DNA of 64,000 nucleotides, taken from NCBI RefSeq assembly GCF_000424065.1, contig NZ_AUJE01000007.1, positions 1 to 64,000 on the forward strand, given 5' to 3'. This document shows, in pieces, positions 1-64,000 of the stretch; position 1 is the first letter of the stretch; every line of letters begins with the position of its first letter. A program made the position numbers and the translations under genes. Below the pieces are notes generated by a model, which saw nothing but the letters and a program-made list of their open reading frames with translations, had not been told where the DNA came from and ran no database searches. This DNA is from Selenomonas ruminantium subsp. ruminantium ATCC 12561 (lineage in GTDB: Bacteria > Bacillota > Negativicutes > Selenomonadales > Selenomonadaceae).

Positions 1-338
1 AGATAATGAGAAAAGTATTCCCGAATGTTTCGGCAGACGGGATAGAGGGCGTAGTGCTGCGTCCGGTTGTGGTAGTTGCTGCGTAGACCGCTTGCTTGGT
101 GCGGACTTATCCGCTACTCGGCATGTCGAGAGTAGTTAATGAACAATAAAATTTGTAAAAATCTTTAACAATATTTGTTAAGATTGCTTATAAATACAGC
201 ATAGGATGGAAAAAAGGATTAAGGTGGCGAAAAACAGATAAATTTAAAATTTTTTTGAAAAAACGAATATTTTGTGGTAAAATGGTATTGGTGTAGTATG
301 GTCTTCCTATTATTTATTATTACTTAGGGGGTGGGTGC
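1..338. other. Left-edge non-coding stretch before carD
   Basis: I see no gene that can be supported here. One + frame is open from the left edge to a stop at 84-86 and another to a stop at 137-139; either could be the tail of a gene cut by the window edge, but both are too short to recognise. From about 140 the sequence is strongly A+T-rich and carries the carD promoter listed separately. Confidence 0.5.
255..283 (+). promoter_or_regulatory. Sigma-A-type promoter of carD
   Basis: TTGAAA (255-260), a 17-bp spacer and TAAAAT (278-283), the latter preceded by TGTGG. It lies about 55 bp before the carD start in an A+T-rich stretch. Confidence 0.7.
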
Positions 339-827
339 TTGTTACAAATCGGTGATAAGGTGGTCTATCCAATGCATGGTGCCGGGATTATTTCCGGCAT
401 AGAGAAATGCGATGTACTAGGTGAGGGAAAGTCTTACTATGTGCTGCAAATGCCATTAGGGGATATGAAGGTGATGATTCCCGCAGATAAGGCAGAACAT
501 ATTGGTCTGCGTGATGTGATTCCGGAGGCTCGGGTGGATGAAGTGCGTGATGTGCTTGAGGACGAGCCGGAACGCCTGCTGGGCACCTGGAATCGGCGGT
601 ATCAAATCAGTCTGGAACGCTTAAAGTCCGGCGATATCTGCGATGCGGCAGCGGTTACCCGCAATCTTGTGGTGCAGGAGCGGGAACGGCGCATATCGGC
701 AGGTGAGCGCAGGCTTTTGGATTTGGCCAGACAGATTGTGGTCAGTGAACTGGTCTATGCCTGTGACAAAAGTCCTGACGAAGTAGCAGGCTGGCTGGAT
801 GATATCCTGGCTGCAAACAATGCGTAA
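339..827 (+). CDS. carD: CarD/CdnL-type transcription regulator
   Basis: This 162-residue protein matches the CarD/CdnL/TRCF-domain family, which binds the RNA polymerase beta subunit and stabilises open complexes at housekeeping promoters. The N-terminal Tudor-like domain begins with the family pattern IGDKVVYPMHGAGII and contains the MKVMIPADKA segment (about residues 43-52). The rest is a helical, charged DNA-binding region containing LGTWNRRYQ. Length is normal for the family. The start is a TTG at 339, chosen because AGGGGG at 326-331 sits seven bases before it and no in-frame ATG or GTG is better placed. It has its own promoter and terminator, so it is monocistronic. Confidence 0.93.
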   Translation: MLQIGDKVVYPMHGAGIISGIEKCDVLGEGKSYYVLQMPLGDMKVMIPADKAEHIGLRDVIPEARVDEVRDVLEDEPERLLGTWNRRYQISLERLKSGDICDAAAVTRNLVVQERERRISAGERRLLDLARQIVVSELVYACDKSPDEVAGWLDDILAANNA

Positions 828-838
828 AGTGAATATTT

Positions 839-872
839 CGGATAGCTGATGCTTGGCTGTCCGTATTTTTTT
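839..872 (+). terminator. Terminator after carD
   Basis: Eight-base-pair stem CGGATAGC / GCTGTCCG (one G-U pair) followed by a TATTTTTTT tract. Confidence 0.8.
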
Positions 873-894
873 GCTGTTTGCGGGGGCTTTTTCG

Positions 895-924
895 TTGACA
901 TAGGCAGGGAAAATTTACTATACT
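895..924 (+). promoter_or_regulatory. Promoter of the PIN/TRAM gene
   Basis: TTGACA (895-900), an 18-bp spacer and TATACT (919-924), 43 bp before the start codon. Confidence 0.75.
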
Positions 925-966
925 TAAAGTTATGCAAGTTATTTATTATAGAAGGGAGGTGCGAAG

Positions 967-2115
967 ATGTTAGACCGAGTTTTACGTTTTTTCATTATTC
1001 TGCTTGGGGCTATTGCCGGGGGAGCTCTCCTCAACCTGGCTACGCCGTTTTTGACGTTTTTTATCAGTACGGAGATACTCGAAACGGAAATGGGTTTTTT
1101 TAAGCTCTCCATTGCCGGTTTCCTGAGCATTCTCTTTGGGGCAGTTGCAGGTGCTGCTGTTGGTTTTCTGCTTTCCCCGTTCTTTATCCGCAAAATCAAG
1201 GGGTTTGCTGTTTTTGTGGAGGCACAGCTGAACAAAATGCCTACGCATGATGTTATTGCTGGTGCCATTGGTTTACTTATCGGACTCATTATTGCAAATT
1301 TGCTGGGTTATGCTTTTTCCAAGATTCCCGTAGTGGGTGAGTATATCCCGGTCGTGTTCAGCATTGTGCTGGGCTATCTTGGTATTCATATCATGATAAA
1401 AAAGCGTCAGGAACTGGTGAGTATCTTTGACTTTATTCCTAAGTTTATGAAGGAATTGGTCAAAATGCGGGAATCCAAGCAGGCGCAACCTAAGGCCGTG
1501 CCTGCTGCAGCAGAGGATAAGCCTTGCTACAAATTGCTGGATACCAGCGTCATCATTGACGGCCGCATTGCGGATATCTGTGAGACGGGCTTTTTGGAAG
1601 GCACGCTCTTGATTCCGGTTTTTGTCCTGGAGGAATTGCAGCATATTGCCGATTCAGCTGATGCGCTGAAACGTGTACGTGGACGGCGCGGATTGGACAT
1701 TTTGCAGAAAATCCGTCAGGAAAGCCGCATGAAGGTCAAAATCACCGAGGAGGATTTCGAGGATATTCCTGAAGTCGATTCCAAGCTGGTTCAGCTGGCA
1801 CAGCAGGTGGGGGGCAAAATCATCACCAATGATTTTAACCTCAACAAGGTGGCGCAGCTGCGGGGGGTAGAGGTGCTCAATATCAATGCCCTGTCCAATG
1901 CAGTTAAACCTGTGGTTATTCCCGGTGAATCCATGCAGGTTGCCATTGTCAAATCCGGCAAGGAAGCAGGTCAGGGGGTTGCTTATCTCGAAGATGGCAC
2001 CATGATTGTCGTGGAAAACGGCAATCGCTATATGGGGGAAACCATCGAAGTGGAAGTGACTTCTGCGCTGCAGACGGCGGCAGGACGCATGATTTTTGCC
2101 AAGCCGAAAAATTAA
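967..2115 (+). CDS. Membrane-anchored PIN/TRAM-domain protein (YacL-like)
   Basis: A 382-residue protein with an N-terminal membrane region of about four helices (residues 5-145), then a PIN domain (about 188-300) and a C-terminal TRAM domain (about 320-380). The PIN acidic residues are visible in LLDTSVIIDGR, LEELQ, RGLDIL and ITNDFNL, so a metal-dependent RNase active site looks intact. Homologues such as Bacillus YacL sit immediately before ispD, as here, but their RNA substrate is not well established. The ATG at 967 follows GAAGGGAGG. Its own promoter and the following terminator suggest a largely separate transcript, with ispD expressed by read-through or an unseen promoter. Confidence 0.9.
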   Translation: MLDRVLRFFIILLGAIAGGALLNLATPFLTFFISTEILETEMGFFKLSIAGFLSILFGAVAGAAVGFLLSPFFIRKIKGFAVFVEAQLNKMPTHDVIAGAIGLLIGLIIANLLGYAFSKIPVVGEYIPVVFSIVLGYLGIHIMIKKRQELVSIFDFIPKFMKELVKMRESKQAQPKAVPAAAEDKPCYKLLDTSVIIDGRIADICETGFLEGTLLIPVFVLEELQHIADSADALKRVRGRRGLDILQKIRQESRMKVKITEEDFEDIPEVDSKLVQLAQQVGGKIITNDFNLNKVAQLRGVEVLNINALSNAVKPVVIPGESMQVAIVKSGKEAGQGVAYLEDGTMIVVENGNRYMGETIEVEVTSALQTAAGRMIFAKPKN

Positions 2116-2123
2116 ATAAAAGC

Positions 2124-2150
2124 AGCCCCCTGGGGAGGGGGCTGGCTTTT
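2124..2150 (+). terminator. Terminator or attenuator between the PIN/TRAM gene and ispD
   Basis: AGCCCCC (2124-2130) pairs with GGGGGCT (2137-2143), followed by GGCTTTT. The T tract is short, so partial read-through into ispD 15 bp later is plausible. Confidence 0.65.
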
Positions 2151-2164
2151 CTAGGAGTGATTTC

Positions 2165-2920
2165 ATGGTCAGTGTTATTTTTCCTGCCGCTGGGCAGGGA
2201 AAACGAATGCAGGCTGGTATAAATAAAGTGCTCCTGACTTTGGGGGGCGAGCCGATACTTACGCGTACCCTGAAGACTTTTTCCGCAGTGGAAGAAGTAG
2301 GAGAATTGATTGTCGTCGTGGCTGCCGATGAAGTGGCCGCCGTGGAACGGCAGCTGCAAAAGGTGGCTGGCTTAAAGCCGTTTCAGGTGGTAGCTGGCGG
2401 CAGTGAGCGGCAGTATTCCATTTACAATGGCCTTCAGCGGGTCGCCGATACCGCCGATGTGGTACTGGTGCATGATGCGGCAAGGCCGTTGGTCACGACA
2501 AAGACCATTCAGGCGGTAATTGATGGTGCCCGTGCAAAAGGCGGTTCCATTGCGGCAGTGCCGGCGAAAAATACCATTAAGGTTGTGGATAAGGATGGCT
2601 TAGTGGAATCGACGCCGCCTCGCAGTACCTTATGGGAAGTGCAGACGCCGCAGGGATTCCGCAAGGAGATTTTGCTAAAGGCCAATGAACAGGCTTTGCA
2701 GGATAATTTCCTGGGCACAGACGATGCGAGTCTGGTAGAGCGCATTGGTGTGCCTGTGGCGGTAGTGAATAGTGACTACCGCAATATCAAGGTGACTACG
2801 CCGGAGGATTTGCTGATTGCTGAGGCCTTTTTGCAGTGTACGGCAGCTGAGGAAGCAAGCAATCTGCAGGCTGCTGCCAGCAAGGCGCGGCAGGCGTGGT
2901 TAGAGGAGGATGACAAATGA
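2165..2920 (+). CDS. ispD: 2-C-methyl-D-erythritol 4-phosphate cytidylyltransferase
   Basis: IspD transfers CMP to methylerythritol 4-phosphate, the third step of the non-mevalonate isoprenoid pathway. The 251-residue protein shows the N-terminal nucleotide-binding motif PAAGQGKRM (residues 7-15), the VHDAARPLV motif near residue 103, and VQTPQGF and GTDDASLVE further on. It is about 20 residues longer than typical IspD because of an Ala-rich, charged C-terminal tail that probably contributes nothing catalytic. AGGAG precedes the ATG. The stop overlaps the ispF start by four bases, so the two enzymes are translationally coupled. Confidence 0.95.
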
Positions 2921-3393
2921 CGAGATTTGGCATGGGCTATGATGTTCATCGTTTGGTGGCAGGCCGCAAGCTGATTATCGGGGGCGTGGAAATCCCGCAT
3001 TCTTTGGGACTTTTGGGCCATTCGGATGCCGATGTGCTGCTGCATGCGGTGGCTGATGCCCTTTTGGGGGCCGCAGCCTTGGGCGATATTGGCCGTCATT
3101 TTCCGGATACGGATCCGCAGTTCAAGGGCGCTGACAGTATGAAGCTCTTGGCGCATGTGGCAGAGCTTATCCGGGAAAAGGGTTATGTGACCGGTAATGT
3201 GGATGCGACGATTGTGGCACAGAAACCGAAGATGAAGGATTTTATCCCGCAGATGAATGAGAATATCGCGCGTGTGCTGGGAATTGAACTAGATCAGGTC
3301 AATGTCAAGGCCACGACCGAGGAAAAGCTTGGTTTTACCGGCAATGAAGAAGGTATCTCCGCCTACGCGGTGGCAGGTATCGAAAAGGCTTGA
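2917..3393 (+). CDS. ispF: 2-C-methyl-D-erythritol 2,4-cyclodiphosphate synthase
   Basis: IspF cyclises the CDP-methylerythritol phosphate made after IspD and IspE, releasing CMP. The 158-residue protein has family-normal length, the zinc-site pattern GYDVHRL (Asp8 and His10), the [17 protein letters not shown] block with the third metal-binding His, and the C-terminal [15 protein letters not shown] signature. The ATG overlaps the ispD stop as ATGA. ispE is not in this window. No fusion with IspD is present. Confidence 0.96.
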
Positions 3394-3419
3394 TCACGTC
3401 AAGCAGGAGGTTTCTATAG

Positions 3420-4847
3420 ATGTTAAAAGTTTACAACACGATGACGCGCAGCAAGGAGGAGTTCAAGCCCTTAAAAGAGGGTGAGGCCAGTATCTACTGC
3501 TGTGGCGTTACGCCTTACAACCATCCGCATATCGGCAATGCCCGTCCGTTTGTGACCTGGGATGTGATTCGCCGGTATCTGGCACATAAGGGTTATAAGG
3601 TGCGTTATATCCAGAATTTCACGGATGTGGACGACAAGATTATCCGCACGGCCAATGAGGAAGGCGTAAAGTGGAGCGACATTTCCGGCCGTTATATTGA
3701 TGCCTATTTCAAGGCCATGGATGCGCTCAATGTCAAACGCGCCGATATTTATCCGCGTGTCAGCGAAACCATTCCCGATATTATTGCCATGGTGCAGAAG
3801 CTCGTAGACAAGGGCTATGCCTATGCCGTGGATAATGGGGATGTGTTCTACCGCGTGGAAAAATTTGCCGGTTATGGCAAGCTGAGTGGCCGCAAGCTTG
3901 AGGACATGCAGGCTGGTGCCCGCATTGATGTGGACGAGCGCAAGGAACATCCCATGGACTTTGCTCTTTGGAAGGCTGCCAAGCCGGGTGAACCGAGTTG
4001 GGACAGCCCTTGGGGTAAAGGTCGTCCGGGCTGGCATATCGAGTGCTCCACGATGTCGCTGAAATACCTCGGCGAGAAGTTCGACTTCCACGGCGGCGGC
4101 AGTGACCTCATCTTCCCGCATCATGAAAACGAGATTGCCCAGAGTCAGGCCTGCATTGGCGATGAACACAGCTTTGCCCAGTATTGGCTGCATAACGGCT
4201 TTATCACGATTCATAACGAGAAGATGTCCAAGTCCAAGAACAATTTCTTCACGGTCAAGGATATCCTCGCTGAATATCCGGGCGAAGTGGTGCGCTTTTT
4301 CATCCTGCAGACGCATTACAGAAGCCCGCTCGATTTCAGTGATGAACGGTTGAAGGAAGCACAGACCAGCCTCAATCGTCTGGCACAGTCCAAGGGCTTT
4401 ATGGATGAACTGCTGGCTAAGACCGGTTCGAGCGATACGGCTAAGGATTTGGCCGAAAAGGCTGCAGGCTATGTCCAGGAATTCCATGAAGCGATGGATG
4501 ACGATTTCAATACGGCACTAGCCATCAGTCAGATTTTTGCCCTGTCCAAGGACATCAACATCTATTATCAGGATGTGATGAACAAGGGTGCAGCCTTTGA
4601 CAGCGAAAACTTTGCCAAGGTCGCTGCTGCCTACAAGCTGATGACGGGCATTATCGGCATTTTCGAGCAGGAAGATGCTGCCGATGATGAACTGGCCGGC
4701 AAGCTCATGGACTTGATTATCAATATCCGTCAGGATGCCCGCAAGGAAAAGAATTGGGCACTGGCTGATAAAATCCGTGACGAACTCAAGGAAGCGGGGG
4801 TTATCCTTGAGGATACGCCTAACGGGGTACGGTGGAAAAAGGCATGA
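3420..4847 (+). CDS. cysS: Cysteinyl-tRNA synthetase
   Basis: A class I aminoacyl-tRNA synthetase that charges tRNA-Cys. The 475-residue protein has the zinc ligand Cys28 followed by the HIGN signature (residues 37-40), GWHIECSTMS and HHENEIAQS zinc-site segments in the catalytic core, and the KMSKS loop at about residues 272-276. The C-terminal helical and anticodon-binding DALR-type region is intact. AGGAGG lies just before the ATG. No T-box leader is seen in the 26-bp gap after ispF, so the gene is probably read from the upstream operon. The last codons overlap mrnC. Confidence 0.96.
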   Translation: MLKVYNTMTRSKEEFKPLKEGEASIYCCGVTPYNHPHIGNARPFVTWDVIRRYLAHKGYKVRYIQNFTDVDDKIIRTANEEGVKWSDISGRYIDAYFKAMDALNVKRADIYPRVSETIPDIIAMVQKLVDKGYAYAVDNGDVFYRVEKFAGYGKLSGRKLEDMQAGARIDVDERKEHPMDFALWKAAKPGEPSWDSPWGKGRPGWHIECSTMSLKYLGEKFDFHGGGSDLIFPHHENEIAQSQACIGDEHSFAQYWLHNGFITIHNEKMSKSKNNFFTVKDILAEYPGEVVRFFILQTHYRSPLDFSDERLKEAQTSLNRLAQSKGFMDELLAKTGSSDTAKDLAEKAAGYVQEFHEAMDDDFNTALAISQIFALSKDINIYYQDVMNKGAAFDSENFAKVAAAYKLMTGIIGIFEQEDAADDELAGKLMDLIINIRQDARKEKNWALADKIRDELKEAGVILEDTPNGVRWKKA

Positions 4848-5332
4848 AGTTTGACCATTTTAAGATGCTCGTCGAAATGATGTTCCAGCCTGACGGTGAT
4901 GGCGGGATACTGCAGCGTTACAAGGATGTGGACGTCAAGCAGCTCAATCCGTTGGTGCTTGCCTATGTCGGGGATGCGTATTTTCATCTCTATATGCGCA
5001 CCCGCCTGCTCTCCTATGAGCAGGCCAAGGTACAGGCTTTGCACTCCTTCAGTGCCCAGATGGTTTCGGCTGTCTGGCAGGCGAAAGCCTATCAGGGCAT
5101 TGAGGATAAGCTGACCGAGGAGGAAAAGGCGATTTACCGCCGGGGGCGCAATGCCAAGAGTCATGCGCCGCGCAGTGCCAGCGTGGCGGAATATCATGCC
5201 AGTACCGGCTTTGAAGCCCTGCTCGGCAGTCTCTACCTCTCCGAGCAGAACGAGCGGCTCTACGAGATTGCGGAAATGTCCTTCCAGATTATCTCGCAGG
5301 CCATGATGAAGGAAATCAGGGAGAAACAGTAA
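4844..5332 (+). CDS. mrnC: Mini-ribonuclease III
   Basis: Mini-III is a dimeric RNase III catalytic domain without the double-stranded-RNA-binding domain; in Bacillus it matures 23S rRNA ends. The 162-residue protein shows LNPLVLAYVGDAYFHLYMR, whose Asp is part of the catalytic metal site, then the RNAKSHAPRSAS segment and the second acidic motif in GFEALLGSLYL. I place the start at the ATG at 4844, which overlaps the cysS stop as ATGA; an in-frame GTG lies 12 bp upstream. Position between cysS and rlmB is conserved in Firmicutes, but thyX is inserted here. Confidence 0.92.
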   Translation: MKFDHFKMLVEMMFQPDGDGGILQRYKDVDVKQLNPLVLAYVGDAYFHLYMRTRLLSYEQAKVQALHSFSAQMVSAVWQAKAYQGIEDKLTEEEKAIYRRGRNAKSHAPRSASVAEYHASTGFEALLGSLYLSEQNERLYEIAEMSFQIISQAMMKEIREKQ

Positions 5333-5335
5333 CGA

Positions 5336-6028
5336 ATGATTAAGGTAAAACTCTTAAACTATACGCCAGAGCCGGAGCGGGCAGTGGCTATGGCAGCCCG
5401 TCTCTGTTACTCAGCCAGTGGTGCTGAGGAACTGGCGGAAAAGTTAAGTGATGAAAAGGTCAAGGAAATGGTGCGCCGCATGGTGGCTCTGGGCCATGGT
5501 TCCACATTGGAACACGCCAGCTTCACCTTCGGCATTGAAGGTGTGAGCCGGGTGCTTACGCATCAGCTTGTGCGTCACCGCATTGCGTCCTATGACCAGC
5601 AGTCCCAGCGCTATGTGGCTGCGCATGGCTTCCAGTACATCACGCCGCCATCCATTGCGGAAAAACCGGAAGCCTTGGCAAAATATGAGGCATTGCTTGA
5701 AGAAATCCGCAAGACCTATGACGAGCTTACGGAAATGGGCGTGCCCAAGGAAGATGCGCGTTATGTGCTGGCCAATGCCACGGAAACGAAGATTCTCGTG
5801 ACCATGAATGCCCGCAGCCTGATGCACTTCTTCAACCTGCGCTGCTGTAACCGCGCGCAGTGGGAAATCCGGGAAATGGCCTATAAGATGCTGGCTGAAG
5901 CCAAAAAGGTGGCGCCGACGTTGTTCTTTAATGCTGGTGCCAGCTGTGTCAACACGGGCCGCTGCCCGGAAGGTGCCATGACTTGTGGCAAGCTTAGTGA
6001 AATGCTGAAACTGCGGGAGAAAGAATAA
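5336..6028 (+). CDS. thyX: Flavin-dependent thymidylate synthase
   Basis: ThyX makes dTMP from dUMP using methylene-tetrahydrofolate and FAD, producing tetrahydrofolate directly. The 230-residue protein contains the ThyX signature beginning [14 protein letters not shown] (about residues 80-93) and the [12 protein letters not shown] block near residue 167. It starts four bases after mrnC and ends two bases before rlmB, so it is embedded in a translation and RNA-processing operon. No thyA is present in the window, which fits reliance on ThyX, though thyA could lie elsewhere. Confidence 0.95.
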
Positions 6029-6030
6029 TC

Positions 6031-6966
6031 ATGAAAAATGACAACGCAAAAACAGCCAACCGCAATAAAAATCGTGAGCACAAGAAGGCAGCACCGAACG
6101 GGACAAGAAAAGGCTTTTCACCAGAACGGCAGAGCCGGGAGAAGATAAGCCGTCAAAAGCTGACCAGTCAAGTATTGGCACAGAAGGTGCAGGATGCCCG
6201 TGAACAAAATGTCCGGGATTTGCCGGAAGATGTGCTGATTGGCCGCAATGCGGTGACGGAGGCCCTGCGTGCCGGCCGTGGCATCAACAAAATCCTGCTG
6301 GCTGATGGTGACCGTGAAGGTCAGGTCAGCGAGATTGTGGCATTGGCCAAGGAACGCGGTATTGTCCTGCAGTTTGTCGACCGGGGCAAGATTGAGTCCG
6401 TAGCTTCCGGACTGCGCCATCAAGGCGTACTTGCCTATGTGGCACCTGTGGCCTATGCGGAACTGGAAGATATCTTAGCAAAAGCCGAGGCGGCTGGGGA
6501 TCCGCCCTTCCTGCTCTTGCTGGATGAACTGGAAGACCCGCATAATCTGGGAGCACTTTTGCGCACTGCTGACGCTACCGGTGTGCATGGTGTGCTGATT
6601 CCCAAGCGCCGCAGCGTGCCGCTTACGGCAACGGTGGCCAAGACCTCGGCAGGTGCCGTGGAATATGTGCCGGTAGCCCGTATTGGCAATATCGCCCAAA
6701 CTTTGAAGACCTTGAAGGAAAAGGGCTTCTGGGTAGCGGGCGCTGATATGGACGGCAAGCAGAATTATTATGAAGCAGATTTGACCGGCCCATTGGTGCT
6801 GGTGGTAGGCAGTGAAGGTAAAGGCATGGGGCGCCTGACGAAGGAGCAGTGTGACTTTATTGTGAAAATGCCTATGGTAGGTAAGATTAACTCTCTTAAC
6901 GCGTCGGTGGCGGGGTCCATCCTGATGTATGAGTCCATGCGTCAACGGCTGGCTGCCCGGAAATGA
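6031..6966 (+). CDS. rlmB: 23S rRNA (guanosine-2'-O-)-methyltransferase RlmB
   Basis: A SpoU-family (SPOUT) RNA 2'-O-methyltransferase. The 311-residue protein has a Lys/Arg-rich, low-complexity N-terminal extension (residues 1-60), a substrate-binding domain beginning LIGRNAVTEAL, and the knotted SAM-binding domain with LEDPHNLGALLRTADA, VGSEGKGMGRL and SLNASVAGSILMYE (motifs 1-3). The extension carries one copy of the TGACNNGTCA palindrome described in the findings. The extension may help RNA binding; that is inference. The start overlaps the end of thyX closely and suggests a single transcript. Confidence 0.92.
   Translation: MKNDNAKTANRNKNREHKKAAPNGTRKGFSPERQSREKISRQKLTSQVLAQKVQDAREQNVRDLPEDVLIGRNAVTEALRAGRGINKILLADGDREGQVSEIVALAKERGIVLQFVDRGKIESVASGLRHQGVLAYVAPVAYAELEDILAKAEAAGDPPFLLLLDELEDPHNLGALLRTADATGVHGVLIPKRRSVPLTATVAKTSAGAVEYVPVARIGNIAQTLKTLKEKGFWVAGADMDGKQNYYEADLTGPLVLVVGSEGKGMGRLTKEQCDFIVKMPMVGKINSLNASVAGSILMYESMRQRLAARK
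6160..6171. repeat. YTGACNNGTCAR palindrome inside rlmB
   Basis: CTGACCAGTCAA, an exact copy of the window-wide palindrome, lying in the variable N-terminal extension of rlmB. Confidence 0.75.
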
Positions 6967-6991
6967 ATATTTATTGGGGAGTAAATGTTTG

Positions 6992-7007
6992 TAGGACTAA
7001 AGTCCTA
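6992..7007. promoter_or_regulatory. 16-bp perfect palindrome upstream of the sigH promoter
   Basis: TAGGACTAAAGTCCTA is a perfect palindrome ending nine bases before the -35 box of sigH. Position and symmetry suggest an operator for a dimeric regulator; the regulator is unknown. Confidence 0.5.
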
Positions 7008-7016
7008 AACCTATTC

Positions 7017-7046
7017 TTGACGGTAACAACCGTTTAGAGGTATAAT
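7017..7046 (+). promoter_or_regulatory. Promoter of sigH
   Basis: TTGACG (7017-7022), an 18-bp spacer and a consensus TATAAT (7041-7046). The predicted start of transcription leaves a leader of about 20 bases. Confidence 0.78.
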
Positions 7047-7072
7047 CAAGACGTGTTAAGGGGATAGTAAGA

Positions 7073-7861
7073 ATGAAAACTGGGGAAGTTTTCGGTAAAG
7101 GGGAACAAGCGATGGAAGCAGAACAGACTACAGAAGATTTATTTGTAGAGGAGATTTACAGTGAATTTGCCAATCTCACGGATGAGGAGATACTGCTGGC
7201 CATCAAGGATAGCAACGATAAGGCAGCACTGGATTACTTGATTAATAAGTATCGTAATTTTGTGCGTGCAAAAGCTCGTTCGTATTTTTTGATTGGCGCA
7301 GACCGTGAGGATATTATTCAGGAAGGTATGATTGGCTTTTACAAGGCGATACGGGATTTTCGCAATGATAAGCTTTCTTCCTTCCGGGCGTTTGCGGAGC
7401 TGTGTGTAACACGGCAGATCATTACGGCCATAAAGACAGCTACCCGGCAAAAACATATACCACTGAATTCCTATATCTCGCTCAACAAGCCCATCTACGA
7501 TGAGGATTCGGACAGAACCCTTTTAGATGTGCTTTCGGGAGCTAAGGTGACTGATCCGGAGGAACTGGTCATCAGTCAGGAAGAATTCGTGGACATCGAA
7601 AAAAAGATGGAGGAAATCCTCTCTGATTTGGAGTGGAAAGTCCTTATGAGCTATCTGGATGGCAAGAGCTATCAGGAGATTGCAGAAGACCTCAATCGCC
7701 ATGTGAAATCCATCGATAACGCTTTGCAGCGTGTAAAGCGGAAGTTGGAGAAGTACATGGAAAAGCGTGGGGACGAATTGGATGTTACAACCATTTATCG
7801 TGGTTTGAGTTCTATCAACCGTCGCTTGCGGGGCGTAGATGAAGTGGACTATTTGCGCTGA
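7073..7861 (+). CDS. sigH: RNA polymerase sigma factor SigH
   Basis: A sigma-70-family factor of the SigH/Spo0H group. The block YLINKYRNFVRAKARSYFL followed by GADREDIIQEGMIGFYKAIRDF is the near-invariant region 2 core, and KSYQEIAEDLNRHVKSIDNA is the region 4 helix-turn-helix. The 262-residue form has an N-terminal extension and about 30 extra C-terminal residues compared with the Bacillus protein (about 218). I use the ATG at 7073 (AAGGGGA eight bases before it); an in-frame ATG at 7112 also has a good site, AAAGGGG. In non-sporulating relatives SigH-type factors often serve stationary-phase or competence genes; the regulon here is unknown. Confidence 0.92.
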   Translation: MKTGEVFGKGEQAMEAEQTTEDLFVEEIYSEFANLTDEEILLAIKDSNDKAALDYLINKYRNFVRAKARSYFLIGADREDIIQEGMIGFYKAIRDFRNDKLSSFRAFAELCVTRQIITAIKTATRQKHIPLNSYISLNKPIYDEDSDRTLLDVLSGAKVTDPEELVISQEEFVDIEKKMEEILSDLEWKVLMSYLDGKSYQEIAEDLNRHVKSIDNALQRVKRKLEKYMEKRGDELDVTTIYRGLSSINRRLRGVDEVDYLR

Positions 7862-7889
7862 AATCCTTATAAAAAGACAAGAAGATGAA

Positions 7890-7921
7890 TTGACAGGTCA
7901 TTTTTGACCTGTCAATTTTTG
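7890..7921 (+). terminator. Terminator of sigH built from two TGACNNGTCA palindromes
   Basis: TTGACAGGTCA and TGACCTGTCAA form an 11-bp perfect stem with a TTTT loop and a T tract. Each arm is itself a copy of the window-wide palindrome. The 3' arm also supplies the -35 box of the modA promoter. Confidence 0.88.
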
Positions 7922-7932
7922 TATGCTATAAT
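7904..7932 (+). promoter_or_regulatory. Promoter of modABC overlapping the sigH terminator
   Basis: TTGACC (7904-7909), a 17-bp spacer and TATAAT (7927-7932) preceded by TATGC. The -35 box is the 3' arm of the sigH terminator hairpin. Confidence 0.72.
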
Positions 7933-7937
7933 GACAT

Positions 7938-8038
7938 AAGTTTCCGAGCAAAAATATCTAAGGCATCAGGCTATGATATTGCGCCAGAACGCAAAGCGTT
8001 CTCAGGGTATGGTGAGAAATGACCATGCCTTCCCTATT
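7938..8038 (+). ncRNA. Candidate molybdenum-cofactor (Moco) riboswitch
   Basis: The leader between the modA promoter and modA folds into a GAACGC/GCGTTC hairpin (7987-8001) and a GTATGGT/ACCATGC hairpin (8007-8028) with a GAGAAATG loop, followed by CCTTCCC. AGGCAT (7961-7966) could pair instead with ATGCCT (8025-8030), a possible switch. The conserved-looking CCGAGC, GCCAGAACGC and GCCTTCC segments and the position before a molybdate transporter resemble the Moco RNA motif. I identify it from memory of that motif, without a covariance search. Confidence 0.65.
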
Positions 8039-8058
8039 TGAAAAGGAGCTGAAGACAA

Positions 8059-8847
8059 ATGAAAAAATTTTGGGTGCTGTTGGTGGCTGGACTTTCGTTG
8101 TTGATGGCCGGCTGTGGCATTGAACAGGCTATGCCGGAGAAAAAAACAGAGCCGGTGGAATTGCATGTGGCAGCAGCGGCCAGCTTGACGGATGTTATGC
8201 AGGAATTGGCGTCTGCTTATGAACAGGCGCACCCGGAGGTAAAGGTAATCTTTAACTTTGGCAGTTCCGGAGCTTTACAGCAGGCAATTCAAAACGGCGG
8301 GCAGACGGATTTGTTTTTTTCTGCCGCACAGAAGCAAATGAATGTTTTAGAAAAAGAGGGCCTGCTGGCAGAAAATACACGCAAGGATTTATTGTGCAAT
8401 GAACTGGTGCTGATTGTGCCTGCTGATGGTGGCAGTGTATCTTTGAATGATTTCAGGCAGCTGCCGGATGGTGCGATAAAACATATTGCTTTAGGAGAGC
8501 CCAAGGGCGTGCCTGTGGGACAGTATGCAGAAGAGGTGTTTACGAAGTTGGGCATACTGGAAGAGGTAAAGGCAAAGGCGGTTTATGGTTCGGATGTGCG
8601 TCAGGTTCTCGCCTGGGTGGAGTCCGGTGATGCAGATTGTGGCGTGGTTTACGCTACGGATGCAGCTGTGTCCAAGAAAGTCAAAATTGTGGCAAAAGCA
8701 CCGGCAGACAGTCATAAGCCGATTGTTTATCCGGTAGCTGTCCTGAAGGATTCAACGCATCAGGACGTGGCAAGGGATTTTTTAGCTTTTACAGCCAATG
8801 AGGATAGTAAAATGCTATTTGCAAAATATGGTTTTGAGGTAAAATAA
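8059..8847 (+). CDS. modA: Molybdate ABC transporter substrate-binding lipoprotein
   Basis: ModA captures molybdate (or tungstate) outside the membrane and delivers it to ModB. The 262-residue protein has a lipoprotein signal peptide with the lipobox LMAGC (Cys at residue 20), then the family start LHVAAAASLTDVM, the ligand-binding NFGSSGALQQAI segment, and GVVYATDAA near the C-terminal lobe. AAAGGAG precedes the ATG. It is the first gene of modABC, with no gap before modB, and is expected to be controlled by the leader RNA upstream. Molybdate versus tungstate preference cannot be told from sequence alone. Confidence 0.93.
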   Translation: MKKFWVLLVAGLSLLMAGCGIEQAMPEKKTEPVELHVAAAASLTDVMQELASAYEQAHPEVKVIFNFGSSGALQQAIQNGGQTDLFFSAAQKQMNVLEKEGLLAENTRKDLLCNELVLIVPADGGSVSLNDFRQLPDGAIKHIALGEPKGVPVGQYAEEVFTKLGILEEVKAKAVYGSDVRQVLAWVESGDADCGVVYATDAAVSKKVKIVAKAPADSHKPIVYPVAVLKDSTHQDVARDFLAFTANEDSKMLFAKYGFEVK

Positions 8848-9519
8848 ATGGAATGGTCACCACTGATTATTTCTCTGCAGACAGCGGCTGTGGCAACGGT
8901 GGTAACGTTTCTGACCGGCATTGGACTGGCTCTGTTGGTGGTGCGCATGCACCGCTTTCAGGGTCTGGCTGATGCCGTTATTACGTTGCCCATGGTTTTG
9001 CCGCCTACGGTTGCAGGGTTCTTTTTATTGCTGTTATTTGGGCGGCGAGGTATTATTGGTAAGTTTTTATTGCAGTGGGATATCCAGCTGGTATTTACTT
9101 GGAAAGCGGCGGTTATTGCTGCAGTGGTCGTTTCCTTGCCCTTGATGTATCGTACAGCCCGAGGGGCTTTTGAACAGCTTGACCCTGATATTGTAAATGC
9201 TGCACGGACGCTGGGGGTATCGGAGTGGCGGATTTTTTGGCGTATTCTTTTGCCTAATGCGCGGGCTGGAATTCTTGCAGGATTAGTGCTTTCGTTTACA
9301 CGGGCTTTGGGCGAATTTGGGGCAACCATTATGGTGGCAGGAAACATTCCTGGCGTTACGCAGACCATGAGTACGGCCATTTATGCGGCGGTGCAGGCAA
9401 ATGATTATGACCTGGCGGGGCAATGGGCGATGATTATTGCCGCTATTTCGTTGCTATTTGTCGTGCTGCTTAATTGGTGGACATCGTGGCAGACAAAGGG
9501 GGTGCGCCAATGGAGCTGA
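8848..9519 (+). CDS. modB: Molybdate ABC transporter permease
   Basis: The 223-residue inner-membrane permease of the molybdate transporter, with about five to six hydrophobic helices. The EAA-type loop that contacts the ATPase reads NAARTLGVSEWRIFWRILLP (about residues 112-131), and the following ARAGILAGLVLSFTRALGEF is characteristic of ModB. It begins directly after the modA stop and its last ten bases overlap modC, so all three subunits are made from one message. Confidence 0.95.
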   Translation: MEWSPLIISLQTAAVATVVTFLTGIGLALLVVRMHRFQGLADAVITLPMVLPPTVAGFFLLLLFGRRGIIGKFLLQWDIQLVFTWKAAVIAAVVVSLPLMYRTARGAFEQLDPDIVNAARTLGVSEWRIFWRILLPNARAGILAGLVLSFTRALGEFGATIMVAGNIPGVTQTMSTAIYAAVQANDYDLAGQWAMIIAAISLLFVVLLNWWTSWQTKGVRQWS

Positions 9520-10556
9520 TGGTCCGTATCACGAAGAAATTGCGCAGTTTTACACTGCAGGCTGATTTTGCCGTTAAAGACGAGCTGCTGGCTTTGCTGG
9601 GGGCTTCTGGCTGCGGCAAGAGCATGACCCTTAAATGCATTGCCGGTCTTGAGACACCGGACAGAGGACGTATTGTCCTGAATGGGAGAGTGCTCTACGA
9701 TAGTGATAAAGGGATAAATCTTAGCCCGCAAGAGAGGAAAGTAGGCTATCTTTTTCAAAATTATGCGCTCTTCCCGAACATGACGGTTGCAGGAAATATT
9801 GCCTTTGTGGTCAGCGGGAACAAGGCAGAAAAAGAACGGAAAGTTCAGGAAAATCTAAGCCGATTCAAGCTGCAGGAACTGGCAGAGGCTTACCCGCAGG
9901 AACTTTCAGGCGGGCAGCAACAGCGTTTGGCATTAGCGCGGATAATGGCTGCCGACAATGAACTGCTGCTGCTGGATGAACCTTTTTCAGCCTTGGATAG
10001 TTACTTGAAGTGGCAAATGGAAATGGAGCTGAAATGTTTTCTGCAGGATTACAATGGCGCGGCTGTTTTGGTGTCTCACGACAGGGGGGAAGTTTACCGC
10101 CTGGCGAATCGTATTGCGGTTATCAACAAGGGACGAATGGAGACCGTACATACAAAACAGGGGCTTTTTAAGCAGCCGGATACTTTAGCTGCTGCCCTGC
10201 TGACCGGCTGTAAGAATGTATCTGCAGTCCAAAAAATGGGTAATCGGAGGATTTATGCTGTGGATTGGCAGCTGGAATTGGATACCGATATGCCTGTTTT
10301 TAATAAGGCAGCGTTTGCGGGGATTCGTGCGCATTTTTTGGTATTGCGGGAAAAAGTCGGGGATAACACCTTTGTCATGGATGTGGTGGACGTGGTGGAA
10401 GATGTGTTCTCATATCTGATTATGCTGCGGCGCAAGGACAGTGAGGCACGGCCGGTCAGGCTGGAAATTCCTAAGGCCGAATGGCTGCAGCTCGGAAATC
10501 CAACGGAAGTCAATCTATACTTTCCACCGAATAAAATCATGTTGCTCGAAAGATAA
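9510..10556 (+). CDS. modC: Molybdate ABC transporter ATP-binding protein
   Basis: The ATPase subunit that powers ModB. The 348-residue protein has Walker A GASGCGKS, the Q-loop LFQNYALFPNMTV, the ABC signature LSGGQQQR, Walker B LLLLDEPFSALD and the switch histidine in VSHD. The last 130 residues form a TOBE/MOP-like region. I choose the ATG at 9510, which has AAAGGGGG seven bases before it and overlaps modB by ten bases; an in-frame start 36 bp further up is less likely. It completes modABC. Confidence 0.93.
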   Translation: MELMVRITKKLRSFTLQADFAVKDELLALLGASGCGKSMTLKCIAGLETPDRGRIVLNGRVLYDSDKGINLSPQERKVGYLFQNYALFPNMTVAGNIAFVVSGNKAEKERKVQENLSRFKLQELAEAYPQELSGGQQQRLALARIMAADNELLLLDEPFSALDSYLKWQMEMELKCFLQDYNGAAVLVSHDRGEVYRLANRIAVINKGRMETVHTKQGLFKQPDTLAAALLTGCKNVSAVQKMGNRRIYAVDWQLELDTDMPVFNKAAFAGIRAHFLVLREKVGDNTFVMDVVDVVEDVFSYLIMLRRKDSEARPVRLEIPKAEWLQLGNPTEVNLYFPPNKIMLLER

Positions 10557-10582
10557 AAGAAGGCAAAGTTCGTGGTTTGGTG

Positions 10583-10611
10583 GTGACATGGCGGGCGCGT
10601 TGTGGTACAAT
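10583..10611 (+). promoter_or_regulatory. Promoter of the penicillin-binding protein gene
   Basis: GTGACA (10583-10588), a 17-bp spacer and TACAAT (10606-10611) with the same TGTGG extension seen at the carD promoter. Confidence 0.65.
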
Positions 10612-10640
10612 GGGAAGGTATAAATTTAAGGAGGCAGCTC

Positions 10641-12758
10641 ATGGATAAACATTCTAATGCGAGCCGTCAAAGGCGTTCTGCTAAGTCTGGCGGGGCGTTT
10701 AAGCGTGTCATTTTAGGCTTTGGCCTGGTGATAATGGTAATGGTCACAGGAATTGGCTGTGGCTTTTTGACCGCCAGCATGAATACCAAACCGGATTTAG
10801 CCAATGACATTTTGCCACCGGCATCTTCACAGATTTATGATATTAACGGCAATGAAATTGCCAATGTGCATGCGGCGGAGAACCGTCGTCCGGTAAAAAT
10901 TGCCCAGGTTCCCAAGCAGCTGCAGGATGCTTTTGTAGCGGTGGAGGATAACCGCTTCTACGAGCATTCCGGTGTTGACCCCCGGGGCATTGCTCGTGCA
11001 CTCTATACTAACATCCGCGGGCATGGCGTGTCGGAAGGCGGCTCGACCATCACGCAGCAGCTGGCCAAAAATGCTTACCTTACGCAGGAACGTACGCTGA
11101 CCCGTAAGGTGCAGGAAGTTTTCCTGGCTTTGCAGCTGGAACGTCAGTACACGAAAAAAGAGATTTTGGAAATGTATCTGAATCAGATTTATTTTGGTCA
11201 GGGTGCCTATGGTGTACAGGCAGCTGCGCAGACCTATTTTGGCAAAGATGTTGAAGATTTGGACTTGAATGAATGTGCTATGCTTGCCGGCATTCCCAAA
11301 AGCCCTAATTACTATTCGCCGCTGAACAATCTGCAGGCGGCGCAGGAGCGCAAGGCCGTTGTTTTGGACCAGATGGAAAAGTATGGTTACATCAACCGGT
11401 CTACTGCGGAAAAGACAAAAAAAGAAGACATGAAGCTGGTTAAGCCGGCACAGAAAAGCGACAGCAATACGGCTTCGTACTTCATCGATTACGTAACGCA
11501 GAAGCTCATTGATAAATATGGTGCGGATGCCGTTTATAAGGAAGGCCTGAAAATCTATACCACCTTGGATATGGATATGCAGAAAGCCGCTGAGGCGACC
11601 ATCAGCAAGCTGCCCACCTATAAGACGGATGGCAATGGTCTGGCTCAGCCACAGATGGCACTCGTGGCTATTGACCCACATAACGGCTATGTAAAGGCCA
11701 TGGTGGGCGGCCGCGGCAACGACCAGTTTAACCGGGCGACCATGGCTGTGCGTCAGCCTGGCTCGGCATTCAAGCCTTTTGTCTTTATTGCGGCGTTGGA
11801 AAATAAGTTCACGCCGAACACCGTGATTAACGACAGCCCTATTGATATCAATGGCTGGCGTCCGCAGAATGCCAGCGGCAATTTCAGCGGCAGGGTAACT
11901 TTGCGGGAAGTGGCCCGCCATTCCATGAATGTGCCGACGGTTAAGATTGCACAGAAATTGGGTATTGATAAGCCGATTTATTATGCACAGGAAATGGGCA
12001 TTACTACCTTCGTGCTTGAAGGTCCGGCAAACGACCGGCAGCTGGCTACTTCATTGGGCGGTATGACCAAAGGTGTGACGCCGCTGGAAATCACCAGCGC
12101 TTATGGTACTTTTGCCAATAAGGGGGTTCATGTTGAACCGGTGGTGATTGTAAAGGTCCTTGACCGCAACGGCAAGGTACTGGAGCAGAACGAGCCGAAA
12201 CAGCGCAGTGTCGTCAGTGAAAGCAGCGCTGCAGAACTGACGGATATGCTGGAAGACGTCATCAAGAAGGGCACGGGCACAAGAGCCAATATTGGCCGCC
12301 CGGCAGCCGGTAAGACGGGGACGACCAGCAATTATAACGATGCGTGGTTTGTCGGCTATACGCCCGACCTTGTGGCAGGTGTATGGGTTGGCAATGATGA
12401 TAACACACCGACCCGCGGTATCATGGGCGGCATGCTGCCAGCAGAAATCTGGCAGGCCTTTATGAAGAAGGCTGTCGCACAGACACCAGCCAAGAATTTT
12501 GATGGTTCCCGCTCCAGCAATAGTGGCAGCGTTGGGGAACTGGAAGATGACCACAAGCATGAAGTGAGAAAAGACGAAAAGAAAAAGGATACCAAGAAGG
12601 ATTCGGCTAAAAAGGATGACAAACAGGTGGATGGACAGAAACCGGCGCCTGATAACAATAATGTCCCCACGCCGAATAATCCGAATGGCAGTCCTGCTCC
12701 GGCTGCACCCCCAACTGCTGTACCGGAACCGGGTGGCGTAGGTAAGGGCCGGAATTAA
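10641..12758 (+). CDS. Class A penicillin-binding protein (PBP1A family)
   Basis: A bifunctional peptidoglycan glycosyltransferase and transpeptidase of 705 residues. After a short cytoplasmic tail and one membrane helix (about 18-42), the GT51 domain shows EDNRFYEHSGVDPRG with the catalytic Glu near residue 100, and GGSTITQQLAKN. The transpeptidase domain has the active-site Ser in GSAFKPF (near residue 373), SMN, and KTGTT near residue 557. The C-terminal tail (last 75 residues) is unusual: a Lys/Asp-rich stretch followed by Pro/Asn/Ala-rich sequence, probably disordered and periplasmic. The ATG at 10641 is chosen because AAGGAGG lies six bases before it. Confidence 0.94.
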   Translation: MDKHSNASRQRRSAKSGGAFKRVILGFGLVIMVMVTGIGCGFLTASMNTKPDLANDILPPASSQIYDINGNEIANVHAAENRRPVKIAQVPKQLQDAFVAVEDNRFYEHSGVDPRGIARALYTNIRGHGVSEGGSTITQQLAKNAYLTQERTLTRKVQEVFLALQLERQYTKKEILEMYLNQIYFGQGAYGVQAAAQTYFGKDVEDLDLNECAMLAGIPKSPNYYSPLNNLQAAQERKAVVLDQMEKYGYINRSTAEKTKKEDMKLVKPAQKSDSNTASYFIDYVTQKLIDKYGADAVYKEGLKIYTTLDMDMQKAAEATISKLPTYKTDGNGLAQPQMALVAIDPHNGYVKAMVGGRGNDQFNRATMAVRQPGSAFKPFVFIAALENKFTPNTVINDSPIDINGWRPQNASGNFSGRVTLREVARHSMNVPTVKIAQKLGIDKPIYYAQEMGITTFVLEGPANDRQLATSLGGMTKGVTPLEITSAYGTFANKGVHVEPVVIVKVLDRNGKVLEQNEPKQRSVVSESSAAELTDMLEDVIKKGTGTRANIGRPAAGKTGTTSNYNDAWFVGYTPDLVAGVWVGNDDNTPTRGIMGGMLPAEIWQAFMKKAVAQTPAKNFDGSRSSNSGSVGELEDDHKHEVRKDEKKKDTKKDSAKKDDKQVDGQKPAPDNNNVPTPNNPNGSPAPAAPPTAVPEPGGVGKGRN

Positions 12759-12779
12759 AGATATAAAGGAGAGAGTTTG

Positions 12780-13988
12780 TTGGCAAACGTATATGACACA
12801 TTGCAGGAACGTGGTTTTATCGCGCAGTGCACGAATGAAGCTGAACTGCGGGAACTTTTTGATAAGGAGCGCGTGACTTTTTATATTGGCTTTGACCCCA
12901 CGGCGGACAGCCTCCATGCAGGGCATTTCATCGCCCTGATGGCTATGGCACATATGCAGCGGGCAGGCCATCGTCCCATCTGCCTTGTAGGCGGTGGCAC
13001 GGGCACGGTGGGTGACCCTTCGGGCCGTACCGACATGCGCAGAATGCTTACCGATGAAGATATCGAGCACAACTGTGAATGCTTCAAGAAGCAGATTGCC
13101 CGTTTCATTGACTTCAGTGATGACAAGGCCATCATGGTCAACAATGGCGACTGGCTGCGCAAGCTCAATTACATTGATTTGCTGCGCGAAGTTGGTGCCT
13201 GCTTTACGGTAAACCGTATGCTCGCTGCTGACTGCTACAAGCAGCGTTGGGAAAAGGGCCTGACCTTCCTCGAATTCAACTACATGGTTATGCAGGGCTA
13301 TGACTTCTTGGAACTCAACCGCCGTTATGGCTGTAAGCTCGAAATGGGCGGCGATGACCAGTGGTCCAATATCATTGCGGGTGTGGAACTCAATCGCCGC
13401 AAGAACAACACGGCAGTCTATGGTCTGACCAATAAGCTCCTGACCAAGAGCGATGGCAAGAAGATGGGCAAGACCGCTGGCGGCGCGCTTTGGCTCGATG
13501 CCGAAAAGACCAGCCCGTATGAGTTCTATCAGTACTGGCGCAATGTCGATGATGCTGATGTAGAAAACTGCCTGGCACTGTTGACCTTCCTGCCGATGGA
13601 TGAAGTGCGCCGCTTGGGTGCGCTCAAGGATGCGGCCATCAACGAAGCCAAGAAGGTATTGGCTTACGAAGTGACGAAAATCGTGCATGGCGAAGAAGAA
13701 GCCAACAAGGCACAGGCATCTGCCGAAGCAATGTTCGGTGGCAGCGGTGCCGGTGCCGATATCCCCGAAGTCAAGGCAGAAATCGGCCAGAAACTTCTCG
13801 ATGCACTCGTGGCTGGCAAAGTATTCGCCTCCAAAGGTGAAGGCCGCCGCCTGATTCAGCAGAACGGCCTGTCCCTCAATGACGAAAAAGTCAGCGATGT
13901 GGATTACGTGCTGGCAGAATCTGACTTCAAGGATGGCGAAGCCATTGTGAAGAAGGGCAAGAAAAAATACTATAAACTGACGAAGTAA
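12780..13988 (+). CDS. tyrS: Tyrosyl-tRNA synthetase
   Basis: A class I synthetase charging tRNA-Tyr. The 402-residue protein has the HIGH-like HAGHFIAL motif near residue 43, the tyrosine-binding [13 protein letters not shown] and GGDDQWSNI segments, and the KMSKS-like loop KKMGKT near residue 232. A C-terminal S4-type RNA-binding domain (last 65 residues) follows. It belongs to the shorter TyrRS class. Two TTG codons stand in a row (12777 and 12780); I take the second because AAGGAG is then eight bases away. It follows the PBP gene by 21 bp, with no T-box leader. Confidence 0.94.
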
Positions 13989-13995
13989 TATGCAG

Positions 13996-14030
13996 GCTGG
14001 CTTGTTTATTTTTGACAAGTCAGCTTTTTT
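13996..14030 (+). terminator. Terminator of tyrS containing one TGACNNGTCA palindrome
   Basis: GCTGGCTTGT pairs with ACAAGTCAGC (one G-U) and is followed by six Ts. The loop and 3' arm contain TTGACAAGTCAG (14012-14023). Confidence 0.85.
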
Positions 14031-14043
14031 ATTTGCAGGATTT

Positions 14044-14073
14044 TTGACAATGGGGGGGAATATGAAAGATAAA
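14044..14073 (+). promoter_or_regulatory. Promoter of the coiled-coil membrane protein gene
   Basis: TTGACA (14044-14049), an 18-bp spacer and GATAAA (14068-14073). Confidence 0.5.
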
Positions 14074-14096
14074 TAGATGTCAGGGGAGGGATACCG

Positions 14097-14828
14097 GTGA
14101 ACAGGTCAAAAATTATCATCGGAGCGGTGATTTTTTATATCATCATCATGGCCGCTGGGGCAGCCGCATATTTTTATGTTGATCAGCAGCAAAAAGAGCA
14201 GCAGGCACAGGCTGAAACGGCAATGCAGCAGGAAAAGACCCCGGAGGAGCTGCAGCGGGAGGCAGAGAAGGTAAAAGAAGAGGAAATAAAGCGGCAGATT
14301 GAAGAACAGGAACGGGTGAAACGGGAGAATAAAAAGAAGAGAGAACGTGAAATCAAGGACTCTATGCAGGAAGAAACCATTAATGGCATAACCTATTATA
14401 AGTACCAATGGCCCAAGAAACCGGAGCCGGGAGTCTATCTGCGTCCTTTTGTATTGTCAGGCAGCACGCGTGCGTCATTGGCTTATGAAGTCTATTATTA
14501 TTACCATATCAATGACCCCTTGCAGACCGCCTGGATCAATGGTGATCATTTGGATATTATCGCAGCAGGTGAAACGACAACCGTTGTCTTTGATTTTTCC
14601 AAAATCAATAAGCATATGGCCTCGGATGCAGAATGGCTGGTGGAAAGTTATTCGCTTACAGCGGATAATCGGGTTGTAGCCGCCTTTAAGCGGATATTGT
14701 CTGTAGGTGGCGGCTCTATTGTCTACTATCATGCGGGCGGCAAATCGCGGCAGCATGATTTAAGTGCTGTGGAGGTGAGACGTATACGGGAAATGATGGA
14801 ACTTTATGAAATGCTGGCGGAGGAGTAG
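14097..14828 (+). CDS. Membrane-anchored coiled-coil protein of unknown function
   Basis: I do not recognise this 243-residue protein. A short basic start is followed by one hydrophobic helix (residues 6-27), then about 65 residues very rich in Glu, Lys, Gln and Arg (about 30-95) that should form a long coiled coil. The rest is a compact Tyr-rich region (about 100-235) with a run of four tyrosines in EVYYYYH. The topology suggests a bitopic envelope protein with its coiled coil and globular domain outside the membrane. GTG at 14097 is used because AGGGGAGGG precedes it. It lies between tyrS and udk with its own promoter, so context gives little help. Confidence 0.75.
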   Translation: MNRSKIIIGAVIFYIIIMAAGAAAYFYVDQQQKEQQAQAETAMQQEKTPEELQREAEKVKEEEIKRQIEEQERVKRENKKKREREIKDSMQEETINGITYYKYQWPKKPEPGVYLRPFVLSGSTRASLAYEVYYYYHINDPLQTAWINGDHLDIIAAGETTTVVFDFSKINKHMASDAEWLVESYSLTADNRVVAAFKRILSVGGGSIVYYHAGGKSRQHDLSAVEVRRIREMMELYEMLAEE

Positions 14829-14832
14829 ATTT

Positions 14833-14843
14833 TATGCTATAAT
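14833..14843 (+). promoter_or_regulatory. Possible extended -10 promoter of udk
   Basis: TATGC followed by TATAAT (14838-14843) about 40 bp before udk; no convincing -35 box is seen, and it starts right at the upstream stop codon. Confidence 0.4.
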
Positions 14844-14882
14844 TATCGTCAATGCTGTTTTTAGAAGGAGGTGTTGCACCAA

Positions 14883-15506
14883 ATGAAGACAACGATTATC
14901 GGTATTGCTGGCGGTTCCGGCTCGGGCAAGTCCACCTTTACCAATCGCTTGAAAAACTTTTTTGGTGAAAACATAACGGTTATTTATCATGACAATTACT
15001 ATCGGGCTAATGATGCGCTCTCCATGGAGGAACGCCGGAAGATCAATTATGACCATCCGCAGGCCTTAGAGACGGATTTACTCGTGGAGCATTTGGAAAA
15101 GCTCAAAGCAGGCGAAAGCATCAAGTGCCCGGTCTATGATTTTACCCAGCATAACCGTTCGGATAAAACCATAACCATTCATCCCAGCCGGGTTATTGTC
15201 GTAGAGGGAATCCTGATTTTCCAGGATGAACGGCTGCGGGATGCCTTTGATATAAAGATTTTCGTTGAAGCCGATGCTGATGAACGCATCCTGCGCCGTG
15301 TAGTGCGGGATATGGACGAGCGTGGCCGTGAGCTGCAGGATATCATCGAACATTATCTGGCTACGGTAAAGCCCATGCACTATCTCTATGTTGAGCCGAC
15401 TCGCAATGTGGCGGATATCGTTCTCAACAGCGGCCTCAATGATGTGGCTTTTGATGTGATGAAAACCAAGATTGAACGGATTTTGGAAAATCCTGATGAA
15501 GACTGA
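14883..15506 (+). CDS. udk: Uridine kinase
   Basis: Uridine kinase phosphorylates uridine and cytidine in pyrimidine salvage. The 207-residue protein has the P-loop GGSGSGKST (residues 10-18), YHDNYYR, the DHPQALETDLL block and VVEGILIF, all typical of the family, and normal length. I choose the ATG at 14883 because AGAAGGAGGTG lies just before it; an in-frame GTG at 14871 falls inside that ribosome site. It is followed by a strong terminator, so it ends its transcript. Confidence 0.94.
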   Translation: MKTTIIGIAGGSGSGKSTFTNRLKNFFGENITVIYHDNYYRANDALSMEERRKINYDHPQALETDLLVEHLEKLKAGESIKCPVYDFTQHNRSDKTITIHPSRVIVVEGILIFQDERLRDAFDIKIFVEADADERILRRVVRDMDERGRELQDIIEHYLATVKPMHYLYVEPTRNVADIVLNSGLNDVAFDVMKTKIERILENPDED

Positions 15507-15552
15507 CAACAAACAAATGTCCACTATGACAAAAATATAAAACAAGCAACAG

Positions 15553-15597
15553 AAGCCGCAATCCTTGTCCAATAGGCGTGGATTGCGGCTTGCTTTT
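15553..15597 (+). terminator. Terminator of udk
   Basis: A 12-bp perfect stem AAGCCGCAATCC / GGATTGCGGCTT with a 15-base loop, followed by GCTTTT. Confidence 0.8.
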
Positions 15598-15659
15598 ATG
15601 GAATTGCTAAATACAATGTCAATTTCAGAAAAACAAAAGTGCATATTTATAATAAAATA

Positions 15660-15679
15660 CTTTACAAATAGCTGTAAAG
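15660..15679. promoter_or_regulatory. Inverted repeat overlapping the symporter promoter
   Basis: CTTTACA and TGTAAAG face each other across six bases, covering the -35 box and part of the spacer of the downstream promoter. A repressor operator is the natural reading, but the regulator is unknown. Confidence 0.5.
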
Positions 15680-15688
15680 GTGTATAAT
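15661..15688 (+). promoter_or_regulatory. Promoter of the sodium symporter gene
   Basis: TTTACA (15661-15666), a 16-bp spacer and TATAAT (15683-15688). Confidence 0.68.
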
Positions 15689-15717
15689 ATTCTTATCAAG
15701 AATTAGAGGTGATGTAT

Positions 15718-17118
15718 ATGAACGAGAAAAAAAGCAAGGACAGCAGCTTTTCCGGCCAGCTCGGGTTTGTGCTGGCTGCCGCCGCCTCCGCTGTAGGCGT
15801 GGGCAATCTCTGGCGGTTTCCGTATTTTGCTGCGAAGGATGGCGGCGGAATTTTTCTGCTGACGTATTTGATTTTACTTTTGACGTTTGGCTATGCGCTG
15901 TTATCTTCGGATTTGGCCATTGGCCGCCGTACTCAGCTCAGTTCCATCAAAGCTTATGGCGCGATGAAGCCGGGCTGGAAATTCCTGGGTATTCTGACCT
16001 TCTTTGTACCGGCAATCATTATGACTTATTATGCGGTTATCGGCGGTTGGATTACCAAGTATGCGGTGACCTTCCTGACGGGCGGCGGGGCAGCCGCGGC
16101 GCAGGATGATTACTTCGTGGGCTTTATCACCAATCCTGTGGAATCGGGCATTTATGCAGCAATTTTCATGCTGGCAACGGCCTTTGTCGTCTACCGCGGC
16201 GTTGAACGGGGCATTGAGGCATCTTCCCGCATCATCATGCCGGTTCTGCTCGTTACGGTCATCCTGATTTCGCTTTATGTGCTGACGCTTGAAGTGCATG
16301 ATGCAGATGGTACGGTTCGTACGGGGCTGCAGGGGCTGGCGATTTACTTCCTGCCCAATTTTGAAGGGCTGACGCTTGGCAAGTACATTCAGATTGTACT
16401 GGATGCCATGAGTCAGATGTTCTATTCGCTTTCCGTGGCTATGGGCATCATGATTACCTATGGTTCCTATGTCAAGAAAGATGTAAACCTCAATCAGTCG
16501 GTATCGCAGATTGCCATTGTGGATACGGCCGTGGCCGTGCTTGCCGGCATGATGATTATTCCCGCCATCTTTGCTTTCTCCGGTATGGAAGGCATGGCGG
16601 CAGGTCCGAAACTGATGTTTGTCTCCCTGCCAAAGGTGTTTAATTCCCTGGGGATTGTCGGCATCATCATCGGTGCGGCATTCTTCCTGATGGCGATATT
16701 TGCGGCACTTACCAGCTGTATCTCCGTGTTGGAAGCTATTGTGGCAAACTTGATGGAAATTTTCCATGCCGGCCGCAAGAAGGTTACGCTGCTTGCTAGC
16801 GCCTTCTATACCGTGGTAACGGTTGTGATTTCTTTGGGCTACAGCCTGTTCTATGTGGAAGTTGGCCTGCCGAATGGTTCTACCGGACAGCTTTTGGATA
16901 TCATGGACTACATCAGTACCGCCTGCATGATGCCCATTATCGCGTTCCTGTCGGCAATCCTGATTGGCTGGCTCGTGAAGCCGGAATGGATTATCGGCGA
17001 AATGGAAGCCGATGGCAGTGCTATGCCACGCAAGGGCCTCTATCGGGTTGTTATCCGCTATGTGGCTCCGGTCATCATGGTCATTCTTGCTCTGCAGGCC
17101 TTTGGTGTCATTAATTAA
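15718..17118 (+). CDS. Sodium-dependent transporter, SNF family
   Basis: A member of the neurotransmitter:sodium symporter family, which in bacteria usually imports amino acids or amines with Na+. The 466-residue protein has the helix 1 signature LGFVLAAAASAVGVGNLWRFP with the unwound sodium and substrate site, RRTQLSSIKAYG, and about eleven hydrophobic helices in all. Helix 6 carries FYSLSVAMGIMITYGSY. Substrate cannot be read from sequence; a tryptophan/tyrosine or branched amino acid transporter is equally possible. Of three in-frame starts (15709, 15712, 15718) the last has the best distance from AGAGGTG. Confidence 0.92.
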   Translation: MNEKKSKDSSFSGQLGFVLAAAASAVGVGNLWRFPYFAAKDGGGIFLLTYLILLLTFGYALLSSDLAIGRRTQLSSIKAYGAMKPGWKFLGILTFFVPAIIMTYYAVIGGWITKYAVTFLTGGGAAAAQDDYFVGFITNPVESGIYAAIFMLATAFVVYRGVERGIEASSRIIMPVLLVTVILISLYVLTLEVHDADGTVRTGLQGLAIYFLPNFEGLTLGKYIQIVLDAMSQMFYSLSVAMGIMITYGSYVKKDVNLNQSVSQIAIVDTAVAVLAGMMIIPAIFAFSGMEGMAAGPKLMFVSLPKVFNSLGIVGIIIGAAFFLMAIFAALTSCISVLEAIVANLMEIFHAGRKKVTLLASAFYTVVTVVISLGYSLFYVEVGLPNGSTGQLLDIMDYISTACMMPIIAFLSAILIGWLVKPEWIIGEMEADGSAMPRKGLYRVVIRYVAPVIMVILALQAFGVIN

Positions 17119-17136
17119 TATTAATAGCAGGAAATT

Positions 17137-17197
17137 AAATTCCCCTTGGCGAAATCATAGATTATAAAAATATGATTTAATGACGAGGGGAATTTTT
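17137..17197 (+). promoter_or_regulatory. Long hairpin burying the ribosome-binding site of the EAL gene
   Basis: AAATTCCCCT (17137-17146) pairs perfectly with AGGGGAATTT (17186-17195), and inside it AAATCATA (17152-17159) pairs with TATGATTT (17171-17178). The 3' arm contains the AGGGGA ribosome site, and five Ts end just before the ATG. The same element could act as a terminator for the symporter gene and as a translational block for the EAL gene. Confidence 0.7.
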
Positions 17198-19144
17198 ATG
17201 TGGAATTGGCTTAGTGACTACAATTACGATTTCGCGTTGGCTACAATCCCTGTTCAACTAATTCTGATGATGGTTTATCTGGAGCGGCAGCAGCTGCCTA
17301 CGCGGCAGAGCCGGAGTTTTTGGTTGGTCATGATTATGAATCTGGTCATGACGATTACCGATATTGCAGCCTGCGAACTCAACGAAGTATGGAAGGAATA
17401 TCCGCTTTCGATATCCTATGGGTTGAATATTGCCTATTTCATTGCCTTCATCGCGCGTGGTTGGAGTCTGTTTGATTATGCATCCGAAGTCGTAGATGCC
17501 CCGAAAAAATGGGGACGCCGTTATATCTGGGGGATGGCACTGCCGGCAATTGCCGTATCCCTGTTGACAATCGTGACTCCTTGGGCAGGCACGATTTTTA
17601 CCATGGACCCGGTGGCGGGGTATCATAATCTCGGCTGGTATAATGCCATATACTTCAGTACCTGGTTTTATATCCTTGCTTCTCTGGTCGTGCTCTTTTG
17701 TTTTCGCAAGGAGGTTTCCCTCAGGCTGCAGATAGGGCTTTTTTCCTGCAATCTGATTTTGGCCGTGGGAATTATTATGCGTCATTCCTTTATGAATACG
17801 CTCGTGACCAGTTTTTTCAGCCTGCTGGCGATTCTCATTATTTATCTGACTGCTCAGAATCCGGATTCCTTGCGGGACCGGATGGTGGATGTGTTCAATA
17901 AAGCGGCCTTTGCGGAAATGGTGTCGGAGCTGATTCTTTACGACAAGCCGTTTTCCTGCTTTGGGGTGGGGATTCGCAATTATGCGTCCTTTAAGACCTT
18001 TTACGGTGCCAGTACGATGTACAAAAGCCTGTTGGATGCAGGTAAATGGCTGAATGCTCATTTTACAGATTTTCATGTGTTTTATTTGGGCAATGGGCAG
18101 TTTGTGCTGCTCAATCATACGCTGGATTATAGTGATGTGCAGGGCATGGCCCAAAAAATCACCGAGCGGTTCCGTTATCCCTGGGTGGACAGCGGCGGGG
18201 TTCAAGTGCCTTTGGGAATAAATATGGTCTTTCTCTCCAGAAGCGTGCCGAAAAAGAATGAACGCTATGTGGAGGTCTGCCTGGAGGAAGCCTTTAACGA
18301 GGCACGCCGGCGCGATATGTCCACGGTGTACGCGGTGGATGAAGCGTTAGAGGCGCAGATCAAGCGTCAGGAAAAAATCCGCGCTGCCTTGGGGCGGGCT
18401 CTGCGGGACAATAGTCTGGAAATTCACATGCAGCCGCTATACTGTGTCTGGGAAGACCGCATAAGTGCCTTGGAAGTGCTGGCCCGTCTGCAGGATGGGG
18501 AACTTGGCTATATACCGCCGCAGGAGTTTATTCCTTTGGCGGAAAATGATGGCGATATCATGGAACTTGGACGGCAGATTTTTGCCAAGACCTGTCAGTT
18601 TATCAGCAATCATGACCTTGAAGCGTTGGGCATAGATTTTTTGACGGTCAATATTTCACCCGCTCAGTGTCTTAACTATAATCTCGGGGAGGAATTGGAG
18701 CGCATGGCTTCCCGTTACCATATTTCCATGAGTAAAATCCGCCTGGAGGTTACGGAATCGGCGACTGGGGATATGGAATCTCTGCTGGAGCAGATGGAGC
18801 GTTTGAAAAATTGCGGCGTAAGTTTTCTGCTCGACGATTTTGGTGCAGGCACGTCCAATATTACGCGGGTGATTCAGCTGCCCTTTGCGATGGTGAAAAT
18901 TGATATGCAGCTGGTTTGGGCATATTTCCGCAGCAACAGCAATATGCTGCTGCACGTTATTCGCATGTTTCAGGAGGAACACATGGCCATCATCATCGAA
19001 GGCGTGGAGGATAAGCATATGGCGCAGCACTTGGCACAGATGGGCTGTGAATATGAACAGGGCTACTATTTTTCCCGGCCCTTGCCGGCGGATGAGTTGG
19101 TGGCCTATCTGGAAAAACACCGCGGATATGCCTGGCTTGAGTAA
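17198..19144 (+). CDS. Membrane EAL-domain protein (probable c-di-GMP phosphodiesterase)
   Basis: A 648-residue protein with seven or so N-terminal membrane helices (about 8-215), a degenerate GGDEF-like middle domain without a GGDEF motif (about 220-390), and a C-terminal EAL domain. The EAL-domain catalytic residues appear present: Glu in EVLARL (near 426, with Val replacing Ala), Asn in VNISP, Glu in LEVTES, the Asp pair in LLDDFGAG (near 545), Lys in VKIDMQ, Glu in IIEGVED and Gln in EQGYYFSRPLP. Hydrolysis of cyclic di-GMP is therefore likely, perhaps gated by the membrane sensor. The start is the ATG at 17198; its ribosome site is inside a hairpin. Confidence 0.88.
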   Translation: MWNWLSDYNYDFALATIPVQLILMMVYLERQQLPTRQSRSFWLVMIMNLVMTITDIAACELNEVWKEYPLSISYGLNIAYFIAFIARGWSLFDYASEVVDAPKKWGRRYIWGMALPAIAVSLLTIVTPWAGTIFTMDPVAGYHNLGWYNAIYFSTWFYILASLVVLFCFRKEVSLRLQIGLFSCNLILAVGIIMRHSFMNTLVTSFFSLLAILIIYLTAQNPDSLRDRMVDVFNKAAFAEMVSELILYDKPFSCFGVGIRNYASFKTFYGASTMYKSLLDAGKWLNAHFTDFHVFYLGNGQFVLLNHTLDYSDVQGMAQKITERFRYPWVDSGGVQVPLGINMVFLSRSVPKKNERYVEVCLEEAFNEARRRDMSTVYAVDEALEAQIKRQEKIRAALGRALRDNSLEIHMQPLYCVWEDRISALEVLARLQDGELGYIPPQEFIPLAENDGDIMELGRQIFAKTCQFISNHDLEALGIDFLTVNISPAQCLNYNLGEELERMASRYHISMSKIRLEVTESATGDMESLLEQMERLKNCGVSFLLDDFGAGTSNITRVIQLPFAMVKIDMQLVWAYFRSNSNMLLHVIRMFQEEHMAIIIEGVEDKHMAQHLAQMGCEYEQGYYFSRPLPADELVAYLEKHRGYAWLE

Positions 19145-19161
19145 AAAAATTCCGCAAAGTC

Positions 19162-19190
19162 TTTACAGCGGGCAGAAGGCGTGCTATACT
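19162..19190 (+). promoter_or_regulatory. Promoter of the rimP-nusA-infB operon
   Basis: TTTACA (19162-19167), a 17-bp spacer and TATACT (19185-19190). Confidence 0.75.
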
Positions 19191-19219
19191 TTAATAGTTA
19201 ATTTAAGTATTCTTATGTT

Positions 19220-19245
19220 AAAGAGTGGGTGCAAGCCCACTCTTT
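19220..19245 (+). ncRNA. Hairpin in the rimP leader
   Basis: A perfect 10-bp stem AAAGAGTGGG / CCCACTCTTT with a TGCAAG loop, located between the promoter and rimP. Similar GTGGG/CCCAC hairpins are common before rimP in bacteria. There is only ACTCTT after it, so it is a weak terminator at best and may be an attenuator or a protein-binding leader. Confidence 0.65.
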
Positions 19246-19287
19246 ACTCTTATGTTTGAATGCAAAATCGGATAGGGAGGTGGATGT

Positions 19288-19743
19288 ATGGCAGCGAAGA
19301 ATATTGAAGAATCCGTGGAACTCATGGTGCAGGAGCTGTTGACCGGTCAGGATGTCATTGAACTGGTGGATGTGGAGTACGTTAAGGAATATACGGATTA
19401 TTATCTGCGTGTCTACATCGATAAAGAAGGCGGCATTGATATTGAGGATTGCCAGGAGCTTAGCGAAAAGCTGGAGGTAATGCTGGATGAAAAGGATATA
19501 ATTCCAGATGCCTATATTTTGGAAGTATCGTCGCCGGGCATTGACCGCGTACTCAGAAAGCCCCGGGATTTGGTACGGGAGCAGGGCAAGGCTGTGGATG
19601 TCACTCTCTATGCGCCAATGGATGGCAAAAAGAATCTTACGGGTGTATTGACCGGCTTTGATGGTGAGAAATTCACCTTGGATGATGAATTGACCATCGA
19701 ACTCAGCAAGGCAGCGCAGATTCGTCTGCATATTGATTTTTAA
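19288..19743 (+). CDS. rimP: Ribosome maturation factor RimP
   Basis: RimP helps assemble the 30S subunit. The 151-residue protein shows the family core YLRVYIDKEGGIDIEDCQ, the LEVSSPGIDRVLRKPRD motif (about 78-95) and a C-terminal SH3-like domain. GGGAGG precedes the ATG. It is the first gene of the conserved rimP-nusA-rnpM-L7Ae-infB-rbfA cluster. Codons 18-21 carry a copy of the TGACNNGTCA palindrome. Confidence 0.95.
   Translation: MAAKNIEESVELMVQELLTGQDVIELVDVEYVKEYTDYYLRVYIDKEGGIDIEDCQELSEKLEVMLDEKDIIPDAYILEVSSPGIDRVLRKPRDLVREQGKAVDVTLYAPMDGKKNLTGVLTGFDGEKFTLDDELTIELSKAAQIRLHIDF
19339..19350. repeat. YTGACNNGTCAR palindrome inside rimP
   Basis: TTGACCGGTCAG, an exact copy of the window-wide palindrome, encoding part of LLTGQD. 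Confidence 0.7.
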
Positions 19744-19779
19744 GGCTGTTGCCTTTATATATTTGGGAGGAAAATAGTT

Positions 19780-20916
19780 TTGGCAAGAAAAACAACGCGT
19801 GCAAAGGATAATGGGCAGGAGTTTCTGGAAACCCTGCGGGAACTCAGCAGAGAGCGCAGCATTGACGAGGAAATCTTATTTGAGGCCATTGAGCAGGCCC
19901 TGATTACTGCTTACAAGCGGAACTTTGGTTCCGCCCAGAATGTTCGTGTTACCCTGTCCCGTGATACGGGGCATTACCATGTGTACGCCCTCAAGACGGT
20001 TGTCGAGGATACCGATGATGAAATCACGGAAATTTCCCTGGCTCAGGCGCGTACTATTCGTCCGGAATACGAAGTTGGCGATGTCATCGAAATCGAAGTG
20101 ACGCCGGCTAACTTTGGTCGTGTGGCAGCCCAGACGGCTAAGCAGGTGGTTGTACAGCGCATTCGCGAAGCTGAACGCGGCATGATTTACGAAGAATTCC
20201 AGAGCCGTGAAAGCGATATCCTCACAGGCCTCGTACAGCGTGTGGAAAACCGCAATGTGTTCATCGACCTCGGCAAGACGGAAGCCGTGCTGACGCCGGC
20301 TGAACAGATTCCGACGGAAACTTACAGCCATGGCGACCGCATCAAGGCGTTCATTGTTGAAGTCAAGAAGACCAACAAGGGACCGCAGGTCGTGGTATCC
20401 CGTACTCATCCAGGCCTTTTGAAGCGCCTCTTTGAACTGGAAGTTCCGGAAATTCAGGAAGGCATCGTAGAAATCAAATCTGTAGCCCGTGAACCGGGCA
20501 ACCGTTCCAAGATTGCCGTTTGGTCCAAGGACGAATCCGTGGACCCCGTTGGTTCCTGCGTTGGCTACCGCGGCATGCGCGTGCAGGCCATCGTTGACGA
20601 ACTGGGCAGCGAAAAAATCGATATCGTGAAGTGGAGCGAAGACCCAGCGAAGTTCATCGCTAACGCCCTGAGCCCGTCCAAGGTTGTCTCCGTAGCCGTC
20701 AACGAAGCCGAAAAGGTTTCCCGCGTAGTCGTTCCCGACTATCAGCTGTCGCTGGCTATCGGCAAGGAAGGTCAGAATGCCCGTCTCGCCGCTAAGCTCA
20801 CGGGTTGGAAAATCGACATCAAGAGCGAGAGCCAGGCTGCCGATGAGGAACTGGACGAAAACATGAACGTAGTCGAAGTGGAAAGCGATGAAGCTTTCAC
20901 CGCAGAGGGTGAATAA
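19780..20916 (+). CDS. nusA: Transcription termination/antitermination factor NusA
   Basis: NusA binds RNA polymerase and nascent RNA to modulate pausing, termination and antitermination. The 378-residue protein has the N-terminal polymerase-binding domain (about 1-125, with RSIDEEILFEAIEQAL), an S1 domain (about 135-200), and two KH domains containing VGSCVGYRGMRVQAIVDEL and LAIGKEGQNARLAAKLTGW. It ends in a short acidic tail and lacks the extra acidic repeats of the E. coli protein, as in other Firmicutes. The start is a TTG with GGGAGG nine bases before it. Confidence 0.96.
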   Translation: MARKTTRAKDNGQEFLETLRELSRERSIDEEILFEAIEQALITAYKRNFGSAQNVRVTLSRDTGHYHVYALKTVVEDTDDEITEISLAQARTIRPEYEVGDVIEIEVTPANFGRVAAQTAKQVVVQRIREAERGMIYEEFQSRESDILTGLVQRVENRNVFIDLGKTEAVLTPAEQIPTETYSHGDRIKAFIVEVKKTNKGPQVVVSRTHPGLLKRLFELEVPEIQEGIVEIKSVAREPGNRSKIAVWSKDESVDPVGSCVGYRGMRVQAIVDELGSEKIDIVKWSEDPAKFIANALSPSKVVSVAVNEAEKVSRVVVPDYQLSLAIGKEGQNARLAAKLTGWKIDIKSESQAADEELDENMNVVEVESDEAFTAEGE

Positions 20917-20917
20917 G

Positions 20918-21199
20918 GTGAAAACCAAGAAGATACCCCAGCGCATGTGCCTGGGCTGTCAGGAAAGCCGCCCTAAACGGGAGCTTATCCGCATTGTGCG
21001 CAGTCCCGAAGGGGAGTTCTCCGTGGATACCACGGGGAAAAAGCCTGGCCGGGGCGCCTATATATGTCCGAAGCTGGAATGCTTTGCCGCTGCGCGCAAG
21101 AGCAAGGGCTTAGAGCGTTCCTTCAAGAGTCAGATTGATAAGTCTGTATATGAGCTTTTGGAGCAGCAGTTAAATGAGCTGCCCAAGGCTGAGGGCTGA
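20918..21199 (+). CDS. rnpM: YlxR/RnpM family RNA-binding protein
   Basis: A 93-residue basic protein of the YlxR family; in Bacillus the homologue RnpM binds and modulates RNase P. The family signature RMCLGCQESRPKREL is followed by KPGRGAYICP. I place the start at the GTG at 20918, directly after the nusA stop and seven bases from GAGGGTG, which gives the usual MKTKKIPQRMC beginning; an in-frame ATG 30 bp upstream lies within nusA and is less likely. Position between nusA and the L7Ae-like gene is conserved. Confidence 0.9.
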   Translation: MKTKKIPQRMCLGCQESRPKRELIRIVRSPEGEFSVDTTGKKPGRGAYICPKLECFAAARKSKGLERSFKSQIDKSVYELLEQQLNELPKAEG

Positions 21200-21201
21200 A
21201 T

Positions 21202-21522
21202 ATGGCTAAACCTAAAGAGCAGCGCATCACAAACCTTTTGAGCATGGCACAGAAGGCTGGCCGCATTGTTTCCGGGGCATTTGCTGTGGAACAGGCCGTG
21301 AAGAAAAAGCAGGCTGTGCTTGTCCTGCTGGCTGGTGATGCCGCTGAAGAAAGCAAGAAAAATTTTATTACATTAGCAGATAAATTCGCGATTCCCTATG
21401 CCGATTGTCTCGACCGTGAGACATTGGGCGGATGTTTGGGCAAGGATTTCCGCGCTGTCGCCGCATTACTGGACGATGGCTTTGCGAAAAAACTTCGCCA
21501 GCTGATGGAGGAATCACTATGA
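21202..21522 (+). CDS. L7Ae/L30e/S12e/Gadd45-family protein (YlxQ-like)
   Basis: A 106-residue member of the L7Ae-like RNA-binding family that usually sits between rnpM and infB. The family pattern LLSMAQKAGRIVSGAFAVEQA (residues 12-32) is clear, followed by VLVLLAGDAAEESKKN. Such proteins are thought to bind K-turn RNA, but the target in the nusA operon is not settled. It starts two bases after rnpM and is part of the same message. Confidence 0.9.
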   Translation: MAKPKEQRITNLLSMAQKAGRIVSGAFAVEQAVKKKQAVLVLLAGDAAEESKKNFITLADKFAIPYADCLDRETLGGCLGKDFRAVAALLDDGFAKKLRQLMEESL

Positions 21523-21542
21523 AATAATTCGGGGGTGGATTA

Positions 21543-24020
21543 ATGTCCAATATAAGAGTTTATGAATTGGCCAAAGAATTCAACAAGGAAACTAAAGAAG
21601 TTCTGGAAGTCCTGCAGAAAGGCGGTTTCCAGGTTAAAAATAATTTCAGCAGTGTCGGTGACGCTGAGCGTGAAGCACTGAAAAAGCATTACAACAAGGG
21701 CGCAGCTCCGGCTGCCAAGGCTGCTCCGGCGAAGGACAGCAAGCCCAAAGCTCAGCCGAAAGAAGTGAAAGAGGTTAAGGAAGTCAAAGAAGTGAAAGAA
21801 GCTCCCAAGGCAAAAACGGCAGATAAGAACGCAAGTCGCAGCCACGAAAAGCATGACAACGGCCAGCACAAGAATGGCAGCAATAATCACGGCAACGGTC
21901 AGAACCGCAATCATGAAGGCGGCAATCGCGGCGGTCATAATGAGCGCGCCAACAATGAACGGAATAACAACGAGCGCAACGACAGCCGTGGTGAACGCGG
22001 CAGCCGCAACGACAAGAACAATCGCGACCGCAACGACAAGAATGACCGCAACGACCGCCGTGGCGGCAAAAACAATGGCCGTAACGACCGGAATGACCGC
22101 AATGACCGGAATGGCCGTAATAATGACCGCCGTGGCGGCAAGGGCCGTAACAACAAGCGTGGCGGTCAGCAGCCGGCACCGAAAATGGAAATCGCCCGTC
22201 CGAAGCACATCAAGCTGCCGGAAATGATTGCCGTTAAGGACCTGGCTTCCAAGATGAGCTACACGGCTGCTGAAGTGGTGAAGAAGCTCTTTATGATGGG
22301 CGTAATGGCAACCATCAACCAGGAAATCGACTTCGATACGGCAGCTCTCGTGGCATCTGAATTCGGCGTAACCTGCGAAGAACTGCCGCCTGATGCAGAC
22401 CCGACGGAAATCCCCGAAATCGAGGATGACCCGAAGAGCCTCAAGCTGCGCCCGCCTGTTGTTACCGTTATGGGCCACGTTGACCATGGTAAGACTTCGC
22501 TTTTGGACTGCATCCGCAATACCCATGTATCCGCTCACGAAGCCGGCGGTATTACCCAGCACATCGGTGCTTATCAGGTAAACTGCAAAGGCAAGAAGAT
22601 TGTCTTCCTCGATACGCCGGGTCATGAAGCCTTCACGGCTATGCGTGCCCGCGGTGCTCAGATTACGGATATCGCGATCCTCGTGGTTGCTGCCGATGAC
22701 GGCGTTATGCCTCAGACCGTCGAAGCCATCAACCATGCCAAGTCTGCTAACGTGCCCATCATCGTGGCGGTCAACAAGATTGATAAGCCGGGCGCAAATC
22801 CGGACCGCGTGAAGCAGGAACTCATGGAACACAACCTCGTTCCGGAAGAATACGGCGGCGACACCATCATGGTTCCCGTATCGGCTAAACAGCAGATTGG
22901 TATTGATGACCTTCTGGAAAACGTACTGCTCGTTGCCGAAGTCGAAGAACTCAAGGCTAACCCGAACCGTGATGCCCGCGGTGTAATCATCGAAGCCAAG
23001 CTCGACAAGGGCCGTGGTACGGTGGCAACGGTACTCGTACAGAACGGTACCCTGCGCATCGGTGATTCCGTGGTCTGCGGTACGACCTATGGTAAGGTTC
23101 GTGCTATGGTCGATGACCGTGGCAACAACGTCAAGAAGGCTGGCCCGTCCGTGCCGGTTGAGATTCTCGGTCTTAACGATGTACCGGCAGCCGGTGATAT
23201 TCTGGCTGTGCTTGAAGAAAAACAGGCCCGTTCCATTGCGGAAGCCCGCGTAGAACGTCAGCGCACCAACCTCATCAAGAGCAAGAAGGTATCGCTCGAT
23301 GACCTGTTCCATCAGATTCAGGAAGGCGAAATCAAAGACCTCAATATCGTGGTCAAGGCTGACGTACAGGGTTCTGTCGAAGCACTCTGCGGCTCGCTCC
23401 TCAAACTCAACAAGAACGATGAAGTTCGCGTCAGCGTGGTTCATTCCGGCGTAGGTGCCGTAAACGAATCCGATGTTATGCTGGCTTCGGCATCGAATGC
23501 CATCATCATCGCGTTCAACGTACGCCCGGATGCCAATGCGCGCCGCGTAGCCGATACGGAAGATGTGGATATCCGCACTTACCGCGTCATCTACGATGCC
23601 CTCAATGATGTCAAGGACGCAATGAGCGGCATGCTCAAGCCCAAGTACAAGGAAGTTGTACAGGGCCGCGTAGAAATCCGCCAGGTCATGAAGTTCTCCA
23701 AGGCGCTTGTTGCTGGTTCTTATGTCCTCGAAGGCAAGATTCACAACAACTCCAAGATTCGTATTATCCGTGACAACATCGAAGTGTTCGACGGGGAAAT
23801 CGACTCCCTGCGCCGCTTCAAGGATGAGGTGAAGGAAGTAGCTGCCGGTTACGAATGCGGTATTTCCATCATCGATTATCGTGACTTCAAGGAAGGCGAT
23901 ATCATCGAAGCTTACACGATGGAAGAAATTGCCACGGATATCAACGAAGCCAACAAAGAGGCCGCCAGAAAGCGTCAGGCAGAAGCGGAAGCACGGGCTG
24001 CCAAAGAAAATGAGGAATAA
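21543..24020 (+). CDS. infB: Translation initiation factor IF-2
   Basis: IF-2 is the GTPase that brings initiator tRNA to the ribosome. The 825-residue protein has an N-terminal IF2N helix domain (1-50), a linker with Lys/Glu/Val repeats, a very unusual Asn/Arg/Gly/Asp-rich stretch (about residues 100-210), a second IF2N domain (about 220-280), and the GTPase domain starting [16 protein letters not shown] near residue 303 with DTPGHE and NKID. Domains II-IV fill the rest. The ATG follows CGGGGGTGG. Confidence 0.96.
21850..22170. repeat. Low-complexity AAC/GAC/CGC-rich repeat tract in infB
   Basis: The tract is made of near-tandem units such as AACGACCGCAATGACCGG coding for alternating Asn, Asp, Arg and Gly. 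It is a probable site of in-frame length variation between strains. Confidence 0.75.
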
Positions 24021-24054
24021 TGACTGAGATAGAAGTAGAAGGAGGTGCGTGACT

Positions 24055-24435
24055 GTGGGACAGCTGCGCGTGGAAAAAGTTCAGGAACTGATGAAACAGG
24101 AAATCAGCCAGATTATCCTGCGGGAATTAAAAGACCCCCGCATTGGCTTTGTGACCGTAACGTCTGTGGAATGCACGGGCGATTTGCGGGAGGCCAAGGT
24201 CTATGTGAGCCTGATGGGAAACGAAGCCCAGGTGAAGGCTTGCTGGTCGGGGCTTAACAGTAGCTTGGGCTTTATCCGCCGGGAAATCGGCAAGCGAATT
24301 CGCCTGCGGGTAACCCCGGAACTGAGCTTTGCGCTGGATAAGTCGCTGGATTACAGTGCGCATATCCAGGAACTGCTCTTAAAAATCAAGGCCGAAGATG
24401 AAGCGAAAGCAAAGGATTCGGCACCTGAGGAGTAA
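24055..24435 (+). CDS. rbfA: Ribosome-binding factor A
   Basis: RbfA binds the 30S subunit during late 16S rRNA maturation and cold adaptation. The 126-residue protein shows VEKVQELMKQEISQIILREL, KDPRIGFVTVT and the KH-type core ending in ELSFALDKSLDYS. I choose the GTG at 24055 because AAGGAGGT ends eight bases before it; the GTG at 24049 would be only two bases away. It closes the classical nusA operon, which continues into nrnA. Confidence 0.93.
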   Translation: MGQLRVEKVQELMKQEISQIILRELKDPRIGFVTVTSVECTGDLREAKVYVSLMGNEAQVKACWSGLNSSLGFIRREIGKRIRLRVTPELSFALDKSLDYSAHIQELLLKIKAEDEAKAKDSAPEE

Positions 24436-24440
24436 AACAA

Positions 24441-25391
24441 ATGCAAATTTCATTGACGGAAACGGCAGCGGAACTCAACGCCCATGAACGCATTGTGCTT
24501 ACTGCCCATGTGAACCCCGATGGCGATGCCATCGGCAGTTCCCTTGGCCTTATGCATGCACTCAAGGCTTTGGGCAAAGAGGTGCAGGTTTTCATCGATG
24601 ATGATATCCCGGCAGCATTTTCTGTGCTGCCGGGATATGAGCTTATAGGGAAAGTGGAAGAAGGGCAAAACATCCCCGCAGACCTTCTGGTAGCGGTGGA
24701 TGTGAGCCTTGACCGCATTGGCCGGGTAAAAGAGGCGGTTAGCGCTCCGACCCTCAATATCGACCACCATATCACAAATGATGGTCAGGCCGATAAGCTC
24801 TATCTCGATGGAACGGCGGCTGCTACTGCCGAAATCATTTACCAATTAATTGAAGAACTAGGCGTGAAATGCACGCAGGATATGGCGATGTGCCTGTATA
24901 CGGGCCTGGCGATGGATACGGGATGGTTCCGTTTCTCGAATACCACGCCGAGAACCATGCAGACAGCAGCTTCTTTGCTGGCCTGTGGTGCGCAGCCTAA
25001 TGTTATTTCCGAAGCGCTCGAACAGCGTCCTTTTTCGGAGGTACAGAGCCTGGCCTTTGCCCTGCAGAAGATTGAGCTTTTTGCTGGCGGCAAGGTGGCC
25101 GGCATTTGTCTGGACAATGCCGCCCTGCAGGAACATGAAGCCCCCGAAGGCCTTATTGGCATGGTGCGGGTCATTGAAGGCGTGGATATCGCTTTTACCC
25201 TGAAAGAAAAAGAACCGGGGCTTTGCCGCGTGAGCCTGCGTTCTAAGGGTATTGATGTGACGAAAATCGCCCTGCAGTTTGGCGGCGGCGGTCATGTGCG
25301 GGCGGCAGGCTGTTCGATTGAAAAGAACTGTGCTGAAGCCAGAAATGACCTTATCAAGGCCATTACGCAGGTATTGGAGGCTGAATCGTGA
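24441..25391 (+). CDS. nrnA: Bifunctional oligoribonuclease and pAp phosphatase NrnA
   Basis: A DHH-DHHA1 phosphoesterase of 316 residues. NrnA degrades short RNA oligonucleotides and dephosphorylates pAp. The N-terminal domain has HVNPDGDAIGSS, the LVAVDVS Asp, and NIDHHITN (the DHH motif); the C-terminal DHHA1 domain ends in FGGGGHVRAAG, the substrate-binding GGGH motif. Length is normal. It starts five bases after rbfA and overlaps truB by four bases. Confidence 0.93.
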   Translation: MQISLTETAAELNAHERIVLTAHVNPDGDAIGSSLGLMHALKALGKEVQVFIDDDIPAAFSVLPGYELIGKVEEGQNIPADLLVAVDVSLDRIGRVKEAVSAPTLNIDHHITNDGQADKLYLDGTAAATAEIIYQLIEELGVKCTQDMAMCLYTGLAMDTGWFRFSNTTPRTMQTAASLLACGAQPNVISEALEQRPFSEVQSLAFALQKIELFAGGKVAGICLDNAALQEHEAPEGLIGMVRVIEGVDIAFTLKEKEPGLCRVSLRSKGIDVTKIALQFGGGGHVRAAGCSIEKNCAEARNDLIKAITQVLEAES

Positions 25392-26275
25392 CGGAGGTAA
25401 AGCCCGTAAGCGGCTTTCTCAATATCCTAAAACCGCCCGGCATGAGCTCCCATGATGTGGTGGGCTATGTGCGGCGGGTGCTCCATACGAAAAAAGTAGG
25501 GCATGCCGGCACGTTAGACCCTGCAGCGGCAGGTGTACTGCCTGTGGCTGTGGGCACAGCTACCCGACTTATCGAATATCTAGAACTGACGGATAAAACT
25601 TATCGGGCGGAAATCAAGCTCGGTATTGCCACTGACAGCGGTGACGATACGGGCAAGGTATTGACGAGTCAAACGGACTGGTCAGATTTTGACATGTCAA
25701 CGCTTGAAAAGGTGCTGCAAAAGTTCACCGGTAAAATCCAGCAGACGCCGCCAGCCCATTCGGCAATAAAAATCAACGGCCAAAAGGCCTGCGATTTATT
25801 GCGGGCAGGTAAAGAGGTGAACGTTCCGTCCCGCGAAGTCACCATCTATCGGCTGGATTTACTGGCACACAGCCACGATATGCTGCTGATTGATTGCGAT
25901 TGCAGCAAGGGAACGTATATCCGCAGCCTCTGTCAGGATATTGGCGCGGCTTTGGGTGTGCCTGCGACGATGGCCTTTTTGCTCAGACGGCGGGTGGGCG
26001 ACTTTACGGTCGAAAATGCGCTGACCATGGAAGAACTGGCCGTAGCAGGCGCCAATGCCTTGCTGCCTGCGGATAAATACCTAAGCTCCATGCAGCGTTT
26101 TGATTTGAATCCCAAGCGGGAAAAGGCCTTCTGTAATGGCCTTTCCAGCACAGTGCGTAACTTTACGGCGCAGACGGAAAGCCTGCGGGTTTATGCGGAC
26201 GGTTATTTCATCGGCGTAGGCCGTTACGATAAAGAAAGAGAAGAACTTTTGCCGGTGAAGGTAATAGGGCGGTGA
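25388..26275 (+). CDS. truB: tRNA pseudouridine(55) synthase
   Basis: TruB makes pseudouridine 55 in the T loop of tRNAs. The 295-residue protein has GFLNILKPPGMSSHDVV, the catalytic-Asp motif GHAGTLDPAAAGVLPVAVG (about 39-57), and CSKGTYIRSLCQDIG. A C-terminal PUA-like extension is present. The start GTG overlaps the nrnA stop. Within the loop around residues 92-104 the DNA carries three tightly spaced palindromes (two exact, one near copy), and this stretch of protein looks like a variable insertion. Confidence 0.94.
   Translation: MTEVKPVSGFLNILKPPGMSSHDVVGYVRRVLHTKKVGHAGTLDPAAAGVLPVAVGTATRLIEYLELTDKTYRAEIKLGIATDSGDDTGKVLTSQTDWSDFDMSTLEKVLQKFTGKIQQTPPAHSAIKINGQKACDLLRAGKEVNVPSREVTIYRLDLLAHSHDMLLIDCDCSKGTYIRSLCQDIGAALGVPATMAFLLRRRVGDFTVENALTMEELAVAGANALLPADKYLSSMQRFDLNPKREKAFCNGLSSTVRNFTAQTESLRVYADGYFIGVGRYDKEREELLPVKVIGR
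25661..25700. repeat. Cluster of three YTGACNNGTCAR palindromes inside truB
   Basis: TTGACGAGTCAA (25661-25672), the near copy GGACTGGTCA (25675-25684) and TTGACATGTCAA (25689-25700) lie within 40 bases of coding sequence. Confidence 0.8.
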
Positions 26276-26282
26276 TAAAATC

Positions 26283-27206
26283 ATGGAAGTATACAACAAA
26301 CTGATTGATTTGACAAAAAAATATCCCCGCCTGACGGTAGCGCTCGGCATGTTTGATGGCGTGCATATCGGTCATCAGAGCATTATCCGCCGGGCTGTGG
26401 AACTGGCCAAAAAGATTGACGGCAAGTCCGTGGTCTTTACCTTCAGCAATCATCCCTTATCGGTGTTGGCTCCGCAGGCCATGCCGCTGCAGATTGGCAA
26501 CAACATCCTGCGGGAAAAGCGGCTGGAGGAACTCGGCGTGGATATTTTGATTGCCATGCCTTTTACCAAAGAATTTGCCAGCCGCCGTCCTGAGGAATTT
26601 TTGGAAATCCTGCGCATGAATCTGGCGCCTTACTATGTGGTGACCGGCCCTAATTATACCTTTGGCTGCAAGGGCAAGGGAACGCAGCGCATGCTCCTGC
26701 GGGAAGGCAATGCGTATGGTTTTACGGCAGAAATCTGCCCGGCTGTCCTGCGTGACGGCCGGCCGGTAAGCTCTACCCGTGTCCGCAGTTTGCTCGCGGC
26801 GGGGGATTTGCATACGGCCAGCGACTTTCTGGGCTGTCCCTTTACCGTGATGGAACGGGTGATTCATGGGGACGAGCGCGGCAGGCTCCTGGGCTTTCCT
26901 ACGGCTAACTTAGCCATCAGCGAGCAGCGGGTAATGCTGCCTAATGGCGTCTATGCGGTCGGGGTGAAGTTTCAGGGCCATAGTTATAATGGTGTAGCCA
27001 ATATCGGCAATAATCCCACCTTCAAGGGTTGTAACCGCCGGATTGAAGTCAATATCGCAGAGTTCAAGGGTGACCTCTACGATAAACTCATTGCCGTAGA
27101 ATTTATCGAAAAACTGCGGGATGAAGTGAAGTTTGACGGTGTTGAACAGCTCGTGAAGCAGATAAAAAAGGATAAGGAAAAAGCCAAACAGTTTTGGCGC
27201 TACTAA
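26283..27206 (+). CDS. ribF: Bifunctional riboflavin kinase / FAD synthetase
   Basis: RibF turns riboflavin into FMN and then FAD. The 307-residue protein has an N-terminal nucleotidyltransferase domain with GMFDGVHIGHQSII (residues 22-35) and the VSSTRVRSLL motif, then the riboflavin kinase domain with LLGFPTANL and NIGNNPTF. It follows truB as in most Firmicutes and ends the operon at a strong terminator. Its product-pathway partners ribD-ribH lie 13 kb downstream. Confidence 0.96.
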   Translation: MEVYNKLIDLTKKYPRLTVALGMFDGVHIGHQSIIRRAVELAKKIDGKSVVFTFSNHPLSVLAPQAMPLQIGNNILREKRLEELGVDILIAMPFTKEFASRRPEEFLEILRMNLAPYYVVTGPNYTFGCKGKGTQRMLLREGNAYGFTAEICPAVLRDGRPVSSTRVRSLLAAGDLHTASDFLGCPFTVMERVIHGDERGRLLGFPTANLAISEQRVMLPNGVYAVGVKFQGHSYNGVANIGNNPTFKGCNRRIEVNIAEFKGDLYDKLIAVEFIEKLRDEVKFDGVEQLVKQIKKDKEKAKQFWRY

Positions 27207-27210
27207 ATTT

Positions 27211-27242
27211 ATGACCTGTCAAATTTTTGACGGGTCATTTTT
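27211..27242 (+). terminator. Terminator of ribF built from two TGACNNGTCA palindromes
   Basis: ATGACCTGTCAAA pairs with TTTGACGGGTCAT (one G-U), followed by a T tract. Both arms contain an exact palindrome core (27212-27221 and 27228-27237). Confidence 0.85.
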
Positions 27243-27334
27243 CATAGAAAAAAGGAATATTTTATGGAATAGGCGAATAAATGAAAGTGGGATACTTAAG
27301 TTCGATTTCTAAGATGGATAGGGGGATACTGCTC

Positions 27335-29185
27335 ATGGCTGAGGAAAGACGAACATTTGCCGAACTGGATGACAGTACAAAGATTTTTTTAGAGCATATT
27401 TATGGTGCGCAGAAAGGTATGAACCGCCTGACTGCCAATACCATTCAGTATATACGGGAATTAAATAACCGTGAGGAAAGTTTCTTAGGGGCCAGGGCCA
27501 GTGTAAATATGTCAGGGGCCGTGCTGCAGACCCTGTATAAAATAAAGGGCAAAATTCTTCCCTTGAAATTTAATATGGCAGTCAATAAAATGATGGCTGC
27601 CGAGGAGGCTTTCCGGCTTAATTACTGTCCCCTGAAGAATCGTACGGTAGCTGTAGTCTTTACTGAGCGAAGGGAATTGCCATCGATTGTATTTCGCAAT
27701 CTGGAAGATGTGCCGGAGGATGAATTGGATGGAACGCTGCGGAAGATTATGGAAACAGAAATGCGTCAGGAATTTGACCTGAAGCATGACCTGCTGATTC
27801 GTTTTGTGATACTCCGTACGGGGACGGATGAGTATGCCGTTATTGTAACTGCCGTACAGGCCGTATTGAATGACTTGAATATCCACAATCTTTTCCGCTT
27901 GGCGCAAGGGGAGAATGTACAGCCGGCTGCTCATAAAGACAATGGTTTTGTTCTGACGGAAAAGATGGCTGAACCGGTGATGAATTACTGGTCAAAAGTT
28001 TTGAACAATCTTCCGCCGCTGCCTAAAGTTCCCTATATGCGGAAAGGTGGGGAAAAAACGGATTCCCGTCAAAAGAGTTATGTCGTCAGGATTCCCTTGG
28101 ACATTCAGTCCGATTTGCGTAAGCAGGCTAAGGATAATAAGATGATGTTGATGTCCATTTTGCATTCGGCATGGAGTTTTTTGCTGCAGCAGGAAAATGA
28201 GTGTCAGGATGTGGCGTATTGCCTGTTGGTGCCGCGTAACCAGGGAGATGGTGCTGAACCTAGTCTGGTGCCGATGCGTATGCAGATGGAAGGCAGTTCT
28301 ACGGTTCAGGGGATTATCACGAAGGCATTTCAGCAATTTGTCATCTCCAAGTCTTATGCGGCTTTGGCCCGCAGGGATATTGCCGCTTTGGTTGGCAGCT
28401 GGGAAGATAACTTCGATCATTTCTTGAACTTTGTTGATTTTTTCCAGTCCGGGAAAAAATATGTAGAAGTCAGAGGGCAACTAGAAGGCAGCATAGTACT
28501 GCAAAATACAATGGATGTGCGCAATGTCCGTCTGGCTTTGCGCTTTAGCACGGATGAGGGACAGGTTTGGCTGAAGATTGTTTATAATGATAAACTCTTC
28601 ACGGATAGTAATATCCGTATGCTGGCAAATCATTACCTGTTGGTATTGCAGCAGCTGCTGACCGATTGGAATCTGCCTTATGTGGAATTCCTGCCCCGTT
28701 TACAAAATCGTTGGGAAAAAGAGATTCATCAGATTCCGCCGGAGGATTCCCGCAAGGTATTGCAGCATTATATTTCCCGGCTGTCCCTCTTGCAGGAATG
28801 TGACAGAGGTCTTATTCAACTCTTCATGCGGGATGCAAAGCTGAGTACGCGTTTTGAAGGTGATCGTATTGCAGAAAAAGAAATTGAGGAAAATGCAGTC
28901 TTTTTGGTTAAAGGTAAGGTGGCACGCTGTTTGGAAACTGGTGATGGATGGTATAATGCGTTGGATATCCGGGTTGAAACCAGTTGGATCAATGAACTTG
29001 CCCTGCTGCCAGACCGAAAGTGCCACTTGTCGGCGGAAGTGCTTACCGAACAGGTTGTGCTGCTGACGGTTCCGCTGTCTGCGTTGCAGCGTTTAATCGA
29101 AAGCTCACCGCGGCTGGCGCAGAATATCATTCAGCATACGGTAAGGCAGCTGGAAAGCTATCAGAAACTTTGGATGCAGTCATAA
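27335..29185 (+). CDS. Degenerate condensation-domain protein with C-terminal cyclic-nucleotide-binding-like domain
   Basis: A 616-residue protein of unknown role. Residues about 40-480 read as a non-ribosomal-peptide-synthetase-type condensation fold, but the catalytic HHxxxDG position reads VQAVLND (near residue 173), so the second His is Gln and the Asp is Asn; acyl transfer as in peptide synthetases is unlikely. Residues about 488-605 resemble a CRP-type cyclic-nucleotide-binding domain (FLVKGKVARCLETGDG, SWINELALLPD, then a long C-terminal helix) without a DNA-binding domain. I place the start at the ATG at 27335, nine bases after AGGGGG; an in-frame ATG at 27281 is the alternative. No carrier-protein or adenylation domain is nearby. 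It probably forms a unit with the next two genes. Confidence 0.75.
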   Translation: MAEERRTFAELDDSTKIFLEHIYGAQKGMNRLTANTIQYIRELNNREESFLGARASVNMSGAVLQTLYKIKGKILPLKFNMAVNKMMAAEEAFRLNYCPLKNRTVAVVFTERRELPSIVFRNLEDVPEDELDGTLRKIMETEMRQEFDLKHDLLIRFVILRTGTDEYAVIVTAVQAVLNDLNIHNLFRLAQGENVQPAAHKDNGFVLTEKMAEPVMNYWSKVLNNLPPLPKVPYMRKGGEKTDSRQKSYVVRIPLDIQSDLRKQAKDNKMMLMSILHSAWSFLLQQENECQDVAYCLLVPRNQGDGAEPSLVPMRMQMEGSSTVQGIITKAFQQFVISKSYAALARRDIAALVGSWEDNFDHFLNFVDFFQSGKKYVEVRGQLEGSIVLQNTMDVRNVRLALRFSTDEGQVWLKIVYNDKLFTDSNIRMLANHYLLVLQQLLTDWNLPYVEFLPRLQNRWEKEIHQIPPEDSRKVLQHYISRLSLLQECDRGLIQLFMRDAKLSTRFEGDRIAEKEIEENAVFLVKGKVARCLETGDGWYNALDIRVETSWINELALLPDRKCHLSAEVLTEQVVLLTVPLSALQRLIESSPRLAQNIIQHTVRQLESYQKLWMQS

Positions 29186-29261
29186 ATAAAAAAATTGCAG
29201 GAAAATGCGAAAAAAAAGCGAATAAATATTTTATGATGATAAATGAAAGGGGTTACCTGTT

Positions 29262-29561
29262 ATGGAGATTAAAAAAGAACAAAATGGTTCGGTGTTGAAG
29301 CTTGCGTTGGTTGGCCGTCTGGATGCGGTTACGGCTCCCGAACTGGATAAAGTTGTGCAGAATGAACTGACCGGTGTTACGGATTTGACTTTTGATTTCA
29401 GTGAACTGGTCTATGTGGCATCTGCCGGCCTGCGTGTGCTGCTGCTGGCCCAGAAACGGATGAAGAAACAAGGTTCGATGAAGCTTACCCATGTCAACAG
29501 CGATGTAAAAGATGTATTGGAAATGACAGGCTTTATTGATTTCCTCACCATTGAAGAATAA
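29262..29561 (+). CDS. STAS-domain anti-sigma factor antagonist-like protein
   Basis: A 99-residue single STAS domain of the SpoIIAA/RsbV type. The core LVGRLDAVTAPELDKV is followed by LTFDFSELVYVASAGLRVLL, where the Ser of ASAGL sits at the site phosphorylated in partner-switching antagonists. AAAGGGG precedes the ATG. It is 76 bp after the condensation-domain gene and 19 bp before the HATPase-like gene. A classical pairing would be with a serine-kinase anti-sigma factor; the likely partner here is the next gene. Confidence 0.9.
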   Translation: MEIKKEQNGSVLKLALVGRLDAVTAPELDKVVQNELTGVTDLTFDFSELVYVASAGLRVLLLAQKRMKKQGSMKLTHVNSDVKDVLEMTGFIDFLTIEE

Positions 29562-29580
29562 CAGGGATTGGGGGGCTTAC

Positions 29581-30201
29581 ATGAGAACCGCAAAAATCAA
29601 GGTAAACAGTCTCGGCTATGGCATGGAGAAGGCTTTGGACGAGGTGGAATCCTTCAGCTGCGGAATGGGCTTTGGCGAGCGCAGTGCCCGTCGTGCCCGT
29701 CTGTTGGCCGAAGAAACCATGAGCATGGTACGGGCTATTGTGGAGGATTTCTCCGCAGATTTTTGGATGGAAGGCTCGCCGGATGGCAACTGCGAATTGC
29801 ACCTTTTGGCTGATGCCATGATGAATTATGAAAAAAAGCAGGAGCTTATTGATACTTCTTCCCAAAAGAGAAATGAAGCTTCTGTAGGTATCATGGGCAA
29901 GATAAAGGATTTCATTGAAGACAGCCTTTATAACATGAAAGATGGCGCAATGGTATCGACCGGTGATATGCATTGCATGAGCATGGGCGGTGTCGGGATG
30001 GCAGCGGATGCTTATATGTGGTCATTGCAGCAATATCGGTATGATGTGGAAAAGAAAGCCGATGAAGATACCGAAATGGAAGAGGCCTTAGATGAATTGG
30101 AAAAATCCATCGTGGCGAACATTGCCGATGATATACAGGTCTCGGTAGAGGGAAATCACATTGAAATGATTATCCGCAAGAAATTTAACACAACTGAATA
30201 A
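29581..30201 (+). CDS. HATPase-like protein, possible partner of the STAS protein
   Basis: A 206-residue protein. LLAEETMSMVRAIVEDF (about residues 41-57) resembles the N-box of the GHKL ATPase fold found in anti-sigma kinases such as SpoIIAB and RsbW. A later Gly/Met-rich segment (GDMHCMSMGGVGMAADAYMW) could be the nucleotide-lid region but does not match a standard G-box, and the C-terminal part ends in VEGNHIEMIIRKKF, a typical last strand of this fold. A middle Lys/Glu-rich insertion (about 80-120) is atypical. The ATG at 29581 follows GGGGGG. I infer a role as kinase or ligand of the STAS protein. Confidence 0.65.
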   Translation: MRTAKIKVNSLGYGMEKALDEVESFSCGMGFGERSARRARLLAEETMSMVRAIVEDFSADFWMEGSPDGNCELHLLADAMMNYEKKQELIDTSSQKRNEASVGIMGKIKDFIEDSLYNMKDGAMVSTGDMHCMSMGGVGMAADAYMWSLQQYRYDVEKKADEDTEMEEALDELEKSIVANIADDIQVSVEGNHIEMIIRKKFNTTE

Positions 30202-30234
30202 TCGAATTAAAAAATGAATCATATTCAGTTTTAT
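30193..30234 (+). terminator. Terminator after the HATPase-like gene
   Basis: ACTGAATA (30193-30200) pairs with TATTCAGT (30222-30229), followed by TTTATT; A+T-rich and long-looped, so moderate. Confidence 0.55.
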
Positions 30235-30236
30235 TC

Positions 30237-30265
30237 TTGACATTTTGGGAAAAATAGGATAAAAT
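30237..30265 (+). promoter_or_regulatory. Promoter of the SAM riboswitch-metK unit
   Basis: Consensus TTGACA (30237-30242), a 17-bp spacer and TAAAAT (30260-30265). Confidence 0.85.
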
Positions 30266-30290
30266 CGATTTATCGATAAAGCTGAATATG

Positions 30291-30428
30291 AACTCATCCA
30301 GAGCAGTGGAGGGATAGGCCCAATGAAGCTGCGGCAACCATCGCAATTGCGAAACGGTGCCAATTCCTTTAGGCGAAGCCTATAAGATGAGAGTGAAGAT
30401 AAAAGGCTCTCATTTATGAGAGTCTTTT
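30291..30428 (+). ncRNA. SAM-I (S-box) riboswitch with terminator
   Basis: The aptamer shows the S-box pattern: P1 CTCATC/GATGAG (30293-30298 with 30386-30391), GAGCAGTGGAGGGA, GGCCCAATGAAGC and CGGCAACC. Downstream, CTCTCAT (30407-30413) pairs with ATGAGAG (30416-30422) and is followed by TCTTTT, a terminator. The same CTCTCAT can pair with ATGAGAG at 30387-30393 in the 3' side of P1, giving the antiterminator. Binding of SAM should therefore stop transcription of metK. Confidence 0.95.
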
Positions 30429-30487
30429 CCTTTTGCCCAATGGAAGACGAGACATTTCAGCAGCTTAATGCATAAGGAGGCAAAATT

Positions 30488-31678
30488 ATGAGCAAGAAAC
30501 GTATGCTGTTTACGTCGGAATCGGTTACGGAAGGTCATCCGGATAAAATGGCTGACCAGATTTCCGACAGCATCTTAGATGCCATCATCGCCCAGGACCC
30601 GCAGGGCCGTGTGGCTTGTGAAACGTTGGTAACGACCGGTCAGGTACATGTGGTTGGTGAAATCTCCACGACCTGCTATGTGGATATTCCGAAAATCATT
30701 CGCAGCACGGTAGAAGAAATCGGCTACACCGATGCCGCTTACGGTTTTGACTGTAAGACCTGCGGTATTTTGGTATCATTGGATGAACAGTCCCCGGATA
30801 TCGCTCAGGGGGTAAATCAGGCACTTGAAGCCCGCGAAGGCAAGCTTGATGAAGCAGATGCAGTGGGTGCTGGTGACCAGGGCATGATGTTTGGTTATGC
30901 CACCAACGAGACGCCGGAATTCATGCCGCTGCCGATTGCGCTGGCGCAGAGACTGGCACGCCGTCTGACGGAAGTCCGCAAGAATGGCACGCTCGGATAC
31001 CTTCGTCCGGACGGCAAGACGCAGGTTACCATTGTCTATGAGGATGGCAAACCGGTGGCTGTGGATACCATTGTTATCTCTACCCAGCATGATGAAGATG
31101 TAACGCTGGAACAGATTCGCAAGGACCTCATTGAGCATGTGATCAAGCCGGTTGTACCTGCTGACCTGCTCAAGGAAGAAACCCGTATCTTCGTCAATCC
31201 GACGGGCAAGTTCGTCATCGGCGGCCCGCAGGGTGACTCCGGTCTTACGGGCCGTAAAATCATCGTTGACACCTATGGCGGCTGGGCTCGTCATGGCGGC
31301 GGTGCTTTCTCCGGCAAAGACCCCACGAAGGTTGACCGTAGTGCCGCTTATGCTGCCCGCTATGTGGCCAAGAATATCGTAGCGGCAGGTTTGGCCGACA
31401 AGTGCGAAATCCAGCTGGCGTATGCTATCGGTGTAGCGTACCCGGTTTCCGTCATGGTGGATACGTTTGGCACCAACAAAGTGGCCGAAGAAAAAATCGA
31501 AGAACTGGTTGAAAAGCATTTCGACCTGCGCCCGGCTGGCATCATCAAGATGCTTGACTTGCGCCGTCCGATTTATAAGCAGACGGCTGCTTATGGCCAT
31601 TTTGGCCGTACCGATGTGGACCTGCCCTGGGAACACACGGACAAGGCAGATGTGCTCAAAAAAGAAGCCGGTCTGTAA
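30488..31678 (+). CDS. metK: S-adenosylmethionine synthase
   Basis: MetK makes S-adenosylmethionine from methionine and ATP. The 396-residue protein has [20 protein letters not shown] at the N-terminus, the [19 protein letters not shown]-binding motif, and [18 protein letters not shown] near residue 275. Length is normal. TAAGGAGG precedes the ATG. It is the only gene between its SAM-I riboswitch and a strong terminator, so it is feedback-controlled by its own product. Confidence 0.98.
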
Positions 31679-31693
31679 TTTTATAACCTTTGC

Positions 31694-31729
31694 AAGTAAG
31701 CCTTTCCTGCGGGAGGGGCTTACTTTTTT
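31694..31729 (+). terminator. Terminator of metK
   Basis: AAGTAAGCC pairs with GGCTTACTT, followed by a T tract. Confidence 0.88.
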
Positions 31730-31778
31730 CGTCCGTAAAGGAAGGATTAAGGCAAAAAATGTCTAATCATAATACATT

Positions 31779-31795
31779 GAGATAAGTTTTATCTC
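31779..31795. promoter_or_regulatory. Small inverted repeat before the 123-residue unknown
   Basis: GAGATAA and TTATCTC are separated by GTT, about 25 bp before the start codon. It may be an operator or a leader hairpin; no clear promoter boxes flank it. Confidence 0.35.
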
Positions 31796-31820
31796 CTAAT
31801 TGTGAGAGGAGTTGATTGCT

Positions 31821-32192
31821 ATGCTGGTTTGGATTGAGCGTTTGGGCCGTGTGGGGACAGATGAGTTGTTTGGCTTTGGTTTGTCGCCGGATGCTGTAAC
31901 TGGGGAAATTTTGCTCGACCCGTTGGGGAATACCAGAATACGCAAAAAAAATAAGGCGATGTCGGAGAGTCAGACATTGGTAGTGGAAAGCAGGCTGGAC
32001 GAGTGGATTCGCAGCCTGGGCTACTGCCAGCTGTCCTGCATATCTGCTCCCCAATATCTGACCGGGGAAGAAGATGAAGGTATACATAGATGGCGGCCGC
32101 GTGAACTGGATTTGCGTCCGTTGAACCTGCCGGTGCATGGGGAGGGAATTTTGCCTGAAGTCGATTGGGACGCTGCGCTGGAGTGGGGATAA
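31821..32192 (+). CDS. Small protein of unknown function
   Basis: I do not recognise this 123-residue protein. It has no signal peptide or membrane segment. The first part contains FGLSPDAVTGEILLDPLGN and a basic IRKKNK patch; the end is acidic and aromatic (EVDWDAALEWG). The ATG at 31821 is nine bases from AGAGGAG, which together with codon use like its neighbours supports a real gene. It stands alone between the metK terminator and the hisF promoter, so context gives no functional clue. Confidence 0.65.
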   Translation: MLVWIERLGRVGTDELFGFGLSPDAVTGEILLDPLGNTRIRKKNKAMSESQTLVVESRLDEWIRSLGYCQLSCISAPQYLTGEEDEGIHRWRPRELDLRPLNLPVHGEGILPEVDWDAALEWG

Positions 32193-32202
32193 ACACAAAA
32201 AC

Positions 32203-32231
32203 TTGTAAACTTTAATTAATTATTGTAAAAT
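32203..32231 (+). promoter_or_regulatory. Promoter of hisF-hisIE
   Basis: TTGTAA (32203-32208), a 17-bp spacer and TAAAAT (32226-32231). Confidence 0.55.
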
Positions 32232-32271
32232 AGGTAGTGTTGAGTGTAAATATTGTATGAGGATATGTTAT

Positions 32272-33042
32272 ATGAGTACATCTACCTATACGAAGCGCAT
32301 TATTCCCTGTCTGGACGTCAAAGATGGCAGGGTGGTGAAAGGCACGAATTTTGTGGGGCTGCGGGATGCCGGTGACCCGGTGGAACTGGCTGCTCGTTAC
32401 GACAAGGAGCGGGCCGATGAGCTGGTGTTTTTGGATATCACCGCATCGAGCGACAAGCGCGATACCATCGTGCAGGTGGCACGCGATTGTGCCAGCCAGG
32501 TTTTTATTCCCTTTACGGTGGGCGGCGGTATCCGTACCGTGGAGGATATGAGCCGGATGCTGAAGGCAGGAGCCGACAAGGTTTCGGTCAATACGGCTGC
32601 GATAAAAAATCCGGAACTTATCCGTGAGGGTGCGGAGAAATTTGGCCGGCAGTGCATTGTGCTGGCGGTGGATGCCCGCCGTAGCGGCGAGGACAAATGG
32701 GAAGTCTATGTCAATGGCGGCCGAACCCCGACAGGGCTTAATTGCCTGGAATGGATAACCAAGGCTGTTTCCTTGGGCGCCGGCGAGATTTTGCTCACCA
32801 GTATGGATGCTGACGGCACCAAAGACGGCTATGATATCGCCCTGACAAGGGCGGTTTCGGAGGCGGTAAATGTCCCGGTTATCGCTTCCGGCGGCGCGGG
32901 AAAACTCGAACATTTTTATGATGTGCTGACCGAGGGCAAGGCGGATGCCGTGTTGGCGGCGTCTGTATTCCATTACGGTGAGTTTACCGTGCGGCAGGTT
33001 AAGGAATATCTAAAATCACGGGGCGTGGAGGTAAGATTCTGA
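32272..33042 (+). CDS. hisF: Imidazole glycerol phosphate synthase cyclase subunit
   Basis: HisF closes the imidazole ring in histidine synthesis using ammonia from HisH. The 256-residue TIM barrel shows [20 protein letters not shown], the catalytic Asp11-type residue in [24 protein letters not shown] and [15 protein letters not shown] (second catalytic Asp). I use the ATG at 32272 with GAGGA before it; the earlier ATG at 32257 lies inside that ribosome site region. Only hisF and hisIE are present; the other his genes must be elsewhere. Confidence 0.96.
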
Positions 33043-33749
33043 TGAGTGCAGTAGACATTTCGATGATTAAATTTGACGACAAGGGCCTTGTACCGGCTGT
33101 GGTGCAGGAGGAAAACGGACAGGTACTGATGCTGGCCTATATGAATAAGGAGTCTTTGGAAAAGACCATTGAGACGGGCTATACCTGGTACTACAGCCGC
33201 AGCCGTCAGCGCCTTTGGAACAAGGGCGAAGAATCCGGCAACAAGCAGAAGGTCAAGGAGATTTCCTATGACTGCGACGGGGATACCCTGCTCATTAAGG
33301 TACATCAGACCGGTGTAGCCTGCCATACAGGCACATATACCTGCTTCAGCGGCCGCAAGCTGGTGGAGGAGAAGGAAAAAGGTCTGGTGGTTGTCGAGCC
33401 GGAGCAGGAGACTTCGCTGGCCACGGTGCTCAATGACCTCTATAATGTCATTCAAGAACGTCAGCTGAATCCGGTAGAGGGTTCTTATACCAATTATCTC
33501 TTTGAGAAGGGGCAGGATAAAATCCTCAAGAAAGTCGGCGAGGAAGCCGTGGAAACGGTCATTGCCTCCAAGAACAACAAGAGCGAAGAAGTGCTCTACG
33601 AAATGGGCGACCTCTGGTATCACTGCCTGGTGCTTTTGGCTTATCACAAGCTGACGCCGGACCAGCTGCTCGATGAACTCATGAGCCGCCGCAAGGGTGG
33701 GAACTATCATAAGTTCACCGGCAAGACCGGGGTAAGACCGGATATGTAA
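33042..33749 (+). CDS. hisIE: Bifunctional phosphoribosyl-AMP cyclohydrolase / phosphoribosyl-ATP pyrophosphatase
   Basis: A fusion of the second and third histidine-pathway enzymes. The HisI part (about 1-115) has [18 protein letters not shown], the metal-binding CDGDTLLI and the zinc Cys pair in [10 protein letters not shown]; the HisE part (about 130-220) has the helical [19 protein letters not shown] nucleotide-binding block. The 235-residue length fits the fusion. The ATG overlaps the hisF stop, so the pair is cotranslated. Confidence 0.96.
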
Positions 33750-33780
33750 GAAAAAATTTCGGTAAAATAGTGTATACGAG

Positions 33781-33821
33781 GGACATTTTTCTGCTTTATC
33801 GCAGGGAAATGTCCTTTTTTT
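33781..33821 (+). terminator. Terminator of hisIE
   Basis: GGACATTTTTCTGC pairs with GCAGGGAAATGTCC (G-U pairs in the middle), followed by seven Ts. Confidence 0.88.
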
Positions 33822-33823
33822 CG

Positions 33824-33852
33824 TTGCATTATGGCAACTGGAATGATAAAAT
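33824..33852 (+). promoter_or_regulatory. Promoter of rnjA
   Basis: TTGCAT (33824-33829), a 17-bp spacer and TAAAAT (33847-33852). The 100-base leader that follows holds an ATTGCG/CGCAAT inverted repeat (33880-33895). Confidence 0.6.
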
Positions 33853-33951
33853 AGTAAAGAATGAATTGTTCGGACTTTGATTGCGCAGACGCAATGAAAT
33901 ATAAGAATTATAAATAAGCAAGAAGACAACTGAATTATGGAGGTGTAATTT

Positions 33952-35613
33952 TTGGCAAAAGCACAAAAACTACAGATTATTCCCTTGGGCGGACTGGGGG
34001 AAATCGGCAAGAACATGACGGTCGTCCGTGTTGGCGATGAAATTCTCGTGATTGATTCCGGGCTCATGTTCCCCGAAGAAGATATGCTGGGCGTGGACCT
34101 CGTTATTCCGGATATCAGCTATCTTTTGGAGAATCGCGATATGATCAAGGCGATTGTCCTGACCCATGGGCACGAAGACCATATCGGTGCCCTGCCCTAT
34201 GTCCTCAAACAGCTCAATGTGCCGGTTTATGGTACGCGTTTGACGTTGGGCATTTTGGAAGGCCGTCTCAAGGAAAATGGTGTGGATTCGAGCAATCTGC
34301 ATTCGGTAATGCAAGGGGACATTATCAATGTGGGCTGTTTCAGCGTGGGCTTTATCCGTGTGAACCATTCCATTCCCGATGCAGTGGGGCTTTCCATCAA
34401 GACGCCGGTGGGCATGATTGTCCATACGGGTGACTTCAAGCTCGACTACACGCCGATTGACGGCAAGATGACGGATTTCCGCCGTTTCTCGGAGCTTGGG
34501 AACAAAGGGGTTCTCCTGATGATGGCCGATTCCACTAATGCGGAACGGGCTGGCCATACGCCGAGCGAAAGCACGGTTGGAGCGTCCTTTGACAAGGCTT
34601 TCCACGGTGCCCGCAGCCGCATTATCGTGGCAACCTTCTCTTCGAATGTACATCGTATTCAGCAGGTTATTGACACTGCTGTGCGCTATAAGCGCAAGGT
34701 GGCCATCTTAGGCCGCAGCATGGTAAATGTGGTGACCATTTCCTTGGAGCTTGGTTATATCACCGCTCCGGAAGGAACTATAATTGATATTGATGAAATC
34801 AATAACTATCGCGCCGAACAAATCGTTATTGTCACCACGGGCAGCCAGGGTGAGCCGATGTCGGCCCTGACCCGCATGGCAATGTCTGACCATCGCAAGG
34901 TAACCATTGTCCCCGATGATACCGTTATCATCTCGGCTACGCCGATTCCGGGCAATGAAAAACTCGTTTCCAAGACCATTGACAACCTCATGCGCTTAGG
35001 TGCAAATGTGGTTTATGGCCGGGATAAGGAAGTTCATGTATCCGGTCATGCCAGCCGTGAAGAACTGAAACTCATGCACAACCTCGTGCGTCCGAAGTTC
35101 TTTATCCCTGTACATGGTGAGTATCATCATTTGGTACAGCATGCCAAACTGGCGCAGGAACTGGGCATGCCCAAGGACCATATCTTCCTCGGTGAAAATG
35201 GCTATGTATTTGAATTCACCCGCGATAAAGGTCAGGTAGCCGGTAAGGTTACGGCCGGCATGGTCATGGTTGATGGCCTGGGCGTCGGTGATGTCGGCAA
35301 CATCGTTCTGCGTGACCGCCGTCAGCTGTCGCAGGATGGCATTCTGATTATCGTCGTGGCCATGGACAGAGCATCCAACACCGTAGTGGGCGGCCCGGAT
35401 ATCGTTTCCCGCGGTTTCGTCTATGTTCGCGAATCGGAAGCACTGATGGACGAGGCACGTGCCAGAGTCGAACAGGCTTTGGACCGCTGCCAGGATGAAG
35501 GCGTCAAGGAATGGGCAGCTATCAAGGCCAACGTTCGCGACGCTTTAGGGCGGTACCTCTTTGAAAAGACCCGCCGCCGTCCGATGATTCTTCCAATCAT
35601 TCAAGAAGTATAA
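33952..35613 (+). CDS. rnjA: Ribonuclease J
   Basis: RNase J is a metallo-beta-lactamase/beta-CASP nuclease with 5'-to-3' exonuclease and endonuclease activity in mRNA decay and rRNA maturation. The 553-residue protein shows IPLGGLGEIGKNM, the zinc motif LTHGHEDHIGALPY (about 63-76), HTGDFKLD, DSTNAERAG, and the C-terminal SGHAS and HGEYHH motifs. Length is normal. The TTG start follows GGAGGTG. It is monocistronic between its own promoter and terminator. Confidence 0.96.
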   Translation: MAKAQKLQIIPLGGLGEIGKNMTVVRVGDEILVIDSGLMFPEEDMLGVDLVIPDISYLLENRDMIKAIVLTHGHEDHIGALPYVLKQLNVPVYGTRLTLGILEGRLKENGVDSSNLHSVMQGDIINVGCFSVGFIRVNHSIPDAVGLSIKTPVGMIVHTGDFKLDYTPIDGKMTDFRRFSELGNKGVLLMMADSTNAERAGHTPSESTVGASFDKAFHGARSRIIVATFSSNVHRIQQVIDTAVRYKRKVAILGRSMVNVVTISLELGYITAPEGTIIDIDEINNYRAEQIVIVTTGSQGEPMSALTRMAMSDHRKVTIVPDDTVIISATPIPGNEKLVSKTIDNLMRLGANVVYGRDKEVHVSGHASREELKLMHNLVRPKFFIPVHGEYHHLVQHAKLAQELGMPKDHIFLGENGYVFEFTRDKGQVAGKVTAGMVMVDGLGVGDVGNIVLRDRRQLSQDGILIIVVAMDRASNTVVGGPDIVSRGFVYVRESEALMDEARARVEQALDRCQDEGVKEWAAIKANVRDALGRYLFEKTRRRPMILPIIQEV

Positions 35614-35620
35614 GTTTGTA

Positions 35621-35650
35621 AAGCGCAGTCCGCAGATGGCTGCGCTTTTT
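35621..35650 (+). terminator. Terminator of rnjA
   Basis: AAGCGCAG pairs with CTGCGCTT, followed by Ts. Confidence 0.85.
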
Positions 35651-35701
35651 GCGTATAAAACAATAAATTTAGGACGAAACAAGAGAAATTTCTGTTTTTT
35701 G

Positions 35702-35730
35702 TTGACGCGCCTTTATTTATCGGCTATAAT
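35702..35730 (+). promoter_or_regulatory. Promoter of hup
   Basis: TTGACG (35702-35707), a 17-bp spacer and consensus TATAAT (35725-35730). Confidence 0.85.
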
Positions 35731-35765
35731 ACGACTTGTTAGTATATTGAAAGGGGATTACTACT

Positions 35766-36038
35766 ATGGCAAAAGAAGTAATTAGCAAGACTATTCTCGT
35801 TGATAAAGTTGCAGAAGCTGCTGGCGTATCCAAGAAGGACACGAAAGCTGTTGTTGATGCACTGCTCGAAACGGTAAAGGAAAGCGTTAAGGCTGATGCA
35901 GAAATCCGCCTGATTGGTTTCGGTACCTTCAAGAAGGCACATCGCAATGCACGTTCCGGCCGCAACCCGCAGACGGGTGAAACCATCAAAATTGCTGCCA
36001 GCGACAGCCTCGCATTCAAATCCAGCGTTAAATACTAA
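35766..36038 (+). CDS. hup: HU family DNA-binding protein
   Basis: A 90-residue histone-like HU protein that bends and compacts DNA as a dimer. The core FGTFKKAHRNARSGRNPQTG with the intercalating Pro of RNPQTG is clear, and length is standard. The N-terminus (MAKEVISKTILVDKVAEAAG) is a few residues longer than usual. A strong promoter, good ribosome site (AAAGGGG) and a strong terminator fit a highly expressed single gene. Confidence 0.95.
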   Translation: MAKEVISKTILVDKVAEAAGVSKKDTKAVVDALLETVKESVKADAEIRLIGFGTFKKAHRNARSGRNPQTGETIKIAASDSLAFKSSVKY

Positions 36039-36049
36039 TTTGACGGCAG

Positions 36050-36081
36050 ACTGCCCTCACTTTTGTGAGGGCAGTTTTTTT
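36050..36081 (+). terminator. Terminator of hup
   Basis: Perfect 11-bp stem ACTGCCCTCAC / GTGAGGGCAGT with a TTTT loop and seven Ts. Confidence 0.93.
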
Positions 36082-36163
36082 ATATAAAATTATTATCCTT
36101 TGCAGGAATTAAAATGAAATTCAGAGAATATAGAAAACAGTATATGAAATGGAGGGACTGTCA

Positions 36164-38233
36164 ATGAAGAACTACAAGAGTACCAATATCCGCAATATTG
36201 CAGTAACCGGACATGGCAAAACGGGCAAGACCAGTCTTTTGGATGCATGTTTGTTCAATACGGGTGTTGTAAAGCGGCTGGGCAGTGTGGAAGACGGCAC
36301 CAGCGCGCTGGATTATGACCCGGAAGAAAGCAAGCGCAAGATGACGATTGGCGCAAAATTAGTAGCGTGTGAGTGGCGTGATTTCAAACTGAACTTCATT
36401 GACACCCCCGGCTATCCTGATTTCGTTGGTGATGTAAAAGGAGCTATGGTGGCTGCTGACAGCGCACTGATTGTCATATCCGCATCCTCAGGCATCAAAT
36501 CCGGAACCGAAAGCGCATTTGCCTTTGCCGAGGAAAATGAACTGCCCAGAGCATTCCTGATTAACAAGATGGACAGGGAACATGCTGATTTTGACGGTGT
36601 AGTAGAGGAACTGCGGGTTCGCTTTGGCGATGGCGTTGTGCCGGTGCAGATTCCTATCGGCAAGGAAGCAGCTTTCCAGGGCGTAGTTGACCTGTTGGCT
36701 TTGCATATGAAGATTGTGACCCATGACAATGAAGTGGTGAAGGACGAAGTACCGGAATACATCAAAGGCGATGTGGAAGCCGCCCGCCAGAAACTCATTG
36801 AAGCAGTGGCAGAATATAACAATGAACTGCTGGAAAAATACATCGAAGGTGAGGAAATCACCGAAGTAGAAGTGGCAGCGGCCATGATTGAAGGTATTCA
36901 GGCTGGTAAGATTTTCCCCGTGTTCTGTGCTTCGGCAAAACAGAATATCGGTATCCGTCAGCTGATGAATGGGCTGGTGGAATATATGCCCACGCCGTAT
37001 TTCAAGGTGTCCATCGGTACAGACCCCGTCAGCGGGGAAATCAAGGAACGCCGTACGGAAGATGCGTTCTCCGCGCAGGTCTTTAAGACCACCGTTGACC
37101 CCTTTGTAGGCAGGCAGAGCTTTATCCGTGTCCTGTCCGGCGAAATGAAGGGTGATGCCAACTACTTCCATGTCAATAAAAATGGCGAGGAACGCATCGG
37201 CACACTCTTTACCATGCAGGGCAAGCGCCAGGAAAATCTCAGTCAGGTGGCTGCCGGCGATATCGTGGTCACGACGAAGTTACAGCAGGTGCGTACCGGC
37301 GATACCCTTTGCGATAAGAGCAATCCCATTCAGTATGAAGGCATCAGCTATCCTGAGCCCATGCTGGAAATGGCGGTAACATCCAAGAAGAAGGGCGAGG
37401 AAGACAAGGTCTTCGGCGCCTTGGCCAAACAGCAGGACGAAGATCCGACGCTGGTGGTGCAGAAGAAGCAGGAAACCAGAGAAACGCTGGTCAAAGGCAT
37501 TGGCGAAGTCCATCTGGAAATTCTGGCCGAACAGCTGCAGCGGAAATTCGGTGCAGAAATGGTGCTCTCCCAGCCGAAAGTGGCTTATCGGGAAACTATC
37601 CGCAAGAGCGTGCAAGTGCAGGGCCGTCATAAGAAACAGAGCGGCGGTCATGGCCAGTTTGGCGATGTATGGCTCGAAATCAGCCCGCAGCCGGCAGGCG
37701 AAGGCAATGTCTTCACGGAAACCATCTTTGGCGGCAGTGTACCGCGTCAGTATATCCCCGCTGTTGAGAAAGGGACGGAAGAAGCTCTGGCCGCAGGCGT
37801 AATGGCAGGCTACCCGGTGGTGGATGTCAAGGTCAACCTCTATGATGGTTCCTATCACTCTGTTGACTCGTCAGAAGCGGCCTTTAAGACGGCTGCAGGC
37901 ATTGCCATTCGCAAGGGCGTTATGGATGCTTCGCCGATTCTGCTTGAACCCATTGACACTATCCGCGTGACTACGCCGGAATACTATATGGGCGACGTTA
38001 TGGGCAAGCTCAACAGCAAACGCGCACATATTTTGGGCGTGGACAGCAAGGGCAAGGATATGAGCGAAATTTCCGCCCTTATCCCCGAAGCAGAACTCTA
38101 TCGTTTCGCCACCGATTTGCGCAGCCTTACCCAGGGCCGTGGCTCCTATAGTCTCGAATTTACCCGCTACGAGCCGGTGCCGGAACGCGAAGCAGTAAAG
38201 ATTATTGAGGCGCAAGGGAAGAAGAAAGATTAA
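36164..38233 (+). CDS. Elongation factor G-like GTPase (EF-G paralogue)
   Basis: A 689-residue translational GTPase with EF-G domain order: G domain, domain II, and domains III-V. The P-loop reads GHGKTGKTSLLD instead of the AHIDAGKTT of canonical EF-G, followed by DTPGYPDF and NKMD, placing it in the EF-G2-type paralogue group rather than the main fusA group (which usually sits in the str operon). The block SVDSSEAAFKTAAG in domain IV is conserved and its DNA contains one TGACNNGTCA palindrome. Function of such paralogues is variable. ATG at 36164 follows GGAGGG; it is monocistronic. Confidence 0.9.
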   Translation: MKNYKSTNIRNIAVTGHGKTGKTSLLDACLFNTGVVKRLGSVEDGTSALDYDPEESKRKMTIGAKLVACEWRDFKLNFIDTPGYPDFVGDVKGAMVAADSALIVISASSGIKSGTESAFAFAEENELPRAFLINKMDREHADFDGVVEELRVRFGDGVVPVQIPIGKEAAFQGVVDLLALHMKIVTHDNEVVKDEVPEYIKGDVEAARQKLIEAVAEYNNELLEKYIEGEEITEVEVAAAMIEGIQAGKIFPVFCASAKQNIGIRQLMNGLVEYMPTPYFKVSIGTDPVSGEIKERRTEDAFSAQVFKTTVDPFVGRQSFIRVLSGEMKGDANYFHVNKNGEERIGTLFTMQGKRQENLSQVAAGDIVVTTKLQQVRTGDTLCDKSNPIQYEGISYPEPMLEMAVTSKKKGEEDKVFGALAKQQDEDPTLVVQKKQETRETLVKGIGEVHLEILAEQLQRKFGAEMVLSQPKVAYRETIRKSVQVQGRHKKQSGGHGQFGDVWLEISPQPAGEGNVFTETIFGGSVPRQYIPAVEKGTEEALAAGVMAGYPVVDVKVNLYDGSYHSVDSSEAAFKTAAGIAIRKGVMDASPILLEPIDTIRVTTPEYYMGDVMGKLNSKRAHILGVDSKGKDMSEISALIPEAELYRFATDLRSLTQGRGSYSLEFTRYEPVPEREAVKIIEAQGKKKD
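37863..37874. repeat. YTGACNNGTCAR palindrome inside the EF-G-like gene
   Basis: TTGACTCGTCAG, an exact copy. Unlike most coding copies it lies in a conserved protein segment (VDSSE). Confidence 0.65.
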
Positions 38234-38250
38234 GATTATAGCATAATCGT

Positions 38251-38300
38251 ACCCCTGATACCTATTGGGATAAGGTGAATAGGTGTCAGGGGTGATTTTT
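38251..38300 (+). terminator. Terminator of the EF-G-like gene
   Basis: A 16-bp stem ACCCCTGATACCTATT / AATAGGTGTCAGGGGT (one G-U) with an 11-base loop and GATTTTT. Confidence 0.88.
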
Positions 38301-38317
38301 AGAGAGGGGGCGTTATT

Positions 38318-39541
38318 GTGCTCGGAAAATTCAAGTTTAATTCATTGCTGTGTGTGGGTCTGATTGCCGTTACGTTTGTCGGAAGTGTGGCCGAAGCAGC
38401 GCCGCGGGCGATTGGCGGCTTTTTCAAGCAAATCCGGCAGCAGAATTTTATGGACAGGGATGAGCAGGGCGAACATGAAGTTTTGTACCAAAAATTTGCG
38501 GGGCTGGCTGTGGATAAGGAACTGCGTGAACGCTTTCCCAAGCTTAGTGCAGCTATTGAACAGCGAACCGCTGCCGATTGGGCACGTTTGCAGAAGGAAA
38601 GTGCCGGCATGAAGGCCGAGGCTGTGCAATTCCGGCAGGAAAGTCCGAATTATTATCATCCCTTTGCACAGGAGGTGGATGTTATCATGCGCCGGGCGGA
38701 TGATGCTGTGGTCAGCTATCTGGAAATGGAATACACGAATGGCGCCGGTGCCCATGGCATGTATGGCTGGCAGGGGGTAAACTTCAATACCATGACGGGC
38801 GAGGAAATTGCCCTGTCGGATGTGGTGAAGGATATGGGCAGGTTTACGGATATCATCATTGCCCAGCTCAAAAAAGAACACCCGGATGCGGTTTTCTTTG
38901 ACCTGGAAAAGCATGTGCGCAAGTATGCCTTGATGGATAAGCTGAACTGGACACTTGACCCGCGTGGTGTGACGGTTTATTTCAACCCATACGCCATTGC
39001 TCCTTACGCCGAAGGGCTGTTGCAGACGACGGTGCTGTTTCAGGAACAGCCGCAGCTGTTTAACGAAGCGTATCTGGAAACCGCAGAGGCGTATGCCCAG
39101 CCGTTCAGCGGTTATTATCCCTTGGCGGCTTCACTCAATGACAATGGCCGGCGTGATGTTCTGTCTGTTGATGAAGGGGAGAACAAAGTGACCGTTACGG
39201 TAAATGGCCGAAAGAGCGTTTTCGATACGCCCCTTACGAAATTGCAGCCGGTTTTGGTGCATATGGCGAACAAGGACAACTATCTTTATATTGACGGCCA
39301 GACCGCAGAAGGGAACAGGCAGACGTTGGTGCTGAAGGTGGAAAAGGGAAAGGCGCATCATGTGGCAACCCTTCCTTATACCTTCCTGCATACGATTGCG
39401 GTATCGCCTGCTGAGCAGCAATATTGGCGCTTTATGACCAATCCGAATGGCTTTTATATTGACCGGGCAGCTGCACCGGGACACTCGACCAAAACGGATA
39501 TCTGTGCGGTGGGCGCTGATGGGCAATTGACTTTTGGTTAA
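38318..39541 (+). CDS. Secreted protein with RsiV-like DUF3298 domain
   Basis: A 407-residue exported protein. Residues 1-28 form a signal peptide ending AEA. The segment SYLEMEYTNGAGAHGMYGWQ with FNTMTGEEIALSDVV (about 130-170) matches the DUF3298 domain that forms the outer part of the anti-sigma factor RsiV, which binds lysozyme in Bacillus. Here there is no cytoplasmic anti-sigma domain and no sigma gene beside it, so it is not an RsiV orthologue; a ligand-binding periplasmic role is inferred. The C-terminal 130 residues are unrecognised and rich in beta structure. GTG start with AGGGGG before it. Confidence 0.78.
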   Translation: MLGKFKFNSLLCVGLIAVTFVGSVAEAAPRAIGGFFKQIRQQNFMDRDEQGEHEVLYQKFAGLAVDKELRERFPKLSAAIEQRTAADWARLQKESAGMKAEAVQFRQESPNYYHPFAQEVDVIMRRADDAVVSYLEMEYTNGAGAHGMYGWQGVNFNTMTGEEIALSDVVKDMGRFTDIIIAQLKKEHPDAVFFDLEKHVRKYALMDKLNWTLDPRGVTVYFNPYAIAPYAEGLLQTTVLFQEQPQLFNEAYLETAEAYAQPFSGYYPLAASLNDNGRRDVLSVDEGENKVTVTVNGRKSVFDTPLTKLQPVLVHMANKDNYLYIDGQTAEGNRQTLVLKVEKGKAHHVATLPYTFLHTIAVSPAEQQYWRFMTNPNGFYIDRAAAPGHSTKTDICAVGADGQLTFG

Positions 39542-39545
39542 CTTG

Positions 39546-39574
39546 ATTTTTGGCCCTATTTATGCTAATATAAT
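39546..39574 (+). promoter_or_regulatory. Possible promoter of the riboflavin operon
   Basis: TATAAT (39569-39574) precedes the FMN riboswitch by about 12 bases. The -35 box is poor (TTTTTG at 17-bp spacing, or TTGATT at 20). Confidence 0.45.
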
Positions 39575-39586
39575 GGGCAGAGATTT

Positions 39587-39755
39587 GTCTTTGAGGCGGG
39601 GGGCAGTTCCCCACCGGCGGTATAGCCCGCAAGCCTGAGCGTTCAGGCACGATTCGGTGAAATTCCGAAGCCGACCGTATAGTCGGGATGAGAAAAGGCA
39701 TGTTTGTTTGCATGCAATTTTAGCCACCGCGAAGATAATTCCCGGTGGCTTTTTC
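39587..39755 (+). ncRNA. FMN riboswitch (RFN element) with terminator
   Basis: The aptamer (39587-39699) shows GAGGCGGGG, CCCCACCGGCGGTA, AGCCCGC, CGGTGAAATTCCG, AGCCGACCGTATAGTCGGGATG and closing P1 GTCTTT/AAAGGC. A terminator follows: AGCCACCG (39722-39729) pairs with CGGTGGCT (39743-39750), then a T tract. FMN binding should reduce transcription of ribD-ribE-ribBA-ribH. Confidence 0.96.
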
Positions 39756-39800
39756 GTCTCATTCACAAACCTGAATTCCCGAGAATTTGAGGTGATGAAT

Positions 39801-40895
39801 TTGCAAGATGAAGATTTTATGCGGGCAGCGCTAGACTTAGCCCGCAACGCCATTGGCCGCACGTCGCCTAATCCCTTGGTGGGTGCGGTGATTGTGCGGG
39901 AAGGACGCATTGTCGGCGCTGGCTGGCACCGCAAGGCGGGCACGCCGCACGCGGAGATTCATGCGCTCAATATGGCCGGGGACTTGGCAAAAGGCGCCAC
40001 GCTCTATGTGACGCTGGAACCTTGTTCCCATTATGGCCGCACCGGCCCTTGTGCCGAAGCCGTGGTCAAGGCCGGAATTAAGCGTGTGGTCATCGGCATG
40101 GGCGATCCCAATCCCAAGGTAGCCGGCAAAGGCATAGCTATCCTGGAACGGGCCGGCATTGAAGTGCGCTGTGGCGTCTTGGAAGATGAGGCTCGCGCAC
40201 TCAATGAAGTGTTCCTGAAATGGATAGCCACGCAAAAGCCCTTTGTGGTGCTCAAAACAGCCATGAGTCTTGACGGCAAGATTGCCACGCATACCGGAAA
40301 ATCCCAGTGGATTACCGGTGAGGCGGCAAGGCAGCGTGTCCATGAGTACCGGGATACCTATGACGGTATCATGGTGGGCATTGGCACGGTGCTGGCGGAT
40401 AATCCGAGCCTTACGGCGCGGCTGCCGGACGGACAGGGGAAAAATCCTGTGCGTATCGTCGTGGACAGCAAGGCCCGCACGCCGCTTGATGCCAAACTGG
40501 TAACTGATGGTGCGGCACTGAGCATTATTGCCGTGACAGCCAAGGCACCGCAGGAGCGCGTGCAGGCGCTCAAAGATAAGGGCGTAGCCATCATGGTTGC
40601 TGGTGACGGCGAACAGGTGGATATGGATCTGCTTATGCGCAAGCTTGGCGAAATGGAGATTTGTTCGGTGTTTGTCGAAGGCGGCGGGCAGGTGAATTTC
40701 TCCCTGCTTAAGGCCGGACTCGTGGATAAGGTTCATGCCTTTATCGCGCCCAAGCTGATTGGCGGGCGTGAGGCGCTGACGCCGGTGGAAGGTGAAGGTT
40801 TTGCTGAACTTACCGATGCGGTGGAACTGGAGCGTACCACGGTAGAAAATATTGGCCAGGATATTTTACTGACCGGTTATGTAAAAGGGCGGTGA
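39801..40895 (+). CDS. ribD: Bifunctional riboflavin biosynthesis deaminase/reductase
   Basis: RibD deaminates and then reduces the pyrimidine intermediate of riboflavin synthesis. The 364-residue protein has an N-terminal deaminase with the zinc site HAEIHALN and EPCSHYGRTGPC, and a C-terminal reductase starting FVVLKTAMSLDGKIAT (about 151). I choose the TTG at 39801, six bases after AGGTG; the ATG at 39795 abuts the ribosome site. First gene of the riboswitch-controlled operon. Confidence 0.95.
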   Translation: MQDEDFMRAALDLARNAIGRTSPNPLVGAVIVREGRIVGAGWHRKAGTPHAEIHALNMAGDLAKGATLYVTLEPCSHYGRTGPCAEAVVKAGIKRVVIGMGDPNPKVAGKGIAILERAGIEVRCGVLEDEARALNEVFLKWIATQKPFVVLKTAMSLDGKIATHTGKSQWITGEAARQRVHEYRDTYDGIMVGIGTVLADNPSLTARLPDGQGKNPVRIVVDSKARTPLDAKLVTDGAALSIIAVTAKAPQERVQALKDKGVAIMVAGDGEQVDMDLLMRKLGEMEICSVFVEGGGQVNFSLLKAGLVDKVHAFIAPKLIGGREALTPVEGEGFAELTDAVELERTTVENIGQDILLTGYVKGR

Positions 40896-40899
40896 GGGA

Positions 40900-41541
40900 T
40901 TGTTTACAGGCATAATTGAAGAAGTAGGGCAGGTCGCCCGTATCGGCGGTGGCAGTCTCGTCATTACCTGCGCCAAGGTAATCGAAGATGTGCATTTGGG
41001 CGACAGCATTGCGGTCAACGGCATATGTCTGACGGTCACGCATTTTGACAAGTCAGGTTTCACGGCCGATGTAATGCCGGAAACGGTGCGCCGCACGTCG
41101 CTGGCTGAACTCAAAAAGGGCAGTCCTGTGAATCTGGAACGGGCGCTGACACTGGCCAGCCGTTTGGGCGGTCATATCGTCAGCGGCCATATTGACGGTA
41201 CCGGCGAAATTGTCAAATTTGCCGATGAAGGCAATGCCATTTTGATGACGGTGAGCGCTAACAGCAGTCTTTTGCGCTATATCGTCGAGAAAGGCTCTGT
41301 GGCACTGGACGGCATCAGCCTGACGGTGGCCAAGGTGACGGACAGTGATTTTACCGTCAGCCTGATTCCGCATACGCGGGAGGTCACGAATCTGGGCAGT
41401 AAAAAGACGGGCAGCCCCATCAATATTGAAACGGATGTGCTGGGCAAGTATGTGGAAAAGATGCTCAAAGGCAGCAGCTCCGCGCCAGCCAAGGCACAAA
41501 GCAATATGACCCTTGATTTTTTGAGGGAAAACGGATTTTAA
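40900..41541 (+). CDS. ribE: Riboflavin synthase alpha chain
   Basis: The enzyme dismutates two 6,7-dimethyl-8-ribityllumazine molecules into riboflavin and a pyrimidine. The 213-residue protein has the [10 protein letters not shown] start and two lumazine-binding repeats, each with [17 protein letters not shown] and [13 protein letters not shown]-type segments. The last 20 residues are a variable tail. The start is a TTG four bases after ribD. A palindrome copy lies at codons for HFDKSGF. Confidence 0.94.
41045..41056. repeat. YTGACNNGTCAR palindrome inside ribE
   Basis: TTGACAAGTCAG, an exact copy, identical to the copy in the tyrS terminator. Confidence 0.7.
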
Positions 41542-41556
41542 GCAAGGAGATAGAAT

Positions 41557-42768
41557 ATGTCAGATTTTGCAACGGTTGAACAGGCAATCGAAGATATAAA
41601 AAATGGTAAGATGGTCGTCGTGGTTGATGATGAAGACCGCGAAAACGAAGGCGATTTGATTGTCGCTGCGGCTACAGTTACGCCGGAAGATATCAATTTC
41701 ATGGCTACTTATGCCAAGGGGCTTATCTGCACGCCGATTGACGGCAAGCGCCTCGATGAGCTCAATATTGGTCAGATGGTGGTCAACAATACGGATAACC
41801 ATGAGACGGCTTTTACGGTGTCGATTGACGCTTACGATACGGAGACGGGCATTTCCGCTTACGAGCGCTGCCAGACCATCCGTCTGCTCTTGGACCCCAA
41901 GGCCAAGGCATCGAGCTTCCGCCGTCCGGGTCATGTATTCCCGCTGCGTTCCGTAGAGGGCGGTGTACTGCGCCGTGCCGGTCATACGGAAACGACCACG
42001 GATTTGGCACGCCTTGCCGGTTTCTATCCCGCAGGCCTTTGCTGCGAAATCATGGACGATGACGGCCACATGATGCGTACGCCGAAGCTCATTGAGTTCG
42101 CTAAGGAACACAATCTCCATATGATTACGGTAAAATCCCTGATTGAATACCGCAAGCGTACGGAATCCTTTGTGCAGAAGGTTGCGGATGTGGATTTCCC
42201 GAGCAAATTCGGCCATTTCCGCATTAAGTCCTACGAAAGCAAGCTCGACGGCAAGTGCCATTTGGCTATCGTCAAGGGCGATGTGGAAGGCAAGAAGGAT
42301 GTGCTCGTGCGTGTGCATTCCGAATGCCTGACGGGCGATGCTTTGGGCTCCCTGCGCTGTGACTGCGGCGACCAGCTGCAGGCGGCTCTGCAGAAGATTG
42401 AAGCAGCCGGCGAAGGTGTAGTGCTCTATATGCGTCAGGAAGGTCGCGGTATTGGCCTGGCCAACAAGATGCGCGCCTATGCCCTGCAGGATAAAGGCCG
42501 CGATACGGTAGAGGCCAATGTGGAACTGGGCTTTGCCCCGGATTTGCGCGACTACGGTATCGGCGCACAGATTCTTGCGGATTTGGGCCTGACGAGCATT
42601 CGCCTGATGACCAACAATCCGGCTAAGCGTGCAGGCCTTGAAGGTTATGGCCTGACCATCACGGAACGCGTGCCGCTGATGATTCATGCCAACAAGTTCG
42701 ACAAAAAGTATCTGACCATCAAAAAGACGAAGATGGGCCATCTCTTAAATGATGACACCTTAAAATAA
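41557..42768 (+). CDS. ribBA: Bifunctional 3,4-dihydroxy-2-butanone 4-phosphate synthase / GTP cyclohydrolase II
   Basis: This 403-residue fusion supplies both precursors of riboflavin. The RibB half (1-200) has [14 protein letters not shown] and [14 protein letters not shown]; the RibA half (about 205-400) has [18 protein letters not shown], whose three Cys bind zinc, and [11 protein letters not shown]. Length and order are normal. AAGGAG precedes the ATG. Third gene of the operon. Confidence 0.97.
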
Positions 42769-42793
42769 TTTATGGTTTTGGGAGGAAATGACA

Positions 42794-43261
42794 ATGGCTA
42801 ATGTTATTGAAGGTTTTATTACCGCAAAAGATATGAAAGTGGGTATCGTAGTAGCCCGCTTTAACGAATTCATCACGAGCAAGCTCTTAGGCGGCGCGTT
42901 GGATGCCCTGCATCGCCATGAAGCTAAGGACGAGGATATTGATGTAGCCTGGGTTCCGGGTGCATTTGAGATTCCCGTGGTGGCCAAGAAGATGGCTGAA
43001 TCCGGCAAGTATGATGCTGTTATCGCGTTAGGTGCTGTTATCCGTGGTTCGACGACGCATTATGACTATGTCTGCAACGAGGTTTCCAAAGGGGTTGCCC
43101 AGGTTGGCATGCAGACGGGCGTACCGACTATCTTCGGTGTGGTGACCACGGAAAACATCGAACAGGCTGTGGAACGTGCAGGCACGAAGGCTGGCAACAA
43201 GGGGACGGATGCTGCTATGGCTGCTATGGAAATGGCAAACCTGCTGAAGAAAATCGGCTAA
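42794..43261 (+). CDS. ribH: 6,7-dimethyl-8-ribityllumazine synthase
   Basis: RibH condenses the ribityl pyrimidine with dihydroxybutanone phosphate, usually as an icosahedral particle. The 155-residue protein shows [36 protein letters not shown] and GVVTTEN. The ATG at 42794 is chosen since GGAGG lies eight bases before it; the ATG at 42788 is too close. Last riboflavin gene of the operon. Confidence 0.97.
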
Positions 43262-43283
43262 GTATTTAGGAGGCTGAAAGCAA

Positions 43284-43844
43284 ATGAAAATTGGCATTAT
43301 CAGCGATACGCACGGCCATGAAGGCGCATGGCAGACGGCTTTTGACAAGCAGTTCCATGATGCGGATATGATTCTTCATGCCGGGGATGTCCTCTATCAT
43401 GGGCCGCGCAATCCCATGAAGGCAGATTATAATCCGGCCGGCCTTGTGGAAAAAATCAACAACTGCCCGGTGCCGGTCATCATTGCCAAGGGCAACTGCG
43501 ATTCTTCCGTAGATGCCAGCTGCCTGGAACTGCCCATTGAAGCGCCTTATGCCTATGTGGTGGCCGAGGGGCTGCGCATTATCGTGACCCACGGTGATGC
43601 CGTGATGACGGATGCTGAGAAGGATAAACTGGCGGCACACTTAAAGGCCGACCTCTTTATCAGCGGTCATATCCATACCACGGTGCTCGAAAAGCGGGGC
43701 AATACCGTCTTTTTGAATCCGGGTTCAGCGGCTCTTTCCAAGCGGGAGGACAAGCGCAATACCTTTGCGGTGCTGGACAAAAAGACGATTTCGATTTATG
43801 ATATTGATACGGACGAAGTTCTGGCAACTTATACGTTTGATTGA
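43284..43844 (+). CDS. YfcE/MJ0936-family metallophosphoesterase
   Basis: A 186-residue calcineurin-like phosphoesterase. The metal ligands appear in ISDTHGH (residues 6-12), LHAGDVL, KGNCD, THGD and SGHIHTT. Family members hydrolyse phosphodiesters in vitro; the natural substrate is generally unknown. It follows ribH by 22 bp and may be cotranscribed with the riboflavin genes, ending at a weak terminator. Confidence 0.9.
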   Translation: MKIGIISDTHGHEGAWQTAFDKQFHDADMILHAGDVLYHGPRNPMKADYNPAGLVEKINNCPVPVIIAKGNCDSSVDASCLELPIEAPYAYVVAEGLRIIVTHGDAVMTDAEKDKLAAHLKADLFISGHIHTTVLEKRGNTVFLNPGSAALSKREDKRNTFAVLDKKTISIYDIDTDEVLATYTFD

Positions 43845-43850
43845 CAAGCA

Positions 43851-43876
43851 GGCCTTCCCGCAGGGGAGGGCCTTTA
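43851..43876 (+). terminator. Weak terminator before hslO
   Basis: GGCCTTCCC pairs with GGGAGGGCC (one G-U), followed by only TTTA, so read-through into hslO is likely. Confidence 0.6.
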
Positions 43877-43896
43877 TTATTGAGAGGAAAGATGTA

Positions 43897-44775
43897 ATGA
43901 AAGACCATTTAGTAAAAGCCACCGCCGATGGTGTACGCATTTATGCGGCAGTGACTACGGATTTAGTAAATGAGGCGATTCGCCGCCATGACTGCTATCC
44001 GGTGGCGGCAGCAGCCCTGGGGCGCACGATGACCGGGGCACTTTTGCTCGCGGCCAACCTCAAGAACAAGGAAGCGCTGACGGTGAAGTTTAACGGTGGC
44101 GGCCCTCTGGGGATTGTTACTGCCGATGCTACGCCGGAAGGTTATGTGCGCGGCTATGTGGGCAATCCCCATGTGAACCTGCCGCTCAATGACAAAGGCA
44201 AGATTGATGTGGGTGGCGGTGTTGGCACGAATGGTACCGTGTCCGTGACCCGCTTTACGGGCCTTAGAAATCCCATTACGGGCAGCTGCGAAATCACCGA
44301 TGGCGAAATTGCCGACGATTTGACGAAGTACCTCTATGTTTCCGAGCAGACGCCGTCCAGTATCGGTCTGGGCGTTCTGGTGAATCCGGACTTCAAGTGC
44401 ATTGGGGCGGGCGGTTTCTTTATCCAGCCGCTGCCGGATGCGACAGAGGAATGTATCTCGAAGCTTGAAGCCAACCTGCAGAAGGTGAATTCCGTTTCGC
44501 ATATGGTGGAGAAGGGCTACTCGGCTAAGGATATCATTGCGGAAATGCTGCAGGGCTTTGACATCAACTATATGTCGGAAACGGATTTGGCCTTCAAGTG
44601 CCACTGTTCCAAGGAAATGCTCTTTAATGTGCTCATCAGCCTGGGCAAAGAGGATTTGGACAGTCTGGTTGCCGATGGCAAGGCGGAAGTTTCCTGTCAT
44701 TTCTGCAATGAGAAGTATGAATTTACCGGCGAAGAACTGCAGGAACTGGCGGCAGCTGCCGATAAAGTGCGCTGA
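43897..44775 (+). CDS. hslO: Redox-regulated chaperone Hsp33
   Basis: Hsp33 is a holdase activated when its zinc-binding cysteines are oxidised. The 292-residue protein starts MKDHLVKATADGVRIYA, contains LTVKFNGGGPLG, and has the four C-terminal zinc cysteines as CHC near residue 236 and CHFC near residue 267. I use the ATG at 43897, with GAGAGGA before it; the frame is open 130 bp further upstream through the phosphodiesterase gene, but without a ribosome site. Confidence 0.95.
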   Translation: MKDHLVKATADGVRIYAAVTTDLVNEAIRRHDCYPVAAAALGRTMTGALLLAANLKNKEALTVKFNGGGPLGIVTADATPEGYVRGYVGNPHVNLPLNDKGKIDVGGGVGTNGTVSVTRFTGLRNPITGSCEITDGEIADDLTKYLYVSEQTPSSIGLGVLVNPDFKCIGAGGFFIQPLPDATEECISKLEANLQKVNSVSHMVEKGYSAKDIIAEMLQGFDINYMSETDLAFKCHCSKEMLFNVLISLGKEDLDSLVADGKAEVSCHFCNEKYEFTGEELQELAAAADKVR

Positions 44776-44790
44776 TATACCACTTTAGAG

Positions 44791-44820
44791 AAGAGCGGGT
44801 CTTGCAAGACCCGCTCTTTT
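44791..44820 (+). terminator. Terminator of hslO
   Basis: A 13-bp perfect stem AAGAGCGGGTCTT / AAGACCCGCTCTT, ending in Ts. The top of the hairpin (TTGCAA) doubles as the -35 box of the next promoter. Confidence 0.9.
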
Positions 44821-44830
44821 AGCGTATAAT
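44802..44830 (+). promoter_or_regulatory. Promoter of the LuxR-type regulator inside the hslO terminator
   Basis: TTGCAA (44802-44807), a 17-bp spacer and consensus TATAAT (44825-44830). Confidence 0.65.
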
Positions 44831-44893
44831 GAATCTGTTGTGTTATGTGTGTGATGTGTTAATTTCATATTTCCCCAAGAAAGGCAGGAATGT

Positions 44894-45682
44894 ATGCTGC
44901 AACTGAATGAACAGGAATGCTGGCAGATGTCTACTGGACTTACGCGGATTATGTCCGCCTCCGTGGATGAATTCCGGCATACAGTGTTCGAAGTGCTGAG
45001 TGAGGTTGCTCCTTTTGACTGCGGTATTTCTTATGTGGTAAAGAACGAACCAGACAAAAAACATTGTCTGGAACCGATGGCATATCCCCATGCCAAATTC
45101 GTTCCCACCGTCGCAGAAATTTTTAAGGCGGCTGACCTGGCACATAAATCCAGCGTTTACACCACGTTGGAGTGGCAAAAAAAATCATTGGTGTTCCGCG
45201 ATTCGGATATGTTCAGCAATGAATTTTTATCCCATACGGAAATTGGTCAACTGATTAGCAATGAATGGGGCATGAGTTATGCCTGCAAATTGTTTTTGGT
45301 ACATCATGGTCTGCTCTTAGGCAAATTCTGGCTGTTGCGTCGTAAAGAAAGTGGCAACTTTGATGAGAAGGAACTGTTCCGGATGCGCCTGCTCGAACCC
45401 CTGATTACCCGTCGTATTTATGAATTCCATCCCCAAAATGCCAAGGGACAGCTGGCTAAAAAGATTTTGATTGAGCGTTTTGGCCTCACGGACAGAGAGC
45501 GGCAGATTACCGGTCTTATCTGTCGTGGTATGACTAATCATCAGATTGCGGATAAATTGTTCTGTGCTGAAGCCACGGTGAAGAAGCACATATCTTCGAT
45601 TGCGAAGAAGATGAATGTATCCAACCGCACAGAAATCTTCCATTGCTGTGTGATGGAAAAAGCGGTGCAAAGTTTTATTTGA
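44894..45682 (+). CDS. LuxR-family transcriptional regulator
   Basis: A 262-residue regulator with a C-terminal LuxR/GerE-type helix-turn-helix (about 197-255): LTDRERQITGLICRGMTNHQ followed by IADKLFCAEATVKKHISSIAKKMNV. The N-terminal 190 residues are unrecognised, with no receiver-type phosphorylation site seen, and may bind a small ligand. The ATG follows AGGCAGGA. It is transcribed alone, before the tRNA gene, and its targets are unknown; autoregulation is possible. Confidence 0.85.
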   Translation: MLQLNEQECWQMSTGLTRIMSASVDEFRHTVFEVLSEVAPFDCGISYVVKNEPDKKHCLEPMAYPHAKFVPTVAEIFKAADLAHKSSVYTTLEWQKKSLVFRDSDMFSNEFLSHTEIGQLISNEWGMSYACKLFLVHHGLLLGKFWLLRRKESGNFDEKELFRMRLLEPLITRRIYEFHPQNAKGQLAKKILIERFGLTDRERQITGLICRGMTNHQIADKLFCAEATVKKHISSIAKKMNVSNRTEIFHCCVMEKAVQSFI

Positions 45683-45700
45683 TTTTTTTTGAAAAAGCCC

Positions 45701-45729
45701 TTGACGAGTGTAAAGCTAAGTGTTATTAT
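45701..45729 (+). promoter_or_regulatory. Promoter of the tRNA-Lys gene
   Basis: TTGACG (45701-45706), a 17-bp spacer and TATTAT (45724-45729). Confidence 0.75.
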
Positions 45730-45757
45730 ATTACATGTCCTTGAGAACAGGGCTAAC

Positions 45758-45833
<76 letters not shown>

Positions 45834-45845
45834 TTTGAAAATTGC

Positions 45846-45876
45846 AAGCTCTTAGGCATAGCCTGAGAGCTTTTCT
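45846..45876 (+). terminator. Terminator of tRNA-Lys
   Basis: AAGCTCTTAGGC pairs with GCCTGAGAGCTT (one G-U) around ATA, followed by TTC. Confidence 0.8.
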
Positions 45877-45902
45877 TGTATTATCGGCAATGAGGGACAA
45901 AG

Positions 45903-46613
45903 ATGAAGGATGAAACCATCGCCAAAATCAAAGAGGAAACAGAAGGCTGGGCCTATATGGCCGCCTTGCCGGAAGAGTGGCATGGCTTTACCTTAAAGCG
46001 GGAGCCGGTCATCGGCAAGGATAAATATGATTTGTATGCCTATGTCAATGAGGAATGGCATAAGAGTGCCATCGTTTATTTCCATGAGGAAACTCATGAG
46101 TACAAGGTGCGGCTGAAAATCGGGCTGATTGAATTTGCCCGCATTGAGTTTATCACGGCGAAACTTTCTGTGTTTGAGGAGCTTTTGGTTGCACAGTTTG
46201 AACAGGTGCTCAAGGATATGGCGCAGTTTAATCCGGCCACCCTCAGCAGCATTGTCAGGGGACTCAACCTGCCGGAATGGCAGTATGGCCTTGATTTGCC
46301 TGCGGAAAATGAAGGCTTTGAACTCTTTATCCGCCCGGCGGAACCCGTCAAAATCAACAATGGTTCCTATATCGTCATTGATTACGTGGATTTTACGCTG
46401 GTGAGCAGTTTTACGGTTTATTATAATATCTACCGGGATGAATTCTTCTCCGAGGCGCGGATTTGGAACATTCCCGATGTAAATTACGACTTTGACTCCA
46501 GTGACCTGCGGGAACTGGAAGAAAAACTGAGCAGCCGCATGCCCGCCCGCCTGCAGCAGGTCAGAAAATGGGCAGAGGAACAGAAGGAGCAGATACATTA
46601 TGGTAATAATTGA
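45903..46613 (+). CDS. Protein of unknown function, paired with a nucleoid-associated protein
   Basis: I do not recognise this 236-residue protein. It is soluble, acidic and rich in aromatic residues, with repeated strand-like segments (KYDLYAYVNEEWHKSAIVYF; YIVIDYVDFTLVSSFTVYYN) and a helical C-terminal end (LRELEEKLSSRMPARLQQVR). AGGGA stands before the ATG at 45903. Its end overlaps the next gene by 14 bases, so it is coupled to the nucleoid-associated protein and may work with it. Confidence 0.72.
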   Translation: MKDETIAKIKEETEGWAYMAALPEEWHGFTLKREPVIGKDKYDLYAYVNEEWHKSAIVYFHEETHEYKVRLKIGLIEFARIEFITAKLSVFEELLVAQFEQVLKDMAQFNPATLSSIVRGLNLPEWQYGLDLPAENEGFELFIRPAEPVKINNGSYIVIDYVDFTLVSSFTVYYNIYRDEFFSEARIWNIPDVNYDFDSSDLRELEEKLSSRMPARLQQVRKWAEEQKEQIHYGNN

Positions 46614-47601
46614 TAAGGCAATTTTACATATCCTGGACTTTAACTCCGGCATGACGGTGTATTCGGATGAAGAACTCACGGTGCAGGACAGCATTGAAAC
46701 CTTCCTGCTCAAACACATCGAAAAATCCTGGGGCAGCCAGGATGCCAAGCCGGGAACGTTTTATGACGACAGCCATTGTGCCCAGCTGGTCAAGGAATAT
46801 CTGGGCGGCGAAATGAGCTTCGTGCCGTTTTCCAAGGAGCTTGCCAAGAAACTCGAAGATGCTTTCGTCCATGCTGAGGAAATGGCTTCGAGTGATGTGA
46901 TTGTGGCCGATGTGCGCATTGATGACCGGCGGCAGATTGTGATTTTCAAGTCAAACAGCCATATCGGCTACACCCATCAGGTCAATCAGACGGAAGCGGG
47001 CATCAAGAACGAAATCATCAATCATTATTCGATTATGCCGAATCTCTCGCAAAAGATGGAGGAATTTGCCTTTATCGACACGGAGAGCAAGGAAATCTCG
47101 GTCACGGCGAAAAAATACACCATTGACGGCAACAGCATTCTGGTATTCCCCGAAATCCTCTTGGAATGCAGCCTGACCCCATCGCCGAAGGAGGCCATCA
47201 AGAACCTCAGCAAGACGGCAGCGAAAGTCGCTGAGGCTTATGGGCAGGACAAGGTGGCCACGGAAGCGGCGGTCAAGAGCTATGTAACGGAGAACATGCA
47301 GAATACTGACGAGTTGGATTTGGTGGAAGCCGGCAAGGAAATCTTCAAGGAAAATCCTTCCATGCAGGCAGATTTTGACAATGCCATCAAGGAGGCAGGC
47401 TTTACGGAGCCGGTGAAGATGGACCAGGAAGCTACCATCAAGAAGATGTGCAAGCATAAGCTCAAGACCGATACGGGCATTGAACTGACGATTCCCTCGG
47501 AGTATTTTGACAATACGGAGTTCATGGAGTTCCATAACAATGAAGATGGGACGCTGTCGATTATGCTCAAGCATATCGGCAATATCGTAAATCGTGGCTG
47601 A
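46600..47601 (+). CDS. Nucleoid-associated protein, NA37/YejK family
   Basis: A 333-residue member of the 37-kDa nucleoid-associated family (NdpA/YejK). The N-terminal IDKAILHILDF, the central FKSNSHIGYTHQV, NHYSIMPN and the C-terminal ECSLTPSPKEAIKNL segments support this. These proteins bind nucleoid DNA; their role is poorly defined, and some lie in phage-defence or stress islands. ATG with AAGGAG before it lies inside the previous gene. Confidence 0.75.
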   Translation: MVIIDKAILHILDFNSGMTVYSDEELTVQDSIETFLLKHIEKSWGSQDAKPGTFYDDSHCAQLVKEYLGGEMSFVPFSKELAKKLEDAFVHAEEMASSDVIVADVRIDDRRQIVIFKSNSHIGYTHQVNQTEAGIKNEIINHYSIMPNLSQKMEEFAFIDTESKEISVTAKKYTIDGNSILVFPEILLECSLTPSPKEAIKNLSKTAAKVAEAYGQDKVATEAAVKSYVTENMQNTDELDLVEAGKEIFKENPSMQADFDNAIKEAGFTEPVKMDQEATIKKMCKHKLKTDTGIELTIPSEYFDNTEFMEFHNNEDGTLSIMLKHIGNIVNRG

Positions 47602-47613
47602 TAGGAGATTGCT

Positions 47614-49413
47614 ATGCAAGTAAATGGCGATTTAGCCAATATCAAAACGTATATTCTGAAAAAACTCAAGGCCCTCTATGATATGCGGGTGCCCATCGGG
47701 CAGATTTCCACGCGGGAACTCAACGAGGAAATGCTGGCCATCACCGAGGATACAGACAGGGAAGTGGCGGTATACCTGAACCGTCAGGGCAAGGTCGTGC
47801 AGGTATCCTTGGGCGATACCGCGACGGTGGACTTGCCGGAGTTCAAGCAAAAGACCCGCTCGGATTTGCGTCTGTCGGGGATTCGCTGCATTCATACCCA
47901 TCCGAGCGGGGATGTGCGCCTGAGTGCGCCGGATTTATCCTCCCTGCGCCGTCTGCGCTTTGACTGCATGGCGGCCATTGGACGCAAGGACAAAAAGATT
48001 ATCGGCTGCCTGGCGTTCTTTGCGGGCGAAATGAGCGAGGACGGCACGCAGCTGTTGACCCAGTATGGCCCTGCAGAGGATAAGATACTCGCGCAAATCA
48101 ATTTGAATCTGTTGGTCACGGTGGTCAATAAAAAATTGGCGGCCCAGAGCACCAAGAGCACCGATGATGAAGTAGAGCGGGCCATCCTTGCCGGTGTGGA
48201 ACGTCCTGGAAGCAGCTGGCCTATTGAAGAATCCATGGCGGAACTTGAACGCCTTGCCGATACGGCCGGCGCCAAGGTTGTAGCTACCTTTACCCAGCGC
48301 AAGGAAAAGCCGGATGCGGCGTTTTTCTTAGGCCGCGGGAAGGTCAATGAGCTGGCGATGGAGATTCAGAATTTAGAAGCGACTCTCCTGATTCTCGATG
48401 ATGAACTGACGCCTTCCCAACAGCGCAATCTGGAACGGATGTTAGGCGTCAAGGTCATTGACCGCACGGCGTTGATTCTCGATATCTTTGCCCAGCGGGC
48501 GCGCTCCCGTGAGGGTAAGCTGCAGGTAGAACTGGCGCAACTCCGCTATAATCTGCCCCGGCTTAGCGGACAGGGCCTGGCACTATCCCGCCTCGGCGGC
48601 GGTATTGGTACCCGCGGCCCCGGTGAAACCAAACTCGAAGTGGACAGACGGCGGATTTACAGCAAGATTCACGATATCGAAGAACAGATTGACGGCATGA
48701 AGAAAAGCCGCAGCCTGCACCGCAAGCGCCGCAAGGAGTCGCAGATTCCCCTCGTGGCCCTGGTGGGCTATACCAATGCGGGCAAGTCCACACTCTTAAA
48801 CAAGCTTACAGGTTCCGAGGTTTTTGCCGAAGATAAGCTCTTTGCGACCCTTGACCCGACAACCCGCCATCTGCAGCTGCCGGAAAAGCAGGAGATACTG
48901 CTGACCGATACCGTAGGCTTTATCCAAAAACTGCCCCATACCCTGGTCAAGGCTTTCCGGGCAACCTTGGAGGAAGTGCAGGAAGCCGATTTGCTCCTGC
49001 ATGTGGTCGATTGCAGCAATGAAAATCTCGAAGCCCAGATTGAAGCCGTGGTGGCGGTGCTCAAAGAACTGGAAGCAGACGGCAAGCCCGTGCTCTATGT
49101 CTTTAACAAGGCGGACCAGCTTGCGAATCCCCATATAAGAGAACAGCTCTTACATGGGCGCGATGGCGTCTTTATCTCGGCTATGACGGGAGAAAATCTC
49201 GATGCCCTGCAGCGGCGTATCGAAGGCTTTTTCCAGGAAAGTCAGGTGCGCATGACGCTCTTGATTCCCTATGATGAAGGGGCGGCAGTCACGAAACTGC
49301 ATAAATTAAACGCCGTGGTGGAAACGGCGTATGAGGAGACAGGCACGAAGGTGGAAGTGCGCCTGCCCTTATCGGAAAAAGATAATTTCACAAAGTATGA
49401 ATTAAAGGAGTAA
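47614..49413 (+). CDS. hflX: GTPase HflX with N-terminal JAMM-like domain
   Basis: HflX rescues stalled ribosomes by splitting subunits. The 599-residue protein is about 170 residues longer than E. coli HflX. The HflX part (about 190-599) has the Gly-rich [21 protein letters not shown] motif, P-loop [19 protein letters not shown] and NKAD. The N-terminal 180 residues carry a JAMM/RadC-type metal motif H-x-H-P-x6-S-x2-D: His94, His96, Ser104 and Asp107 in [15 protein letters not shown]. Similar long forms exist in related Firmicutes; peptidase activity is not known. It starts 12 bp after the nucleoid-associated gene. Confidence 0.92.
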
Positions 49414-49420
49414 GTTTACA

Positions 49421-50665
49421 TTGGCTTTTTCACAGAAAATCGTTGACCTCAAAAAAGAAGTATTGGCAGAGTCGCAGGAGCTCTTTGCACATGTGGACGC
49501 GATTGCCGAGGAAAACACGCTGAAGGTGCTCGATGCCATGCGTGAATGCAAGGTTTCGGACGCGCATTTCAACACGACTTCCGGCTATGCCTATGACGAT
49601 ATCGGCCGCAGCAAGCTCGAAGAACTCTATGCGAAAATCTTTGGTGCGGAACGCGCTTTGGTGCGCACGCAGTTTGTGTCAGGCACCCATGCACTCGCTA
49701 CGGTGCTGTTCGGCATCCTGCGTCCCGGCGACGAGCTCGTATCGCTGACGGGCAAGCCCTATGATACCATGCAGACGGTTATCGGCTATGACAATCCCAG
49801 CCCCGGTTCCCTCAAGGAATTCGGCGTGCTCTATAACGAACTGTCCATGATTGATGGCAAAGTCGATATGGACGGCATCAAAAACGTCATCACCGACAAG
49901 ACCAAGATGGTGGAGATTCAGCGCTCCCGCGGCTACAGCATGAGAAATCCTCTGTCCATCGAGGATATCAAGGCCATCTGCGCCGAAGTGCACCGCCTTA
50001 AGCCGGACTGCATCTGCTTTGTGGATAACTGCTATGGCGAGTTTGTGGATACGTTGGAGCCGACGCAGGTGGGTGCAGATATTATGGCCGGTTCCCTGAT
50101 TAAAAACCCCGGTGGCGGCATTGCGCCGACGGGCGGCTATATCGTCGGCAAGGATAAATTGGTGGAACTGGCTTCCTATCGTCTGACGGCACCGGGCATG
50201 GGTGATGAACTGGGCGCAAGCCTCGCCAACAACCGCCTGCTGTTCCAGGGCTTGTTCCTAGCTCCCCATGTGGTGGCGCAGTCCATCAAGGGCGCCATCT
50301 TTGCCGCCGGCATGTTTGCCCGCTTAGGCTATAAGACGCTGCCGCTGCCCACGGATGTGCGCGGCGATATCATTCAGGCCATCGAGCTCGGCACGGCCGA
50401 AAAGATGGTAGCCTTCTGCGGCGGCATTCAGAAGTATTCCCCGGTGGATTCCTATGCAGCACCGGAGCCTTGGGATATGCCGGGCTATGCCGACCAGATT
50501 ATCATGGCGGCAGGTACTTTCGTGCAGGGCGCATCCATTGAATTCAGTGCCGACGGCCCGATGCGCGCACCTTACAACGTCTATTTGCAGGGCGGCCTGA
50601 CTTTTGAACATGCCGTTATCGGCATTATGGGCGCCGCGCAGGCCATTGAGGATTTGGACAAGTAA
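49421..50665 (+). CDS. Methionine gamma-lyase-family PLP enzyme (YnbB-like)
   Basis: A 414-residue pyridoxal-phosphate enzyme of the family once called aluminium-resistance proteins. The N-terminal block DAHFNTTSGYAYDDIGR, the RTQFVSGTHALATVLFG segment, CFVDNCYGEF and the PLP-lysine region AGSLIKNPGGGIAPTGGYI are diagnostic. A cystathionine or methionine lyase activity is presumed, not shown. It follows hflX by seven bases, the same neighbours as ynbA-ynbB in Bacillus. TTG start with AAAGGAG ten bases before. Confidence 0.9.
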   Translation: MAFSQKIVDLKKEVLAESQELFAHVDAIAEENTLKVLDAMRECKVSDAHFNTTSGYAYDDIGRSKLEELYAKIFGAERALVRTQFVSGTHALATVLFGILRPGDELVSLTGKPYDTMQTVIGYDNPSPGSLKEFGVLYNELSMIDGKVDMDGIKNVITDKTKMVEIQRSRGYSMRNPLSIEDIKAICAEVHRLKPDCICFVDNCYGEFVDTLEPTQVGADIMAGSLIKNPGGGIAPTGGYIVGKDKLVELASYRLTAPGMGDELGASLANNRLLFQGLFLAPHVVAQSIKGAIFAAGMFARLGYKTLPLPTDVRGDIIQAIELGTAEKMVAFCGGIQKYSPVDSYAAPEPWDMPGYADQIIMAAGTFVQGASIEFSADGPMRAPYNVYLQGGLTFEHAVIGIMGAAQAIEDLDK

Positions 50666-50683
50666 AACTAAATGTAGCAACTC

Positions 50684-50713
50684 TTTACAAAAAGCATAAA
50701 AATAAGGTATGAT
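50684..50713 (+). promoter_or_regulatory. Promoter of the acyltransferase-GH84 pair
   Basis: TTTACA (50684-50689), an 18-bp spacer and TATGAT (50708-50713), placed before the hairpin at 50720-50748. Confidence 0.5.
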
Positions 50714-50719
50714 AAAGGA

Positions 50720-50748
50720 GCAGGGATGGCGCAGGCCGCCCTGCTTTT
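50720..50748 (+). terminator. Terminator or attenuator before the acyltransferase gene
   Basis: GCAGGG pairs with CCCTGC, followed by TTTT. It may end the lyase transcript or attenuate the transcript from the promoter just upstream. Confidence 0.6.
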
Positions 50749-50781
50749 CTGCGATAATAGTGGTTTAGAATAGAGGTTGTT

Positions 50782-51936
50782 ATGTTAATCGAATTTAAGA
50801 ATAAACGGCGGCTGCCCGCCGTAGACATCTTCCGGGGATTGGCTATTGCCATAATGCTGCTGGTCAATTCCCTGCCGAACTTTGAACAGGCTTATCCGCT
50901 GCTTCTGCATGCACCTTGGGCGGGGCTCACGCTGGCGGATTTGGCTTTCCCAGGGTTTGTCTTCATTATGGGGGCAGCAGGGGCTTTGTGGTTTCCTAAG
51001 CATAAAGGGGACAATCCATGGGATAAGTTCAATATCATCTTCCGGCGCTCGGCGCTGTTGATTTTGTTGGGCATCGTATTGAACCAGCTGCCGCTCTTAT
51101 TGCAGCATATTTTTTATCCGCCTGCCGGTGTTTCCCTATGGACGGATATTGCTGAACATGGCCGGGTGCTGGGCGTTCTTCAGCGACTTGGTTTGGTGTA
51201 TTTTTTTGGTATGATTATCACCTGGTGGCTGCGCAGTGAAAAACTGATTGCCATTATGGCGTTATTGCTTTTGTTCTTGTCCTCTACCTGTTTTCATCTT
51301 TACGATACCACCAATCCGTTCAGTCCGGACAACAACATCAGCATGCTGATTGATGGCTTGTTCCCCGGTGCGGCCCATTGTTATCAGGGAAAGGCGTTTG
51401 ACCCGGAGGGGCTTTATGGGACAATTGCGGCTACGGCGTCCTTTTTGTGGGGAATGCTGGCAGGGCGGCAGTTGACCTTGGAAAGCGCGCCTGTGTTTGA
51501 GCGTGTGCTGTTGCTCTTGGTTAGCGGTACGGTATTGTTGATTGTGGGTGGTGCCTGGAGCTATTTGGACATTATCAGTAAACAGCTGTGGACGGCGCCT
51601 TATGTGCTGCTGACCAGTGGCGGCTTCATGTTGCTGTTGGGACTTTTGCAGATGTCGTGCAGTCTGTTTCCTGATTTTACGGAGTGGCTTTTTACGCCGT
51701 TCCGCTTATTGGGGCATAATCCGCTGTTTATGTTTGTCGTTCCGGATAGAATATTGTTGTTCCTTTGGTATCTGCCGGTTCAGGGTGTGCCGGTTTATGT
51801 CTGGCTTTGGCAAAATACATTGCTGGGAGTATTGGGCGCACCGCTCAGTATACTATTTTATGCCGCGCTTTGGGTAGCGCTTTGGCTGCCGGTGGCCAAT
51901 TTCCTGTATAAGCGGCAAATTATTTTCAAGCTGTAA
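50782..51936 (+). CDS. Membrane acyltransferase, heparan-alpha-glucosaminide N-acetyltransferase-like
   Basis: A 384-residue membrane protein with about ten helices. The N-terminal AVDIFRGLAIAIMLLVNSLP and the HAPWAGLTLADLAFPGFVF segment, whose His is the acetyl-acceptor candidate, match the HGSNAT/DUF5009 family that moves acetyl groups across membranes onto terminal glucosamine. The paired GH84 gene just after it supports an amino-sugar role, possibly in envelope glycan modification or recycling. The ATG follows AGAGG. Confidence 0.82.
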   Translation: MLIEFKNKRRLPAVDIFRGLAIAIMLLVNSLPNFEQAYPLLLHAPWAGLTLADLAFPGFVFIMGAAGALWFPKHKGDNPWDKFNIIFRRSALLILLGIVLNQLPLLLQHIFYPPAGVSLWTDIAEHGRVLGVLQRLGLVYFFGMIITWWLRSEKLIAIMALLLLFLSSTCFHLYDTTNPFSPDNNISMLIDGLFPGAAHCYQGKAFDPEGLYGTIAATASFLWGMLAGRQLTLESAPVFERVLLLLVSGTVLLIVGGAWSYLDIISKQLWTAPYVLLTSGGFMLLLGLLQMSCSLFPDFTEWLFTPFRLLGHNPLFMFVVPDRILLFLWYLPVQGVPVYVWLWQNTLLGVLGAPLSILFYAALWVALWLPVANFLYKRQIIFKL

Positions 51937-51948
51937 GAGGAGGTTCTG

Positions 51949-53334
51949 ATGATGAAATTCTTGACGGGTAAATGGAAATGCCTGCTAGGGCTGGTTGCCA
52001 TGCTGGCTGTGGCGGTATATGGCAGTATGCCGGCGTTCAGTGCTCCGGCAATTCCATTGCGGGGCGTGGTGGAAGGTTTTTATGGTACGCCCTGGTCGCA
52101 GGCCGACCGGCTTTCTATGCTGCAATTCTGCCATGAACATAAGCTGAATGCTTATATCTATGCGCCTAAAGACGATGCCTATCACCGCGCAAAATGGCGG
52201 GAAATGTATCCGGCTGATAAGATGGCTGATTTGCAAGCCTTGATTGACGAGTCAAAAAAACAGCAGGTAAAATTTATCTTTGCAATTTCTCCGGGGCTGG
52301 ATATTCACTTTAGCGGGCAGGAAGCCGAGCAGGATAAGCAGGCTATGCTCAAAAAACTTACCGCCATGTATGATATGGGGGTAAGGGACTTTGCCATTTT
52401 CTTTGATGATATCCAAAACAAGGACGGCAAGGGTCAGGCGAAATTTTTGAACTGGGTAAACGCTAACTTTATTGCGCAGCATAAGGACATCAATCCCTTA
52501 ATCGCTGTACCGACGGAATATTTCCGGCAGGATATGGAAAGCGAAGGGCAGATAAAGGAATACACAAAGGATTTTTCCGCGACCTTGGACAAGGATATCC
52601 TCGTACTTTACACGGGGGAAAAAGTTGTGCCGGACGGACTCCGTGATGTGGACTATGCTCGTGCCAATAAACTTTATGGACGTCAGCTGGGCATTTGGTG
52701 GAACTATCCCGTCAGCGACTATCTGGAAGCCAAACTGGCGTTGGGCCCTGTGGAAAAATTGCCGATGGCGGCAGAAATTCCGGCGATTTTCTTTAACCCC
52801 ATGAAACATGCGGAGCTTTCGAAGATTTCGTTGGCTACGGGGGCAGAGTACGCCTTAAATCCTGGCAAATACGATGCGCAGAAAGCATGGCATAAAGCCA
52901 TTAAGGCACAGTATGGCAGCCTGGCTGAGGATATGGAAGCCTTTGCCGACCAAAGTCAGCATATGGTGGTGAGCTGGGCAGTTATCGGCCCGGAAGACGG
53001 CGCAGCGCTGCGTCAGCAGATGAATGCTTACTGGCAGGATAGCGCCAATGGGAAAAAACTTATGGCTGACTTGTCAAAACTTGACCAGTCAATTGAGAAA
53101 TTGCAGGCAGAACTGCCTAAGAATGTCCTGAAGGAGTGTCAGCCACAGTTAGAGCAGCTCCAGCGCATTGTGCAGGCCGATATGCTGGGGGTGCAGGTAC
53201 TGGCAGGGGAGAAAACAAAGGCTGATTTTATTAAAGTCTTAGAAGAAGTAAAGGCGCATGACAAAGACGCACGGATTTCCGAAACAGCGGCAAGAGCCTT
53301 TGCGGATGAATTATATACACATATGAATGATTGA
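51949..53334 (+). CDS. Exported GH84-family beta-N-acetylglucosaminidase
   Basis: A 461-residue glycosidase of family GH84 (hyaluronidase/O-GlcNAcase type). A signal peptide (about 1-31) is followed by the catalytic barrel beginning RGVVEGFYGTPWS, with NAYIYAPKDDAYHR, FAISPG and the catalytic Asp pair in IFFDDIQ (about 146-152), then GIWWNYPVSDY. The C-terminal region (about 330-461) is helical. Substrate-assisted cleavage of terminal beta-GlcNAc is expected. ATG at 51949 or 51952 (AGGAGG before both). The 3' half holds three palindrome copies. Confidence 0.92.
   Translation: MMKFLTGKWKCLLGLVAMLAVAVYGSMPAFSAPAIPLRGVVEGFYGTPWSQADRLSMLQFCHEHKLNAYIYAPKDDAYHRAKWREMYPADKMADLQALIDESKKQQVKFIFAISPGLDIHFSGQEAEQDKQAMLKKLTAMYDMGVRDFAIFFDDIQNKDGKGQAKFLNWVNANFIAQHKDINPLIAVPTEYFRQDMESEGQIKEYTKDFSATLDKDILVLYTGEKVVPDGLRDVDYARANKLYGRQLGIWWNYPVSDYLEAKLALGPVEKLPMAAEIPAIFFNPMKHAELSKISLATGAEYALNPGKYDAQKAWHKAIKAQYGSLAEDMEAFADQSQHMVVSWAVIGPEDGAALRQQMNAYWQDSANGKKLMADLSKLDQSIEKLQAELPKNVLKECQPQLEQLQRIVQADMLGVQVLAGEKTKADFIKVLEEVKAHDKDARISETAARAFADELYTHMND
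52244..52255. repeat. YTGACNNGTCAR palindrome inside the GH84 gene
   Basis: TTGACGAGTCAA, an exact copy, identical to the first copy in truB, encoding part of LIDESKK. Confidence 0.72.
53066..53092. repeat. Pair of YTGACNNGTCAR palindromes inside the GH84 gene
   Basis: CTGACTTGTCAA (53066-53077) and TTGACCAGTCAA (53081-53092) are separated by three bases, in the less conserved helical C-terminal region. Confidence 0.8.
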
Positions 53335-53352
53335 TAATATTACTCAATTAAC

Positions 53353-53381
53353 TTGACAACTCCGTTGTTGCCCGTTAAAAT
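53353..53381 (+). promoter_or_regulatory. Promoter of the metal-binding lipoprotein gene
   Basis: TTGACA (53353-53358), a 17-bp spacer and TAAAAT (53376-53381). The spacer holds a small inverted repeat ACAAC-TCC-GTTGT, a possible operator. Confidence 0.78.
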
Positions 53382-53428
53382 GGGTTTTGTTCTCATTTAG
53401 AATATCCCCAAGAGAGGAGTTGTTAAGC

Positions 53429-54328
53429 TTGAAAAAGTTAATGAGTATACTGTTAGCTGCACTATTCTGCATAGCAGCAGTTGGCTGTGGCGGGGAAAAT
53501 GCCGCCAATAAGGACAAGAAGGAATTTACCATCGTCACGTCCTTTTATCCTATGTACATTGATGTGCTGAACATCACCAAAGGTGTGGAAGGCGTCAAGG
53601 TGGTCAATATGACCAAGCCACAGACCGGCTGCCTGCATGATTATCAGCTGACCACTGAGGATATGAAGACCTTGGAAAGTGCAGATGTATTTGTCGTAAA
53701 TGGTGCTGGCATGGAAAGCTTTTTGGAAAAAGCAGCCAAGCAGAATCCAAAGATGAAGACCGTTGAGGCGTCCAATTACAAGGACATCAATCTGCTCAAA
53801 GACGGCGACGAGGAAAACCCGCATGTATGGCTGTCGGTGACTTATGCCATTGCCCAGGTCAAGGCGATTACCGCCGAGCTTTGTGAAGCTGACCCTGAGC
53901 ACAAAGATGCCTATCGCAAGAATGCGCTGGACTATTGCATGAAACTCGAAAAGCTCAAAGAGGAAATGCACAACGAGCTGGATAACCTGCCGCATAAGGA
54001 TATCGTGACCTTCCATGAGGCGTTCCCTTACTTAGCCAAGGAGTTCAAGCTCAATATCGTCAGCGTGATTGAGCGCGAGCCGGGCACGGAACCGACGCCG
54101 CAGGAGCTTGAGGATACGATTAAGCAGGTGAAGGGCCTTGATACCAAGGTACTCTTTACGGAACCGCAGTATTCACCGGCGGCAGCCGAAACCATTGCGC
54201 GGGAGACGGGCGCAAAGATTTACCAGCTTGACCCGGTGGTAACGGGCGAAGCCAACGAAGCGGCTATTGATGCCTATATCGATACCATGAAAAAGAATAT
54301 GGCAGTGCTCAAAGAAGCCTTGCAGTGA
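53429..54328 (+). CDS. Zinc/manganese-type ABC transporter substrate-binding lipoprotein
   Basis: A 299-residue cluster A-I solute-binding protein of the ZnuA/TroA group. A lipoprotein signal ends in the lipobox AAVGC. The metal-site residues appear as His in CLHDYQLT, His in NPHVWLS, His in TFHEAFPY and an acidic residue in FTEPQYSP. There is no long His-rich loop, so zinc versus manganese cannot be decided. No permease or ATPase gene is adjacent, making it an orphan. I use the TTG at 53429 because AGAGGAG lies nine bases before it and the signal peptide then starts correctly. Confidence 0.88.
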   Translation: MKKLMSILLAALFCIAAVGCGGENAANKDKKEFTIVTSFYPMYIDVLNITKGVEGVKVVNMTKPQTGCLHDYQLTTEDMKTLESADVFVVNGAGMESFLEKAAKQNPKMKTVEASNYKDINLLKDGDEENPHVWLSVTYAIAQVKAITAELCEADPEHKDAYRKNALDYCMKLEKLKEEMHNELDNLPHKDIVTFHEAFPYLAKEFKLNIVSVIEREPGTEPTPQELEDTIKQVKGLDTKVLFTEPQYSPAAAETIARETGAKIYQLDPVVTGEANEAAIDAYIDTMKKNMAVLKEALQ

Positions 54329-54346
54329 TTTTAGCGCCGCTGTGGA

Positions 54347-54378
54347 CTGACCAGTCAAATTGACTGGTCAGTTTTTTT
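54347..54378 (+). terminator. Terminator of the lipoprotein gene built from two palindromes
   Basis: CTGACCAGTCAA and TTGACTGGTCAG are perfect complements separated by one base, followed by seven Ts. Both are exact palindrome copies. Confidence 0.92.
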
Positions 54379-54379
54379 C

Positions 54380-54408
54380 TTGCCAAAAGTCAAAAAAACA
54401 AATATAAT
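54380..54408 (+). promoter_or_regulatory. Promoter of the ctsR operon
   Basis: TTGCCA (54380-54385), a 17-bp spacer and TATAAT (54403-54408). It begins one base after the T tract of the upstream terminator. Confidence 0.75.
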
Positions 54409-54431
54409 AGAATAAAAGTCAAATGGTCAAT
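54388..54431. promoter_or_regulatory. Candidate CtsR operator heptads
   Basis: AGTCAAA at 54388 in the promoter spacer, and AGTCAAA (54417-54423) followed one base later by GGTCAAT (54425-54431) just after the -10 box. The heptads match the CtsR half-site (A/G)GTCAAA, although the usual three-base spacing is not kept. Confidence 0.6.
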
Positions 54432-54456
54432 TGTGATTAATATAGAGGGTGATGAA

Positions 54457-54909
54457 ATGAGCAATATTGCCGATTTGATTGAAGCCTATATCCTGCGGCA
54501 GCTGGCGACACAGCAGGACGGCAAGGTGGAGCTTAGACGTACGGATATCGCCGATGAGATTTCCTGTGCGCCCTCCCAGATTAGTTATGTGCTGTCCACC
54601 CGCTTTACCCAGGATAAAGGGTTTGTGGTGGAGTCGCGGCGCGGCTTGGGCGGTTTTATCCGCATTGTGCAGGTGCCGGTAAAGAACATGGTCTATGAGG
54701 ACATGCTTGCGGCGATTAAGGTGGATACGGAACTGCCGGTTGTACAGTCTATGATTAAATATCTCCTGCAGCATGAGATGATAACGGGACGGGAAGCGTC
54801 CCTGATGATGCAGTTTGTCGTGTCCATCTTCCAGTCGGAGAGCATTACGGACAAAGAACGAGTGCGGATGCTTAAGACCATGCTGCTGACCTTGGAAAAC
54901 TTCTCGTAA
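54457..54909 (+). CDS. ctsR: Class III stress gene repressor CtsR
   Basis: CtsR represses clp genes and is inactivated by heat or thiol stress through McsA/McsB. The 150-residue protein has MSNIADLIEAYILRQL, the winged helix-turn-helix with ISCAPSQISYVLSTRF, and the glycine-rich wing SRRGLGGFIRI that senses heat. The ATG at 54457 has GAGGGTGA before it. First gene of ctsR-mcsA-mcsB-clpC. Confidence 0.95.
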   Translation: MSNIADLIEAYILRQLATQQDGKVELRRTDIADEISCAPSQISYVLSTRFTQDKGFVVESRRGLGGFIRIVQVPVKNMVYEDMLAAIKVDTELPVVQSMIKYLLQHEMITGREASLMMQFVVSIFQSESITDKERVRMLKTMLLTLENFS

Positions 54910-54926
54910 GGAAAGAGGGACTAAGT

Positions 54927-55484
54927 ATGTTATGTGATGATTGCGGCCGCCATGAAGCGGTAGTCCATATTACCCAGATTGGCCCTGACGGCCGGGTGGA
55001 AAAGAATTTATGTGAGTCCTGTGCGGCAGGTTACAGTGAATTTGCCGGTGTACCGCAGCAGGATAAGCGTCATGTATCAGTAGATGATTTTTTACGGGGC
55101 ATTTTTAACAGTGCCAACAATGTTCCGGCAGAAGAAAATCGAGGTACGAATGCGGCAGGCGAATTGGTCTGCCCGCGTTGTGGTATGAGCTATCAGGATT
55201 TCAGCCAGACGGGTAAAATCGGCTGTGCGGCTTGCTATGCGACGTTCCGTCAGCAGTTGGAGCCGATTTTGCGCAGAATTCATGGTTCGAGCGTACATCG
55301 GGGCAAAATTCCGCATCGCAGCGGCGGCACTTTGGAACTGAAACAGAACATCAGCCTGCTTCAGCAGCAGTTAAAGGCCTGTGTGGAACAGGAAGAATAC
55401 GAAAAGGCTGCTGAACTGCGGGACAAGATACGGGCCATGAAACAGGAACTGGCCGCCAAGGAAGGGGGCAGAGAAAATGCGTGA
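54927..55484 (+). CDS. mcsA: McsA, activator of the arginine kinase McsB
   Basis: McsA is a zinc protein that activates McsB and regulates CtsR. The 185-residue protein has four CxxC motifs (CDDC, CESC, CPRC, CAAC) in two zinc-binding halves and a C-terminal UVR domain (about 140-175, EQEEYEKAAELRDKIRAM). Length is normal. It overlaps mcsB by eight bases. Confidence 0.94.
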   Translation: MLCDDCGRHEAVVHITQIGPDGRVEKNLCESCAAGYSEFAGVPQQDKRHVSVDDFLRGIFNSANNVPAEENRGTNAAGELVCPRCGMSYQDFSQTGKIGCAACYATFRQQLEPILRRIHGSSVHRGKIPHRSGGTLELKQNISLLQQQLKACVEQEEYEKAAELRDKIRAMKQELAAKEGGRENA

Positions 55485-56556
55485 GGCAATATTGCAGGAT
55501 AACCGCCTGAGCTGGCTGCAGCCGGAGGGTGCGGATAATGATGTAGTTTTGGCCAGCAGGATTTTGCTGTCGCGCAATCTGCGCGATATTCCCTTTCCGA
55601 ACCGGGCTGACCTCCATGAACTGGGCAAGGTGGAAGAACGGCTCGCAGGGGCAATTCCAGCCCTGCAGGCTGTAACTGAAGAACCAATGCTCGTCATGGA
55701 GATGGAAAAACTTTCGCCACTGCAGCGGGAGGTTTTACGCGAAAAACAGTTGATCAGTGAACGGTTGATGCGCAGCCCGCAGCATCGGGCAGTATATCTC
55801 ACGAAAAAACAGGATATCAGCTTGATGGTCAATGAGGACGACCATATCCGCATTCAGTGCATAACGGCAGGGCTGGATTTGGCCAAACCGCTGAAGAAAA
55901 CTTTTGCCATTGACGATATCTTGGAAGGACAGCTGGACATTGCCTTTGATGAAAAGATGGGCTATCTGACGTCGAGTCCGACGAATTTGGGAACAGGGCT
56001 TAGGGCGGCCGTGCTATTGCACTTGCCGGGGCTGGTCTTTACCCGCAATGTCAGCAACATCATCAATATTTCCCCGCAGCTGGGACTCGCGGTGCGTCCG
56101 TTGTTCGGTGATGAGAAGGAGCAGCCCGGCTGTTTGTTCCAGATTGCCAATCAGCTGACGCTCGGCTATTCGGAGCAGGAGCTTATCGATAATCTGCGGG
56201 GCGCAGTGACGGAAATTGTGGCCCATGAACGCCGGGCACGGAAGGCTTTGGCGCTTTACATGAAGGAACGGCTCGAAGATGAAGTTTGGCGCGCTTTTGG
56301 CACGCTCTCCTATGCCCGTCTGCTGTCGGAAAAGGAAGTTTTGGAACTGCTGTCCCGCCTGCGTCTGGGCATGGATTTGAAACTTATCCGGGGCGTGGCG
56401 CCGGAATGTTATGGGCAGATGCTCCTGGCCAGCCGCACGAGCTTTTTGCAGAACCTGGCTGCAAATGAAAATCTCTCGAAAGCGGAAGTCGACAGATTGC
56501 GGGCCCAGCATATGCGGCGCATTATTGAGGAACATCAGGTGAGCCTGGAGGAATGA
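55477..56556 (+). CDS. mcsB: Protein arginine kinase McsB with Ser in place of the conserved Cys
   Basis: McsB phosphorylates arginines of proteins, marking them for ClpC-ClpP. The 359-residue protein has the phosphagen-kinase-like core VVLASRILLSRNL, RPLFGDEKEQPGCLFQI and the nucleotide-site region. The motif that normally reads CPTNxGTG reads SSPTNLGTG here (TCG AGT codons near 55970), so the conserved active-site Cys is Ser. Near the C-terminus VDRLRA resembles the RDxxRA phosphoarginine-binding motif with the first Arg missing. Gene order and the rest of the sequence are normal, so reduced or altered activity is inference. Confidence 0.9.
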   Translation: MREAILQDNRLSWLQPEGADNDVVLASRILLSRNLRDIPFPNRADLHELGKVEERLAGAIPALQAVTEEPMLVMEMEKLSPLQREVLREKQLISERLMRSPQHRAVYLTKKQDISLMVNEDDHIRIQCITAGLDLAKPLKKTFAIDDILEGQLDIAFDEKMGYLTSSPTNLGTGLRAAVLLHLPGLVFTRNVSNIINISPQLGLAVRPLFGDEKEQPGCLFQIANQLTLGYSEQELIDNLRGAVTEIVAHERRARKALALYMKERLEDEVWRAFGTLSYARLLSEKEVLELLSRLRLGMDLKLIRGVAPECYGQMLLASRTSFLQNLAANENLSKAEVDRLRAQHMRRIIEEHQVSLEE

Positions 56557-56558
56557 CC

Positions 56559-59063
56559 ATGGATTATCGAAATCACTTTACGCGCCGTGCAATCAAGGCC
56601 ATTGAATTTGCGCAGTATATGGCAAGGGATTTGGCTCAGGATTACATCGGCACGGAACATATATTGCTGGGCCTTCTCCACGAGCGGGAAGGGCTGGCAG
56701 CCAGGGCAATGGGCGCACTGGGCATGAGCTTTGAACAGGCAGCGGCCCAGGTGAAGCGCATTGCCTCGCAGGAGGCAGAATATCCTTCGGATAATCCCTA
56801 TTACACCCCGCGCGCCAAGCGGGTGATGGAGGGCGCCTTTGAAGAAGCCCAAAGTTTGGGGCATAACTATATCGGCACGGAGCATATCCTGCTGAGCCTG
56901 CTGGAGGAAACCGAGGGGGCGGCTGTTGAGGTATTGGAACTTATGGGCGTTAATCCCGATGCCCTGCAGGACGAGGTCATGGACCGGATTGATGCCCAAC
57001 ATCCCGATGGCGAAATGCCGGAGGAAGGGGCAAAGCGGGGGCGTCATGGGCGTGAAAATACGCCGCTTCTCAAAAAATACGGCCGTGACCTCAATAAAAT
57101 GGCGCGTGAATCCCAGATGGACCCCGTGGTGGGCAGGGAAACGGAAATTCAGCGGGTCATTCAGATTCTTTCCCGCCGCACGAAAAATAATCCGGTGCTC
57201 TTAGGTGAGCCGGGCGTGGGCAAGACGGCTATTGCCGAAGGACTGGCCCAGCGTATTGTCGAGGGCACTGTTCCCTATATGCTGCAGGATAAAGTGGTCA
57301 TGTCCCTGTCGATGGCCTCTTTGGTAGCCGGGGCTAAGTACCGCGGTGAATTTGAGGAACGCCTTAAAGGCGTGATTGAAGAAATTCAGCGGGCCGGCAA
57401 TATCATTCTCTTTATTGATGAAATGCATACTTTAGTCGGCGCGGGTGCCGGTGAAGGCTCTTTGGATGCCGCTAATATCTTGAAGCCTGCGCTCTCACGG
57501 GGCGAGATACAGATTATCGGTGCCACCACTTTGGACGAATACAAGAAGTATCTCGAAAAAGATGCGGCGCTGTCCCGCAGGTTCCAGCCGATTATGGTGG
57601 AAGAACCCACGGAGGAAGATGCGGAGAAAATTTTGTTTGGCCTGCGGAGTAAATACGAGGAATTTCATCGGGCAACCATCGAAGACGAGGCCATTCGGGC
57701 GGCAGTGCGTTTGTCTCACCGTTATATTACTGACCGCTTTTTGCCGGATAAGGCGATCGATTTGATGGATGAAGCGGCCTCCAAGGTGCGTATGGGGCAG
57801 GTTGCACCTACGGAAGCCATTCAGAATCTGCGTGAGGAACTTAAACAAACCCTGATTGAAAAGGACGCGGCCATCACTGCCCAGGAGTATGAGCGGGCGG
57901 CGAGCTTGCGGGATAAATCTCAGCAGTTGCAGGAAGAATTGGCGGATAAACAGCAGGCCTGGGAGAAGAAGGGCAAAAATCACATTACGGTGACGGCTGA
58001 GGATATTGCGGCGGTAACTGCCCAGTGGACGGGAATTCCCGTAAGTCAGCTGGCTGCATCTGAATCAGCTAAGCTGTTAAAGTTGGAAAAGATATTAAGT
58101 GCGCGGGTTATCGGCCAGAGCGAAGCGGTCAAAGCTATTGCCAAGGCCATCCGCCGGGCGCGTTCGGGCTTAAAAGACCCCAAACGTCCGATTGGCTCTT
58201 TTCTGTTCTTGGGGCCGACCGGAGTAGGCAAGACCGAGCTTGCCCGGACACTGGCGAGTGCGCTCTTTGGTTCCGAAGACGCGATTATCCGCTTTGATAT
58301 GTCCGAGTATATGGAAAAGCATACGGTTTCCCGTATGGTGGGGGCGCCTCCGGGCTATGTCGGCTATCAGGAGGGCGGCCAGCTCACCGATGCGGTGCGC
58401 CGCAAGCCCTATTCCATTATCCTGCTCGATGAAATCGAAAAGGCTCATCCCGATGTGTTCAATATTCTGCTGCAGGTGCTCGATGACGGCCGCTTGACCG
58501 ATGGGCAGGGCCGTACCGTTGATTTCCGCAACAGCGTGATTATCATGACGTCCAATGCCGGAGCCAATCTCTTGAAGCAAAGCACTGGCGTTATGGGCTT
58601 TGCCGTGAATGAGAAGGACGAACAGCAGGCGGCAGAAAAGGCAGCAGAAAAGCGGGTATTGGATGAGGTAAAACATGTATTTAAGCCGGAGTTTTTGAAC
58701 CGTGTAGACGAACAGCTGGTATTCCATCCGTTAGGCCGTCCGGAACTGACGAAAATCGTGGATATCCTGCTGCAGGATGTTAAAAAGCGCCTGCAGGAAA
58801 AGGATATCCAGCTGGAAATCAGTCCGTCTGCCCGTGGAAAACTCGTGGACGAAGGTACGGATTTCAAATTTGGTGCCCGTCCTTTAAAACGTGCCATTCA
58901 AAAACTTGTGGAAGATGAAATCGCAGAAATGCTGCTGGCCGGTAAGTTCAAGGCAGGAGATACCATTGCCATCCGCAAGAATGGCAAGGAGTTGGAATTT
59001 ACCAAGAAGCTGCCGCGCAAAACAGTGCGCCCCAAAGCGGTAAAGGAGAAGGTCAATGCCTAA
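56559..59063 (+). CDS. clpC: AAA+ unfoldase ClpC
   Basis: ClpC unfolds substrates for ClpP. The 834-residue protein has two N-terminal Clp repeats (1-145), AAA1 with GEPGVGKTA near 216 and the [10 protein letters not shown] Walker B region, a UVR-bearing middle domain (about 410-450, [15 protein letters not shown]), and AAA2 with GPTGVGKTE near 552 and [13 protein letters not shown] choose the ATG at 56559, seven bases from GGAGGA; the ATG at 56553 abuts the ribosome site. Fourth gene of the ctsR operon. Confidence 0.96.
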
Positions 59064-59190
59064 AAATCAGCTGCAGCCTTCAGGCTTGGGGAGCCGGCTG
59101 TTGAACTTCGGCACGAATTTTTTCTGGGCTATTGTCTGGCTGGGCCGTCATATCATCAGATTTTGTAAAAAAATCCTCGGCAGAGGATAG
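59056..59190 (+). CDS. 44-residue membrane microprotein between clpC and radA
   Basis: A short frame starting at an ATG inside the last codons of clpC, with AAAGGAG seven bases before it and a TAG at 59188-59190. The protein is 44 residues: a short polar start, one hydrophobic, aromatic segment (NFFWAIVWLGRHIIRF) and a basic end (CKKILGRG). It fills the clpC-radA gap exactly, with radA beginning 17 bp later. The good ribosome site, overlap coupling and a sensible membrane helix support it, but no family is recognised. Confidence 0.6.
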   Translation: MPKNQLQPSGLGSRLLNFGTNFFWAIVWLGRHIIRFCKKILGRG

Positions 59191-59207
59191 GATTCGGAGG
59201 AATTATT

Positions 59208-60596
59208 TTGGCCAAAAAGAAAAAGACGGTCTTTGTTTGTCAGGATTGCGGCTATGAAGTGCCTAAGTGGCTGGGCAAATGTCCGGGCTGCGGGGCCTGG
59301 AATACGATGGTGGAAGAAGTGGTTACTCCGGAAGCGGGCGGCACATCTTCTGGCGGCGGTTTGCGCTTAGGCCTTTCCGATGCGCAAAAGCCGCAGCCCA
59401 TTGGCGAGGTGGCCATTGAGGACTTGCCGCGCTTTGCCACCGGTTCGGAGGAACTCGACAGAGTCTTGGGCGGTGGCGTTATCCCCGGTTCGATGGTACT
59501 GATTGTCGGTGACCCCGGCGTGGGTAAGTCGAGCCTGACCCTGCGTGTCTGTGCGGATGTGGCTCGTGCCGGCCGCAGTGTACTCTATGTTACCGGTGAG
59601 GAAAGCACGCGGCAAGTGCGCATGCGTGGGGATCGGTTAAATGCCATTGCCGATAAGCTCTATGTGGTCAGTGAGACCAATATGGAAACGATTGAAGCGC
59701 ATATCGAAAATACCAAGCCGGAACTTTTGGTCATTGACTCCATTCAGACTGTATTCAAGCCGGAAGTGCAGAGCGCGCCGGGCAGTGTATCGCAGGTGAG
59801 GGAATGTGCCGTGGATATTCTGCGCATTGCCAAAGGCAAGGGCATAGCAGCTTTTGTTATCGGCCATGTGACGAAGGAAGGCAATCTGGCCGGGCCGCGA
59901 GTACTTGAACATATCGTGGATACGGTGCTGTACTTTGAGGGTGAGCGCAATGCTGAGTACCGGGTACTGCGGGCGGTCAAGAATCGTTTCGGTAGTACCA
60001 ATGAATTGGGGCTGTTTGAAATGCGCGATATCGGTCTGGTGGATGTGCCGGATGCGTCCAAATTGTTCCTGTCGGACCGGGAGGGGGATAGCGGTACGGT
60101 GATTATTCCCACCGTAGAAGGCACAAGGCCGCTACTGGTAGAATTGCAGGCGCTCGTGGCGCCGACTCCCTATGTGCCGCCGCGCCGCACGGCCGATTCC
60201 GTGGATATCAAGCGGATTCAGCTGCTGTTGGCGGTGCTCGAAAAGCGCGTCCATCTGCAGGTAGGCGCCTGCGATGTGTATGTGAAGGTAGCGGGGGGCA
60301 TTAAGATTGATGAACCTGCCGCTGATTTAGGCATTTGCGTGGCTATGGCATCGAGCTTTGCGAACCGGCAAATCCGTCCCAAGACGATTGTTTTCGGCGA
60401 AGTGGGGTTGTCCGGTGAGGTTCGGGCGGTAGGTCAGGCCGATGTGCGCATCAACGAAGCCAAACGCTTAGGTTTTGAGCACGTTGTCCTGCCAATGAAA
60501 AATTACCGCCAGCTGGCTAAGGAAGTTAAAGGAATAAGGCTTTATGGAGCAGAAACCATCGGTGATGCGTTGAAATTGGCTATGCCAAGGGGTTAA
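59208..60596 (+). CDS. radA: DNA repair protein RadA
   Basis: RadA (Sms) is a RecA-like branch-migration helicase in recombination. The 462-residue protein has an N-terminal four-Cys zinc finger (CQDCGYE, CPGCGAW), Walker A GDPGVGKSS near residue 101, the KNRFGS motif near 257, and a C-terminal Lon-protease-like domain with inactive catalytic residues (GGIKIDEPAADLGI). TTG start with GGAGG before it. In many Firmicutes it follows clpC directly, as here apart from the microprotein. Confidence 0.95.
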   Translation: MAKKKKTVFVCQDCGYEVPKWLGKCPGCGAWNTMVEEVVTPEAGGTSSGGGLRLGLSDAQKPQPIGEVAIEDLPRFATGSEELDRVLGGGVIPGSMVLIVGDPGVGKSSLTLRVCADVARAGRSVLYVTGEESTRQVRMRGDRLNAIADKLYVVSETNMETIEAHIENTKPELLVIDSIQTVFKPEVQSAPGSVSQVRECAVDILRIAKGKGIAAFVIGHVTKEGNLAGPRVLEHIVDTVLYFEGERNAEYRVLRAVKNRFGSTNELGLFEMRDIGLVDVPDASKLFLSDREGDSGTVIIPTVEGTRPLLVELQALVAPTPYVPPRRTADSVDIKRIQLLLAVLEKRVHLQVGACDVYVKVAGGIKIDEPAADLGICVAMASSFANRQIRPKTIVFGEVGLSGEVRAVGQADVRINEAKRLGFEHVVLPMKNYRQLAKEVKGIRLYGAETIGDALKLAMPRG

Positions 60597-60641
60597 AATA
60601 AAGAAAATATCCTGTTCTGAAAGAATTGCTTAAAAAATTTC

Positions 60642-60671
60642 TTGCCAAACAATGGCTTGCTATGCTATTAT
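60642..60671 (+). promoter_or_regulatory. Promoter of ispH-rpsA
   Basis: TTGCCA (60642-60647), an 18-bp spacer and TATTAT (60666-60671) preceded by TATGC. Confidence 0.6.
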
Positions 60672-60741
60672 GTATGTTAGATTGTGAAAACGGGCTGAAA
60701 GTATAACTGTTTTTGCATAATAAAATAGTGGTGGTTGATGT

Positions 60742-61569
60742 ATGGAAGTCATTTTAGCAGATTATCTTGGCTTTTGTTACGGCGTAAAACGGGCTGTAAC
60801 CATTGCACAGGAGAATGCTTCCGCTGATGGCACTTCTTCAACATTAGGACCGATTATCCATAATCCCCAAGTGGTGGAACGCTTGAAAACTCAGGGCGTT
60901 GGCACGGTAGATGCGTTAGCAGAGATGGATAAGGGTACTGTGATTATCCGCTCCCATGGTGTGGGGCCGGAAATTTATGAAGAAGCAGAGCGCCGTGGCT
61001 TGAACTTGGTGGATGCGACTTGTCCCCATGTGAAAAAAGCACAGCTTTCGGCTAAAAAATTGGCAGATAGTAGTTGCAAGGTGGTCATCGTCGGTGAAAA
61101 GAAGCATCCTGAAGTGCACAGTATTTTTGAATGGTCGGGAGGAAAGGCCGTAGTAGTTGAAACAGAGGAAGAGGCAGAAGCCTTGGATTCTTGTGCAAAG
61201 TTAGGTGTTGTTTGCCAGACAACATTTTCCGGAGACAAATTCAAAAGTATTGTAACGCGTTTGTTGGATAAATCCAGAGATGTTCACATACAGCGAACCA
61301 TTTGTACAGCTACAGATCAGCGCCAAAAAGCAGCTTTAGAGCTTGCAGCCAAGGTTGATATGATGTTGGTTATTGGTGGCAAGAACAGTGCAAATACGAC
61401 AAGGCTTGCTCAGATTTGTGCAGAAAAATGCTTAACTTACCATATCGAAACAGCAGAAGAACTGCAGGACGAGTGGTTTGATAAAATTGAAAAAATTGGT
61501 ATTACAGCGGGTGCTTCAACACCTGACTGGATTATCAAGGAGGTATATAAAAAGTGTCAGAACAGATGA
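60742..61569 (+). CDS. ispH: 4-hydroxy-3-methylbut-2-enyl diphosphate reductase
   Basis: IspH catalyses the last step of the non-mevalonate pathway, giving IPP and DMAPP. The 275-residue protein has the three iron-sulphur cysteines in GFCYGVKRA (Cys12), DATCPHVKK and RTICTATDQRQ, plus IRSHGVGPE and GEKKHPEV. Length is normal. Its DNA looks more A+T-rich, with more AAA, GAA, ACA and TCA codons, than its neighbours. It overlaps rpsA by 16 bases but is not fused to it, unlike the IspH-S1 fusions of some Clostridia. Confidence 0.95.
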   Translation: MEVILADYLGFCYGVKRAVTIAQENASADGTSSTLGPIIHNPQVVERLKTQGVGTVDALAEMDKGTVIIRSHGVGPEIYEEAERRGLNLVDATCPHVKKAQLSAKKLADSSCKVVIVGEKKHPEVHSIFEWSGGKAVVVETEEEAEALDSCAKLGVVCQTTFSGDKFKSIVTRLLDKSRDVHIQRTICTATDQRQKAALELAAKVDMMLVIGGKNSANTTRLAQICAEKCLTYHIETAEELQDEWFDKIEKIGITAGASTPDWIIKEVYKKCQNR

Positions 61570-62615
61570 ATATGGAAGAACTCTTAGCAAGCGAGGAGGC
61601 AATGCCGAATATCGAGGAACGTACCGTGGTTACGGGCGAAGTTATTCAGGTTTCCCGCGATGAAGCTTATGTTGATATCGGATACAAGCAGGAAATTGCT
61701 ATTCCGAAGCGCGAGCTGGCTTATCCGGCTCCGGAGTCCGCTGAGGACGTAGTAAAAGTTGGCGACAAAATCGATGTTTACATCGTTTCCCTGGGCGGCG
61801 ACAACGGTGGCATTCTTTCCAAGGTTAAGGCTGACCGCATGGTTGCCTGGAAGGAAATGGAAGCCATCATGGAACGTGGCGAAACGGTACAGGCTACCAT
61901 CAATCAGGTAGTTAAGGGCGGTCTCGTAGCTTCCGTAAATGGTCTCCGTGGCTTTATCCCGGCTTCCCAGATGGAACTGCATTTCGTAAAAGATCTGTCC
62001 GTATATGCTGGTCAGACGGTTGAATGCGAAATCATCGAAATCGATGTACACAAGCAGCGTCTGGTTCTTTCCCGCCGTAAGCTCCTCGAAGCTGCTCGCG
62101 CTGAGAAAGAAGATGAAGTATTCTCCACGCTGCAGGCTGATACCGTTGTTCGCGGTACGGTTAAGCGTATCGTTGATTACGGTGCATTCATTGACATCGG
62201 CGGCGTAGATGGTCTGGCTCATATCTCTGATTTGGCTTGGAACCGCGTGAAGCATCCGTCTGATGTTCTCGAAGTTGGTCAGGAACTGGATGTATACGTT
62301 AAGAGCATCGACCAGGATGCAAAGCGCATTTCCCTGTCCGTAAAAGACACCATGCGTGATCCCTGGCTCGACAATGCTGAAAAGTATGCTGAAGGCGACA
62401 TCATCGAAGGCAAAATCATCAAGCTGACGGACTTCGGTGCTTTCATGGAAATCGAGCCGGGCTTCGATGGCCTGATTCCGATGGGTGAACTTGCTGAAAA
62501 GCGCATTGAACGTGCTGATGAAGCTGTTCATGTTGGCGATGAAGTTAAGGTTAAGGTTCTGCGCATCGACACGAAGCGTAAACGCATTTCGCTGTCCATC
62601 ACGAAAGCTAACTAA
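61554..62615 (+). CDS. rpsA: S1 RNA-binding domain protein, 30S ribosomal protein S1-like
   Basis: A 353-residue protein with four S1 domains (about 20-90, 107-170, 190-258 and 277-345), for example GEVIQVSRDEAYVDIGYKQE and GTVKRIVDYGAFIDIGGVDG. It is the short Firmicutes-type S1 homologue, lacking the six domains of E. coli S1, and may assist translation of some mRNAs. The start is a GTG at 61554, ten bases after AAGGAGG and inside ispH; ATGs at 61566 and 61572 are alternatives but too far from the site. Confidence 0.92.
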   Translation: MSEQMNMEELLASEEAMPNIEERTVVTGEVIQVSRDEAYVDIGYKQEIAIPKRELAYPAPESAEDVVKVGDKIDVYIVSLGGDNGGILSKVKADRMVAWKEMEAIMERGETVQATINQVVKGGLVASVNGLRGFIPASQMELHFVKDLSVYAGQTVECEIIEIDVHKQRLVLSRRKLLEAARAEKEDEVFSTLQADTVVRGTVKRIVDYGAFIDIGGVDGLAHISDLAWNRVKHPSDVLEVGQELDVYVKSIDQDAKRISLSVKDTMRDPWLDNAEKYAEGDIIEGKIIKLTDFGAFMEIEPGFDGLIPMGELAEKRIERADEAVHVGDEVKVKVLRIDTKRKRISLSITKAN

Positions 62616-62647
62616 TAGCTTCGCTAAATAAACAGAATAAACTCAGG

Positions 62648-62677
62648 GGAGTGATGTTTTCCATCACTCCTTTGTTT
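62648..62677 (+). terminator. Terminator of rpsA
   Basis: GGAGTGATG pairs with CATCACTCC around TTTTC, followed by TTTGTTT. Confidence 0.85.
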
Positions 62678-62706
62678 AATTAGAACTAGAATGAAAGAGA
62701 AAATAT

Positions 62707-64000
62707 ATGAGTAAGGAATACGCTGGGATTATATCCAGAGTAAATGAGGGAAGTCTGGCTGAGGAACTGGAGCTGGTTCCCGGTGATAAAATCATCGCCA
62801 TCAACGAGCAGCCCCTGCGGGATATCATTGATGTAAGCTTTGCCATGGCTGATGAAGAAATCGACCTGACGGTTGAACATGCCGATGGTGAGCGGGAAAT
62901 CATTTCCTTTGACAAGGATTTTGATGAAGAACTGGGCGTGGAATTTGAGTCGGCAGTATTTGACGGCATCCGCAAATGTGCCAACAACTGCTATTTCTGC
63001 TTTGTCAATATGATTGCCCCGGATATGCGGGACAGTCTGTCGATAAAAGATGATGATTATCGCCTGTCCTTCCTCTATGGCAACTTTGTGACCATGACCA
63101 ATATGGGACCGGCGGACTTCAAGCGTATCGAGCAGTTTCACCTGTCGCCGCTCTATGTGTCGGTGCAGTGCATGAATCCGGAACTAAGGGCGCAGATGTT
63201 GCGCTGCAAGGGGGCGGCGCGGATTACTGAACAGCTTGAAAATCTCGAAAAAGCTGGTGCTGAATACCATACGCAGATTGTGCTCTGTGCGGGTCTCAAC
63301 GACGGCGAGGAATTAGAGCGCTCCATCCGTGAAATCGCCGCCCGCCGTCCCCATGCATTGTCCATGGCTATTGTGCCTGTGGGCATCACGAAGTATCGTA
63401 CAGACCCCTATCCCTTGCAGCAGTTTGACCGCGAAGGTGCCGCGAGAGTCATTGATATGGTGGAGAAGTGGCAGAAGAAGTTCCAGCAGGAGGAAGGGCG
63501 CACGTTCCTTTACTTAGGGGATGAATTCTACTTTCTGGCTGGCCGCGAAGTGCCGCCAACTGAATTCTATGACGGCTTCCCGCAGCTCGATAACGGCATT
63601 GGCCTGACCCGCAGCTTTATCAATGACTGGAATCTGACAAATCAAAATTCTGACCGGTCAAATGGCTATGACGAGCCCTTTGTGATTGATGTGGTGACGG
63701 GAACCGCCGTAGCACCGGTAATGGAACAACTGGCGAAATCCTTGCAGGTCAAAAATCTGCAGGTGCGGATTGTGCCGGTAGAGAACAAACATTTTGGTTC
63801 AACGGTCAATGTATCGGGGCTGTTGACCGCAAAGGATATTATTGATACGCTGCGGTCTATGCCAGAGGCGGATAAGCGGCAGGCATTGATTATTCCCGAA
63901 CCGGCGCTTAGAGCTGGGGAAGATATCTTTCTTGACGATATGACCCTGCAGGAATTTGCCGCGCATTTCCCGAATATCCGCGTAGAGCCGGTGCAGGGCG
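62707..64000 (+). CDS. DUF512 radical-SAM-like protein, cut by the window end
   Basis: The first 431 residues of a protein of the DUF512 family. It begins with a PDZ-like domain (about 1-70, IISRVNEGSLAEELELVPGD), followed by a radical-SAM-like core with a CX3CX2C cluster in KCANNCYFCF (about 95-104), DDYRLSFLYGNFVTMTN, and a C-terminal DUF512 domain including VTGTAVAPVM. The frame is still open at the last base. The family often lies before der and after rpsA; its function is not established. The region around residues 310-320 (WNLTNQNSDRSNGYD) contains palindrome copies and looks like an inserted loop. Confidence 0.9.
   Translation, partial: MSKEYAGIISRVNEGSLAEELELVPGDKIIAINEQPLRDIIDVSFAMADEEIDLTVEHADGEREIISFDKDFDEELGVEFESAVFDGIRKCANNCYFCFVNMIAPDMRDSLSIKDDDYRLSFLYGNFVTMTNMGPADFKRIEQFHLSPLYVSVQCMNPELRAQMLRCKGAARITEQLENLEKAGAEYHTQIVLCAGLNDGEELERSIREIAARRPHALSMAIVPVGITKYRTDPYPLQQFDREGAARVIDMVEKWQKKFQQEEGRTFLYLGDEFYFLAGREVPPTEFYDGFPQLDNGIGLTRSFINDWNLTNQNSDRSNGYDEPFVIDVVTGTAVAPVMEQLAKSLQVKNLQVRIVPVENKHFGSTVNVSGLLTAKDIIDTLRSMPEADKRQALIIPEPALRAGEDIFLDDMTLQEFAAHFPNIRVEPVQG
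63634..63661. repeat. Pair of YTGACNNGTCAR palindromes inside the DUF512 gene
   Basis: CTGACAAATCAA (63634-63645, one mismatch) and the exact CTGACCGGTCAA (63650-63661), separated by four bases. Confidence 0.75.

Follow-up and report, generated by a model that had tools for sequence, protein, structure and literature searches.

A three-gene set of Selenomonas ruminantium as a possible half of a split partner-switching module built around a degenerate condensation protein

Three adjacent genes of Selenomonas ruminantium subsp. ruminantium ATCC 12561 may together form half of a split partner-switching module that is independent of sigma factors, a reading to which we give about an even chance. 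The genes lie on the plus strand between positions 27335 and 30201 of the window (the whole stretch of 64,000 nucleotides that was analysed), exactly where a preliminary description had placed them, and encode a pseudo-condensation protein with a CRP-type domain (C-cNMP), a STAS antagonist and a HATPase-like protein (HAT-like). The other half-module was found 77 kb downstream of the trio, on the same contig.

The C-cNMP gene occupies 27335-29185 (plus strand), as indicated by Pfam, by profile comparison with solved structures and by the start of the homologue L004. Its open reading frame runs from 27281 to 29185 and offers an alternative upstream ATG at 27281; the most likely start is the ATG at 27335, which lies downstream of a Shine-Dalgarno-like AGGGGG and is matched in L004. 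Residues 75-466 of the 634-aa reading (27503-28678, plus strand) form a condensation-type domain: gene 1 scored 81.7 bits against Condensation PF00668 (cut-off 30.6, E 6e-23), the profile match to the condensation superfamily spans the whole domain, and a C-cNMP family profile reached NRPS C domains of known structure (E 2.9e-57 for bacitracin synthase 3). The condensation profile still holds in relatives that are 19-91% identical to the window protein. In the profile alignment, the HH of HHxxxDG corresponds to V192-Q193, a Gln codon (27857-27859, plus strand) standing where the catalytic second His is found in the motif; this His is present in 2/66 family members and replaced by another residue in 64/66. 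Judging from its residues, the domain is degenerate and not of the catalytic type, and the loss of the catalytic His reported in the preliminary description was thus confirmed.

A cNMP/CRP-type domain follows at 28748-29155 (plus strand) and the protein ends after it, with no DNA-binding domain behind, again in agreement with the earlier description. The match of gene 1 to PF00027 (cNMP_binding) stayed under the cut-off (22.5 bits against 27.5, E 1.1e-4); solved CRP-type domains were reached by the family profile with E 6e-10 to about 1e-6, the C-terminal part being also compared alone. The phosphate-binding cassette (INELALLPDRKCHLSAEV) is eroded. Within the family, the cassette Glu is retained in 45/63 members and, at the Arg column, Arg occurs in 0/63, with 17/63 and 12/63 in the flanking columns. 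Because the cassette Gly is Asn in 59/63 members and Arg is absent from the aligned column, cyclic-nucleotide sensing by C-cNMP is unlikely, and the cyclic nucleotide sensor that had been suggested was rejected. A structure model of C-cNMP computed from five input sequences was unusable (pLDDT 33; best match E 0.028, CRP-type proteins first). An encapsulin link of the cNMP part was also rejected, the NCBIfam match (E 4e-4) being far under its cut-off.

Gene 2 (29262-29561, plus strand) encodes the STAS antagonist recognised earlier, with scores that exceed the PF01740, PF13466 and TIGR00377 cut-offs. Its predicted phosphoserine is S54 (codon 29421-29423), which aligned with the first loop Ser of SpoIIAA, RsbV and 4hyl; a [ASD]S[AST]G pattern was present in 35 of the 41 STAS proteins from the examined loci.

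Gene 3 (29581-30201, plus strand) is predicted to encode a pseudokinase of the RsbW/SpoIIAB fold. Searches against Pfam, NCBIfam and PDB sequences returned no usable match, and a talin match was discarded as weak. In a low-confidence structure model (pLDDT 41), the top 13 Foldseek rows were all RsbW/SpoIIAB/UsfX (E 5e-3 to 0.22). Structural alignment of the same low-confidence model placed RsbW/SpoIIAB/UsfX kinases as the top 10 entries (Z 10.1-11.8), entries beyond anti-sigma kinases and SiaB beginning at Z 5.6 in a list from which absence says little. Comparison with RsbW profiles by hhalign was not significant (P 0.09 with 9 members, 0.024 with 13 members), and a HAT-like/RsbW shuffle test gave z values (3.1 for the whole protein, 3.2 for the N-terminal part, 0.2 for the C-terminal part) that are too weak alone. 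The N-box reads EETMSM instead of EExxxN: the Mg-binding Asn, replaced by M49 in the window protein, is missing in 13/13 aligned members, and no DxGxP (G1) motif was seen in the HAT-like alignment. Taking the model and the boxes together, HAT-like is probably a pseudokinase, and the GHKL-like gene of the trio is probably not the kinase of the switch. For the GHKL-like character proposed in the preliminary description, the low-confidence model suggests such a fold, while significant sequence support and the N-box Asn are lacking; the partner-switching parts that had been named are present, but the kinase probably lies in the other half-module.

This other half (locus L123) comprises genes for a MATE transporter that ends in a HATPase-type part, for a histidine-racemase-like enzyme, for two phosphatases of the SpoIIE type and for a kinase of the RsbW type, the kinase and phosphatases lying at 77-85 kb from the trio. 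No phosphatase adjoins the trio itself, as had been noted before. The phosphatases, one of which was also found by Pfam, bear dCache and HAMP sensor parts. The RsbW gene (C7:114186-114611) has intact EExxxN, DxGxP and GGLG boxes; the boxes were invariant in 8/8 aligned proteins and EExxxN was present in 17/18. We infer that this RsbW is the cognate kinase of the trio's STAS protein.

The arrangement in congeners is consistent with a single module. In G003 and G017, one same-strand operon contains MATE-HATPase, SpoIIE, an intact RsbW, C-cNMP, STAS and HAT-like. In the window genome, C-cNMP, STAS and HAT-like are found at the ribF-metK site and MATE, the racemase-like gene, the two SpoIIE genes and RsbW at the Nudix/ScpA site; in G010 and G011 the sites are swapped, with C-cNMP at Nudix/ScpA and all other parts at ribF-metK. 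Identity between congeners is 41-49% for C-cNMP and 85-87% for STAS (59% in G001). Alongside a MATE protein, the module includes enzymes of racemase-like or PatB type. A consensus scan found a terminator-like hairpin (27211-27238, plus strand) between the ribF-type gene and the trio, which is weak because five such hairpins were found in the region versus 3.5 expected by shuffling.

The neighbourhood of C-cNMP was surveyed by six-frame search within a radius of 8 kb at 69 places (L144 and L169 included), a non-random set made of the family matches, minus a 60-aa fragment and the NRPS-type ones, plus 40 regions chosen across genera, one of which (L177) is without the CRP-type part; the loci L001-L005 are closely related to the window, and L005 is frameshifted and was left unrepaired. 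STAS was found at 26/69 places in nine genera, SpoIIE at 18/69 and RsbW at 16/69, in each case never on the opposite strand. The STAS-linked cases include deep branches of the tree, on which the linkage to switch genes forces at least five changes. The exact trio was found at only nine of the 69 places, all inside the genus; in other genera, C-cNMP is accompanied by STAS and often by RsbW and SpoIIE, the third gene not being nearby. The earlier expectation that the three genes are kept together therefore applies to the STAS link but not to the exact trio outside the genus. C-cNMP can also stand without an adjacent switch, because, of the 52 family members whose flanks could be read, 27 lack both STAS and RsbW within 8 kb; the second C-cNMP of the window genome (C36) had no switch genes nearby in this survey. 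In ten further HAT-like regions, STAS directly adjoined in only two (L209, L211); in L210 and L217, the L217 copy being split into two frames, it was about 6 kb off on the same strand; in L213 it was 2.8 kb off on the opposite strand; and it was not found near HAT-like in L208, L212, L214, L215 and L216. Plasmid-borne spread was rejected: nine plasmid records match, all below 60% identity, and among the five matches listed, at 21-23% identity, three are annotated as adenylation or NRPS proteins, under the match or elsewhere.

Related fusions are encoded in the same genome. Two STAS-condensation fusions with the catalytic His kept lie in operons with MATE proteins, and one of these operons also encodes an NRPS A-T-C module; part of the catalytic-His comparison of such fusions covers only proteins recovered by the ORF caller. 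Full-length STAS-condensation fusions numbered 38 in 35 of the 380 genomes of the class, including a family other than that of the window. A survey of 398 genomes of the phylum yielded them in four, each from the family to which the window belongs, plus a single C-only match (G619). At L179, L182 and L189, the STAS-condensation gene was found with STAS and a MATE gene following. When the HATPase part of the MATE proteins of the window genome was compared with PF13581, the C2 copy was over the cut-off, the C7 copy just under it and the C8 copy unmatched.

How could these parts work together? Detection of an outside ligand by the dCache domains would set the phosphatase activity. RsbW would phosphorylate Ser54 of the STAS protein and SpoIIE would remove the phosphate, as the conserved residues suggest. 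RsbW, released from or captured by STAS, would then bind or let go the C-cNMP protein, which would occupy the role of the sigma factor in RsbV/RsbW systems: a descendant of a synthetase domain, dead as an enzyme and retained as a binding partner. The HAT-like pseudokinase and the transporter HATPase may act as non-phosphorylating docks for STAS, and if they do, we propose that the switch therefore gates the making and exporting of small molecules and not transcription. We favour a sigma-independent partner switch whose targets are an exporter and a (pseudo)condensation protein, with roughly equal odds for and against and with the client step as its conjectural part. More tentatively, STAS-HATPase pairs may serve as a phosphorylation-set dock: STAS would be on or beside a condensation protein, the HATPase would be carried by a MATE pump, and the dock would be set by a SpoIIE that senses a ligand. 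Synthesis and export would be coupled without transcription, and the trio would be the branch in which a dead condensation domain is the regulated partner.

Partner switching is mainly known for freeing sigma factors. Like RsbV/RsbW/sigma-B and SpoIIAA/SpoIIAB/sigma-F, the module has a STAS protein with a phosphorylatable Ser, an RsbW-type kinase and a PP2C phosphatase; unlike them, it has a pseudo-condensation protein, a MATE-HATPase and a pseudokinase in the operon. The condensation-type domain of C-cNMP resembles the condensation domains of surfactin, tyrocidine and bacitracin synthetases over the whole profile match, and differs from NRPS domains in being stand-alone, in its CRP-type fusion and in the replaced His. 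A further related system is SiaABCD of Pseudomonas aeruginosa, described in the excerpts of PMC7647112 and PMC8457831 as a PP2C phosphatase, a kinase, an antagonist-like protein and, in the place of a sigma factor, an enzyme client, which is a diguanylate cyclase (PMC8457831). Phosphatase, kinase and antagonist are shared, here as known from gene content; a SpoIIE of L123 best matches the SiaA model (84 bits, well under the cut-off of 700), and the low-confidence HAT-like model aligns to SiaB (Z 8.5). In contrast, the condensation domain and the transporter fusion are not mentioned for Sia in those excerpts, and no cyclase was recognised by eye beside the module in the listed loci. In Methanobrevibacter ruminantium M1, the relevant part of the 2010 genome paper (PMC2812497) describes mru0066-0071 and mru0512-0516 as NRPS gene clusters in which NRPS or acyltransferase genes have as neighbours MatE, a kinase, serine phosphatases and an anti-sigma factor antagonist, and interprets them in terms of sensing, of export and of controlling NRPS expression. 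Synthetase-type genes thus stand beside the same kinds of genes, but that description of the M1 clusters mentions neither a C-cNMP protein nor any fusion of STAS with a condensation domain or of MATE with a HATPase. In the excerpts of PMC8241843 on rumen gene clusters, the differentially expressed Selenomonas clusters that are named are sactipeptides, and STAS is absent from that text.

An ordinary transcriptional switch, in which RsbW holds back a sigma factor whose gene lies elsewhere (one of about 260 aa, for instance, or a smaller one) and C-cNMP is regulated or modulating, seems unlikely to us. RsbW, STAS and SpoIIE are canonical in key residues or domains, and a Pseudomonas antagonist works via FlgM and sigma-28, according to the part of the review PMC8256260 that treats it. 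However, no sigma-B/F/G-type factor (TIGR02980) was over the cut-off in any of the 16 genomes (completeness of 90% or more in 13), the control being over it in 1/14. Weaker sigma-type matches under this cut-off, several in each of the 16 genomes and one in the window at 7220-7399, could be the client. No sigma gene was recognised by eye beside the listed forms of the module, the exception being a 173-aa protein near L222/L223, outside the class, which resembles a small sigma factor by eye.

Alternatively, C-cNMP may act upstream, its dead condensation domain binding an aminoacyl or peptidyl metabolite, or its CRP-like domain another ligand, and feed STAS/RsbW. A pseudo-enzyme joined to a CRP-type fold could plausibly sense a ligand, the C-domain profile is upheld across distant relatives and metabolic enzymes and a MATE protein belong to the module; yet SpoIIE already bears a sensor part and the cNMP cassette is eroded, and we regard this explanation as doubtful. 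That C-cNMP is unrelated to the switch and a mere operon hitchhiker in part of the family appears quite improbable: the members found away from STAS and RsbW and the lower conservation of C-cNMP relative to STAS between congeners agree with it, but the same-strand linkage in nine genera, the changes forced on the tree with linked deep branches and the fusion of STAS to His-kept condensation domains in sister modules all argue against it.

Under the favoured sigma-independent switch, what matters is that partner-switch parts recur beside condensation proteins and on exporters and, in sister modules, are joined to condensation domains that retain their catalytic His, in genomes where no sigma-B/F/G factor exceeds its cut-off. 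Should the client be a pump or a protein derived from a synthetase, partner switching would be a post-translational control of small-molecule making and export in gut and rumen anaerobes, a kind of control hardly studied so far, and unread metabolite cassettes could be found via MATE-HATPase and STAS-condensation fusions. In five loci read outside the class, the MATE proteins, which match across the HATPase part, all adjoin SpoIIE, and STAS is present in three of these loci.

In the window (contig C7 of the genome G000, bases 1-64000), three plus-strand genes sit between a ribF-type gene upstream (26283-27206) and metK downstream (30488-31678), both named from the sequence. A terminator-like hairpin was placed ahead of the trio by a consensus scan (27211-27238). 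Ahead of metK the scan placed a promoter-like site (30237-30265), which is followed by a SAM riboswitch at 30291-30393 (87.8 bits against a gathering cut-off of 44.4). The trio may thus be a separate transcription unit; no promoter was found immediately ahead of it by scan.

Gene 1 (27335-29185, plus strand), with its nearest named records in Selenomonas ruminantium assemblies (four at 85-91% identity, one at 69%), encodes the C-cNMP protein. It had been described as a condensation domain deprived of its catalytic His and fused to a CRP-like ligand domain, and profile searches recovered both parts. The condensation domain was confirmed (PF00668, E 6e-23), and alignment with bacitracin synthase places a Gln at the catalytic second His of HHxxxDG. 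Among 66 family members this position is Gln in 45, His in 2 and another residue in 19; the first His is absent from all 66. The CRP-type domain was retained as a fold: PF00027 scored below cut-off, but a family profile built from 22 relatives matched CRP-type domains among solved structures (E 6e-10 to about 1e-6) together with NRPS condensation domains (best E 2.9e-57), and CRP and related domains were also matched when the profile covered just the C-terminal part. Its cNMP cassette, however, is eroded: Gly is replaced by Asn in 59 of 63 members, Glu persists in 45/63, and Arg occupies the aligned Arg column in 0/63 (17 and 12 have it in the adjoining columns). Gene 1 is therefore a pseudo-enzyme carrying a fused CRP-type domain in which the ordinary mode of cyclic-nucleotide binding is not expected.

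Gene 2 (29262-29561, plus strand) is indeed a STAS antagonist by family models, with PF01740, PF13466 and TIGR00377 scores that exceed the model cut-offs, and Ser54 of its YVASAGL loop aligns with the loop Ser of SpoIIAA and RsbV, the residue phosphorylated in antagonists according to a review (PMC8256260). For gene 3 (HAT-like; 29581-30201, plus strand), proposed to be GHKL-like, sequence searches gave no worthwhile match. A low-confidence model made from six near sequences (pLDDT 41, pTM 0.36) had RsbW, SpoIIAB or UsfX in all of its best 13 Foldseek rows (E 5e-3 to 0.22), and its structural alignments reached Z 10.1-11.8 with ten RsbW/SpoIIAB-family entries and 8.5 with SiaB, the next entries falling to 5.6. 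Sequence support was weak, with hhalign P values of 0.09 and 0.024 against the neighbouring RsbW family. The counterpart of the EExxxN box reads E44, E45 and M49, with Met in place of the Mg-binding Asn, which is missing in 13/13 aligned HAT-like members; if the fold is right, gene 3 would therefore encode a pseudokinase.

The preliminary description noted no phosphatase beside the trio. This holds locally, but a second half-module (L123; C7:107252-114611) begins 77 kb downstream on the same contig and encodes a MATE protein that ends in a HATPase-type part (PF13581 at 26.9 bits against a cut-off of 27.4), a racemase-like protein (its best model, at E 7e-22 and under the cut-off, is the histidine racemase CntK), two SpoIIE proteins and one RsbW with every box present. 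In two relatives (G003 and G017) a single row holds MATE-HATPase, SpoIIE (dCache + HAMP), RsbW, C-cNMP, STAS and HAT-like, the domain composition being determined on the G003 proteins. Flank comparison defined two sites: site A, between ribF and metK, and site B, adjoining a small protein, a Nudix gene and ScpA, with an acyltransferase on the opposite side where seen. The window genome carries C-cNMP, STAS and HAT-like at site A and MATE-HATPase, racemase-like, SpoIIE, SpoIIE and RsbW at site B. G010 and G011 have MATE-HATPase, racemase-like, a SpoIIE-RsbW fusion, STAS and HAT-like at site A and C-cNMP at site B, G013 has STAS and HAT-like at site B, and G003 and G017 have all six module genes at site B. 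That one gene set is divided between the two sites in differing ways is a good reason to regard the genes as one unit. A partial metK gene also lies ~6.6 kb past the G003 module; sites A and B may thus be close together in that genome. The fusion of SpoIIE phosphatase and RsbW kinase in G011 and G010 is a single 863-aa protein.

At E 1e-15 a C-cNMP profile match was found in 124/380 genomes of the class, a count that includes ordinary NRPS. We surveyed 69 places (drawn from 20 regions of the first family search, 40 picked across genera from the 124-genome list, the window and the close relatives L001-L005) and found, within 8 kb of C-cNMP, STAS in 26, SpoIIE in 18, RsbW in 16, MATE in 11 and HAT-like in 9, all on the C-cNMP strand and none on the opposite one. 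As the window genome (3.4 Mb) has six STAS matches, we estimate chance linkage to STAS at ~2%. The STAS-linked places span nine genus codes, all within the window's family; one genus (g39) has the row MATE, PatB-type PLP enzyme, RsbW, STAS, SpoIIE and C-cNMP, with MATE and PatB assigned by models on L149 proteins. HAT-like adjoins STAS in 12/12 HAT-like-bearing genomes of the window's genus and, outside it, lies directly beside STAS only at L211. Counting against a partner-switch reading, half of the readable C-cNMP places lack a nearby switch gene. These include 13/14 decided proteins of genus g13 on the tree and the window genome's second C-cNMP (C36), which adjoins a GNAT-like protein and, by eye, LysR-type and molybdopterin oxidoreductase genes. 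The tree comprised 63 proteins, of which 25 have STAS or RsbW linked, 27 are unlinked and 11 undecided. Linkage requires seven changes on it, starred branches forcing five of these, and deep branches such as G272, G252 and G200 are among the linked ones.

Some further arrangements were seen. At L005 (G016:C62) a frameshift divides C-cNMP into two overlapping frames, STAS and HAT-like being intact. At L176 (G304, 1-10343) an NRPS, a 314-aa protein with a carrier-like start by eye and a C-cNMP relative form a row, making an NRPS origin of the family possible. In G051 (L136; C1:193789-194085) a giant NRPS ends in a NAD_binding_4 reductase-type domain and then a CRP-type domain (PF00027 E 6e-12), beside a gene resembling an MFS transporter.

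What RsbW would bind is suggested by two observations: no sigma-B/F/G-type factor exceeded the model cut-off in 16 genomes (1/14 control genomes did), and the companions of the kinase and antagonist genes are C-cNMP and the pump. C-cNMP is thus taken as the putative alternating partner of RsbW. Gene content, conservation and motifs carry the partner-switch reading, and from them we infer each binding and phosphorylation step: STAS would be phosphorylated on Ser54, SpoIIE would act as sensor-phosphatase, and docks may be provided by HAT-like and by the HATPase of the pump. SiaABCD offers a precedent, in which SiaA and SiaB are reported to control the phosphorylation state of SiaC (PMC7647112) and unphosphorylated SiaC to bind SiaD and push it into an active dimer (PMC8457831). 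An L123 SpoIIE protein has SiaA as best NCBIfam model (E 9e-24, far below model cut-off).

Two further proteins of the window genome fuse STAS to a condensation domain (STAS-C). One locus (L130; C2:148.7-158.3 kb) encodes SpoIIE, STAS, STAS-C, an A-T-C NRPS module and MATE-HATPase, catalytic and carrier residues being retained; the other (L135; C8:113.1-116.4 kb) has STAS-C, then MATE, without adjacent SpoIIE or NRPS, and its HATPase-type end is visible by comparison with relatives, PF13581 giving no match. Full-length fusions occur at 38 places (two with an internal stop) in 35/380 genomes of the class, seven of the genomes being of a second family. All 22 condensation proteins recovered, whether or not they carry STAS, retain the His of HxxxDG, and the A-T(-C) proteins keep GGDSL in 9/9 and HxxxDG in 8/9. 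MATE is in the row at 18 of 20 STAS-C or related loci read, missing in L194 and L196 (both g13). Its HATPase has lost the Asn of EExxxN in 11 of 12 readable sister-module proteins (kept in L192; 8 unreadable); in the MATE of the trio's own module the box is retained in G003, G017, G010 and G011 and the Asn lost in G000, G008 and G005. On contig C35 (L131:4554-8763), STAS, an SDF transporter (sodium:dicarboxylate symporter) and SpoIIE form the same arrangement with a transporter from a different family, the 150-residue N-terminal extension of which looks HATPase-like by eye.

Outside the class, five MATE proteins matching over the HATPase part adjoin SpoIIE (G394, G511, G687 and two G619 loci). 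PF13581, run on the G394, G687 and G619 proteins, passed its cut-off in G687 alone; it matched weakly in G394 and at one of the G619 loci and gave no match at the other. STAS is present at the G394, G511 and G687 loci and was not found at the two G619 loci. The enzymes differ, the G687 row including an AdoHcyase-like protein and one G619 row ATP-grasp and GH3 proteins; the core may therefore be pump-HATPase, phosphatase and antagonist, with variable enzymes. The G394 and G511 rows (L222, L223) of STAS, MATE and SpoIIE also hold a 479-aa protein, the L222 copy having no Pfam match.

A PMC literature search returned no paper joining a condensation domain with a STAS or cyclic nucleotide-binding domain, partner switching with nonribosomal peptide (in three of four wordings), or MATE with SpoIIE plus STAS, HATPase or nonribosomal peptide; of 12 matches for STAS, condensation domain and NRPS together, the ten listed were, by title, fungal, engineering or other work. 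The literature examined contains neither the fusions nor the split module, nor does it propose a pseudo-condensation client or a sigma-independent reading, and we class the trio system as a variant of partner switching. The neighbourhood idea is already published for one genome, Methanobrevibacter ruminantium M1, where, in the account of PMC2812497, NRPS genes adjoin those for serine phosphatases, MatE and an antagonist of an anti-sigma factor, a third cluster has a kinase, and the clusters are interpreted as sensing a signal, controlling how NRPS genes are expressed, and exporting.
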